Source of the DNA: Begonia masoniana
Lineage: Eukaryota > Streptophyta > Magnoliopsida > Cucurbitales > Begoniaceae
Length of the DNA stretch: 64,000 bases
NCBI GenBank assembly: GCA_022432975.1
Contig: CM039512.1
Location: 29,912,574 to 29,976,573 of the forward strand
Reading direction: 5' to 3'
The notes beneath the pieces were generated by a model, which searched no databases, was not told the origin of the DNA, and saw only the letters and a list, made by a program, of their open reading frames with translations. Positions 1 to 64,000 of the stretch are shown piece after piece; positions within the stretch are counted from its first letter, which is position 1; each line of letters begins with the position of its first letter. Position numbers and translations under genes: made by a program.

Positions 1-3000
1 ATTCGAAAGGGCTTAATGGGAATTTAGTTATTCAAGTTAATTTAGTTTTATTAACGTTATTATTATTATATATATTAATTAATTATTAAAAAAAAAACAT
101 AAAACAACAGAATGGCATTCGCCATTCTGTTGTCGAGCCCGACGCTGAGCGAGGAGCAGGGGAGAGGAGGGAGAGCGCGAGCGACCTCGCTCCGACGGCG
201 ACCACGGCTCTGGCCACCGTTCAGACGTGCAGGCACCGCCGAGCTGAAGCCAGAGCTCGGTTCGGCTTTCTCCGCGCCAGACCCGACCGGAAACAGGTGC
301 TTTTCTCCCCTGTTTTCGTTCTGCTTAAGGCCGTGAATGGCGAGCCAGCTTGGGCTCCGACCACCGGCCATTTTTGGCTTGTCTCGACATCAAATGGCTA
401 GGCTTTGACCGGCGTGAATCGTCGGGCAAGGGAGGGCACCGATTGGAGCTAAAAACAGTGAACTCCAATTTGGGGAATTTCGGTTTTTCTAGGTGTAGCC
501 TCTGAATTTTGGTTAGTTTATGTTAATTAGGTGTGAGAGTGATTGATTAGGAATTGGGTGAGAATTGATGGAAAAATCGAAAAGGGGGATTTTCCGGGTT
601 TAGGGCAGAATCCGGGTTTTGGCCAATTGACCTAGCTACGCTCGTTTGTTTTAAAATTCCTTTGGCCTTTAAATAGGTTATTATGAGGATACATGACCGC
701 TGGAATCGTTCGATTCCGATATAGGACGTGAAGTTATGCACGTTTAAAGTTTCGGGTCGGTTTTTACCGAACCCAAATTAGTGGCCCGTTTAATTAGATT
801 TAGTTGGTAGGCTAGAAATAGTTGTTTGAAAGTAATTGGTATTGTAGGCTTGATTTTAATAAATTGAGATATTTGTTGTAGGCGAGGCCATAGGTGGACA
901 GGTACCGAGTAGCCTTACCGAGCTAGACGCCAGGTAGTAGAAGGACGTTGTTTTGCCTTAGGGCCTGCACCACGGAACGGTTAGGATTTATTATATGGCA
1001 AGCTTCGGGAGGTTTCCACAAAAGCTGTGTAGTGGCTCCTCGTCGCGAAGTAGTGTCTGAAAGATGGCAAGCTTCGGGAGGTTTCCACAAAAGTTGTGTA
1101 GTGGCTCCTCGTCGCGAAGTAGTGTCTGAAAGATGGCAAGCTTCGGGAGGTTTCCACAAAAGCTGTGTAGTGGCTCCTCGTCGCGAAGTAGTGTCTGAAA
1201 GATGGCAAGCTTCGGGAGGTTTCCACAAAAGTTGTGTAGTGGCTCCTCGTCGCGAAGTAGTGTCTGAAAGATGGCAAGCTTCGGGAGGTTTCCACAAAAG
1301 TTGTGTAGTGGCTCCTCGTCGCGAAGTAGTGTCTGAAAGATGGCAAGCTTCGGGAGGTTTCCACAAAAGCTGTGTAGTGGCTCCTCGTCGCGAAGTAGTG
1401 TCTGAAATATGGCAAGCTTCGGGAGGTTTCCACAAAAGCTGTGTAGTGGCTCCTCGTCGCGAAGTAGTGTCTGAAATATGGCAAGCTTCGGAGGTTTCCA
1501 CAAAAGTTGTGTAGTGGCTCCTCGTCGCGAAGTAGTGACTGAAAGATGGCAAGCTTCGGGAGGTTTCCACAAAAGCTGTGTAGTGGCTCCTCGTCGCGAA
1601 GTAGTGTCTGAAATATGGCAAGCTTCGGGAGGTTTCCACAAAAGCTGTGTAGTGGCTCCTCGTCGCGAAGTAGTGTCTGAAATATGGCAAGCTTCGGAGG
1701 TTTCCACAAAAGTTGTGTAGTGGCTTCTCGTCGCGAAGTAGTGTCTGAAATATGGCAAGCTTCGGGAGGTTTCCACAAAAGCTGTGTAGTGGCTCCTCGT
1801 CGCGAAGTAGTGTCTGAAAGATGGCAAGCTTCGGGAGGTTTCCACAAAAGTTGTGTAGTGGCTCCTCGTCGCGAAGTAGTGTCTGAAAGATGGCAAGCTT
1901 CGGGAGGTTTCCACAAAAGTTGTGTAGTGGCTCCTTGTCGCGAAGTAGTGTCTGAAATATGGCAAGCTTCGGGAGGTTTCCACAAAAGTTGTGTAGTGGC
2001 TCCTCGTCGCGAAGTAGTGTCTGAAAGATGGCAAGCTTCGGGAGGTTTCCACAAAAGCTGTGTAGTGGCTCCTCGTCGCGAAGTAGTGTCTGAAAGATGG
2101 CAAGCTTCGGGAGGTTTCTACAAAAGTTGTGTAGTGGCTCCTCGCCGCGAAGTAGTGTCTGAAATATGGCAAGCTTCGGGAGGTTTCCACAAAAGTTGTG
2201 TAGTGGCTCCTCGTCGCGAAGTAGTGTCTGAACTATGGCAAGCTTCGGGAGGTTTCCACAAAAGTTGTGTAGTGGCTCCTCGTCGCGAAGTAGTGTCTGA
2301 AAGATGGCAAGCTTCGGGAGGTTTCCACAAAAGTTGTGTAGTGGCTCCTCGTCGCGAAGTAGTGTCTGAAATATGGCAAGCTTCGGGAGGTTTCCACAAA
2401 AGTTGTGTAGTGGCTCCTCGTCGCGAAGTAGTGTCTGAAAGATGGCAAGCTTCGGGAGGTTTCCACAAAAGTTGTGTAGTGGCTCCTCGTCGCGAAGTAG
2501 TGTCTGAAAGATGGCAAGCTTCGGGAGGTTTCCACAAAAGTTGTGTAGTGGCTCCTCGTCGCGAAGTAGTGTCTGAAATATGGCAAGCTTCGGGAGGTTT
2601 CCACAAAAGTTGTGTAGTGGCTCCTCGTCGCGAAGTAGTGTCTGAAATATGGCAAGCTTCGGGAGGTTTCCACAAAAGCTGTGTAGTGGCTCCTCGTCGC
2701 GAAGTAGTGTCTGAAAGATGGCAAGCTTCGGGAGGTTTCCACAAAAGTTGTGTAGTGGCTCCTCGTCGCGAAGTAGTGTCTGAAATATGGCAAGCTTCGG
2801 GAGGTTTCCACAAAAGTTGTGTAGTGGCTCCTCGTCGCGAAGTAGTGTCTGAAATATGGCAAGCTTCGGGAGGTTTCCACAAAAGCTGTGTAGTGGCTCC
2901 TCGTCGCGAAGTAGTGTCTGAAATATGGCAAGCTTCGGGAGGTTTCCACAAAAGTTGTGTAGTGGCTCCTCGTCGCGAAGTAGTGTCTGAAAGATGGCAA

Positions 3001-4582
3001 GCTTCGGGAGGTTTCCACAAAAGTTGTGTAGTGGCTCCTCGTCGCGAAGTAGTGTCTGAAAGATGGCAAGCTTCGGGAGGTTTCCACAAAAGTTGTGTAG
3101 TGGCTCCTCGTCGCGAAGTAGTGTCTGAAAGATGGCAAGCTTCGGGAGGTTTCTACAAAAGTTGTGTAGTGGCTCCTCGCCGCGAAGTAGTGTCTGAAAT
3201 ATGGCAAGCTTCGGGAGGTTTCCACAAAAGCTGTGTAGTGGCTCCTCATTGCGAAGTAGTGTCTGAAAGATGGCAAGCTTCAGGAGGTTTCCACAAAAAC
3301 TGTGTAGTGGCTCCTCGTCGCGAAGTAGTGTCTGAAAGATGCAAGCTTCGGGAGGTTTCCACAAAAGTTGTGTAGTGGCTCCTCGTCGCGAAGTAGTGTC
3401 TGAAATATGGCAAGCTTCGGGAGGTTTCCACAAAAGCTGTGTAGTGGCTCCTCGTCGCGAAGTAGTGTCTGAAAGATGGCAAGCTTCGGGAGCTCCTCGT
3501 CGCGAAGTAGTGGTCTGAACTATGGCAAGCTTCGGGAGGTTTCCACAAAAGTTGTGTAGTGGCTCCTCGTCGCTAAGTAGTGTCTGAAAGATGGCAAGCT
3601 TCGGGAGGTTTCCACATAAGTTGTGTAGTGGCTCCTCGTCACGAAGTAGTGTCTGAAATATGGCAAGCTTCGGAAGGTTCTACAAGAGGCACCTAACTGT
3701 GTATACGTAAGACGTTGTGTGATAGTTGGTTAAAGTGTAAGGCACTTCGGTGCGGGCAACTAAGGCATCCTTTCGGGTGCAGGCAACTAGCATTGTGTGG
3801 TCGTGTTGTTGTGTTGTGTTGAGTCGGTTTGTTGAGTTGCCTTGGAGTGTGGTGTTATGTTGTCGTGTTGGGTAATGTTGTGTTGCGTTGTAGTGCCGAG
3901 TGGTGTTGTGTTGTTATGTTAGGGTTGTGTGAGGTTGTGTGTGCATTGTGCTTGTTTATATTTGTTATCCCTACTTGCTAAGCGTAAGCTTACGTGTGCG
4001 TGTGTGTTCTGTGGTGTAGGTAACGACAGGTGTACAGGTGAGCTATGTGAGTCAGCCAAGACTTGGGAGCAGTCGGAGATGCACGGGGCGTGCCGGTGCG
4101 GGCATCTGTCGGGGCGTCTCGACCATGGTCTTCGGAAGATGTGGGATTTTGTAGTTTGGTAGTATTTTAAATGTCTGTTGGTGGAAATGATGTGCATGTG
4201 TATAACTCTGTTTGGTTAAGATTTGTAGCAATTATGGTATAGCTAGGTGTATGGTTGTTGTATATAGTTAAGTTAAGGGTGACGTGTCGCCCTATACTGC
4301 GGATTTTCTTCACTTAGGGATACTGGTATTTTAGAGATTTCATATGTTGGATGTAAGAGTATTCTGGACTGGTTAGGAATTGAATTGTGTGCAGGCATTT
4401 AGCATTTTGGAGGCGCCATTTTCAGGCGTTACTTTGCCGAAATTTTCGGGAAGAACACCGTGGTGCTTAGAGATTAGGATTAAAGGGCATTAGTGAGTCT
4501 AGTCTTAGTTTAAATTAGATTTTAACGTGAGATTGGCTAGCAAAGTAGCGCTCCGAGCCAGGGTGGGTTCGGGGGCGTTACA
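1..4582 (+). mobile_element. LTR A1, 5'-truncated by window edge (solo LTR likely)
   Basis: The right end reads GAGCCAGGGTGGGTTCGGGG followed by GCGTTACA, the same 3' terminus as A3 (29491) and, inverted, A5 and A6. The left end lies before base 1: position 1 corresponds to roughly 200-250 bp inside A3. It keeps the family landmarks in order: an AT-rich tract, a perfect hairpin with AACAACAGAATGGC arms at about 103-132, a donor-like site at 934, an acceptor-like site at 4018-4019, and the 3' terminus. No PPT or PBS follows the end, so a solo LTR is likely, but the second TSD copy (the right flank is CGCCT) is outside the window. It is larger than its relatives because of the 69-bp array. No coding capacity. 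Confidence 0.8.
995..3685 (+). repeat. 69-bp tandem satellite, about 39 copies
   Basis: Units begin ATGGCAAGCTTCGGGAGG and recur every 69 bp (995, 1064, 1133 and onwards). Each carries a HindIII site (AAGCTT). Copies differ by a few transitions (GTTGTG/GCTGTG; AAATATGG/AAAGATGG). Some have lost one G, and one near 3480-3510 is shortened. Because 69 is a multiple of 3 and the unit lacks stops in several frames, long repetitive open frames appear on both strands (up to 836 codons). They are not evidence of a gene. The array sits inside LTR A1 between its donor-like and acceptor-like sites. Confidence 0.97.
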
Positions 4583-4838
4583 CGCCTTTTTTGTAACGAC
4601 CGCCCAGCTATACGTTGCTGGCACGTCACCCCGTTCTAGATCTCACCATACGCGGGGTCAAGTCGTGCAGGTCCCACCGATGGGCTAGCTGCCACGTGTG
4701 TCCCCTCAGGGCCGTCCACGTGTACTCACGATCTTCCCTCTCCCTGCAGAGGGTTTTTGCCTTCCCCCCCCCACTCGAACCCAGTACCTCAGGGACTAGT
4801 ACCTGGGCTACAAGTGAGGAGTACCACTTGAGCTAGTA

Positions 4839-4934
4839 GCGCTACGGCACCGGATCCCATCAGAACTCCGAAGTTAAGCGTACTTCGGTGAGAGTAGTAC
4901 CAGGTTGGGTGACCGACTGGGAAGTCCTCCTGTT
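4839..4934 (+). pseudogene. 5S rRNA-derived segment (terminal helix replaced)
   Basis: The stretch from GCACCGGATCCC through AACTCCGAAGTTAAGCGT, GAGAGTAGTACCAGG, TTGGGTGACC and TGGGAAGTCCTC follows plant 5S rRNA closely. The internal promoter A-box region (GAAGTTAAGCGTACT) and C-box region (TTGGGTGAC) are recognisable; the intermediate element differs (CGGTGAG against the usual GGGCGAG). The first dozen or so nucleotides and the last few of mature 5S, which form helix I, are absent, and the inverted arms take their place. It cannot be a normal 5S gene and no tandem 5S array is present. Confidence 0.85.
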
Positions 4935-5010
4935 TACTAGCTCAAGTGGTACTCCTCACTTGTAGCCCAGGTACTAGTCCCTGAGGTACTGGGTTCGAGT
5001 GGGGGGGAAG
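4935..5010 (+). promoter_or_regulatory. tRNA-like Pol III A and B boxes (mirrored in left arm)
   Basis: TAGCTCAAGTGG at 4938-4949 fits the tRNA/SINE A box and GGTTCGAGT at about 4992-5000 the B box, about 53 bp apart, slightly longer than in a tRNA. The same pair is present on the minus strand in the left arm. Any transcript from either arm would run outward from the 5S core. A tRNA-derived SINE head is a plausible source; no intact tRNA fold is claimed. Confidence 0.45.
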
Positions 5011-5179
5011 GCAAAAACCCTCTGCAGGGAGAGGGAAGATCGTGAGTACACGTGGACGGCCCTGAGGGGACACACGTGGCAGCTAGCCCATCGGATGGAC
5101 CTGCACAACTTGACCCCGCGTATGGTGAGATCTAGAACGGGGTGACGTGCCAGCAACGTATAGCTGGGCGGTCGTTACA

Positions 5180-5664
5180 ATTATCCTTGGTAGACCTTAG
5201 CAAATTGATAAAAGGGCTATGCATGATGTATTTTCTAATGTCCCTAATTTTCAAGTCGGTAAAAGGACAGCTAAACTAGCTTCATTATTTTTGCACCATA
5301 TTTTTCATCATCAAATTAAGAAGAAGGAGAAGGATAAAGGTGCACTATTTTTGTCAAATATTGAGTTACGAGAGGTTTCAACTAACCTTACTTCATTAAT
5401 GCTGTTTTTTCCTTGGGATGAACATTTTATTTGGGAAGCTTTATCGAAGTTTGATTTGAGTCCCTTGATGTATCCGCTTCGTCAAGACTTATAGTGGCTC
5501 AATAAGGGGCAAGGAACCAAATGCAACATGGCTAGTGACCAATTGAACACTCTTGGATTGTGTTTAATTTTATGGACTCCTAATCTTCCTCGTTATGAAT
5601 TAGTCTTTAGTTTATTTTGGAAACCTCAAGAACAACCAAAGAAAATTTTCTTTTAGAGAGGTTG
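5180..5664. other. Host sequence between inverted-repeat element and retrotransposon D
   Basis: Unrecognised AT-rich DNA. An open frame at 5219-5494 (91 codons, plus strand) contains a lysine-rich stretch near its middle, but I recognise no family and it has no supported exon structure. The last five bases (GGTTG, 5660-5664) are the left TSD of retrotransposon D; this sequence resumes at 18827. Confidence 0.5.
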
Positions 5665-8293
5665 TGTGGCGACCCTAACGAGGTACCCTTATTTTCCGTA
5701 CAATTTTTTTCTTTTTTATACGTACAAACTCTAAACCTGAATTTCGAGCGGAAATAAAACTTTAAAAATCGTAATTGAGATTGTTAACGACTTTTGAAAA
5801 CTACTTTAAAAACCATTTGAAATAATCTTAAAACCATTAAGATAAACAATTAAAAACTAAAAGAAAATAATTAAAATCTTTATGTTTAAAAATCAGCAAT
5901 CGACAGAACTGGTGGCGATCAATCGCCAAAAACTAGCGATTGATCGCCCTTCGGCGATTGCTCCTGGCGAGCAATCACCCTTCGGCGATTGCTCAAATTG
6001 CCAAGCGATCGCCACTTAGGCGATCGCTGCGAGAAGGGGCGATTGATCGCCTCCAAGAGGCAATCAATCGCCATGCTCTCTAGAATTTCTCCAGAGAGTA
6101 CAGCTCCCTCCTCCTCCTTCTTTCTTTCTTTCTTCTCCTTTCAATTTCCTGCAAAACCACTTAAAACTTCACCACTTTTCTTTCATTTTTATAACAACTC
6201 TAACTTGGTCTATACACTTTCAAATTTCACGAAAACTAACTGCATGGATTGCTCTAAAATCGTGCGTATCCATACGGTTTAAGTCACCTAAAAATCATCA
6301 AACAAACCCAACCAAATTCTCAAGACAACATCAACATTATACATGAAATTTCCTTAAAAAAACGTCTCCAAAACGAACACGTCACCAAATCATTCAAAAC
6401 GACACAACTTCTAACCTACATTAACTATACAATTCCCAAAATATCAAACTTCCCCACGTAACCTAAAATCTCTCACTTTTTTAACATCAAAACGAGCTTA
6501 CATTGATTACCCAAAATAGCTTGGAGCACACCCACCGTCACCGAACCTTGCCAAAACACACCCCGTCACCACGAGCACCATCCGTCGACCACCTATTCCT
6601 TGCCATCGAGAGAACTCTCACCTTCACACCTGTAACCTACATCATACAACATAAACATTAAGCCTAATGCTTAGTAAGGGAATGTACTATACATGACATA
6701 TGCATGAATGCATGATTCTTTTCATAAAACATGTTCATTTACTTATTCTTATTCATTTTTTTTTCTTTTTCTTTTGGTTGACATGGATTAAGGTGGGGAT
6801 GTGCCAGGGAGTAGGCCAAGTGCGTGTACATAGTCCTTTCGGCCGTATTCATGTTCCATCGCATGGAAGTGACATTGGTTTTGTTGTTCTGGCCATACTG
6901 TCCCAACCCACACTTAATCGTTACCTTTCCTTTACATACATCATACTTGGAACGTTTCATATGACATTTGAGAAAACAAGATGCATGAGGAATCTACGTA
7001 TAACACATCATTAAAACATATCATCAAGCAATTTGCAACGTACATGGACATACATTACTCACAAGGAAACTAACAAGCAGTATCTAACATCCTAGGCTAC
7101 CCAATTCATTAAAAACCCCGAATCAGAAAATCATCATCAAGCACAAAACCTAGTGTTGACACGATGTAGGGCCTTAGGGGCCAGAAACCTAACATCCACT
7201 TACCTGGCGTCCTTAGCAATGCCGAGCACCGTCCGTAAGCTGCGTCCACCTAAGGCATTTCATAAATAAAGGCATCAAAATCGATCCTAAATAAACAAAT
7301 TCCAAACTTAAATGAAATCCCTAACTAAGGTAATTTTCCTAAAACCATGGTTTTCATCATTCAGGCATTTCATCGAATACTTCACGTGCACATTATTATT
7401 CACAAATTCCTTCCTAATCCGACATCGCCAAAACGTTACCCATAAGACCTACTTCAGTGTGCCATAGCTAATTCTCAAACCATATTTAGCAATCAAGCCT
7501 AGAAATCTCGAATTTCCATTATACATTAAAACGATATATTCAAACACTAAAATCCAATCCCATATCCGTTTTCAATCTAAAAATCGTCAATAATTTCCAA
7601 TCTTTCATCAATAATCGTCAATATAGCAAAACTATAAGTTTTTTAATCAAAAACCTAAATTTACATAAACCCTAAATCGATAAAACCTAACGAATAATGA
7701 CCCTAAACTGAAAACTAAACGTGCCTAGAGCTTGAAGCTTACCTAGAGGATCGATTGAGGAAGGAAAACCTGAGGAGAATCAGACGCCTGAGGAGAGCCG
7801 AATCAAGAAGTCACCGTGGAAGGGTGAAGGATCGCCAAAAATGGGAGGGGGATGAGTGCTCTGGGGGTTTGGCGTGGAAATGGGGAAGAGGAGAGAAAAG
7901 AGTTATGTATTTATTAAATTTTTAACCTAACAAAATTACCTTTTTGCCCATCCCTCAATCATTTAGCTTAATTCACTTTTCGTCTATCGATTTGGTTTCT
8001 CCGAAACTCCCTTATTCCTCTAAATGTTCCAACTTATTTCTAGGGTTCTAACGAAACTCTCCGTTCGCAAAAAGAACCTAATTTACTATTTTTACGACTT
8101 AAAACGCTATAGGCGGAAAACCGTAACTCGGCGTTACACTATCAATTGGATTTCTAAAAATTTGCTTATCTCTCTAAAAATCCTCATAAATTCCTAAGGT
8201 TCTAATGAAACTTCCCATTCGAGAAAAGACTTTAATTTACTATTTTATGAAAATACCTCTAAGAGCGGAAACCCGTAAATTCCGGGCGTTACA
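5665..8293 (-). repeat. 3' LTR of retrotransposon D (2629 bp)
   Basis: On the minus strand it begins TGTAACGCCCGG and ends GTCGCCACA. Minus-strand landmarks: a donor-like CTAG|GTAAGC at 7742, an acceptor-like site at 7250-7251, a 46-nt middle exon (7204-7249), a second donor GCCAG|GTAAGTGG at 7203, and an acceptor at about 6636. GCGATYGATCGC-type palindromes lie at 5896-6072 and a CTCTCT...AGAGAG hairpin at about 6075-6099. It differs from the other LTR by scattered substitutions plus one indel of about 83 bp. Confidence 0.95.
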
Positions 8294-8310
8294 TCCTTCC
8301 CTCCTTAATT
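8294..8310 (-). other. Polypurine tract of retrotransposon D
   Basis: On the minus strand AATTAAGGAGGGAAGGA lies directly upstream of the 3' LTR start TGTAACGCCCGG. This is the usual purine-rich primer site for plus-strand DNA synthesis. F has a homologous tract next to LTR A6 at 53960-53973. Confidence 0.85.
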
Positions 8311-11300
8311 GGAATTCTGTCCCCAAAATTATTGCTTGGTTAAACTTCTAATTACTCACCCTCACATTATCTACGTAACCATGCTCGCAATACCATTCAC
8401 GACACCCCTATGGTCTTACCCACTCTTCGGGTCTGAATGGTTTCCTATATTTCAAAAGCTTTAAATTCTTCTAAATACTCACTTCATAACTCAACCGCTC
8501 ATACATCCATCGACTTCAACTTAACCTCCATCACTTAGACTCTCAATCCTCTTTAACTTAACCTCAACTCTAATTCTTCCTCGAGCTAAGTTCATTTAGT
8601 TCCTAACTTTTCTTATTTCGTGCCAACAATATGCACTTAACCACATCAAACCCTCAAAGTTTCTTCAACTTCGTGACACTAAGAATCTGATACATAGATT
8701 TCTTATCCTAGCCCTCCATTTCAAACTTTTGTCTACCCTACTATCTCCTTTCCAAATTATCACTCTCGCTTTCTAAACCTACTTACCTTGGGCAATTACA
8801 ACATTTCCTTAACCACTCTAATGTCATTCTCGTACACAGGACTTTAAATGCTTAAATCTACCCCTTGATGCTCTCACGGTATCCTCGAAGCTTCTATAAT
8901 TATGTCCACTACGCTCGTTTCATTCAGTTTTCATCTCGGTCTTTATCAATCCCAAACAAATTCTTAAGTCTAAACTAATTCTTTAAATTATTCACCCAAT
9001 ACCTTAAAGGGTACACAAACAAATCGACGTAACTTACGAGTCGTAACATCCCCAATACCTCTTGTTCTAACTTCACTTCTAAGCTCACTTGCACAGTTTT
9101 CGTGCAAATCATTCTCCCTTTCATCCAATATGCTCCAATTTCACAACCTCATCTACTTGACTCTTATATCAATCTTCCATTTGATCTAGTTAATCTTCTC
9201 ACTTACCCGCATGATATAATCCAAAGCTGATGAGCTCCGACCTGCAAAAAAGACTCAAGAACTCGAAGAAGACCGGTTAGCTCCTGGTGACACAAATCCG
9301 AGAAAACCGAGAATGAAAAATGTAAAAGAAATATCAAACGTGCTTGAAACTTAATGAAATTTTAGGTGAATCTTGTGAAGTGAGCGAGGTGTGTGCTGGT
9401 GAAAATCGTTGTCCAGATTCGTTAAGATGAAGGATTTATAAAATGTTTTCCGAGAATCGGCCGGTGGGTGCTTCAATGGAGCTTCCGGCAAGAGTTTCTT
9501 CCAAGGAAGAAAACTCGATTCAAGGAACCGGTTAAGGCCACTCCTTGCTGTTTTCCGCTCTCAAAAGAGTGGAGAAGGAGGTGGCAAAATCCACTCCAAC
9601 TAGCTACCAAGCTAGAAGAAGGGTTCGGGGGCGCAACCCCTCGGTTGTTGTCAACCGAGCTTACCTTGGAAGCTCTTTGCTCCAAGCTTCTTCTTCTTCT
9701 TTTGAGAGAGAAATCCGTGGGTGCTCATAAATAATCCAAAAAAAGTTACAAACACCAATGTCATGAATATATAGACCTAATGGTGGGCTTGGGCTTGGAC
9801 ATGTCTTCAACTTCAATGGGCCAAACCAAGCCACCAACTAATCCTATCATTCATCTAATCCTAACATCCATATAATCCTAACATGCATCTAATCCTAACA
9901 TGCATCTAATAAAGTTTAACAAGAAGGCCAACGTTTGCCAATAAGTTTGAAATTTCAAAAAAGCAACAAATATTAAAGCTCGGGAAGACAAATTCCCATG
10001 TGAGCATTAAGGTGTCTCTTTAGTCTTTCCACATGAGGAGATGCTTCGGTTGGTCAACGTCTCCAGCTTTAATCTCCCACTTCAAGTCGTCCACGGTGTC
10101 CTCCAAGTCTTCACGCGAACCATGACCTGCAAAAGAGACAAGTGATTAGTCAAATTGTGGACTTGGGTCTGGGATCGTGTAATGGGCCTACGGGGCACAT
10201 CAAAAGCTCAAAAGTTTACCTAACCGCCCATTCTATCTTACACCACATAGTCTCTATTTCCTCTAGTTATGATCTACTTCACACACTTACGTTTATCAAC
10301 CTTAACCTTAGCTATTTACAAGATCTTTGGCGTCGACTTCGGTACATACGGGTCGAGCCTTTGAAATTTCCTAATTTAGTCTTATTCCTAATACACTTAA
10401 ATGTTTTTCAGGCAAGATCTTGCTTTCCTCATCTATTAACCCACTAATCCCTCAACTCGTACGACTCTAACATTCGCACTGAACTTCCTATCTAAACCCT
10501 TTATTTAATTTACAAAGTCCTACACTTATTCTTAATATTCCACAAGGACTTCCTCGAAGTTACTAACCAGCCTACTATCTTTCATTCCTTCTAGTCAGGT
10601 TCTAAATATTCTCCTTGGCTTCTTCACAATGATTTATCTAACAATTTTCTTGTTAGCAAACTTGTTGTAAATAGATTTACAATCTCAATCCTAATCTTCT
10701 AAAATTCCCAAATCTTGTCCTTCTATTTTCCCGAAAACTTAGAAGCATCCATTACCTGGAATGGAACTAAGCATGCCATGGCTCATACCACAAGCCCTAT
10801 CAATTCTCAGGTCTCCAGGAAAATAACAAAGTGATCGAGTTCACTTCCTTAAATTCTCACATGAATCGGCCTTCTCTTAATCCCTTATAGGCCAAGCTTT
10901 CAATCTCACCTAATTTGATCTCTTTCTCCCGATTTCCTCAATTAATACTTAGGCGCTAAATTTTGACTGATCTATGGCTTTAACCACCTATTGAGTAATG
11001 ACTCTTTCTACATCCCCAAACTTCTAAATTTTTCCAGTTTCACACTCTATCGTGCGATCACTGATACGCACTTCGAGTTCCACTTAATTGGTCACCACCT
11101 AAACTCTCTAGTCAATTCTTTTCCCCAAAATCTGGAAATGACTCTCTATTACGATCTACCTCTCGGGTCCTTGAAACATTAAAGTTCTTACTTCCATCTT
11201 GAAGGTAAGTCACAGGTTACGGTATTTAACTCGAACTGTATCGACTTTAGACTTACTACTTATCTCTTATCTTTCTAAATCACAAGTTCGAAATCAACTA

Positions 11301-12033
11301 TTCGTTATTCTTCCTAATTGGTACCCACTCTGTCGAACAACACGCACTCATGACTTGACGCGTCTATTATTTACAGACCGCCCTTAGCTTGACTAAGTTT
11401 TTTTTTTTTTTTTCCTATTGCGTTGGTTATAATCCTCACACATCAAAAAAAGAAACAAATCCCCCTTTATCGAGTAACCTTCTAAAGTGGTACATATCTC
11501 CTAGCAAACCTCTAATTCTTGTAACTTAAGTACCACCTTACATAAGATTCCCTATTTTTTAACGTCTCTAAATTTGTTAACCTAACAACTTCACCTCAAT
11601 ATCTTTGTTCTCTTCACTGATATTTACTAAATCAAATGTTCCTATTTGACAATTCACCTAAGCTAGACTTCTGGTTATTACCTTCATTTAAATACTTAGG
11701 AAGTTTGTCAACTAAGGTCTAGTTTATATCTATTCCCCCGTTATATCTCTTAAGTTGTATCCCTCCAATGGTAATAAATTCTAAGTATGTACACACTCGC
11801 ACAACTATCCCAGGTTATTAATCTCAATGCGTAACTTTCTCTATTCACTATCCTCCATCTATCCAATATACGAAAGTTACGTTTTAAACCTCTACTCTAT
11901 TTACACTTCTACTCTAACGTTCCTTATCTTATTAATCGTCACTATATGAATATACCTGGAATAACCGATGGTTGAGCGATTCCCTCTTCTTCGATCAAGG
12001 TAGACATCCTCGAAGGATAACACGGTGGTATCT
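8311..12033 (-). other. Non-coding internal domain of retrotransposon D
   Basis: About 3.7 kb, C/T-rich on the plus strand (purine-rich on the element's strand), with no recognisable pol domain and no long open frame on the element strand. Parts can be matched by eye to the internal region of F: compare 8571-8610 with 54215-54260 and 8748-8830 with 58545-58630. A stretch of about 1 kb (9220-10210) looks different in composition and may be a separate insertion. Confidence 0.7.
9220..10210. other. Possible foreign insertion within D internal domain
   Basis: This segment is less pyrimidine-biased than its surroundings and contains the similar phrases GACCTGCAAAAAAGAC (about 9240) and GACCTGCAAAAGAGAC (about 10124) near its two ends. 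The open frames (for example 9468-9734, plus; 9473-9685, minus) match nothing I recognise. No terminal repeats or TSD were found, so its nature is unresolved. Confidence 0.3.
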
Positions 12034-13389
12034 TATTCTGTAACACCCGAGAATTTCCTGTAACGTGCGTAGCTTAGGTTAGAAGTGTTAGGAGGGTTAC
12101 TCATTTAAGTGGCATGTTGTGCATTGAAATAGAAAAGAAAAGAGAAGTGGAGAAATTGACAATTCAAACTAATATAGGTTTGAAAAGTCAAACCAAAGGA
12201 AGTTTGACAAGTCAATGTATGTTTGGAAATTTAGTGTTGACAATTCAAAGGCTATTTAGAGGAATTAAATGAATGCAAAGTAGGGCATTCACGTTGAAAT
12301 ACATGTGAGAAAAAGGAGGGGTTTGAATTAAAATAGGAAAGTTTGAGTGGGCAAAATCAAAAAGTAAAAAAATAGTTAGGTTAAAAAGGTGAAATGGTAA
12401 TGTTTAATCATCTTCTCCCCTCTTTCTTTCTCTCCCACGATCCAGCCAGCCCTCAAAGCTCTCCCTCCTTCTTTCTATAGTTCTTTCAAGGATTTCAAGG
12501 TAATAATGCATGGGTTTTGATTTTTATACTTTGAGGTGAAGTTTATTGAAGGTTTTAGTGAGTTTTAAGTGTTTTTGGTGAGGGCTTGGAAACCCTAATT
12601 GGTGAAGTCCGAAAATTGAGTTTTAAATGTTAGATTTCTTCCTTATGTTGATGATTTGGTTGTTGAATGACTTGGGTTAGGTGATTTATGGAGTTAGATT
12701 GAGATTTGGAAATGAGTTTGGGAAAAACCGATTTTAACCTAAAGTGCACCGGTTCTGTTTTCGTATTTTCGGAATTGCTAAGTTGATTGTTTGGTTACTT
12801 TGAGTGATTCAATGGATAGTAGACGTGTAGAGGTTTCCGAGTTGGGGTGGCACGTCGAAATCTGTTGAAAAACGAGAAAGTTATGGCCGTTTAAAGTTGG
12901 ACGTCGGTAAATTTCATAAAAATCGGGTTTGGTGTGTTGGAAATGATTTGTGTCATAACCTAGTTAGTTTAGGTTAAGAATTTCTTTAGTTTAGTTAGTT
13001 GATTTTCATAGAATCTTTTAGTTTGCTATTAAGTAAGTTTTTCGTATTTGTTAGGTGATCGAACGTGTGATTTGACTGGTGGAAGTGAGAAAGCAATTAC
13101 CGAGATGCCAGGTAAGTAGAGGACGTTATGTTTTGCCTTCGGGCCTACACCAAAGAACGGTAGGGAATTGTTGTTTATTGATTGCTTTGATTGTTGGGAA
13201 TTGTTGTATGTTGATTGCTTTGCTTTGTTTTGGTTTGGTTAAGTATTTGTGGGACAGACATAGTTTGAATGGTTGCTTGTATTGTTCGGTTATGTGGTTA
13301 CCTTGTATTGTTTTGGTTAAGTGTTTTGCATACTTAGTGTGGTGAGAATGAATTGAAAGATATGAACTGGTATGCAATTTGGTTTCGAG

Positions 13390-13830
13390 TAGAATCGTCT
13401 TGTGGGCACGTGGCTCGTTGAGCACCCCGCAAGGGATTGTACTAGAAATAACCTCGAGTGGAATTGTCTTGTGGGCACGTGGCTCGTTGAGCACCCCGCA
13501 AGGAAATTTTACTGTAGAATCGTCTCGTCGGGCACGTGGCTCGTTGAGCACCCCATGAGAGATTTTACTAGAGAGGGACTATAGTAGATTCGTCTTGTCG
13601 GGCACGTGGCTCGTTGAGCACCCCGCAAGGGACTCTACTGTAGAATCGCTTTGTGGCACCTCGTTGAGCACCCCGCAAGGGATTATACCAGAGTTAGCCT
13701 CGAGTAGAATAGCCTCGTGGGCACGTGGCTCGCTGAGCACCCTGCGAGAGATTTTACTAGAGATGGTCTAGAGTAGAATAGCCTCGTCGGGTACGTCGCT
13801 CGTTGAGCACCTCGAGAGGGATTTTACTAG
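13390..13830 (+). repeat. Degenerate ~70-bp tandem repeats with G-boxes
   Basis: About six or seven units share GGGCACGTGGCTCGTTGAGC followed by ACCCCGCAAGGGATT-like sequence. Most contain the G-box CACGTG, a plant bHLH/bZIP target; the unit near 13650 has lost it, and the last reads TACGTCGC. They lie in the putative second intron of A2. A5 has a related run at 33020-33230 on the opposite strand. Confidence 0.85.
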
Positions 13831-13933
13831 AGACAAATGCAACTGAAATGAGTAAGAAAGCAGCAGAGTGAGTAGAATTGGCATGTGTGAGGGGGTTGTG
13901 CTGTGTGTTGAGTTGAGTTGTCGTGTTGTGTTG

Positions 13934-14437
<504 letters not shown>

Positions 14438-15580
14438 ATGGGTTGGGATGGTAGTCGGTTAAAGAGTAAGGCATTGTTGATGTGGGCAAATCTGTGTTTT
14501 TTTTCGTGTCGTTGTGTTGTTATGTTAGGGTTGTGTGAGGTTGTGTGTGCATTGTGCTTGTTTATATTTGTTATCCCTACTTGCTAAGCGTAAGCTTACG
14601 TGTGTGTGTGTGTGTGTGTTCTTTGGTGTAGGTGACGAGTTCTTTACAGGTGAGATAGACGGGACCGCCGAGGATTAGGCTGCAGTTGGAGGAGTACGGG
14701 GTGCGCCAGTGCAGGTTATTGTCGGGGCGTCTCGGCTACTGTCTTCCTCGGGTTTGTGGGAGGTTGTTTCTTTTTGGTATGTTGATAGTTGATGGGTGTC
14801 TTTAAGCTGTTTTAATGGGTTAAGTTGTTTGAAGTGTGAATGTCTATTTTGAGAAAAGTTAGAAGAATTTGGAGGTTTGGTACGTTGTAGTTATAAATGT
14901 TTGCGTAATTATTTTGGGATGTCTGAGAGTTGGTTGAGTTGATGGATAATAGTCCTACATGGTTGTGGTTTGAAACTATATGTTTTGGTTTTAAACTTTC
15001 AGGTTTTGGTTTATCGAGTTTTAGGCGTTATGCCGCTCGTTTTGATTTTAAAATAAATAACATCGGGTTACGTTCACTATTTTTGTTATAATTCTTTTGA
15101 AGTCGGTTTTCCACGAAATTTACGGGACTTGAAGATTTAGGTGTTGGGAGTATATGGTAAAAATTTTAGAATTTTTGGAAGTGTTTAGCCTGGAGAAAAT
15201 TGAAGAAAAAGGGGTGAGGGTCGGCTGGGAGTGCAGGGGCAATCGCCAGGGGCGATTGCCAGCCACCTCTCTGGTACTGTAGCACCAGAGAGGGTGGCGA
15301 TTGATCGCCACATTGTGGCGATCAATCGCCACTGTTTTATAAAAAAAAAAACATTTAAATTTTAGTTTTTTTCAAAGTTTCCTATTTCGAAGTGGTTTTA
15401 ACCCGACATTTTCTGACGCATTTTAACTGTATTTGGGGCACACTTTCTAACAAAACTCGAGGGTTTGAAAAACCAAAAAACGAGTCGAAAAATTTACGAA
15501 AATTATTTTAAACGTCGTTTTACAAACGGGTTGGGTTTGAAATGTGACGCACCGAGCCGAGGCGGGTTCGGGGCGTTACA

Positions 15581-16103
15581 TATTCGGTCCTAGACAATCT
15601 CTGGCCTTGTGCCCCACCTTGTCGCACCGAAAACATCGACCGGAATGCAACTTGCACTCCCCAAAGTGATTCTTCAGACACGTAGGGCATCGAGGAGCTT
15701 GTTGAGCACCCTGTGGACGTTCACTTCTGTCCTGTTTAAACGGTGCATCATTGGGCCTTGTAGCGCCATGTCGATGTAGTTGCCAACCACGTTTTTGTTG
15801 CGGTCGCACCTCTCGGAAAAACTTCATTGGACAGTTCCTAGAGAGATGACCCAATCCGTTACACGCAAAGCATCGGCCAGAACCTGCCTTGCACACCCCA
15901 CCATGGCACTTCTTACATGTTTGGCATTGAGGGAACTGCACAAGCCTTCGTGCACGTTTCTCATCTACCACGCTAATTAAATCCTCACCAACTCTTTTTA
16001 TGCCCCTAACCGGTAGCTGCTCCTCCCCTAGCTCAAAAACTCTCACCATATCTGTAAGCTGGCTAATGGGATCCACTTGGAGTTGCCTAGCTTCTCTCGG
16101 CAT
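15581..16103 (-). pseudogene. gag zinc-knuckle remnant of retrotransposon D
   Basis: The minus-strand frame of about 175 codons has two canonical CX2CX4HX4C zinc knuckles (about residues 78-91 and 157-170). Each is preceded by a shorter Cys/His motif (residues 60-71 and 139-150), as in plant Ty3/gypsy Gag nucleocapsid. The usual capsid-like gag domain upstream of the knuckles is missing: only about 160 bp separate the apparent start from the PBS, so the ATG used here is probably internal. The frame is cut at 15581 by A2; the residues after the second knuckle enter inserted DNA. Across the insertion the frame resumes at 12033 and soon meets stops. Confidence 0.88.
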
Positions 16104-16260
16104 TTCTTGTTCCTAGAAACAATACAAACACAAGACAAAACAATATAAACATTTATGATTCAGACTTAAACTTAAATACTTACAGTCGATGGAGAGTCCT
16201 CATGTGGCGGTTCGTGTTTTGGCAGGCAGTTCACAGAATTCGCTTTTAAAACTCCGTCTC

Positions 16261-16272
16261 TCTGATACCATA
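16261..16272 (-). other. Primer binding site of D (tRNA-Met type)
   Basis: The minus strand reads TGGTATCAGAGA four bases downstream of the 5' LTR end. It matches the initiator tRNA-Met 3' end complement (TGGTATCAGAGC) except at the last base. This fixes the element's orientation. Confidence 0.85.
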
Positions 16273-16276
16273 ATTG

Positions 16277-18821
16277 TGGCGACCCTAACGAGGTACCCTT
16301 ATTTTCCGTACAATTTTTTTCTTTTTTATATGTACAAACTCTAAACCTGACTTTCGAGCGGAAATAAAACTTTAAAAATCGTAATTGAGATTGTTAACGA
16401 CTTTTGAAAACTACTTTAAAAACCATTTGAAATAATCTTAAACCATTAAGTTAAACAATTAAAAACTAAAAGAAAATAATTAAAATCTTTATGTTTAAAA
16501 ATCAGCAAGCGATAGAACTGGTGGCGATCAATCGCCAAAAACTGGCGATTGATCGCCCTTCGGCGATTGCTCCTGGCGAGCAATCGCCCTTCGGCGATTG
16601 CTCAAATCACCTAGCGATCGCCACTCAGGCGATCGCCGCGAGAAGCGGCGATTGATCGCCTCCAAGAGGCGATCAATCGCCATGCTCTCTAGAATTTCTC
16701 CAGAGAGCACAGCTCCCTCCTCCTTCTTCTTTCTTTCTTCCTTCTCCTTTCAATTTCCTGCAAAACCACATAAAACTTCACCACTTTTCTTTCATTTTCA
16801 TAACAACTCTAACTTGGTCTATACACTTCCAAATTTCACGAAAACTAACTCTATGGATTGCTCTAAAACCGTGCGTATCCATACGGTTTAAGTCCCCTAA
16901 AAATCATCAAACAAACCCAACCAAATTCTCAAGACAACATCAACATTATAAAGGAAATTTCCTTAAAAAAAACGTCTCCAAAACGATCACGTCACCAAAT
17001 CATTCAAAACGACACAACTTCTAACCTACATTCACTATTCAATTCCCAAAATATCAAACTTCCCCACGTAACCTAAAATCTCTCACATTTTTAACATCTA
17101 AACGAGCTTACATTGATTACCCAAAATAGCTTGGAGCACACCCACCGTCACCGAACCTTACCAAAACACACCCCGTCGCCACGAGCACCATCCGTCGACC
17201 ACCTATTCCTTGCCATTGAGAGAACTCTCACCTTCACACCTGTCACCTACATTATACAACATAAACATTAAGCCTAATGCTTAGTAAGGGAATGTACTAT
17301 ACATGACATATGCATTAATGCATGATTCTTTTCATAAAACATGTTCATTTACTTATTCTTATTCTCTTTTTTTTCTTTTCCTTTTGGTTGACATGGATTA
17401 AGGTGGGGATGTGCCAGGGAGTAGGCCAAGTGCTTGTACATAGTCCTTTCGGTCGTATTCATGTTCCATCGCATGGAAGTGACATTGGTTTTGTTGTTCT
17501 GGCCATACTGTCCCAACCCACACTTAATCGTTACCTTTCCTTTACATACATCATACTTGGAACGTTTCATATGACATTTGAGAAAACATGATGCATGAGG
17601 AATCTACGTATAACACATCATCAAAACATATCATCAAGCAATTTGCAACGTACATGGACATACATTACTCACAAGGAAACTAACAAGCAGTATCTAACAT
17701 CCTAGGCTACCCAATTCATTAAAAACCCCAAATCAGAAAATCATCATCAAGCACAAAACCTAGTGTTGACACGATGTAGGGCCTTAGGGGCCGGAAACCT
17801 AACATCCACTTACCTGGCATCCTTAGCAATGCCGAGCACCGTCCGTAAGCTGTGTCCACCTAAGGCATTTCATAAATAACGGCATCAAAATCGATCCTAA
17901 ATAAACGAATTCCAAACTTAAACGAAATCCCTAACTAAGGTAATTTTCCTAAAACCATGGTTTTTGTCATTCAGGCATTTCATCGAATACTTCACGTGCA
18001 CATTATTATTCACAAATTCCTTCCTAATCCGACATTGCCAAAACGTTACCCATAACACCTACTTCAGTGTGCCATAGCTAATTCTCAAACCATACTTAGC
18101 AATCAAGCCTAGAAATCTCGAATTTCCATTATACATTAAAACGATATATTCAAACACTAAAATCCAATCCCATATCCGTTTTCAATCTAAAAATCATCAA
18201 TAATTTCCAATCTTTCATCAATAATCGTCAATATAGCAAAACTATAAGTTTTTTAATCAAAAACCTAAATTTACATAAATCCTAAATCGATAAAACCTAA
18301 CGAGAAACGGACGCCTGAGGAGAGCCGAATCAAGAAGTCACCGTGGAAGGGTGAAGGATCGCCAAAAATGGGAGGGGGATGAGTGCTCTAGTGGTTTGGC
18401 GTAGAAATGGGGAAGAGGAGAGAAAAGAGTTATGTATTTATTAAATTTTTAACCTAACAAAATTACCTTTTTGCCCATCCCTCAATCATTTAGCTTAGTT
18501 CACTATTTCGTCTATCGATTTTGTTTCTCCGAAACTCCCTTATTCCTCCAAATGTTCCAACTTATTTCTAGGGTTCTAACGAAACTCTCCGTTCGCAAAA
18601 CGGACCTAATTTACTATTTTTATGACTTAAAATGCTATAGGCAGAAAACCGTAACTCGACGTTACACTATCGATTGGATTTCTAAAAATTTGCTTATCTC
18701 TCTAAAAATCCTCATAAATTCCTAAGGTTCTAATGAAACATCCCATTCGAGAAAAGACTTTAATTTACTATTTTACGAAAATACTTCTAAGAGCGAAAAC
18801 CCATAAATTCCGGGCGTTACA
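16277..18821 (-). repeat. 5' LTR of retrotransposon D (2545 bp)
   Basis: Near-identical to 5665-8293 apart from scattered substitutions and loss of about 83 bp at 18301-18310, relative to 7691-7783 in the partner. The deletion removes the first donor-like site (7742 in the partner). The second donor (about 17818), second acceptor (about 17246) and paired motifs at 17769-17780 and 17246-17257 remain. Confidence 0.95.
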
Positions 18822-18826
18822 GGTTG

Positions 18827-20383
18827 AAATACTTTGCAAGAAATTTGTGTTGGAGTAAAATTGAATAGAGCCATGGATTTGAGGGCAAATCCTTTGTCAC
18901 CCCAAAGGATAATGTGCCATGGAAACCTAACACAAGGCAAACACCATGGAAGCTAATCTTACATTTTAGTTCTATTTATTTATGTAGGAAAAGTTGCTTG
19001 CAAAGAAGCAAGGAGAGCCTCCACCACAAATTCACAAGGAGATGTCAAAGTTCACACCTAAGAGGAGTTCTAAGAATCCAAAAACATGTGCTAATGTGGG
19101 AGCCAAAAAGGAGAGACTTGAGAGCTTAACACTTCGGCCATGGAAGTTAACTTAGGTCACTCTCTCTCCTTGAAAGCTTGAAGAATGATGTAGTCCAAGA
19201 AGCACCAATAGGAGCCAAGAATTTGTCCACTTTCGGGGTTTGGGTGAACTTCGACCCATCTCATACTAGGTGAACATTCGACCCAATCTCGTACAAATTT
19301 GTTTTTCAACGACGACTTCCCAACTGGCTACCCAACTTTGTACTATTCTCGCCCGAGCACTCTTAACTTCAGAGTTCTGATAGGATCCGATGTAATTGTG
19401 TTATAAAACGCGTCTTACTTTCTAAGGGAGACATTATTTACATATGTTTTATTTCCATCTTCTCCCCAAACAATGTGGGATTGCGCCCGACCTTGTATTT
19501 TTGGTCCTCACAATGGATCTCTCAAGACCAAGCATCAAGCCATTCAATCCAATAATTAGCAAGGAGGAAGCACATGGCCGATTCTAGAAGGGCCTTTTAT
19601 TTTCAACTTATGTTTGTATCATTTTGAATCATTTCCTGAATCTTATATTATTTAGTGTGTAGTATTGATGGTGGGGACCATCGAGTGAGTAGGAGAGAGC
19701 CACATGGCAAGAGGAGACCATAAAGTGCTTGGTTTCCTCATTTGGTCGAGCACTCATTTTCCCCCCTTTTATTCTTTTGAATTTTTACTTCTTTTGTAAG
19801 AGTTTTGAGTGGAAACCCTAATTCCCTTGGAGGCATTATTTATACCCTCCTTAAGGCTTGTAATCTACAGCACATTTTGAATAGAAAAACTATAGTTCAA
19901 CTACAAAATCTTGAGCTCTCAATCTTCAAGTGGCCGTATCTCCTCGGTGAGTAATATCTGATTGAGTGCGTGTTTAATTTGGTTTCCATCTTTGTGAGTG
20001 TAGTAGATTCCATTGTATTGCTCCTTTTTTCTACCTCTTCCTTTAAGGTAAAACATCCAACAATGGTGTAACATGCTCTCATCATAGCAAGTTGAAATGT
20101 TCATCCTCAAGGAGCGCCAAAGAACCGAGAAAGTGCAGTCATATCATTTTTCGGACCAACATGCACCTCATCAGCCATATCTTTTCATCCCCATCGAATT
20201 AACCTTGATTTTAGGATGGTATTTTCACCATATCCAGGGTAAGATTCTATTAAAATTTTAGCTTCATTGGAGCTATTTTGATAGAGTTGTTCGATCATGA
20301 AGTTTACCCATTTATCGACCAAAATTGTTTTGTAACCGATAGTGTTTTTGTGTTTCAAACTCCTTCCCCATTTTTGAAACACA
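18827..20383. other. Host sequence with old promoter-like/LTR-like DNA, no gene seen
   Basis: Continuation of the DNA into which D inserted. A TATA-like TTATTTATACC near 19835-19847, followed by a leader-like segment, suggests a decayed LTR or promoter. No PBS could be confirmed near 20060, and open frames here are short and unrecognised. Confidence 0.4.
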
Positions 20384-22137
20384 TCAAGTTGGTAGCCATA
20401 ATCTTTGCACTAAAGATTTGAAGGGGCTATTTGTACAATGCAAGTTTTAAGGTTTACTCGGATCATAAGAGCTTGCAATATCTTTTCACTCAACAAGACT
20501 TGAATGTGAAACAATGCAAATGGGTGGAGTTTATGGAGGATCATGATTTCAGTTTAGAGTATCATCCTGACAAGGCAAATGTTGTAGCCAATTCACTAAG
20601 CCGAAATCCTCAAGGATCTCTTGCATTAGTCCTTGATGAGTGGAAGCATTTTGTTGCTATTGGAGATTTTTGATTTGCAGTACTATGTGTCTGGTAGGAC
20701 AACTTGTGCTTACAATGTTGTTGCTACTCCGAGTTTGTTTCAAAGGGGTAAGAAAATGTAGCAACATGATGATGAGTTGACATAGAGTCAATCGGTTGCA
20801 AAATGGTGAACAACATGATAGTTGGGAAGTCAACACTTAATGATTTTTAATGCCGTGTGGCGGTTCCTAGTAGTCAAGAATTGAGACAAGCTATACTTGT
20901 AGAGGCTCACAAGTTTAGATTTGCTATCCACCCTGTAACTATGAAGATGTACCATGACTTAAAATGACTAGTTTGTGGCTAGGTGTCTGTCATGTCAGCA
21001 AGTGAAAGCTAAACATAGGAGATCACCAGATTTACAGCCATTATCTGTTCCTGACTTAAAGTGGGATAGGATCCCCGATGAAATTCGTTACCGATCTTTC
21101 TAGGACTTCTCAGAAGCTTGAGGCAGTATGGCTCATCGTTGATCGTTTGATCAACTTCGCTCATTTTATTACGATTTAGATAGATTTTTCCTTGTCAAGG
21201 TTGAGCCCGTTGTATTCGAAAATATCGTTCGTCTTCACGGTGTTCCCTTGAGATTTGTTTCTGACTGGAATATGAGGTTTACGTCCAAGTTTTGGAGAGC
21301 TTTGCAGAAAATACTTGGTATGGAGTTGCTTAGTACGACACATTATCCTCATACGGATGGGTAGTCAAAGAGAACCATCTTGATTTTAGGTGACATGTTG
21401 CGCTTTGTATTATAGATTTAAAAAAAAAGCTGGATTTATCATCTACCGTTGGTTGAATTTTTTTATAACGATAGTTATAAGACAAGCATTGTGTCTCCCA
21501 TATGAGGCATTGTGTTGGAGGTCTTGTCATTTGTTATTGTGTTGGGCTAAGGCAGAATAGAGGATTTCTCTTAGGCGGAAGTTAATCCAAGAGACTACCG
21601 AGAAGATTTAGCTGATCAAGGAGAGGTTGAAGATAGTGTAGAGTAGGTAGAAGAGTTATGACCATCTTAAGAGACATGATGTTGAGTTTTACTGTGGAGA
21701 GTTTTTTTTCGTAAAAGTTTGTCTGAGGCATGGTGTAAGTCGGTTTAGGGTGAAAGAGAAGTTAGCCTCAAAGTACATTAACTTGCTCTAAATTACTAAG
21801 AGGATTGCTAACGTGACATACAAGCTTGACTTCCCTCCCAAGCTTAGGTATGTAAATAACGCTTTTCACATATCCTTGCTGAGGAAGTATACGTCAGACC
21901 CATCACATGTCATCTCTTGGACTGGCATCTCTATTTAAGAGGATGTTTCCTATGACGAGGAACTTGAGCAGATCATAGGTAGAGAGTTTCAAGTTCTTCG
22001 TTAGTAATCACTGCTACATTCCTTGGTTTGTGTGCTGTGGAAAAATCATATTGAGCGATAAGCTACCTGGGAGCTCGAGTCTAAGATGGTTCAGAATTAT
22101 CTTCATTTGTTTGATGTTTTTCCTTGAGGTTATATTG
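20384..22137 (+). pseudogene. Decayed Ty3/gypsy pol: RNase H, integrase, C-terminal domain
   Basis: A 5'-truncated pol remnant. The best open stretch (20431-20673) carries the RNase H signature YSDHKSLQYLF and the YHPDKANVVA motif typical of Ty3/gypsy. Downstream, in shifting frames with several stops, are an HHCC-like part of integrase (about 20885-21060), catalytic-core phrases equivalent to LHGVPLRFVSDW and HYPHTDG (about 21225-21365), and a C-terminal piece (LLRKY, then about 21900-22135). It ends just before a polypurine tract. Not functional. Its divergence and stops indicate that it is much older than the solo LTRs. Confidence 0.88.
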
Positions 22138-22157
22138 AATTTTGGGGTGAAATCTTT

Positions 22158-23061
22158 TAAGGAGAGGAGGGCGTAAAAATCACTATTTTTATGTTATTAT
22201 TAATTGTCAAATAAATTAATCGCATTGTTGATGGTCAACATGTCATGAGTTGACTTATTTTGTCGTGATGCAGCCTCGCTAGACTTTGTCGGTCAATTGA
22301 TCAAAATGAGTAATTTGAGAAATTACCTGTGCTTGAAATTGAAGGAATTAATGTTGAGTTTATTGGAATAAATTTTTGCATGGAATTGAGAGTATGATCA
22401 GAGTTGGAAAGAATGAAACTCAAAGGATTTTTATACAATATAAATTATGTTTATATTAAATATATTAAGTAAATTATAAATAAAGAAATAAAGAAAAGGA
22501 GGAAATGTAATATTTCATTGCAAGGGAAAAACTTTTTCCCTCTTTCCTTTTATGAGCCTAAAGGAGAATAGGAGAGGAAGAGTTAGAGAGGTTCGTCTCA
22601 TTCGTGCAAATCATCACGTTCTGAGGCAAGGGAAGTTTTCACGTGGCTTCGAGCAATAACTTTCATTACGGAACTTAGTGGGTAAATCGATCATAAACCT
22701 TCATTTTTGTGTTCAAAGTTTAGAGTTTATTGTTTGTTTAGATTCAAGGTTGGAAACTCAAATTCATGGTTATTTTGATAAATTTGAGCTGTATGCAAAG
22801 TTTTAAATTGATTGGATGTGAAAATCGGTGAAAATGACGGTGTTTTTGGGCATCCTCTATCGAAGTGCGGATTATTGTACTTTATTGAATTGTTGTTCAA
22901 TTATCACACTATAATATCCATAATCACTGTGTGGACTTTTGAACTTTGATAATGTGTTTGAATCTTGTACTGCGATCCAATTGGGCTGAGTGATCAGGTC
23001 TTCTTCGAGTATCGAGTCATTCAACCTGTCGTTCTATTAGGCTTGCCGGCCGGTTGTGACA
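22158..23061 (+). repeat. PPT and probable 3' LTR of decayed gypsy element
   Basis: TAAGGAGAGGAGGG (22158-22171) follows the pol remnant at the expected place. The adjoining CGTAAAAATCAC could be an LTR start whose T has changed. The segment up to TTGTGACA near 23061 is a plausible LTR body, but the right border is a guess and no partner LTR is present. Confidence 0.45.
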
Positions 23062-23117
23062 GCAACACTAAATAATCCAATTATTTGGTTTGATAATACC
23101 TTTTGCTGCAAGTCTTG

Positions 23118-24088
23118 CTATGTAAGGGCTAAAAGAGCGATCTGAATTTTTCTTGAGATCAAGACAAGACAGATGTATTTTAGCTTGTTGATAAGTGGAT
23201 GGTTCAATGGGTAAAGCTTGTTTGTTATTGCAAAGAGATTTTGGATTGAAAATTCCTTACTTGGACCTGATATGCATTGGATGAGTATTGATAGGGCATG
23301 AAACATGTCTAGTGCAAGTGTCATGCATCTCAGAATCAGATTGTCAAATATGTGTTGGAGGGTGGTAATATAGGAGTGAGAGGAAATAAAGGCAAAGAAG
23401 TAAAATTTTAGATGGAGATTTATGATCTAGTACGGGAGTAGGCAAACAATTGATGAGATAAGGTGGCGGTTGGAAAGCAAAAGACCAATAACTTAATGAA
23501 TGTGAGAATGAAGAAGCATTAAAAGACCAACCTCATTATTATGATGATTTTTTCATTCGAGGGGTGTACAAACAAAAAATGCAATGAGGAAGCCTAAGGA
23601 AAATAAAATAGATTTAAGAGCAACAAATTTGCCTCCACAATTGGATATAACTATTTTAGTAGAGGAGTTGAATTGTGTACCTATCATGGAATAAAAAAAA
23701 ATTAAAACAACAACTAACATCATGTTGTCATTTAAAAGATAAATCTATGTTTATCTAATACAATCTTAAAAAGAATAGTAAAAGTAACGAACACCAATAA
23801 TAGATGTATCGGTGATGGTCCCCATATATTAGTGTTAATAATTTTTGAAAGCAAAAAAAGCACGAGAGTTTGATAATATAAAAAGTGAAGGTTGGTTTTT
23901 TGTCGTTCAACATGCATTGCAAAAGAAAGAAGAGCTGTTTTGAGGAATAGATATATTGTCATGATTTGGAGGTGAGCATAACAAAAATGCCAGGTCGAGC
24001 AACCGATCATTGGAAAGAATCTGATCGTCCAGCTCAAGACTTGTTTTGTAGCAAAACACTTAACATAATTCAAAGTCATAGGCCACAC
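23118..24088 (-). pseudogene. Decayed Ty1/copia remnant (gag-pre-integrase region)
   Basis: The minus-strand frame 24088-23732 contains a WH...H motif, a Cys followed about 25 residues later by RQKTNL-like sequence, then NIWGPSP. This is the order seen in copia gag-pre-integrase/integrase junctions (WH..LGH, C..C...K, TDVWGPSP). One of the expected cysteines and much of the integrase are missing, and downstream frames are broken. The frame at 23324-23118 has PLNHPLI-like text also seen in copia polyproteins, less securely. Confidence 0.6.
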
Positions 24089-25115
24089 GAGATGGGACTT
24101 CGTCTACATAATGATTATGAAAACAATAATGTAATAAATAAAACAACAGTGCAACAAGGTCTAAACATCTAAATTCAAATCTAGTTATTCTTATATAGAC
24201 CAAAATAAGAATAAATCCTCACGAGAAAATCAAGGAAACATTCAATGTAATAATGAAAGATAACAGAGAACAAGGAAGCCTTCACACAAACGTAGCTAAC
24301 CGCTCTTGTCCATGCTTGAAAAGAGAATGAGTCGTTTGGGATGAGTGACAAAGTAAGTAGAAAACTTATAATAAATAAAATCCATGTAAAACTTGTTTTA
24401 CCTTTCATCTCAAAACAATGATCAAATCATAGATGATTTTCAAACATCGTTCCAAAGGAAAAATTCATTTCCATAATTTTAAGAAAAATGCTCTACAAGC
24501 CACCCGTAAGGCAATAATAAAAAAAATTATTATATACATAGACAACTAAATCAAAATAGATCATCATGGCACTTTTTATTTTAAAATCATCTTCAGTGAA
24601 AAATGAGGGTCACACAAATACCCCTCCGACAAACTAACAAAGAAAGGAGCCATTCGAAAGACCAGACAACACCTCATGAGCCTGTCAAAGAAAGTAAAAG
24701 GTGACGGCAATCCAAAAATTCAGTTGCATTACAAGAGTCGCTGGCGATCCGAAGACCAAGCAGTGACACCACCTATAAAATAAAATAAAATAATACACAC
24801 TGATAAGATTTAGAGATTCGAAGTCCAAGGAACGCGTCGTCACTACCATATCACCCGTTTCCATAATGAGCAAACAAAATATCTTCGCGCCGCCAAAGAT
24901 GTGTTGGGATAACCTCGTGATACTTTGACAACAAATCATTCAAAATATCAAGAGGTTTATCTTCCAATGTCTATATCAAAATAAAATACCACGCATCCAT
25001 GGTAGCATAGGTATGATTGGCTTCCAAATGGGGATTGGAAGCTTTGTAGCTCTCTCTCGTAGGTGTTGTTCAGCTTGAACGGGCAGCAATTTACAAGAAC
25101 TATAACTCGCGCTGC
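24089..25115. other. Intergenic, nothing recognised
   Basis: AT-rich DNA with only short open frames. A minus-strand frame at 24181-24408 is hydrophobic at its start, but it lacks any recognisable family or splice context. The last bases, GCTGC (25111-25115), are the left TSD of LTR G. Confidence 0.5.
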
Positions 25116-25649
25116 TGTCACGACCTAGATCGTGAAACCTAGATCGGGAGTACTTTTTCGTAAAACGTTTCAAAAAATATATAGGGAGACTGTTAACTTC
25201 ACTTAAAACACTTATAAATAATTAAAAACATTCTTAAAACACTTTGCGGAAGAGTCTGCTGAAAAGTGATTAAACTTTAATTTGAAAACATAAAAAATAA
25301 AAAATAAAAAATTATTAATTTTTTTTTTCTTAACAGTGGCAGCCGATCGATCGGCCAAGGGCACAGATCAATCCGCACCCTCTTGGGTGGCGACCAACCG
25401 TGGTGCCCAAGAGGGCCGATCGATTGGCGTTTTTGTGATGCCCCGAGTTTTCTGAACTCGGTTCGCTACTCACAATGCTGAACCACACTATGACATTCTG
25501 AGAAAATTTCAAAATTTCACTCAACGATCAAAGTTTGACCCTTAAAACATTAAAACTTGCAGCGAAAATTCATTTGTATAAAACAACATTTATTAATTAA
25601 TTAAAATATTAAAGTCAATCGGTTGAAAGAAAACAAAGGAAAATAGAAC

Positions 25650-26110
25650 ACCTCCACCGCTGAACAGTGTCAGTTGAATGGCATGTCGACTACCCGCATC
25701 CACCGCTCAAGAAACCAAAGACATCTACCGCTAAACAGTGACAGTCGAACGACACGTCGACTACCCACATCCACCGCTCACGAAACAAAAGACATCTACT
25801 GCTAAATAGTGACAGTCGAACGACACGTCGACTACCCACATCCACCGCTCACGTCCACCAATCAAATCCTTCGAACAACAGTAACCCTCAGCATCCACCG
25901 ATAAACTATATCCACCGATAGACTACATCCACTGATAGACTACATCCACCGGTGAACAGTAACACTCAACATCCACCGATAGACTACATCCACTGGTGAA
26001 CAGTAACACTCAACATCCACCAATAGACCACATCCACCGGTGAACTATAACACTCAGCATCCACCGATAGACAACATCCACCGGTGAACAGTAACACTCA
26101 AATCAAAGAA
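25650..26110. repeat. Degenerate tandem repeats, CATCCACCGnTnnAC type
   Basis: Two related repeat sets. One of about 70 bp contains CGACACGTCGACTACCCACA; the other of about 40-45 bp contains CATCCACCGGTGAACAGTAA. They occupy the place where B2 has its 55-bp TGACGTCA repeats, on the opposite strand. Confidence 0.8.
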
Positions 26111-26749
26111 CAACTCTGACTGCTAAAAGAACTTGTAAATTCACTGTAATCATTCAAAATAGCTCAAGTCCACAAATTTGCTCCAAAATTCAATAAAAGA
26201 CCTAATTATAATCATCAAGTATCTTTTCCAGAAAAAAAATCCCCAAAAAGAAACATAACCGAAATACTAAGGTTATCACTGTCTTTAAAATTCTAAGCAA
26301 AAGTAAACTGAACCTTAGTTCACAACTTTCTAAAAATCCAGCAAAGCAACTACATCTAAAACCAAATCATGTTTTCATAATCAGAACAAGAAAACCACAG
26401 AGGTGTTAAAATTATCAAAACTACTACTGTTATTCAAATCCTCGACACACTTCAACAAAACACTTAACCATTGAGACTTCACATACTGACATTTGTTAAA
26501 CCGCCTCATCAGTGCACCAAACCGCGGCATAGAAGTGCTCCTCCAACTAGCCTAGTCCTCAACATGCTCAGAGAACACACCTGCTGAAACTTCTTCACCT
26601 ATATCACAAAACTCATCTATTAGCCTAATGCTAAAAATAAGTAGAGCAATAATGAAATGTTAAGCTGAAACATAAATCCTAGTCATGCCATTTCTACTTT
26701 CACATCTCAGTTGCATTTACATTCTTTCTCTGATCTGATCCCTCGGTTC

Positions 26750-26955
26750 CATTGGGAGTGGGATCAATTTTTCCAAAGTTATACATTCTCAATCGTATAT
26801 TCCACTTGGGAAGCGGATCAATTTCCCAAAGTTATACATTCTCGATCCTATATTCCACTTGGGAAGCGGATCAATTTCCCAAAGTTATACATCCTCGATC
26901 CTATATTCCACTTGGGAAGCAGATCAATTTTCCAAAGTTATACATCCTCTTCATC
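26750..26955. repeat. 53-bp tandem repeat, about 4 copies
   Basis: Units containing CCACTTGGGAAGCGGATCAA recur at 53-bp spacing (about 26803, 26856, 26909), with one earlier diverged copy. B2 has two diverged units in the corresponding place (47520-47670). Both lie in the putative second intron. A3 inserted immediately after this array. Confidence 0.88.
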
Positions 26956-26960
26956 GATTA

Positions 26961-29491
26961 TGTAACACCAGGGATTTTTTTTTAGGAAAAAAATTGGAGA
27001 GAAAATAAAAGAATAATAAAATAGGTTGTTTTAATTAATTTAAAAGAAAAAGTGAATAAATTTGGTGGAGCTAAATGGTTTCTTAATTTAGGTTCGGGTA
27101 TTCCTAGTAAAATTAAGACGGGGGTTATAATTTAATAACGAGATTTAACGAAATTCGTAATGGTCGAAAAACACGTGAGGGCAAAATGGTAAATGATAAT
27201 TTATTAAAACAGTTTTAATTATTATTATTATTATTAAAGAAATAATAATAATAAAACAACAGAATGGCCGAAGCCATTCTGTTGTGTTCGAGCACTCGAG
27301 AACGAGAACAGGGGAGCGACGAGGGAGACGCGAACGGGCGACGATCGACGGCCGTTCACCGCCATAATTTCTGGCATTCTCTGGCCCGGCCAGACAACGG
27401 CGACGAGCAGGGTTGGTTGTCTCCGTGCACGACCCGACAGGTAAGGGTCGATTTTTTTTGCCCTATTTTCGGCTCTGTTTGTGGCCGAGGGTGAGGAGCC
27501 CGATTTGGCTCCGATCACCGGCTAATTTTGGACGTTCTCAGCATGGGTTTTCCGACCCTTGGACTAGCAATGGTCACCGAGCTGTGAGGAGCTCAATTTG
27601 AGCAAAAATCAGTGAAATCCAAATTAGGGCATTTCGGTTTTGTGTGTGTAGCCTCGGGATTTTGGTTAGATTATGTTAATTAGGTATGAGGGTGGTTGAT
27701 TGGTGAGGAATTTGGTGAGAATTTATGAAAAAATAAAAAATGTGAAATTCCCAGCTTAGGGCAGTTCGGGTTTTGCCAGTTTTAACCTATCTAGGGTCGT
27801 TTGTTTTAAAAAAATTTTTGTCAGGTTAAAATAGGTTATTAGAGGAGTACGTGGCCGCTGGAATCGTTTGATTCCAATAACCGACGCAAAAGTTACGCGC
27901 GTTTGAAGTTTCGGGTCAGTTTTTACCGAACCCAAATTAGTGGCCCGTTTAGTTAAGTTTTAGTTAGATTAGGCTAGAAATAGTAGTTTGACAGTAAATT
28001 GGTGAATGTGGGCTTAATTTTAATGAAGTTGAATATTTGTTGTAGGTCGAGCCGTAGGTGGGCAGGTAACCGAGTAGTCTCAGCGAGCTAGGACGCCAGG
28101 TAAGTAGTGGATGCGTGTTTGTTGCCTTCGGGCCTACACCATAGAACGGTAGGGATTGTTTGTTTGGTTGTTATGTTTTGCTTTGTTTCATGCATTGGGT
28201 GTCATGCATCATTGTTTTCTAAACTACGAAATCACGTGTTTTGCATGTTTGAGTGGTGAGAATGATGTAATGAAAGATAAGAATTGATTGCAACTTGGTC
28301 TCGAGTAGAATAGCTTCGTCGGGCAAGTGGCTCGTTGAGCACCCCGCGAGGGATTTTATTCGAGATGCCCTGCTAATGTACGTAATGTATCGTGAGTATG
28401 AATGCCTCGACCTGTTCGTGCTTGAAGTGCACAATGAAGATTCTACGATCGATTGAGGGAGATTCGGTTGGCCGTCCCGGACTGTGTTAGGACGTGTGCC
28501 TCCGGTCTTGCTCCGTGGATCAAGGTGTGGCCATCCTGGACTGTGTGGGGGGGTGTGCCTACTTGGTTCACCTGGAAGAGAAAGATAAATGCAACCGAAA
28601 CGAAAAGAAAACAACAGAGTTTGTAGAAACTGCATGTTAGGGTTGAGTCGAGCATTTAGTGTGTTGTTGTGCATTATTTCCCTACTTACTAAGCGTTAGG
28701 CTTATTTTTGTGTTCTATGGTGTAGGTGGCGAGTATTATCCAGGCGAGATAGAGGGGACAGCCAAGGACTTGACCGCAGTAGGAGGAGTTCGGGGCACGC
28801 TGGTGCGGGCAGCTGTCGGGGCGTCTCGACCATGGTCTTCGGAAAGATGGGGGTGGAATAGTATTTTTGGGTCGTGTATGATTTACATTTATTTTGGTGG
28901 TTTGTAAAGTTGTCCTTTGGTTGATGTTTTATTGTATATCTATTTGTATTTGGTGTATATAGTCATAGTTATGGGTGATACGTCGCCCTATACTGTGGAT
29001 TTTCTTCACTTAGGGATGTTAGTATTATAGTTTCCTCTTTACTATTATTTGGAGATTTCGTATGATGGTTAGTTGAGTAAGAGTGTTCTGGATCTGGTTG
29101 GGTATAGACTTGTGTGCAGGTACTTAGCATTGTGGAGGCACCAATTTCAGGCATTATTTTGCCGAAATTTTCGGAGAGGGCGCCGTGGTGCTTAACGGTT
29201 AGGATTAAGGGGTGAGTCTAGGCATCTAGGTATAATATAAAAGATCTTCGGGAGACTTAGCTTTAGATTCCACTGTGTCCAATTTTTTTTTTATGTTTTG
29301 GGTGTATAAAAATTAATCATTAGGTTGTTTGATTTTTCAAAAAATAAACATCGTCGGTTTTCAACTGTCTTTTTGTTTTCGGTAACCTTATAGGGTCAAA
29401 CTTTTATCGAAAATTCTTTTAAACGTTGTTTAACCGGGGTTAGAGTGAGCCAAGTAACGCACCGAGCCAGAGTGGGTTCGGGGGCGTTACA
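26961..29491 (+). mobile_element. Solo LTR A3, uninflated reference copy of family A
   Basis: Starts TGTAACACCAGGG, ends GTGGGTTCGGGGGCGTTACA, TSD GATTA perfect at 26956-26960 and 29492-29496. At 2531 bp without large arrays it shows the family plan best: AT tract, AACAACAGAATGGC hairpin (about 27254-27285), donor 1 CGACAG|GTAAGG at 27441, acceptor TTGTTGTAG at 28045, 54-nt middle exon, donor 2 GCCAG|GTAAGT at 28100, branch-like CTTACTAAGC at about 28685-28694, acceptor 2 GGTGTAG at 28725, then about 770 bp to the 3' end. Confidence 0.97.
28100..28725 (+). other. Putative intron 2 of LTR A3, with end-pairing stem
   Basis: GTAAGT at 28100 and AG at 28724-28725 bound 626 bp. The 15-mer CCTACACCATAGAAC (28133-28147) is a perfect reverse complement of GTTCTATGGTGTAGG (28712-28726), which spans the acceptor AG. 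Equivalent pairs exist in every LTR of the window. Splicing is inferred from consensus sites only. Confidence 0.5.
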
Positions 29492-32052
29492 GATTAAGGG
29501 GCGGATGAGTTCCCTTAGTAGTTGGTCTGTTACAATCTGTTCATGTCTTACCGTGTCCTTACATGTAAATTCATTTTCGTATTCTTTCCAAAAACATGAT
29601 GCATGACATACATAAAACATTCAAACATGCATAAACCTACTGTTTTGTGATGTAGGCCCGAAGGCACACACATCCTCTACTTACCTGGCTTCCTGGAAAT
29701 GCTAGGTTGTAAGCTACCTCAGAAGTTTGCTCACTTAGGCTGGAGAAATCGCTGGGAGAATCTCCTAGATTGCTCTGGTGAGTTGAGAACCGAAATGGAA
29801 GTGGAAAATAGTGGCGGCTAAACTCTTAGCTAAACCCTCATTTATAATATATATTTCACAAATTACACATATACCCTTGACAATCCAAACTTTAACCTAA
29901 CCATTGCTTCACACATTTCCCTTCATTAACATACTCAAGCTATTAGTCATATCCCCCTTAATTCCATAAAAATGTACACCACTAACGTCAATTATTTGTC
30001 GGGTGCTACAGTTTTTGGTCGTCCGATTGCAGCCCTGCTGCCCTCTTCCACCTTTCTTTTCCAATTTTTTTCTAACACTTTATACCATCACATTTCCATA
30101 ACATCAACCAACCCCTTCCCAAGTCCATCAAATCATCAAATCATCAAATCATTAACTATAAAACTTCTACGATATCTATTTTAATAAAATTGGGAATCAT
30201 AAAATGGGAAGCGAAAGTCTTTAAAACGTAGTTAACCCTTAATTTAAATACATTTGTCTATCAAGTTATATTTAAACAAAACATTTCATTGTTTATGAAA
30301 ACATCAATCCTTTTTCTATTTATATCAAAACATTACTAACATCTACCAAAATCATTTCAACAAAACATTTAAAATCCATACAAAATCCGTATCAAAACAC
30401 TTAAGAGCTGCCCATGGGTCAAAAGTCGTTCTAACAGCCACAAGCATTCACCATGAACATACTCCTTCAACTGCATCCTTTATCCTAGTCGAGACTTGAA
30501 ATCCTCAACTGTAAATTCTTCACCTACATAACAAAGTTCAAACTAATGAGCCTAATACTCAGCAAGTGATGCATAATAAAATGAATGCTCATGCACATGC
30601 TATTCGTAAAACCATGTAGTTTTTGTTTTTCTTATTTCCTGTTTTTCTCTTGACATTAGTTATTGGGGAACACATAGGGGGAGTAGGTACTTATCATGGT
30701 CTTGGGCGTGGACACGTAATGTGGTCCTGGGTGTGGACAAAGTTCGAGTTCTAGACGTTGACACGTAACATGGTCCTAGGCGTGGACAACCTAATTCAAG
30801 CTCCGCCCCACAAATAACCATTTACATACATCTCGTATTCGTTTCATTCATTCTATTTTCTTACATAAAATGTATGCATAAAATCATTTTCTATGATTTC
30901 GTAAAACGTGATGCATGATTCATGAATAAAGCATATCAACATATCCTCAATGTCATAAACATAACATAACAATCTAACAAATCCATCAATCAACAATTTA
31001 AACATTTCTATCTATCATCACTATAATTTAACATCAACAACTAATTCCATATCCTAATCTACCCAACCACGTAACCATAAACCATATATCCTAACAATCT
31101 ATATATATATCATTAATTTATACCATTATAGCCATCAACTTCCTAGAACTTTGTGGTGTAAGTCAATCAGCCAAACACATACAACATACACTTACCTCAG
31201 GTCCTTAGCAGAAGTTTAGGCAATTTAACCACTTCTCCTTTTTAGTTACAAACATGTAGCATGTACATTAAACCATCAACATCAAAATATATCTCCACAA
31301 TTAAAGTGTAACACCCCGAACCCGCCCCGGCTCGGTGCATCACTTTGCTAACCTATCCCGAGTTTAAAACCACGTTTAAAATAATTTTCGATAAATTATC
31401 GACTCTGTTTTCGGGTTTTCCGAACCCTCAAAATTTTCTTGAAAAGCGTGCTCAAAATTTGTTTAAAATATATCAGAAAATGTCGGGTTAAAATAATTTG
31501 GAAATAGGAAATAAAATGAAAATTAAAAAAAAAAATGTATTAGGGCGCTGCTAGGCGCCGCGCGCACGCCCTGTGTGCGCTCAGCGCGCGCCCAGCACGT
31601 CCAGCACGTGCTTTTTGCATGCCACGGGCGATCGTTCGCCGCCCAACGGTGATCGATCGCAACCCTCTCTGTTCTTGACTCAAAAACGCACCCCGGCGGC
31701 GATCAATCGGCGCTCAGTGGCTTTCGATCGCCACCCGTTCTGTCTTTTAGCCCCAAAAACGCCCAAATTGACCTTTTTTCGACTTCCTCGAATTTCCTTC
31801 ATATTTCTACAAGCAAAACACTCCTAAAAATTCCAAAATTTTCACCATATCTTCCCGACACCCTCAACTCCATGTCCCGTAAAAATCTTAGAAAACCGAG
31901 TTAAAACGGATATTAACAAAAATAGAGAACGTAACCGACATTATTAATTTTAAAATCAAAACGGGCGGCGTAAGGCCTAAAATTCGATAAACAAAAACCT
32001 GAAAATTAAAAAAAAAAAAAAAAACATACTGTTTCAAACCCCAAACATTTAT

Positions 32053-35000
32053 TTTAACGCCCCCGAACCCACCCTGGCTCGGTGCGCCACTTTGCTAACC
32101 AATCTCTCGCTAAAACCTCATTAAAAAAATAAAATTAACACCGCAGGATTTAAACTAAATCTCCTAAAACTCTTTTAGGTCATACCTAGTTGCCTAGACT
32201 CCTTTAATCCTAACCTTTAAGCACCACGGCGTCCTTCCCAAAAATTTTGGCAAAGTAACGTCTGAAAATGGCGCCTCCAAAATGCTAGATACCTGCATAC
32301 AATCCAATCCCAAACAATCCAGAATAATCTTACTTCACTAACCAGCTATCCACTCAACAATCCCACATACAAAAACCTCCAAATACATGGCGACACATCA
32401 CCCTTAACCTAACTATATACAACAAATACAATTAGTTACGCTTTCCCATCATTTCTACAAACAGAAATCTAAAATAAACTATCAAATATAAAGCCCCACA
32501 TCTCCCGAAGACCATGGTGGAGTCGCCCCGACAACTGCCCGCACCGGCATGCCCTGTGCATCTCTGACTGCTCCCAAGTCTTGGCTGACTCACATAGCTC
32601 ACCTGTACCCGTGTCGTTACCTACACCACAGAACACACACACACACACATAAGCTTACGCTTAGCAAGTAGGGATTAACAAATACAACTAGATAAAATGC
32701 AAGCTACACACAACGCTGAACAAGACAACCAAACAACACAACGACACGAAACAAAACACAGATTTGCCCGCATCAACGATGCCTTATTCTTTAATACAGT
32801 ACGACAACGCAACACAACACCACAACACCACAATGCAACTCAACAACCCTACTCCACACAACACGACAACACGGCCAGACAATACTAGTTGCCCGCACCC
32901 AAAAGAATGCCTTACTCTTTAACCCAGCACGACACAAAATGCAACTTCTAGACTCACTGCTAGTTTCAATTACATTCTCCATTTATTAAACTTTTACCCG
33001 TGCATCTTTCATAGAAATCCTCCCGAGGTGCTCCACGAGCACTACTCCTCGGTGAAGCAACTCTATAAAATATCACGGCTCACAGTGCATCTCTCATAGA
33101 AATCCTTCTGAGGTGCTCCACGAGCACTACTCTCCGGCAAGGCATGTCGAGACCCTCTCGAGGTGCTCCACGAGCAATACTCCCCGATGAGGCAGTAAAT
33201 CCTTCCGAGGTGCTCCACGAGCACTACTCAAACCCGTGCTCACAACTCATGCTCACTCATCATCAAACCCGTGCTCACAACTCATGCTCACTCATCATCA
33301 AACCCGTGCTCACAACTCATGCTCACTCATCATCAAACCCGTGCTCACAACTCATGCTCACTCATCATCAAACCCGTGCTCACAACTCATGCTCACTCAT
33401 CATCAAACCCGTGCTCACAACTCATGCTCACTCATCATCAAACCCGTGCTCACAACTCATGCTCACTCATCATCAAACCCGTGCTCACAACTCATGCTCA
33501 CTCATCATCAAACCCGTGCTCACAACTCATGCTCACTCATCATCAAACCCGTGCTCACAACTCATGCTCACTCATCATCAAACCCGTGCTCACAACTCAT
33601 GCTCACTCATCATCAAACCCGTGCTCACAACTCATGCTCACTCATCATCAAACCCGTGCTCACAACTCATGCTCACTCATCATCAAACCCGTGCTCACAA
33701 CTCATGCTCACTCATCATCAAACCCGTGCTCACAACTCATGCTCACTCATCATCAAACCCGTGCTCACAACTCATGCTCACTCATCATCAAACCCGTGCT
33801 CACAACTCATGCTCACTCATCATCAAACCCGTGCTCACAACTCATGCTCACTCATCATCAAACCCGTGCTCACAACTCATGCTCACTCATCATCAAACCC
33901 GTGCTCACAACTCATGCTCACTCATCATCAAACCCGTGCTCACAACTCATGCTCACTCATCATCAAACCCGTGCTCACAACTCATGCTCACTCATCATCA
34001 AACCCGTGCTCACAACTCATGCTCACTCATCATCAAACCCGTGCTCACAACTCATGCTCACTCATCATCAAACCCGTGCTCACAACTCATGCTCACTCAT
34101 CATCAAACCCGTGCTCACAACTCATGCTCACTCATCATCAAACCCGTGCTCACAACTCATGCTCACTCATCATCAAACCCGTGCTCACAACTCATGCTCA
34201 CTCATCATCAAACCCGTGCTCACAACTGTGCTCACAACTCATGCTCACTCATCATCAAAACCCGTGCTCACAACTCATGCTCACTCATCATCAAACCCGT
34301 GCTCACAACTCATGCTCACTCATCATCAAACCCGTGCTCACAACTCATGCTCACTCATCCTCAAACCCGTGCTCACAATTCATGCTCACTCATCATCAAA
34401 CCCGTGCTCACAACTAATGCTCACTCATCATCAAACCCGTGCTCACAACTCATGCTCACTCATCATCAAACCCGTGCTCACAACTCATGCTCACTCAACA
34501 TCAAACCCGTGCTCACAACTCATGCTCACTCAATGCACAACATAAATAACCACAACAACCAAACAATCACCAAACAACAACGAACAAACAATACCAAACA
34601 ACAACAACCACAATAAGCAATTCATTCTCACACAACTCAATATAAACAACACAACTATCAAACAATAAATCCTACCGTTCCGTGGTGTAGGCCCTAAGGC
34701 AAAACAAACGTCCTCTACTTACCTGGCGTCCTAGCCCGATGAGGATTCTCGGTTACCTGTCCACCTACGGCTCGACCTACGACAAATATTCAAACTTCAT
34801 TAAATCAAGCCTAATTCACCAATTTACTCTCAAACTACTATTTCTAGCCTAATCCAACTAAAACCTATCTAAACGGGCCACTAATTTGGGTTCGGTAAAA
34901 ACCGACCCTAAACTTCAAACGCGCGTAACTTTTTCGTCGGTTATCGGAATCGAACGATTCTAGCGGCCACGTACTCCTCTAATAACCTAATTTAACCTGC

Positions 35001-35561
35001 CAAAAGAAATTTTAAAACAAACAACTCTAGCTAGGTCAAATTGGCAAAAACCCGAACTGCCCTTAAACCGAAAAATCACCTTTTTCGATTTTTCATCAAT
35101 TCTGCTCCGATTCTTCACCAATTAATTCCCCTCATACCTAATTAACATAATCTAACCAAAATCCTGAGCTACACACCAAAAAAACCCGAATTGCCCAAAT
35201 CGGCTTACTGGTTTTTCGCCCAAATTGGGCTCCTCACAGCTCGGCGACCATTGCTGGTCCAAGGTCGACAAACCCATGCTGAGAACACCTAAAATCGATC
35301 GGTGATCGGAGCTCAAACTCGCTCCTCACCCTCGGCCACGAACAGAACCGAAACAGGGGAAGAGAACGACTTACCGTTCGGTTCTGTGCGCGACGACGGC
35401 CGGAACTGGCAGCCTAGGAGTCGCCGACGTCATCTGGCCGAAAATCGTCGGGAATCGTCGGCGATCGCCGTTCCTCCCTTCCCTCTCCCCTGTTCTTCTC
35501 TCGGCGTCGGGCACTCGACGAACAACAGAATGGCGAAGCCATTCTGTTGTTTTTTGTTTTT

Positions 35562-35625
<64 letters not shown>

Positions 35626-35852
35626 TATAATAATAAAACTAAACTATTTCTTTAATTTAAACTTGCTAATTACCGTTTTACCCTCCCGTAAAATCGGCCC
35701 CTCCGAAACTCTGATAAATCCCGTTCTTAAATTCTAAATTTTCGTAAATTGACCCTCACCCCGTACCCGGCTTAAGTTCTCCATTGGGAATACCCGAACA
35801 TAAATTATTTAAAACAATCTATTTTATTATTCTTAAAATCCCGGGTGTTACA
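32053..35852 (-). mobile_element. Solo LTR A5 (family A) inside A4, with 35-bp array
   Basis: Plus-strand start TTTAACGCCCCCGAACCCAC (the expected TGTAACGCC with a G-to-T change at the second base), end CCCGGGTGTTACA, TSD TTTAT perfect at 32048-32052 and 35853-35857. 3800 bp. Donor 2 (minus) is at about 34722 and acceptor 2 at about 32621. The hairpin AACAACAGAATGGC-GAAGCC-ATTCTGTTGTT is at 35520-35551, followed by an (ATA)n tract at 35563-35635. Confidence 0.95.
33230..34533. repeat. 35-bp tandem array, about 37 copies
   Basis: Units AAACCCGTGCTCACAACTCA followed by TGCTCACTCATCATC repeat at exactly 35 bp from 33230, almost identical until about 34215; later units carry point changes and one partial duplication. 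Near-identity implies recent expansion. The three-frame open frames it produces (up to 490 codons) are not genes. It lies in the putative second intron of A5, beside older G-box-related repeats (33020-33230). Confidence 0.98.
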
Positions 35853-38820
35853 TTTATGACCATTATCCAACAATCAAATAACACCGTTGACTTGAAAACT
35901 TTCCAAAATAACTACGAAGTCATTTATAAAAACCATATACCAAAATGTACTAAAATATATCACTTTTCTAACTTAACTAAACATCCCAAAACATTTGCAA
36001 AACCTAAAAACAAACCATCTATCCCATAATTTTCACCTCCCACACTGCCCGAGGCATACAGTGGTCAAAACGCCCCAACAATAGCCTGCACCGGCAGACT
36101 CCATACTCCTCCGACTGCGGCCTAATCCTAGGCGGTCTCGTCTACCTCACCTGTATACAACTCGTCACCTACACCATAGAACACAAAAAGGTAAGCCTAA
36201 CACATAGCAAGTAGGCAAATAATGCACAATACACACTAAATGCACGACTCAACCCTAACATGCAGTTTCTACACACTCTGTTGTTTTCTTTTCATTTCGT
36301 TTACATTTGTCTTTCACTTTCAGGTGAATCAAGTAGGCACACTCCCCCACACAGTCCAGGACGGCCACGCCTTTATCCACGGAGCAAAACCGGAGGCACA
36401 CTTCCTAACACAGTCCGGGATGGCCAACCGAATCTCCTCCTTTGTCGATCGTAGAATCCCTAGTGTGCTTTCCGGCATGAGCAGGTTGAGGCATTCAGAA
36501 TCCCCATTGTGCCTTTCAACACGAGCAGGTCGAGGCATTCAGAATACCCAGTGTGCTTATCAGCACGAGCAGGTCGAGGCATTCATACTCACGACGTATT
36601 ATGTACTTTAGCATAGCATCTCTCATAGAATCCCTCTCTGGGTGCTACAACGAGCCACTTGCCCGACGAAGCTATTCTACTCGAGGCCAAGTTACAATCA
36701 ATTCTTATCTTGCATTTCATAATCCTCACCACTCGAACATGCAAAACACGTGATTTTGTAGTTTAGAAAACAATGATGCATGACACACGATGAATGACAC
36801 AAAGTAAAACACAGCAAACAAGCAAACAATCCCTACCGTTCTATGGTGTAGGCCCGAAGGCAACAAACACACATCTGCTACTTACCTGGTTGCTCCAAAG
36901 ACGTTTCATCACTTCGTCACACCGAACGACACGCTCGATTACCTAACCATTAAGGAAAATTTACTTAGTAGCAAGCTAAAGATTCTAAAAATTCAACTAA
37001 CTTAAACTAACCCTCACTTTTTAACCTAAAACTAACCAACACTCAAAAAAATCTCACAATTAAACACATAAACCCGATTCTTATCCAAAATTGACCGTCA
37101 AACTTCAAACGGTCATAACTCTCTCGTTTTTCAACAGATTTTGACGTGCCACCGCAATTCAGAAACCTCTACACGTCTACTATCCATTCAAACACTCAAA
37201 TTAACCAAACAACACTTTCTATTGGTTAATGCATTTTGACTTTTTCAAACCATGAAATTTTCAACTCTTTTTGTTTGAATGGTCAAACTCATTTTTCCTC
37301 CTCTTCCTTCCAACTTGGATCCCTCCTTTAACCTCACTTCCCCTTTGATATTTCACCTACACTAAGTCAAAAGAAAAGTCAAGTACAACACTTTTGTTTT
37401 TTTTTTTTTACTTTCAACCATTTGTTTTTACTTCAAATTTCATAAACTTCTTCTTCCTTTCTCTTCCAACTTATATACTAATACAACTTACTAGAAATTA
37501 TTAGAACCAACCTTAAACTCTCCTAATAAGCTAGTCTAAGGCTACATACATTTTAGAAATTTTTAGGGTGTTACATAAAGTATGCATAAAACCTATCTTA
37601 TTTCCAAATTGAGAAAATCTAAGTTCACATGTTTCCCTAAGAGAAGACATATCCCCTTGCAAACCAACAATCTGATTTAAGCATTCCACCAAATTCCAAA
37701 ACTCAAATTCGGAATACACCCAAAATTGGTTTAACTTCAAAAATTCATAACTTTCAATATACTTAACCAAATTCAATAATTCCAAAGCCCATAGATTCAT
37801 TAAAATGTCTATTATATCCTACTAAAATAGTTTATTAAGATAAAATCAGGAAGATGGTCAAAAAGCACTAAAATCGTAATCTTTCCAGAATACATTTTAC
37901 AGTTTTTGCCTAAATTTCAAAATTCCATAACTTATGATATACTTATCAAAATGCTTTGATTTTAAAGCCTATAGTTCCATCGTTGAGTCTATTTTAACTT
38001 TCCAAAAGAAATTATCAAATGAAAATTATTTGATTGGACCAAGAACATCAAACCCGAAAGTGTGCTGTTTTCTCCCTATTATGAACATACTTGGAAAAAT
38101 TTGATATTTTCAGCCATTTCCACCCCCCAAAAAACCTCACAACCAAAATATACATCATCTAAGCAAGAAATGGAGACATGAAAACAAATTTCGTGCAGCA
38201 CAAACCCAAGTTCCTCAATCTCCCAAAAACTCAACAATAATCACAACTCATAAGCCTTTAACCACTAAAATGCATAAACCATAACCCAACCATTATTCTT
38301 ACCTGGATTTCCAGAGAAATGGAAGACTTTGTCGTGGGAGGGAGCTTCAGCAAAAAGGGAGAATTTGCCGTGGGTTTTTAGGGCTGGTGTTTTTGTCTTC
38401 TTACTTACTTCCCTTAAAGGATAACCACTAAGAGGAGAATGAGGTGTCATCCTCTAGTTTAAAGAGTTTTTTATTTAGTTCTTTTCTAACTCTTCTCTTC
38501 CATTTCTAACTAAATAGTCGTCTCTCCCTTTTTGGTTTCCTTCTACTCCAATTGCCAACCTCAATTGGCTAATTATATCTTCTTTTCCTCTTTTCTTTCC
38601 ATGCCCAACAGTCAAACACACCATAAACTGCCACAAGTGCACTTCATCCTTTTTCTTTCCTACTTTATAAATAAATCTAATTATAAAATAATTATATTTT
38701 TACTATTCATAAAATTCATTAAAAGTAACATAATTTATCGCGCTCTTAAAATAAATAGTACTTTAAAATTTTAGGTGTTACAGCTACGCTTAGAATTTGG
38801 ATAGCTTTTAGCCCAATAAC

Positions 38821-41800
38821 TAGGGGTGAGCAAAAACCGGTCAAGTCCGGTTTTGAAGAAGATTGAAACTAAAATAATAAAATTCAATTTTTAATTTTTA
38901 AGACCGGGATTGTTTTTATTTTTTTAAGGACCGGACCAAAACCAGAACCGAATTTCAGTTCCGGTTCTAATCCGGTTCCAGTTTTCCCACTTTTTTTTTT
39001 AAATTAAAAAAAATTTCTCTATTTTGTATTCTATAAGTAGACAAGAGTGTTTTATATTTTTCTAAAATGGTGGTCACAAAAAGTATATTAAAATAGCTCT
39101 TGGAAAGCCACAAGCAACCATATCAAAAGAAGTAGTGGATTAAGTAAAAATGTTGATTCCTCCATAGAAGTGGCCCGTGAGGTCACCCCTAAGATGGAAT
39201 GGTTCTTCCATTTGCTCCTCTTGCTATGTCCTTTGATGCTATAAATTATTTTGTGGATATGCCCCCGGTAAGAAGAACCTGAATTCGTAGAGCTGTTTTG
39301 TTCTTGAAATTTCATATCTCAAAATTCTAACTATATGGTGTTTCATTATAAAACAGGGAATGAAGGAGCAAGGCGTCACTGAGGATAGGCTTCAACTTCT
39401 ACAACCAGTTTTTACTAAGTGCACAGCCTCACAATTGTTCTACAACCCTGTAAAAATGAAAAAAATACCACATGTACATGTAGTCACTACAAGATGCAAA
39501 ATAAAAATATAATTAAATAGAAAATGAAGTAAAAACAATCAAACATACAACGATGTTCTCTCTATTCGCTAATTTTAATTAGTTTGCCATTTTCACCTCG
39601 TGATATAAAATCTACAAAATAATATAAGTCGCAAAATAAGTATATAATTAGTAATTACTAAAGAATAAGAGTAAAATTTAAAATATACCTTTTTTAAACT
39701 CATTCATCACATCATTAAAGTTTTCTAAATTATGGCTTTCCTCACGAATCCAGCTTTGAGTGCAAATAAGCGCCTCGACAGTCTTTGGTGATAAAGAACT
39801 ACGAAAAGAATCAAGTACACGTCCACCACAACTGAAAGCTGACTCCGAAGGAACTGTAGAAATAGAAATAACCAATACATCTTTTGCAATTTTACTTAAT
39901 ATTGGATATTTCAATGAATTCAATTTCCACCATGTCAAAATATTTTGATTTTCTGAAAACGTTTCCAATTCCTCAGATAAGTATTGATCAACTTCCGTCC
40001 TATTGCTTGCAGAACCTCGCTGACTATTATGATTACAAAATTTCTCAAATAGCTTATCGTAAGCAGAACCAGTTATTTGTTCTGTGGATGAAGATGTCGC
40101 AACACTAGTTCTACCATAATCCTATGATATTTCACCCCAAATCCATTTTGTATTGAAAATATAATCTGTTAATCACGGTTCGTACTTTACTCACCAAATC
40201 TGTAGCTTTATCATTGTCAACCAACATTGTAAGACAATGTTCGAAAAACTCTATCTTACATCTTGGATCTAAAACAATTGCAACATACATCAAGAAATTA
40301 ATATTATCATAATTTCCCCAATACTTGTCAAATTTTCCTTGCATTCCAATAGCCATTTTCCTCAATGATGGACTATCACACTCAGCATACTCCATGATAA
40401 CCAATTTCAAACTGCAAAGTTCGCTAAAATATTTATTTGATGTCACATGTAAAGAGGCTGAAACAGTCACAGTCGTATCATAAAAAACTTTTAAAAATTT
40501 AATAAGTTTTCTAATATTTGCCCAATCTGTTGTAGTGGGAGATGTATCCCCACTCAACCCACCAATGAAATTACTATCGGTTTCCATTAACTTGTCAAAA
40601 GCTTTTTCAAATTTTTCAGCACTTGCTAACATCAAATATGTAGAATTCCATCTTGTAGACACATCAAGAGAAACACTACTTTTGCATGCGATTTTAACAT
40701 TATCAGCACAATTCTTAAAATTTTGTAACCTTGCAGGTGATGATCGGACATATTTAACAGCTCTACGCACTCTATCAATAGCCTCTTGATGATTTTTCAA
40801 TCCATCACATACAATTAAGTTTAATATGTGTGCAAAACATCGCATATGAATGTATTGTCTATTCAAAACTAAACCATTCCAATTTAGAACACTTTTGATC
40901 AAATATGAAATTGCAACATCATTTGAAGAAGCATTGTCAACTGTGACAGTCAAAACATTTTCGATTCCCCATTCAAACAAACATCTTTCCAATTCTCTAC
41001 CAATTGTTTCACCTTTATGATCCAAAATCAAACAAAAATTTAAAATTTTCTTATGAATGGTCCAATCACTATCAATGTAATGACCAGTTAAAACCATATA
41101 ATTTATATTCTGAATAGAAGTCCATGTATCTGTAGTCAAACATACTCGTTGTGATGTTCTTCTAAAGTACTCTTTCAATTTAATCTTTTCTTTTTCATAA
41201 AGACTCAAAATATCACGAGCAAATGTAAATCTAGACGGAAGCAAAAACTTTGGTTGCAGATATTGAGAATATGCTCTAAAGCTCTGTCTTTCAACAAACT
41301 TAAAAGAAAATTCTTCGTTAATTATCATCTTCGCAAGTAGTTCTCGACAAGTAGCAATACTAAAACATGTAATTTGTTGTCCCTTATTATTCGTATTCTG
41401 AAAGCTCAAAGTCTTTTGATTCACATCTATATTTGCCAACAATTTCGCACAAATACAGATGTTTTTTTTCAAACTTGATGTCCCATTTCTAAGTGTATCA
41501 CATGCATATGTTTTTCCACAATGATTACATTTTGCTCTAGAATTAGTTTCATCAATAACAAAATAATTCCAAACATCTGATTTGTTTTTCCTTTCCCTTC
41601 GAACATTAACACTAGAACTCCCTACATTTTGATTATCATTAGTGCTTTTCGTTTCCATCCTATAAAATACAAATCACAACCATTCGTAATCAATAAGCCA
41701 AATCCAACAATCTAACAATCTAAAAATTCTAAAATTAGAACAGCACATTAACATCAATAAATAACTAATTAACATCAAACACACACATCAACAATGCACA

Positions 41801-42652
41801 TCGACAGTGTGCAAAAACCAAAAAAATACACTGCACACAAAAATCAGCTAATGCACACTGGCAGTGTGCAAAAACCAAAACAATACACTGCACTCAAAAA
41901 TCAACTAATGCACACTGCACACAACATCAACTACGATAGTTTTAAGAAAGTAGAGCAAGAAAAAACCTTCGTGAAAGGCCGAAGTACTCAATTCCCCCTC
42001 TGAATCCAATCTGTATTTTGATGTTATCTTCAATTACCTGTGAATGAGGATCGTAAATCAGAGAAGTGAAGTTGGAGGAGAGTCTTGTCTGAATCTTCTT
42101 TGAAGAAGCTTAGAAGTCGATGACTAGCTATAAAAATTGCTCTGATATTATAAAACGAGTAATGCTGCTTACCTTCGTCGAAGTCGGAGTGCAAACTGAA
42201 GGAGAGAACTGAAGGAGCGAACCAAAATTGCTCTGTGGTTTGGCGTCGGGCGATTGCGAGTGCGAACTGCGAGTGCGAGCAGAGAGAGACAGAGACTGAG
42301 TGGTTGCCTGGTTGGGCGTCGGCGACAGCGAACTGCGACTGCGCGGAGACAGACAGTCGAGTGATCTTATTTATGAAGAGCTGAGGAGCAAACTGAAGGA
42401 GCGAAGTGAGACTGTGAGAGGCAGGAGCAGAGCAGTCGAGCAGAGCTTCAGCTTAGGGCTTAGGGTAGAAATTCCGGTTCTGGGTAGAAAATTCAGTTTT
42501 GCACCATTAATCCCAAAAACCGAACTGCATTTTTCGGTTCTACTTAAAAAAACTGAATTTTGATTATTTAATTTACAAAACTGACCAGAATTGGACCAAA
42601 TTTTTGGTTCCAGTCCGGTTCTTCAGTCCAATCCGGTTTTTACTGACCCCTA
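38821..42652 (-). mobile_element. hAT DNA transposon, near-complete
   Basis: Terminal inverted repeats TAGGGGTGAGCAAAAACCGG (38821-38840) and, read inward from the right end at 42652, TAGGGGTCAGTAAAAACCGG. An exact 8-bp TSD CCAATAAC lies at 38813-38820 and 42653-42660, the hAT hallmark. Subterminal CCGGTTTT/CCGGTTC motifs are repeated at both ends, as expected of transposase binding regions. The transposase is on the minus strand. 3832 bp is a normal size for an autonomous hAT. Confidence 0.97.
39678..41658 (-). pseudogene. hAT transposase, broken by frameshift and stop
   Basis: Cut-and-paste transposase. Part 1, 41658-40132 (508 codons): a BED-type zinc finger near residues 29-72 with CX2C at 44-47 but its histidine apparently lost; RNase H-like core with LTTDTWTS (Asp177) and TVDNASSND (Asp241), matching catalytic-acid contexts of hAT enzymes. 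Part 2, 39968-39678, upstream-extendable to about 40116: the C-terminal hATC dimerisation domain with SESAFSCGGRVLD and LSPKTVEALIC. The two parts are in different frames, separated by about 20 bp holding a frameshift and an in-frame TAG. All domains are otherwise present, so inactivation looks recent. A short intron at the break is less likely. Confidence 0.92.
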
Positions 42653-42660
42653 CCAATAAC

Positions 42661-43501
42661 TGAACGATGATTAATCCAAATATCGTAGTCTAATCCACAG
42701 AGACAAAAAACTTATCACAAAAATAGTTTCGGTCAAAGAAAGGGGAAGTTGCCTCTTTCGGCTGATTCCAACCAAATCTTGTGAAGGCTGTAAATGCAAA
42801 GATGTTGCATATGTGTTAGCAATGATTTTTTAGCAATATATTATGAAAATAATATTTTATTTCATGATTATCAAATTGTTAATTTATTTCTTGGTGATCA
42901 AGAAATAGGTTATTCTGATTATTGGATGGCGTCCTATTATTAATCATGAAGATTCTGTGAAAGAGAAAAATAAGGAAACAAGAATATTGGGAAAGTTATT
43001 GAAAAAGCAATAGGCACTTGCTTTTTGAAAATCTTTTATTTGGTAAGTCGGTTTGATGGAAATATAGCCAAATCTGCTGGGCTTCGAGTTCCCATGATTA
43101 ATGGGATGATTTCTTAATTTATTGGGCGAATATCTGATCTGTTAGAGATACTTTCCTAGAGTTTCACACGGTGTGTCACACAACCGAATTTTTTTAGATT
43201 TGTTTTCCTTAAATCTTGCGGCGACATATCCAATTTGGTAACTGTTCTAATTCAATGATATGGAAGTTACCAAGGTTATTTAAAGCTTTCTTTTTTCTGA
43301 GAAAGCTGATTGACGACGGAGTTTTGATTTTCACGTGAGAAGGTTTCTTCGTTTTTTCGAGCCGTCGCTTTTCTTTCACTCCCTACGTTTCTGTGTATTG
43401 GTTTGTGATTGTTTTACACACTCGACCTAATCAATGGATTTTATCGTTTTATTGAGTGTGTTGATTATTGCATCCGAAGACTTCGATCTGGTGTTATAGA
43501 G
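42661..43501. other. Host sequence between hAT and LTR C1
   Basis: AT-rich DNA with a TATA-like TTATTTAAAG near 43276. Its right part may be a decayed copia-type LTR ending near TCTGGTGTTATAGAG, which is only vaguely like a PBS. The sequence continues at 46071 after C1. No gene seen. Confidence 0.35.
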
Positions 43502-46065
43502 TGTAACACCCGGTTCTTTACGGGATTTTGTAATTATATATGTATAATGGAATTTTCGCAATTATGTCAAATTAAGTCGGTTTCATGAAAAGAAAGCGTT
43601 ATTACGATCCTTATAATTAATATAGATTCTAAGAAAATTTCAAGAATTTTAGGAGTCGTAAAGCTAATTTTACGAGAATTACGTTTCTCTTAATATAAGG
43701 GACGTTCTGGTAAAAATAGTAAACGTTGTCCGATTTACGAACGGACAGTTTTAATGGAACCCAAGTAATAAGTTGGATTTATTGGCGAAATAAGGAAGTT
43801 TGGAGAAACCGAATCGTTAGACAATTAACGAAACAAAGGACGAAACAAATAGAAAATCAAAGGAAGGGTAAAATGGTAATTTGCCAAGCCAAAATTAATA
43901 AAATCACACTTATCTCTTTTCTTCCTCATTTTCACGATTTCTCCCATTCTCTTTGGCAAAATTCTCTCGGCGACTTCATCTCTTCCTCACGGCGTTCTCC
44001 ATTCCGGCGACCAACGCTCTCTGATTGACCTCCGATCCTTCACGTTTTCTCCTCTAAACCCGACCCTAGGTATGATTCTATAGTTTTGGAAGGTTATTGT
44101 TCGGTTTTTACGAAGTTACACGGTTAGAGTTTCGTTTAAGTTTTTGTTAAAAACGTGATTTAGGGTTGGAAATCGGTAGGGTTACCGTAGTTATAAATAT
44201 AATGGACATATTGGGCGTATTGGACGAAGACTGGTCTATCCATTGTCGAATAAGGTTTGTTGAATTTTTGAGGTTTGGAAAACTCCATTAATAGAGGTTT
44301 TGAGGTGTCGAGCGTGAATCGCTCGATAAAAATGCCTCAATGAGTTAAATTAGAGTTTTAGGAAATTTATTTAGTTAAGAGTTTCGTAAGTTTATACGTT
44401 TATTGGTTTTGACTCGTTTTAACGACAAATATTGTGAATTTGCATTAGGTAAACGACGCTCGTGGAAGGAGCTAGAAGTTCAACGCGCACGAGGTAAGTT
44501 CTTGTGACTTACTCTAGCCGATTGGCCTACACCGTATATCGAGGTCACGTCGAGGATTATTGAGGATTTGTTTGTTTAAACGTTTTGGTTGGGTAGTTAG
44601 GATTAGTTCTTTTATATGATATGTTTTTAATTTCTTTTATTGTCTCGATGGTACGTATGTTGTTTGTTTATACTATGTTATAAATTGTTCATGCATCACG
44701 TCTTTTCAATTATGCATAGAAAATGAATTTCCACACTATGTTTTAAAGAAAATAGTGATGTGGCCCGAAAGGGGGCTATTGACCTATTGTGAAGGCTGAG
44801 AAGGGCCGGTCACAATACCGCATCCAATAAGGACCCATGTATGTTATATGGTCATGTGAGGTGGGGCTCAGGCATGCCTGTACGTATGTAAGCATGTACC
44901 CCCCTCCGCTAGGAGGAAAGGGTTGTCCAACCGCCGGACGTGCCCTCTCCATTTAGCGGGTTGAGATCTCGGTGACAACCTATGTAATAATAAGAAAATG
45001 TTGCATGATTTACGAACTCATATGCACAGCATGCACTTGCATTTACGAAACTTGCTGAGCCTTTAGCTCATAGATTGTCTGTATGGTGTAGGTGATCTTG
45101 ATATAGGTGAGGATGAGATCCCTCCACCCGAGGAATGATGCAGTTGGAGGAGGATGGCCCGTGGGAGTGTGCTGGGCAGTCAATATGCCTTTTGACTCAT
45201 GGGGATGTACGTAAGTATTTTGGGGATACGATAGTTTGATAGAAGGATAGTTTAATTGTATAGATAGAACATTCTAGGATGATTGGTTCTGGATAGTTGA
45301 AAAAAAAAAGATAATTTGATGTTTTGATAAACTTGTTTTATAAAATGTTTTACTAAGTTTTATTTGAATTTTATAGAAATGTTTGGAGACGTTTTAGGTT
45401 ATGCATGGATATGCTCGAGTTTTAGAGCTATCCACGCAGTTGAATTTCGTAAATTTTGTTTCAAGTTACTTGAGTTTAGGATACGTTTTGGTTGAGTTTA
45501 AGTTATGATGTTATTGTGTTTATTGGTGAAGAAGTGATGAATTGTTTAAGAATGTGTGCAGGTAGGAAATGAGAAAGAAAATAGGAAGCAAGTCCTCTAG
45601 AAATCGGATTCCAGAGGACATGCCGATCGATCGCCATCGATTGGCATGATCGATCGCCGCTCTCTGGATTTGACAGAGAGTGGGGCGATTGATCGCCCAT
45701 ATGTGGGGGCGATTGATCGCCCCTAAATTTTATATGGGCGATCTATCGCTACAATGAGGAGCGATCGATCGCCCCTCAGTTTTTTTTCAATGGGCGATCG
45801 ATCGTCTAGCATTGGGCCGATCGATCGCCCCTGTTTTTATGGGACGATTGTCTCTTTTGCCCTCGCCGATGATTTTAATTGTTTTTAACATTTGTTTTAA
45901 GTTTTATTCCAATTTTTTTAAGTTTATTTAAGTGGTTTTACAAATAGTTTTTGAACGATTTTAACGATATAGTCTACGATTTAAATTCCGCACGAATTTA
46001 CGAGATATTACGAGGATAAAAAAAATAATATGGGAAAATAAGGGTACAGTGTTAGGGTCGCTACA
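43502..46065 (+). mobile_element. Solo LTR C1
   Basis: Starts TGTAACACCCGGTTC, ends GTGTTAGGGTCGCTACA, TSD TAGAG perfect at 43497-43501 and 46066-46070. 2564 bp. Donor 1 CTAG|GTATGA at 44070, acceptor at 44447-44448, 45-nt middle exon (44449-44493), donor 2 GAG|GTAAGTT at 44494, branch-like CTTGCTGAG about 40 bp before acceptor 2 GTGTAG at about 45091. Near the 3' end are a hairpin with GTCCTCT...AGAGGAC arms (45592-45619) and many GATCGATCGCC palindromes (45620-45840). Confidence 0.96.
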
Positions 46066-46070
46066 TAGAG

Positions 46071-46368
46071 GGTGTCCCAGGAGGCAATTTTCTTTGTTCA
46101 TCATTGAAGCTCAGTCTCGGGAGGAGGCTGCATCCGAACTCATGAGGAGTTCTATTTTTAGACAAAGGGAGCTTGTCACTTTGATCGTGGGCGAGGATAT
46201 CTTGCCATAACACGGGTTCTAGGAGGAATCAACGACAATGGGAGCTTGCTGTTATCTAGATCTCAGGAGAGGTCAATCTTAAGTCGAGGGGATCTCGCAA
46301 AAACAGTTTCCTTGGGGAAGTTAGCTAGAGGCGGCGACAAAGATAAGAGAGAGTCTTTATTTGTATAT
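46071..46368. other. Host sequence between C1 and C2
   Basis: About 300 bp, the continuation of 42661-43501; no gene or domain recognised. It ends with GTATA (46364-46368), the presumed left TSD of C2, whose other copy is outside the window. Confidence 0.5.
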
Positions 46369-46797
46369 GTAACGACCCTTACCCGTATACTAATTTTCAC
46401 ATATTATTTTTTTTTCTAGAGTTTAAGCGGAACTTAAACTAAAGTCGAAATTGTTAACATTGTTTGGAAAATCATTTAAATCTGAGTTGTTAAACTATTT
46501 AAACAAAACTTAAAACAAATTACAAAACAATTGAAATAAAACTATTAAAATCAATTAAATTCATCAGCCAAAGCTTGGAGGGTAGAAGGGACATTTGTCC
46601 CATAAAAGGCAGGGGCGATCGATCACCCAATGCCAGGCGATCGATCGCCCCTTGTAAAACTGAGGGGCGATCGATTGCCCCTCATTGTGGCGATCGATCG
46701 CCCATATAAAGTTGAGGGGCGATCGATCGCCCCACTCTCTGGAAAATTCAAAGAGCAACGATCGATCATGTCGATCGATGGCGATCGATTGGCATGT

Positions 46798-48921
46798 TGT
46801 AGCACCTGGTTCCTATTAAACCAAATTTAATTTATCAAATTATGATGTACTAATTTTTGAAGAATTTGGAGAAAAAGTGATTAGGTTAGTTAATGTGAAT
46901 ACGAGGGCAAAAGTGTAATTAGATATTAAAAGTGGATAACGTATTTAAAGAAAGAGGTTTTAGGTTTAATGCACTGTAGCTGCCATTCTGTTTATCCTTC
47001 TCTCTCGGCCATCAGTTCTCTAGCAGGAACCTTTAGGCGATTCCCCTGCCTGATTTTCCTTCAACCAAGGTAAGTTTTGATTCGATTACTTGCTGCTTTA
47101 GTGTCTAGGTAACTGATGGATGGCAATGTATGCATTTTAGAAGTGCTGTGAGTAAGGGATGGGATTTGGGGTTTAGAGAGGAATCGAGAATGGTGAAGAA
47201 AAGAACTCTCAGGACTAGCCCCTTAGATTTTTGAATGTTGAGAATGAAGTTTAAGTAGTGCTGTGCTTATGTTTTAGGTGAGCCATCTCTTGGAATATCC
47301 TGCAACCAGGAACCTCTCGGGAAGCCAAGTAAGTGAAGTATTGTGTGTGCCTTCGGGCCTACATCACAAAACAGTAGGTTTATGCAAGTTGAGTCCTTTC
47401 TTTATGTCATGCATCATGTTTTTGAAGAAATACGAAAATGAATTTATGTGAAATGTTTTGGCAAGGTATGAACAGATTGAAACAGATTAGCTATTAAGGG
47501 AATTAATCTGCCCCTTAATCGAGTAGAGGATTTATTACTTTGGAAGAACTGATCCCACTCCCAATGGAATTGAGGGATCAGATCAGCTGTTAAGGGAACT
47601 GATCCACCCTTTAATTGAGAAGAGGATGTATGACTTTGGGAAAGTTGATCCACCTCCCAATGGAACCGAGGGATCATAACAGTGAATGAACGAAATTGCA
47701 ACTGAGTTGTGAAAGTAGAAACTGCATAATTAGGATTTATGTTTCAGTATTCCATGTCATTTGCTTTACTTACTTAGCATTAGGCTAATAGGTGAGTTTT
47801 GTGATGTAGGTGTGGAGGTAACTTCTGGAGAATTTTCTGAATTTACTGAGGAATAGGTGAAGCTGTTGGAGCACATTCTTGCCACGGTTTGGCGTTCTGA
47901 TGAGGCGGTTTAACACTTGTCTGTAGGTGAAGTTTCAGTAGTTATTTGATGTTTTGATACCCTTGAGAATTTCTTCTCTGCCAAAGAAAACATGATTTAA
48001 ATGTAGTTGGAGTTTGTTATTTCTAAAGTTATGTCGAGGATACAGATGTTGTTCTTCTGTTAATGGTTATTTGTTGAATGTCAGACGTTATTTAGGGTCA
48101 GGTTGTTTTGAATGCTTTGAGTGAAAATTGTAAGTTGAACCATTGGTGAATGAAGTTCACCGTGGATGTGAGATAAAGTCGATCGGATGAAGGAAATCAT
48201 CCGGCTGACGTCACCGGTGGATGTGAGATAAAGTCGATCGGATGAAGGAAATCATCCGGCTGACGTCACCGGTGGATATGAGATAAAGTCGATCGGATGA
48301 AGGAAATCATCCGGCTGACGTCACCGATGGATGCGAGATTTAGTATTTCGGGTGAAGGAAATCATCCGGCTGACGTCATCGGTAGAGGTTGGAAGACTTT
48401 TGTCGTCTTATGACCGGTGGTTGCGAGCAATGGGTTTTTGTCACTTAGTGACTGGACGATGTATTCAGTTTTGTTTTGTCTTGTGAAGGAAAAATGGACT
48501 TTGTCGTTTAGTCACCGGTGGACGTCGTTTGTTAAATCCACCGGATGACGTAGCCAAAGTTTTGTCGTTTTCTCACCGGAAGAAGCCCTCTGTTTTCTGT
48601 TTCAGTCTCTTCTGTTGACTTTGCTCAGCGGCAGCTACGTTTGACTTCTGTAACTTTTCAAGTATTTCACGATTAAACCTTTACTTTCTTTGGTCGATTA
48701 TTTCTTAATGTTCCAACTGATTATTCAAACATTGTTTCTATAGTTTTGTTTAACTCTTTTTTTGCTTAAACAATTTCCGCTGCAAGTCTTTAAATGTTTT
48801 GAAGTTTTAGAAAATGTCAAATTTTGACTTTCGAGCAAAGTTTTCAAATTTAGTCCAAAGTTTCTTAGTCATGTTCGAGCTATGAGTAACGAACCGGGTT
48901 TATAAAATTCGGGGCGTTACA
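46798..48921 (+). mobile_element. Solo LTR B2 inside C2
   Basis: Starts TGTAGCACCTGGTTCC, ends AATTCGGGGCGTTACA; TSD CATGT (46793-46797) / CATGC (48922-48926), one transition apart. C1, uninterrupted at this place, supports CATGT as the original site. 2124 bp. Donor 1 CCAAG|GTAAGT at 47071, acceptor at 47276-47277, 51-nt middle exon, donor 2 CCAA|GTAAGTG at 47329, acceptor 2 GATGTAG at about 47809. Branch-like TTACTTAGC about 35 bp upstream. Confidence 0.94.
48150..48385 (+). repeat. 55-bp tandem repeat carrying TGACGTCA palindromes, 4 copies
   Basis: Units with GATCGGATGAAGGAAATCAT then CCGGCTGACGTCACCGG. The 8-bp palindrome TGACGTCA occurs at 48206, 48261, 48316 and 48371, exactly 55 bp apart. 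It is a known plant bZIP target core. E has two TGACGTCA copies in related ATCATCCGGCTGACGTCA context (57278, 57332). Confidence 0.92.
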
Positions 48922-50733
48922 CATGCCCTCTGGAATCCGATTTTCAGAGGATTTGCTCCCCATTTCTTTTCTTTCTTCACATTTCTTCCCCTGCATATTC
49001 ATACATCTATACTTCCAATTTCTTCCTCAATTATCACTAAAACCCTCAACATAAAATCATTCATAACTTCACTCATTTCACCTTTCGTCAAAGCACCAAA
49101 TAAACAACCCTAAACATATTCTAAAACGTGTTTAAAAACATAGTAAGTTTCGTAAAAACGAATTGCGTAGTTCGGTTTAAAAACTAACAATCCCTCCTGT
49201 TTCAAAAGAAAATACCAAGCAGTTCCAGTAACCTTTAAAACCGACATTTTCACTTAGACTTTACAATTTGTCCTCAAACCAATTTAAATTGTAATTTTCT
49301 AAGCTAATTCATCAAAATACAGATCTATACAATTTCTACTCGTATCTAGCCCAAAATACCTTTACGTCGATCCCCCACGAGTCAAAATACGCGTCGACTG
49401 CCTAGCATGCTGCCAAGGGCATTCTCCTTTAATCTGTACGATCTTCTGGTAGAGGGACATCGTCCTCACCTTGCTCAAGGTCACCTACACCATAAAGATA
49501 CCTATGAGATAAAAATCTCAGTAAATTCCTATGCATGATCATGTATGCTCAATGCTATGAAAACCGTCCATGTCACTTCATATATCAGTACGTGTCAGTC
49601 TATGGTTATCGGAAACGCTCGACAGATAGATAGGGCACGTCAAGCGAATAGACAGCCCACGCCATCTGAATGGAGGAAAACCCGCTCACCACAGAACGCG
49701 AGGTCTGAACCTCATCCCCGATAACCCCATGTCATGGTTGTTTGCTGTGATACTTTACTTGCCTTTACATGCATGTTCTTTTCATGAAATCCATGCGTAA
49801 ATTCATTTTCATGATGTTTTGGAACCATGGTGTATGAACAGTTCAATATAAACATACATAACGAGCATACCATCAAAAAACACTACAAATACCATCAAAA
49901 CACTCACAACAATCAACCTATAAAACAACCGAGCCACTACCCCACCAAAACAATTAGACATAACAATGACCAACCTAAACAAACAAAGCACCAACGTATC
50001 CTCAGCATGATTTCTGACATATGGTGTAGGCCAATCGACCACAATAAGTCACGAGAACTTACCTCGCGTTCATTGCAAATTCTAGCTCCGTCCACGAGCG
50101 TCATTCACCTAAGGCAAATTTACAACAATCGTCGTTAAAACGTGTTTAAACCAGTAAACGTCCAAATTAATGAAACCATAGCTAAGAAAATATCCTAAAG
50201 CTCTAACTTAGCTCTTTGAAACATTTTATCGAGCACCTTGAGCTCGTTACTCATAAAACTCCATTGATGAGATTTCTCTAAATCTCAAACATCTGATTTC
50301 TCAACTTCAACAACGAACCTACTCCTTATGTCGTCCAACAATTATGAATACGTCCGCTAGAGACATTATCACGCCAAACCTATCGGTTTCTAACCCTAAA
50401 TCGTATTTTTAACAAAACCCTAAACAAAACCCTTACCGTTAAACTCTCTGAAAATCGAACATAAACCTTATAGAGCTATAGAATCATACCTAGGGTCAGG
50501 ATTGGAGGAGAAAACGTAAAGAACAAGGTTGATCGGAGAAGCTCTCGTCCTCGGAAGTGGAAGAAGGCCGTGAGAAGAGCTTCGTCGTCTGGGAGTTTCA
50601 CCAGAGAGAAGGAGGGGAAATCGTGAAATGAGGGAGAAAAGAGAGAAGTGTGGTTTTAATAAAAATTGACTTGGCAATTTACCATTTTATCCTTCCTTTG
50701 ATTTTCTATTTGATTAGTCCATTGTTTCGTTAA

Positions 50734-53063
50734 TGTAACGCCCCCGAACCCACCCCGGCTCGGTGCGCTACTTGGCTCACTCTAACCCCGATGAAAACGA
50801 CGTTTAAAATAATTTATATATACCCCAAAACATAAAAAAACGGACACAACGAAATTTAAAGCTAAGTCTAACCATTAAGTACCACGGCGTCCTCCTCAAA
50901 AATTTTGACAAAGTAACGCCTAAAAATGGCGCCTCCAAAATGCTAGGTACCTACAAACGAATCAATCCTCAACCAGATCCAGAATACTCTTACTCAACTA
51001 TCTACTCAACTATCCAGCGTACGAAATCTCCAAATAGTAGTAAAGAGGGAAACTATAATACTAACATCCCTAAGTGAAAAAAATCCACAGTATAGGGCGA
51101 CACATCACCCTTAACTTAACTATAACTTTATAAACATCAACCAAAAAGAGTTATGAATTCCCATCATTTCCATAAACAGAAATCTACAATAAACTACCAA
51201 AATACAAAGCCCCACATCCCCCGAAGACCATGGTCGAGGTGCCACGACAACTGCCCGCACCGGCATGCCCTGTGTGCCACCAACTGCTGCCTAGTCCTGG
51301 GCTGTCTCATCTACCTCACCTGAGTAAATCTTGCCACCTACACCATAGAACACAAAACATAAGCCTAATGCTTAGCAAGTAGGGAAAAATGAACTTTAAA
51401 ACCATGCATGCTCGACTCAACCCTAGGATGCAGTTTCTACAGACTCTGTTGTTTTCTTGTCATTCAGGTTGCATTTATCTTTCACATGCATGTGAATCAA
51501 GTAGGCACACGTCCCAACACAATCCAGGACGGCCACGCCTTGACCCACGGAGCAAGATTGGAGGCACACGTCCTAACACAATCCGGGATGTCCAACCGAA
51601 TCTCCCCCAATCGATCGTAGAATCATCATTGTGCCTTCAAGCATGAACATATCGAGGCATTCATACTCACGACACATTACGTAAATTAGCATAGCATCTC
51701 TAGTAAAATCCCTCGCGGGGTGCTCAATGAGCCACTTGCCCGAGGAGGCTATTCCACTCGAGACCAAGTTGCATGTCAATTTTCTTATCTTACATTTCAT
51801 CCTCACCACTCAAACATGCAAAACACGTGGTTTCATAGTTGGAAAACAATGATGCATGACACAAAGCGAAACATAACAAACAAGCAAACAATCCCTACCG
51901 CTCTATGGTGTAGGCCCGAAGGCAACAAACGCACATCCGCTACTTACCTAGCGTCCTAGCTCGCTGGGTTTGGCACATCACGTCACCTATGACTCGACCT
52001 ATGACAAACATTCAAGCTTCATTAAAATCAAGCATACATTCACCAATTTACCCTCAAACTACTATTTCTAGCCTAATGCAACCAAAACCTAGCTAAATGG
52101 GCCACTAATTTGGGTTCGATAAAAATCGACCCGAAACTTTGAACGTGCGTAACTTTTGTGTCGGTTATCGGAAGCGAACGATTCCAGCGGCCACGTACTC
52201 CTCTAATAACCTAGTTTAACCTGCCAAAAGGAAATTCAAAACAAACAGCTGCAACTAGGTCAAAAAGGGCAAAACCCGATTCTGCCCCTTAACCGAAAAA
52301 TTCCCCCATCTCGGTTTTCCATCAATTCTCCTCCGTTGCCTCACCAATCAACCACATATACCCTCAATTAGTATAAACTAATCAAAATCCCGATGCTTCA
52401 CTCAGCAAAACCGAAATGCCCAAATCGGGCTTGTTGAATTTTGCCCAAATAGGGCTCCTCACGGCCAGGCAACCATAGCTGGTCCAAGGGTCGGCAAACC
52501 CACACCAGAAGCAACCAAAATTTGCCAGTGATCGGAGCCAAATCTAGCTGGTCACTCACGGCCTGAAACCGAACCGAAAACAGGGAAAAATCAAGCTTAC
52601 CCGTCGGTTTGTGCGTGGAGACGGGCCAGAATCTGCTCGCCGCCGTCGTCTGGCCGGAGAACGCTGGAAAACGCCGATGAACAGAGCGCCGATCGCCACT
52701 CGCGTCTCCTCCCTCCGTTCGAGTCATCGGCGCTAGAGCGCTCGAACATGAACAACATAATGGCTTCGAGCCATTCTTTGTTTTAATTATTATAATAAAA
52801 TAATATAATAATAATAATATAATAATAATAATAATAATATAATAATAATAATAATATAATAATAATAATATAATAATAATAATAATAATAATATAATAAT
52901 AATAATAATATAATAATAATAATATAATAATAATAATAATAATAATATAATAATAATAATATAATAATAATAATATAATAATAATAATAATAATAATATA
53001 ATAATAATAATATAATAATAATAATAATAATAATAATATAATAATAATAATATAATAATAATA

Positions 53064-53098
<35 letters not shown>

Positions 53099-53126
53099 TA
53101 ATAATAATAATAATATAATAATAATA

Positions 53127-53196
<70 letters not shown>

Positions 53197-53236
53197 TAAT
53201 AATAATAATAATAATATAATAATAATAATAATAATA

Positions 53237-53286
<50 letters not shown>

Positions 53287-53959
53287 TAATAATAATAATA
53301 ATAATAATATAATAATAATAATAATATAATAATAATAATAATAATAATATAATAATAATAATATAATAATAATAATAATATAATAATAATAATAATAATA
53401 ATAATATAATAATAATAATATAATAATAATAATAATAATAATATAATAATAATAATAATATAATAATAATAATATAATAATAATAATAATATAATAATAA
53501 TAATAATATAATAATAATAATAATAATATAATAATAATAATAATAATATAATAATAATAATAATAATAATATAATAATAATAATATAATAATAATAATAA
53601 TATAATAATAATAATATAATAATAATAATAATAATAATATAATAATAATAATAATAATATAATAATAATAATAATAATAATAATATAATAATAAATCTAT
53701 CCTATTAAAACATTACTAACTCCCGTACATTCAGCCATATCGAAACCTCGTTAAATCTCTCACCTCACCCTCGGTCTAACTCCTCCCCCGAAACTCCCGA
53801 GAATAATTTAATTAACCCACACCTACCACTTTAACTTCACTTTACGTTTCCTTCAAATCTTTCATTTAGTCAAAGTTAAAACACCAAACTAAAACACATC
53901 ATAACCCTAGGATCAATCTAATGCTACGTACGCTAGAGGAGAATTTTTCGGGTGTTATA
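50734..53959 (-). repeat. LTR A6 (3' LTR of F), 3226 bp
   Basis: Plus-strand start TGTAACGCCCCCGAACCCAC, end TCGGGTGTTATA (CA of the LTR start changed to TA on this strand). Putative intron 2 lies at about 51338-51946 with the pair 51900-51914 / 51337-51351. The family hairpin is imperfect here (about 52750-52782). Length beyond A3 is mostly the AAT array. Confidence 0.92.
52785..53694. repeat. Irregular (AAT)n/(ATAAT) array, about 0.9 kb
   Basis: AAT trinucleotides interrupted at irregular intervals by an extra AT (TAATATAATAAT). It sits beside the family hairpin in the upstream part of LTR A6, where A5 has a clean ATA tract of about 75 bp and A3 only a few units. Outside the putative introns. 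Confidence 0.97.
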
Positions 53960-54985
53960 ATCTTTCCTCCTTACAAAAATTTTGTCCTCAAAATTTGTGG
54001 GATAGTTACTCTAAAATTATCCTCCTAACTTTTTGGGTTGCAATGCTAACTTAACTACACTACAATCTCAATTACAATCTCAATCATCTACCAGAAACAA
54101 AATTCCCACGTATCCAAAGTTCCTAACTATACACTTCATATTTCCACTACTTATACGTCCATTGACTTTAACTTATGCACTCGTCACTTATATTCTCAAA
54201 CCTATTTTACTTAGTTCCCAACTCTAGTTTTTCCTCAGGCTAAGTTTTAACTCGTTCCTAACTCTTCACACAATACTTTAAATGGTGTACAGCATATCCT
54301 TAATGCCCACTGTCTTCACCCACCCCCTTTTGGTCACCTAGTAAATTTCTCATGACAGAGCAAACTTATTCATCATATTAGTTAACATCGTTTGGCTAAA
54401 ATACCTATCGTAATCCACAGCCCTAAATCTTCCTAACTAAGTTCACCTAGTCACTTACTTTTCTAATCAAGTGTCTGTTGAATACTTACATAACTATCTC
54501 AGATCTCCAAAGCTATCTCAGTAGCGTAACACTATCCATGTATTTCAAGCTCTCACTACAACTATTCTTTCAAGGTATATTATAAATTCTCAAACTTATG
54601 ATCACAAACTCAATTTATCCAACTATTACTTCAGTCAGTCATCACCAAACACTCTCAAAGCCTTAAGTCTAACTAACTTTTTCCCGACTTTACACTCGAC
54701 ACCATAAATGATGACACACTTTATTTCAGCCCCAAAATTTCAAATTAAAACTTCCATAATTCTCCCGAATTAACCCAACTCTAACTTCTCTTCTAAAATC
54801 TTCGTGTCCTTCCTATCCAATATCCTCCATTAGAATTTACTAATCTCCTCACTTCTCACTCTTCACCCAATAAAATAGTTCAACCGCATAACTTAGTCTA
54901 ACTTTCATAACTAAGTAGTCTTACACATTTATTAACTTTAACTTAATCAATCCTCACCTATACTTTCAAACTTTTGCAATTTAAT
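53960..54985 (-). other. PPT and non-coding internal domain of F (part 1)
   Basis: After the PPT the sequence is pyrimidine-rich on the plus strand with no pol domains. It shares phrases with the D internal region (for example TTCCTC-GCTAAGTT at about 54230 and 8580). Confidence 0.7.
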
Positions 54986-55060
54986 TGTAACACCCGACAA
55001 TTTTGGCCAAGTGATTTCTTAACTGATTTAACTGTCACCATTATTATTGGACCTTTTGAT

Positions 55061-55567
<507 letters not shown>

Positions 55568-55638
55568 CCATGATTTGCTCCAATTTGTGTTAAACTAGGC
55601 TGAGTGGCAAAATTGTAATAAGGGTGGGTTGTGATCGT

Positions 55639-55647
55639 TATATAAAG
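55639..55647 (+). promoter_or_regulatory. TATA box of LTR E
   Basis: TATATAAAG stands about 155 bp before the first donor-like site and about 75 bp after the poly-T, a fitting position for the Pol II promoter of the LTR. Transcription itself is not shown. Confidence 0.6.
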
Positions 55648-57189
55648 GAAATGAAAAATTTTTAAACCTCACCAATGCAACTGTAGCCGACACTTTCCCC
55701 TTTTAGCGATCTTCTCTCCCGAGCTCTCGCTCTCTGCCTGCCAATAATCCTCCCTTCGACGACAAGTTCCCTTGCTATTTCTCGGATGCTCTACGCTCGA
55801 GGTATGGGTTAGACAATGTAGTTGTCAGTTAGTTGTTAAGCTCTGTTTTTCAGCTTAGTGTTGGAGTTTGGTTTCTCCAAAGGCCGAGTAACAATAGTAA
55901 CATTTATAATCTAGATTTAGTAATGTCATTTCCGAATCGATTCTGGACATTTAATATAACCGACCCTGATTAATCGTTAGTTGAACCTAGCTGTTTCGGT
56001 TTTTGGATTTCAGACTGCACACAGAGAACTAGACTAAGGGAATTCGGGAATGACTTTAACTACTAGATCCTAGGATGACTTGTGATTAGGACTTTTACGA
56101 TTTTGTTTTTAACTACTGCGATGTAAATGTTTTAGGTGAAGAAGTCTGAAAAAAAGGAGCACGAATTTTCTAAGGAAGCCAGGTAACTGAATGTATTAAG
56201 ATTTCTGGCCATTAGGGCCCTACATCTTAAGGGTACTAAATTAGTTATGTGTTTGATGTTTGTTTTAAGTTAGTAAGATGGTTTGTACTTGGGTGATTTA
56301 CGGATGTTTGAGAACTATGTTACATGATGTTCTGATAGAGTCTAAGAAGTCAACTATCTGGTATGATATTTCCCATAGTCTGATGATTTAAGAACATTCA
56401 TGTCATGCATCATGATTTACTTCTCAAGCATATGAAAATGATTTATGGGCATGTTTTTCCCCCATGAACAAGATATGAGAATGAATATGAAACTTATGCA
56501 ACCAGATTAAGTGAGGGTTGGGGGCGGTTTTGCGTATGTCACTGTCCAAAGAGAAGGACCATGAATGCGGCCCGAAAGGGACTATGTATACTTGCACTGT
56601 CATCCCCCCTTTACGGCACAAATCCTCCCTTAACCCATATGATGAAAGTGATGAACAAGAACACGAATAAGAATAAGAAAAGAGCATGAAACGAACATGA
56701 TCATGATTTTCTTGCAACTATGCATTCACGTATACATGTTAGTATTGCATTCCTTACTAAGCATTAGGCTTATAGTTTAAACCTTATGATGTAGGTGAAA
56801 AGCCATCAGGTGAGGTTTCTAAATTCAATTATGATGTCTAAGGCTGGTTGCAGGATGGTACTCAGGGGGGGAGTCTATGGCTGGCAGACAATTATGACCC
56901 GTGGTTATGCTCATTTTATGTCAGTATGTTTTATGGAAAACTGATGTCTAAGTAGGTTAAGACCATGTTTTTAATTTGGACTTGAAATTGTCTGGTTCAA
57001 CTTCTGAATTTGAGGATGATTGTAAGAACCCAGGACATCCTGTTTTATATGAGTCATCCGCTTACGTATCCTGAACGGTCCTATGATCTTTTATTCGCTT
57101 AAGGTTTATGTCCATCAAGTTGAAATGTGTGTGAGTTGGGGTATCTCCTGTTGATTGAAGTTGTTTGATGATTATTGTGTTTTATTGTT

Positions 57190-57600
57190 GAATGGTAGAA
57201 GCTGGATGAGTGTATCATCCGGCTGATGTCATCGGCATGAGTTGGATAATAGAAGCTAGATGAGTGTATCATCCGGCTGACGTCATCGGCAGGAGTTAGA
57301 TGATAGAAGTTGACCGATTGAACCTTTCAGCTGACGTCACCGGATGATATCGAGTATTGTACTCACCGGATGATGTCGAGTATTGTACTCATCAGATGAT
57401 ATGGATCAAGTTGGTTATCGTTTTGCGACCGAGCAATGTCCATAGAGTCACGTGTAATACACGTGTTCACCGGTGGATGTCACCTGCCGGACGATGTTCA
57501 ATGGATTACGTGCATTGCACGTGCCCATCGGTAGATGACCTCTACCGGGCGATGTTCAATGAGTCACACGAAGTGCACGTGACGATCAGTGGATGTATCT
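57190..57600 (+). repeat. Degenerate repeats of CATCCGGCTGACGTCATCGG type in LTR E
   Basis: Related units of about 55-60 bp contain ATCATCCGGCTGACGTCA, then units with CACCGGATGATGTCGAGTAT, then units with CGATGTTCAATGGATTACGT. TGACGTCA is at 57278 and 57332. CACGTG-containing stretches (for example ATACACGTGTTCACC near 57470) follow. The resemblance to B2 repeats suggests that B and E share this LTR segment. Confidence 0.8.
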
Positions 57601-57928
57601 TTCTTACCGATAAAGTCTGCAACTCCATGCAACCCAAGATCGATGGAGTCGGGTGATCTAAGGACACCTTCTCCCAGCCCAATTTCCTTATGTGGTTAAT
57701 GGCTGAGCATTGTCGCATAATTCTGCGACTTAGTATGTCAGTAGTTTAAAGAAGAAGTCGAGTTTATGAAGGGTTCAGTTTCGTCTGATACTGAATTGTT
57801 TCGGAGTCCTACATTAAAAAAAAATAATATAACATGAAGTAGATAGGATGAAACAGAGAACAACCCAGTATTTACCCGAAGGATGTTTATGTTTATGTCG
57901 CGGCCTTTAACGGGGTCGCTACATTAAT

Positions 57929-59729
57929 TCTCAATATCCTCTAAGTTCTTCAACTTCATACGAAATACTCAATTTCTAATGGCTAACTCTCTTGTCCTTA
58001 CTCTCTCTCATAGTTAACTAATCTCATCACTTCTTTCTTTCCTATGTCCGTCCAAAATTTAGAATATAATCTAATCGTTCTTCTAGCTTACATCTCCCAA
58101 CCTCTATTTTCTTAGTCATCCTTTACTAATACTCGAGTTCTCCATCACATCTCACTCTTAACCTCGCCAACTCTTAAGCTTATCAACTCTAGCCTAATCT
58201 ATTTACGACATCAGCAGTTTCGACTTCGTTACATACTAGTCGAATCTTTGAACTTTCTAACTTAACATTATCCCTAAGTCACTCAAACACTTTTCGTGCA
58301 ATTTTCCGTTCCTCTTATTCGAAATTCTCTAATTCCTCAGATCATACACTACTAATTACTTAAGGTCATCCTACACTACTAATTACTTAAGGTCATCATA
58401 AAGTTCCAGACCTCAAATTCTAACCTTCCTCTTTCTATAGTATACAACTTCTAATAGTATACGACTTCTAATTTCTTCCCAAGTTTCTTAATAGTAATAC
58501 AAATATCTAATTTTCCTAAGGATTCTCTTCTACTTTATCATCTCCTTTCTAATTTATCACTCCCATTTCTTATACCTACTTCCCTCGAGAAATCACAATA
58601 TTTCATTAATCACCCTAAATCCCAATCTCCTACCTATTACCTTTCTACGATAGATACTCACTCTCGATGAGTCACTATTTCTCCTAACATCGCGCGCATT
58701 AATCTAACCTCAGAACATTATCTTAATTCAAGAGGCTAAACTTTTCTCTACTTCATCAATACATCTAGGTTTCTAAGTTATTCCAACCTTTAGGGTTTTT
58801 GGCTCTATATTCCTAGGTCGAATAACTCTAAAAGCCCGATATGTCTACTCCTAAGATGGTACCCAAACCCCTAGAGATCAACCAATTTTTATAACCTAAG
58901 TATCACCTTACATTTTTCTTTGATCCTTTAATACCTCAAAATTTATTAGTTTCTCCACTCTAAGTAAATCTCTAAATTTTCATCCCCGAAATTGAGTAAT
59001 ACGACACCCCTACATGATCTCTACTAATATATCCTATTCTAATGTTACCTTTCCATGGCTCATCATTCACTCAACAACTAATTCTCATTGCCACATTCAC
59101 GACTCTTACTCTCAATAATTCTACTCTCAAGCATTCATCGAGAATTGTCAACTCTCTATGACTCTAGTTAGGGTCATTCTAACTATAGCTCTTAACACTC
59201 AATAGTCCCTACCATTGTTAACCTTACTTAATTTGATAATCAATCAAACTTACAACTTCCTCTAACTTAGGCAGCTCCCCTCCATTAGAATCCCCCACCG
59301 AATATCGATTATTGTCTCAAATTCTCAAAATCCCCTACATAAGCTAGACACTCGAATACAATCTACATTTAAATACTTCTAACTCTACATAATTCTAAAA
59401 TATACCACTTTTACATCTACACACATCCTAACTAGGTCCCAAGTCTATCTATTCCAATCTTATCTCACATAAGATGTAACTCTCTAAGGGAAACAAATCC
59501 TATGTGTATCATTATTACAATCACCCTAAGTTACTATTACAATCATCCTAAGTTGCCTAGCTTCCTTATTCTATGGTCTGTCTCGCCTTGCATTCAACCC
59601 ACCATGTCCACACCCATTTTCTACTAGGACACACTCACCTTTTATAACGACTATCACTTCTACTCAGGCTAACATTTACCCTCAACTCGGGTCGACCATT
59701 CCAGTTTTTCTCACATTCCTAGGGTATCA
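57929..59729 (-). other. Non-coding internal domain of F (part 2)
   Basis: Pyrimidine-rich, no recognised coding. Phrases such as CTCCTTTCTAATTTATCACT (58545) match D at 8748. It ends with TATCA (59725-59729), the presumed left TSD of C3. Confidence 0.65.
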
Positions 59730-59780
59730 TGTAGCGACCCTAATACTGTACCCGTATTTTTCCATACCATATTATTATTA

Positions 59781-60783
<1,003 letters not shown>

Positions 60784-60987
60784 ATTTAACCTAATATCTT
60801 TAATTAATCTCTAGGAGGAACCTAAACCGAAATCGAAACCAGAATCGAAATCGGAATTTAAATCTAAGTTTAAAACCATTTACAAACTATTAATAATTAA
60901 ATAAAACTTTTAAAACATTTATAAAAATCAATTAAAACAATATTTAAAATGAGGGGAGGGCAGAATTGGAATTCTGCCCTCGAAAAG

Positions 60988-61085
60988 GAGCAGCGACTGG
61001 TCGCTGCTAATTGCAGCGACTGGGCGCTGCATGTTGCAGCGATCGGGCGCTGCATGTTGCAGCGCCCAGTCGCTGCACAGCAGCG
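60988..61085. repeat. CAGCGACTGGTCGCTG palindrome cluster in LTR C3
   Basis: Several overlapping palindromic units (CAGCGACTGGTCGCTG, TTGCAGCGACTGGGCGCTGC and similar) lie where C1 and C2 have GATCGATCGCC palindromes. The base composition differs but the self-complementary character is kept. Confidence 0.8.
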
Positions 61086-61810
61086 ACCAGAACCCACTTG
61101 CTCTCTGGGATTTCCAGAGAGCAAACACTTCAAACTTTTCGGCTCTCTGGAATCCGATTCCAGAGAGCAAATTCTTCTTTCTCCATCACATTCAAAAAAC
61201 ACTAAACATACGATTCAGACGTACTTCAATACGTGACAAAACTTCCTAAAAACAAATGGCGTGGATAGTTCTAAAAATCGAGCTTATCTGTATCAAACCT
61301 ACAACATTTCCAAAACATTTCTATAACGTTTAAATACTGTTTTAAACCAAAATATTTTCTATAAATAGTTTACCCAAAACATTCAAATGTAAACCTATCA
61401 ACTACCAGAACCAAACATCCTATAACGTCTATACAATTATCCAGCCAAAACATCCCAAAATCTATACATACTATCCCCACGGGTCAGGTGAGCCTCGACT
61501 GCGCCAGCACACCTCCGCAGCCATCCTCCGTCAACTGAATCATGCCTCAGGTGGAGGGACATCGTCCTCACCTGGTACCTCGAAGTCTATGTCACCTACA
61601 CCATACAACACGCTATGAGATAAAATCCCAGTAAGCTCTACGTAAATGTGATGCATGCTGTGCTATGAGGTACCGAGATCCTATACCTTCTAACCGGAGA
61701 GAGCTCATCCAGCGGGCGGACTACTCTTTCCAGCTAGAAGAGGGGGGTACACGCTTACAACCCGTACAGCCGTGCCTGAGCCCCACCTCGTGTGACCTGT
61801 AAACTGTATA

Positions 61811-62868
61811 CCCGAAGGCCTGTATGCCCGAAGGCCTGTATGCCCGAAGGCCTGTATGCCCGAAGGCCTGTATGCCCGAAGGCCTGTATGCCCGAAGGCC
61901 TGTATGCCCGAAGGCCTGTATGCCCGAAGGCCTGTATGCCCGAAGGCCTGTATGCCCGAAGGCCTGTATGCCCGAAGGCCTGTATGCCCGAAGGCCTGTA
62001 TGCCCGAAGGCCTGTATGCCCGAAGGCCTGTATGCCCGAAGGCCTGTATGCCCGAAGGCCTGTATGCCCGAAGGCCTGTATGCCCGAAGGCCTGTATGCC
62101 CGAAGGCCTGTATGCCCGAAGGCCTGTATGCCCGAAGGCCTGTATGCCCGAAGGCCTGTATGCCCGAAGGCCTGTATGCCCGAAGGCCTGTATGCCCGAA
62201 GGCCTGTATGCCCGAAGGCCTGTATGCCCGAAGGCCTGTATGCCCGAAGGCCTGTATGCCCGAAGGCCTGTATGCCCGAAGGCCTGTATGCCCGAAGGCC
62301 TGTATGCCCGAAGGCCTGTATGCCCGAAGGCCTGTATGCCCGAAGGCCTGTATGCCCGAAGGCCTGTATGCCCGAAGGCCTGTATGCCCGAAGGCCTGTA
62401 TGCCCGAAGGCCTGTATGCCCGAAGGCCTGTATGCCCGAAGGCCTGTATGCCCGAAGGCCTGTATGCCCGAAGGCCTGTATGCCCGAAGGCCTGTATGCC
62501 CGAAGGCCTGTATGCCCGAAGGCCTGTATGCCCGAAGGCCTGTATGCCCGAAGGCCTGTATGCCCGAAGGCCTGTATGCCCGAAGGCCTGTATGCCCGAA
62601 GGCCTGTATGCCCGAAGGCCTGTATGCCCGAAGGCCTGTATGCCCGAAGGCCTGTATGCCCGAAGGCCTGTATGCCCGAAGGCCTGTATGCCCGAAGGCC
62701 TGTATGCCCGAAGGCCTGTATGCCCGAAGGCCTGTATGCCCGAAGGCCTGTATGCCCGAAGGCCTGTATGCCCGAAGGCCTGTATGCCCGAAGGCCTGTA
62801 TGCCCGAAGGCCTGTATGCCCGAAGGCCTGTATGCCCGAAGGCGAAGGCCTGTATGCCCCGAAGGCCA
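61811..62868. repeat. 16-bp tandem array, about 65 copies
   Basis: CCCGAAGGCCTGTATG repeats perfectly from 61811 to about 62838, with one short duplication at the right end. Each unit contains the palindrome AGGCCT. Because 16 is not a multiple of 3, all frames are cycled through and stop-free frames of 345-385 codons appear on both strands; they are artefacts. It lies in the putative second intron of C3. Confidence 0.98.
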
Positions 62869-64000
62869 ATGCTATGCTTTACGTTATCTTTAAACTCTGT
62901 GCGAAAGTTCATTTTTCATGCTTTTCTTTAAAACAAGTGATGCGTGAACAGTTCAGTTCAATATTTTAAAGTAAACAAACAATAACATGTACCATCAAGA
63001 CTGTAAAGCGTAAACTATAAACTCCTATAACCTAACTACCCAAACCAAGTACAATTTAAACTAACGCATCTCCAAAACTCCTCGAGACGACATTCGACGT
63101 ACGGTGCAGGCCAATCGGCCAGAGAAGAATCACGAGAACTTACCTCGTGTCCAAAGTAGCTCAAGCTCCGTCCACGAGCGTTGTTTGTCTGAAGCAAAAC
63201 ACAATTTCGACGTTAAAACTAATTTAAGCTATTGATCGTCCAAATTTACAAAATCTTAACTAAGGAGACTTTCTAAAGTTCTAATCCCATTCACCGGGTT
63301 ATTTATTCGAGCAACTCACGTTCGGCACCTCGAATTCCAATTTACGAGCTATTCCTAAAATCTCGAAAATCCCTAATTTTAACATTTTCACGAATTGATT
63401 TAACTTCTTCCAATAACGTCGAATACGTGCAATATATACTTAATCACGGCTAACCTATTAATTACGAACCCTAATTCGCGTTTTTAATCGAAAACCTAAC
63501 GAAAACCCCAAACGTATAACTCCGAAAAACTCGAAATAAACGTTCTAAAACTATAGATCCATACCTAGAGCGTTGACCGGAAGAGAAAACGTGAAGAAAA
63601 CGAGACAAACGGAGGTCGGATCGGAGGAGAATGTCAACGGCCAGAGAGGGTTTGCGAGAGAAAATGAGAAACAGAGAGGAAGAAATGCATTCTGTCGAAG
63701 GAGGAGAAGTGTTTCTGTTTTTATTAAATTTTGTTTTGTCAAAATTACCATCTTGCCCTTCTTGAGTTTTTATATAGATTTCGTTCTTCGGTTCGTTAAT
63801 CGTCTAGCTATTCGGTTTCATCAAGTCTCCATATTTCACTAATAAGTCCAACTTGTTATTTGGGATTTATTAAAATTGTCCGTTCGCAATTCGGACCTCG
63901 TTTACTATTTTTACTAAAACGTCCTCTACATTACGATAAAGGTAATTACTCGGAATATATCGTTTAATCTCCAAAAATTCCCATAATTTCCTTAAAATTC

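Follow-up and report, generated by a model that had tools for sequence, protein, structure and literature searches.

Why do the two ends of an apparent intron within plant LTRs carry sequences complementary to each other, and is this complementarity kept because the RNA has to fold? The question arises from a 64,000-nucleotide stretch of the Begonia masoniana genome (contig CM039512.1, positions 29,912,574 to 29,976,573 of the forward strand), here called the window, to whose first letter all positions refer. The window is plant DNA densely filled with LTRs, and the assembly it comes from has 795 Mb in 308 contigs. In the original prediction, a stem was proposed to join the region after the donor to the acceptor in every LTR, where it would either hold the intron ends together or mask the acceptor.

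The copy A3 illustrates the arrangement. It is a solo LTR (TG...CA, 26961..29491, + strand) inserted in the intron of another LTR, B1, and flanked by the 5-bp target duplication GATTA (26956-26960 and 29492-29496). The putative intron of interest, intron 2, occupies 28100..28725 (+) between CCAG/GTAAGTAG and GGTGTAG/GTGG. A putative exon of 54 nt (28046..28099, +) separates it from a putative intron 1 (27441..28045, +), which is recognized from the sequence only, by the donor CGACAG/GTAAGG and the acceptor TTGTTGTAG/GTCG. The GTAAG of the intron 1 donor is retained in three of four aligned A copies, and the sequences suggest that this upstream intron (donor 27441, exon from 28046) may be present in A copies as well. 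An AATAAA at 29343, polyadenylation-like and read by eye, would place both putative introns inside the transcribed LTR.

Several paired elements lie on the + strand of intron 2. The donor site and the next five nucleotides form the 5' strand of a helix that we call P1 (28100..28110). A small hairpin, GCC-UUCG-GGC (28124..28133), stands directly ahead of the 5' arm of helix P3 (28133..28147), which is the stem proposed earlier. Towards the other end follow the 3' strand of P1, TCCCTACTTAC, the partner of the donor (28679..28689), a covarying hairpin with the branch-point-like CTNA (TAAGC-loop-GCTTA, 28690..28704), and the 3' arm of P3 (28712..28726), which spans the acceptor TAG and the first exon base. 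The small hairpin ahead of the 5' arm reads GGCC-loop-GGCC in other families; it is conserved with little covariation, and was discarded as covariation evidence, being too invariant to test.

The ends of the putative intron are of the U2 type (GT-AG), and it matches the consensus for donor, branch point and acceptor. The motifs GTAAGT, CTNA and TAG/G are conserved across families, with single-copy exceptions in the donor of A1 and in D63 (CTGG). The enclosed stretch contains 33.4% U and 37.8% GC, as opposed to 23.0% and 45.3% in the exon flanks (55-61 nt on each side), and it is U-richer and GC-poorer than the flanking exons in all 34 copies tested. We infer that the putative LTR intron would be removed by splicing. 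A coding role of the third exon was also considered, as a short acidic frame runs past the acceptor, usually ending after about 15 codons, in most copies printed. It was provisionally set aside because of in-frame stops in the preceding exon (A and X31 copies) and frame shifts in some A copies.

The arms of P3 were located by homology, using nhmmer models of both ends (13 window copies) and a CCTACAYC / GRTGTAGG matrix; arm location made no use of complementarity. In the window, 15 five-prime and 15 three-prime matches combine into 15 pairs, and in every one of these no fewer than 10 of the first 12 positions can pair. In all 15 copies the 5' arm, about 33 nt past the donor, is complementary to the arm over the TAG/G acceptor, whose last letters are the acceptor TAG and the first base of the exon. 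This confirms the stem and extends it to two copies that had not been listed: F1 (6636..7203, - strand, donor 7203, P3 7170-7156 / 6650-6636) and F2 (17246..17813, -, donor 17813, P3 17780-17766 / 17260-17246).

The individual pairings given in the original prediction were recovered with one correction. In A3 all 15 positions (28133-28147 with 28712-28726) are Watson-Crick pairs. A1 (964..4020, +), in which the donor is mutated, has the arms 964-978 / 4006-4020 with 15 of 15 positions paired, two of them as G-U. In B2 (47329..47810, +, donor 47329, P1b 47763-47773) the arms 47358-47372 / 47796-47810 pair at 15 of 15 positions, and in E (56183..56795, +, donor 56183 reading GTAACT, P3 56219-56233 / 56781-56795) 13 of 14 positions pair. 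D63 (61595..63143, -, donor 63143, P3 63110-63096 / 61609-61595) shows 12 of 12 pairs between 63110-63099 and 61595-61606, including two G-U, and X31 (30523..31195, -, donor 31195, P3 31162-31148 / 30537-30523, extending to 17) shows 15 of 17 pairs between 31162-31146 and 30523-30539, including one G-U. The correction concerns A2 (13112..14632, +, donor 13112, P3 13144-13158 / 14618-14632, P1b 14574-14584), hosted by a solo LTR at 12039-15580 with the target duplication TATTC: the stem is present, but the full arm at 13144 is CCTACACCAAAGAAC, and the CCAAAGAAC reported for this position begins six bases later. The remaining copies are D44 (44494..45092, +, donor 44494, P3 44526-44540 / 45078-45092) and, on the - strand, A4 (32620..34722, donor 34722, P3 34691-34677 / 32634-32620), A5 (36168..36885, donor 36885, P3 36852-36838 / 36182-36168), A6 (51337..51947, donor 51947, P3 51914-51900 / 51351-51337), D50 (49484..50062, donor 50062, P3 50030-50016 / 49498-49484) and B1, split by the A3 insertion (26598..29684, donor 29684, P3 29656-29642 / 26612-26598).

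The arms persist across spans, from 5' arm to acceptor, of 453 nt (B2) to 3057 nt (A1) in the window; the span of B1 is 3059 nt with the inserted LTR included. Several interiors contain minisatellites, namely a 69-bp unit in about 36 copies in A1, a GT minisatellite in A2, a 35-bp unit in A4 and a 16-bp unit in 65 copies in D63. Variable spans and minisatellites are what one would expect if only the intron ends are constrained.

Applied to 66 loci fetched genome-wide, the same procedure yielded 62 pairs. Three of these are copies of the window (two at locus L001, one at L031), and the other 59 are further pairs from the same genome. We kept 76 of 77 pairs, dropping L042 for a misplaced 3' matrix match, and these represent 43 distinct arm pairs; the sample comes mostly from the A and X31 types and contains few B, E and F copies. 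The 645 cells of P3 comprise 536 Watson-Crick, 52 G-U, 24 A-C and 33 other combinations. For cognate arms 13.67 of the 15 positions pair, as compared to 12.55 for shuffled arms (sd 0.13, maximum 13.00 among 5000), and the median duplex energy is -18.9 kcal/mol for cognate vs -12.8 kcal/mol for non-cognate arms (45 distinct 17-nt pairs). CCTACA and TGTAGG, which make up half of the respective arm, hardly vary.

For a comparison with ancestry, a tree was built from the flanking sequence of 71 distinct copies. In the null model each position starts from its commonest pair and the two arms drift independently at fitted rates (300 simulations). Pairing in P3 is 94.3% vs 71% under the null (0.710, sd 5), and the number of cells altered on both sides is 117 vs 23.5 expected; neither value was reached in any of the 300 simulations. 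Two coarser measures did not exceed the null: P3 positions altered at least once on both sides number 6 vs 5.0 (reached by 114 of 300 simulations), and extra Watson-Crick types number 8 vs 5.4 (reached by 52 of 300). Parsimony places 11 double changes from one Watson-Crick pair to another at 6 P3 positions, seven of them on internal branches. Under selection on the sense RNA, G-U is expected to be in excess over A-C. This excess is not found among events (7:7 on internal branches, 19:16 at tips), and by cells the numbers are 55 vs 25 (null 79 and 82). As the asymmetry looks favourable by cells and is absent by events, it was not used as proof of RNA-level selection. The claim that matching changes on both arms reflect selection on RNA structure is supported: it is borne out in the genome-wide set against a tree-based null, and the larger alignment, in which a lack of covariation would have counted against it, does contain covariation.

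The folding of the whole intron was addressed with a MAFFT alignment of 34 introns (1120 columns), hand-picked from 60 listed. The selection omitted near-duplicates (20 A-type, 5 D44-type) as well as L049, whose arms pair at 9 of 15 positions only and which is counted in the arm-pair, P3 tree-null and P1 tree-null sets. RNAalifold, unprompted, predicted 22 pairs in this alignment, nine of them with both-sided change. Fourteen belong to P3 (13 of the 15 register pairs and one extending pair), four to the hairpin right after a CTTACT-like sequence containing the branch-point-like CTNA, and four to the small internal hairpin. The branch hairpin occurs as TAAGC/GCTTA, TGAGC/GCTCA, TTAGC/GCTAA and TGAGAT/ATCTCA, and its pairing is 0.864 vs 0.07-0.52 when slid. 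Among 143,380 possible 12-column helices (mean pairing 0.364, sd 0.09) P3 ranks first with 0.94 of its cells paired, and sliding one of its arms by 1-4 columns lowers pairing from 0.925 to 0.29-0.51. When introns were folded singly by energy, a P3 pair with P > 0.5 was obtained at least once for 8 of the 10 window copies folded, whose introns measure up to 800 nt, and in both F copies P3 was not formed in the thermodynamic ensemble; for the other copies folded, with A-type loci thinned, the count was 17 of 28, with 11 of 28 failing. A pattern search for the branch hairpin gave no matches in viral contigs and 5 in prokaryote contigs, about chance level by our own arithmetic, and an Rfam scan at gathering cut-offs returned two 5S rRNA matches only.

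The best 12 of the 143,380 scored helices include just one other distinct helix, P1, which links columns 17-28, at the donor, with the sequence right before the branch hairpin and is 0.895 paired in the 34-intron alignment. In its core, GTAAGT pairs with ACTTAC or ACTTGC. The next positions vary in a paired manner among the 34 copies: position 7 is G-C in 19, A-T in 6, T-A in 4 and G-U in 4, position 8 is A-T in 16, G-C in 5, G-U in 5 and C-G in 2, position 9 is T-A in 19 and A-T in 4, and position 10 is G-C in 18 and T-A in 3. Outside the donor core 3.97 of 5 positions pair vs 2.85 after shuffling (sd 0.18, maximum 3.61, 2000 shuffles), while the core, nearly invariant, shows no covariation alone (5.58 vs 5.60 shuffled). 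Under the tree null (71 copies) P1 is 0.866 paired vs 0.651 (0 of 300 simulations), 0.761 vs 0.508 outside the GTAAGT core (2 of 300), with 75 vs 19 cells changed on both sides (0 of 300). The median energy of its duplex is -10.9 kcal/mol, and only 33 of the 71 copies are paired at position 9. In the window, at least 9 of 11 positions pair in 9 of 15 copies in a fixed register, B2 reaching 11 of 11 with two G-U; the six misses include A1 with its mutated donor, and B1 and D50 with misplaced anchors. A P1-like helix was also sought in intron 1 of A3, where the best candidate of a 120-nt search (9 of 11, one copy) falls in an A/T-only segment and was rejected.

The elements follow in the order donor, 5' arm, P1 partner, acceptor, i.e. 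P1 crosses P3. Should both helices form, the result would be a long-range pseudoknot whose free loop is the intron interior. Conversion of a simple repeated motif, raised with the original prediction as another source of matching arms, does not explain a second covarying helix at the donor.

The orientation and the nature of the host elements were deduced from their surroundings. Of the 17 A-type loci inspected, 5 have an exact PBS TGGTATCAGAGC 3 nt past the LTR end and a sixth has it with one change; others of the 17 show a purine tract ahead of the LTR start. The positions of the PBS and the polypurine tract mean that donor-to-acceptor is the sense direction. Locus L068 is the interior of a D44-type LTR pair, with matches 7.25 kb apart, and on the + strand encodes, in separate open frames, a zinc knuckle, RVP_2, RVT_1, RT_RNaseH, Integrase_H2C2 and rve, the last (integrase core) below its cut-off; the order PR-RT-RNaseH-INT in sense direction between paired LTRs was found in this one element only. 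The nearest solved structure to its RNaseH piece is that of Ty3, and its end has an SH3_Tf2-1 match followed by a PF00385 chromodomain match (E 0.0013, 19.1 bits, under the 25.1 cut-off). The hosts of these LTRs thus look like chromovirus-like Ty3/gypsy elements. The LTR ends and the polypurine tract presumably resemble those of Tekay (Tekay/Del clade). The piece between two A-type LTRs at L067 contains no ORF of at least 100 aa.

It is useful to compare this structure with known systems. Conserved long-range pairings reportedly exist in human pre-mRNA (PMC8052449), where complementary regions are linked to processing; these are in host genes and not in LTR elements. Group I and II self-splicing introns pair their donor with an internal guide and contain pseudoknots, whereas the LTR intron has spliceosomal consensus sites, is U-rich and has a freely variable interior. 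Plant LTR elements are generally without introns, according to the available text of PMC12786077. The known introns of Ogre, EVADE, BARE, CRR and Bagy2, as far as the accessible parts of the sources describe them, are similar in that partial splicing splits the transcript pools, and different in that they lie in or between coding regions (PMC12786077, PMC3735527, PMC6317226). It is a standing question how LTR retrotransposons allot transcripts to translation and to replication, and spliced RNA must not be replicated (both from PMC3735527). The accessible text of the open-licence papers contained no plant LTR-internal intron and no pairing of LTR intron ends. In influenza A segment 7, a 3' splice site also lies within a pseudoknot helix for which splicing regulation was proposed, on a 63-nt fragment with one site, whereas the plant LTR structure is long-range and includes the donor, the branch region and the acceptor (PMC3369869, in part). 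The pseudoknot/hairpin switch described there (PMC3369869) is the nearest precedent found for masking.

The zipper stems of yeast introns (RPS17B, RPL7B; PMC12311795, PMC12350175, available parts) are likewise long-range intron helices from the donor side to the branch-point side. They are required to start at least 10 nt from the donor and to end at least 20 nt from the branch point, and their effect varies, mutation of one stem having lowered intron retention (excerpts of PMC12350175). P1 breaks both distances, since it starts at donor +1 and ends beside the branch hairpin. As portrayed in those excerpts, the yeast stems keep clear of the splice sites, whereas the helices described here, inside a retrotransposon LTR, include the donor and the acceptor themselves, cross each other as in a pseudoknot and are maintained by covariation. 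Because P1 violates both distances, the new donor helix favours masking over holding the ends together as its probable role.

In the LTR replication scheme, an intron is lost in the next generation if the spliced RNA is reverse transcribed. Complete splicing would erase the LTR intron from the descendants, so that its survival depends on unspliced RNA serving as template. We give about an even chance to the reading that the pseudoknot damps or gates splicing, so that enough intron-containing RNA survives for reverse transcription. It is favoured by the fact that all three core signals are in helices, while yeast stems compatible with splicing keep clear of them. Several chromovirus-like Ty3/gypsy families would carry a sense-direction U2-type intron inside the LTR, sealed by a pseudoknot: in P1 the 5' splice site would be bound by an ACUUAC-like sequence immediately ahead of the branch point, the branch-point region would sit in a hairpin, and P3 would join the stretch 33 nt past the donor to the 3' splice site. 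With all core splicing signals hidden, part of the RNA would keep the intron and serve as genome, and the remaining RNA would be spliced for expression. The retained pairing could let the element control the frequency of intron removal. The loop between the arms would be free to vary, which fits minisatellite expansion inside, and the pseudoknot may offer a reason for minisatellite growth in these LTRs. More tentatively, we speculate about a self-locking switch, in which the U1-like ACUUAC would compete with U1 and the crossing helix would hide the 3' site, choosing between genome and messenger; compensatory change would keep it across several families while the enclosed DNA is free to grow minisatellites. 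The structure, cis-acting and kept by covariation in abundant plant elements, touches all core splicing signals of an apparent LTR intron and would be a strong natural example of a spliceosomal-type intron whose donor, acceptor and branch region are joined by a pseudoknot.

The opposite effect ranks next and seems unlikely to us. Like yeast zipper stems, the helices would act as a clamp that promotes splicing, gathering the donor, the branch point and the acceptor so that even introns swollen by minisatellites, 0.45 to 3 kb long, are removed. Such a clamp would agree with the mere 33 nt or so between donor and P3 and with arms that persist while the arm-to-acceptor span varies from 453 to 3057 nt, but P1 includes the donor and P3 the acceptor, and both would need unwinding before use. 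Highly structured retroviral leaders serve packaging, and the feature would sit in the RNA of an LTR element. A structure for dimerisation, packaging, export or the start of reverse transcription, with a secondary overlap of splice motifs, is nevertheless improbable, given that the helices fall exactly on the donor, the branch-like motif and the acceptor, and that the interior has intron composition.

The arms might have arisen at the DNA level, as an inverted duplication or as the terminal inverted repeats left by an old DNA transposon, their likeness being maintained by hairpin-templated repair or gene conversion, with no function as RNA. The perfect 15-bp inverted arms of several copies and the equal frequency of G-U and A-C as events would suit such an origin. 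It is hard to reconcile with two crossing helices and a local hairpin that covary, with arms that coincide with splice motifs across diverged families, and with the absence of a target duplication at the arms (13 contexts, by eye), and we consider it very improbable. Chance and shared ancestry, i.e. a complementary ancestor followed by slow independent drift, would account for the near-invariant half of each arm and for the two coarse measures that stay within the null. We regard this as next to impossible, as none of the 300 tree-null simulations attains the pairing or the number of both-sided cells that was observed.

The window also contains a hAT transposase (40132-41673, - strand); the named relatives among the matches listed are flowering plants, with at most 52% identity among the 120 matches listed.

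The P3 stem, which pairs an arm about 33 nt after the intron donor with a complementary arm over the acceptor, is present in both F-type LTR regions (5665-8293 and 16275-18821). These regions are 95-97% identical, lie on the same strand about 10.5 kb apart, and are perhaps both LTRs of a single element.

Between the arms of the inferred pseudoknot, the LTR introns carry large minisatellites and one (GT)257 run (995-3679, 13389-14436, 33228-34532 and 61804-62866), and the minisatellite repeat unit differs from copy to copy. Downstream of the acceptor, at 28726-28780 in the solo LTR A3 and at the equivalent place in other copies, there is a short frame, G(D/E)x..GE..x, that is common to many copies and reaches a stop at about 15 codons; a GTGAGG donor-like motif is also present there. 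This stretch might be coding, might be a micro-exon carrying a third donor, or might be neither.

Upstream of donor 1, some 300 nt from the start of the A-type LTR, an inverted repeat, CAACAGAATGGC-loop-GCCATTCTGTTG, is found at 27257-27284, perhaps near the RNA 5' end. It is conserved at homologous sites in A1 and A4, and is imperfect in A6.

The window also contains a run of exactly 500 T (55064-55563) and two stretches of short repeats, TTTA over about 1 kb (59782-60788) and TAA over some 0.9 kb (52784-53694); all three may be genuine or artefacts of assembly. Finally, two 5S rRNA-like matches (4832-4942, plus strand; 19301-19408, minus strand) are reminiscent of Cassandra-type elements. 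The first lies within a 590-bp stretch (4591-5180) that is 89% identical to its own reverse complement.
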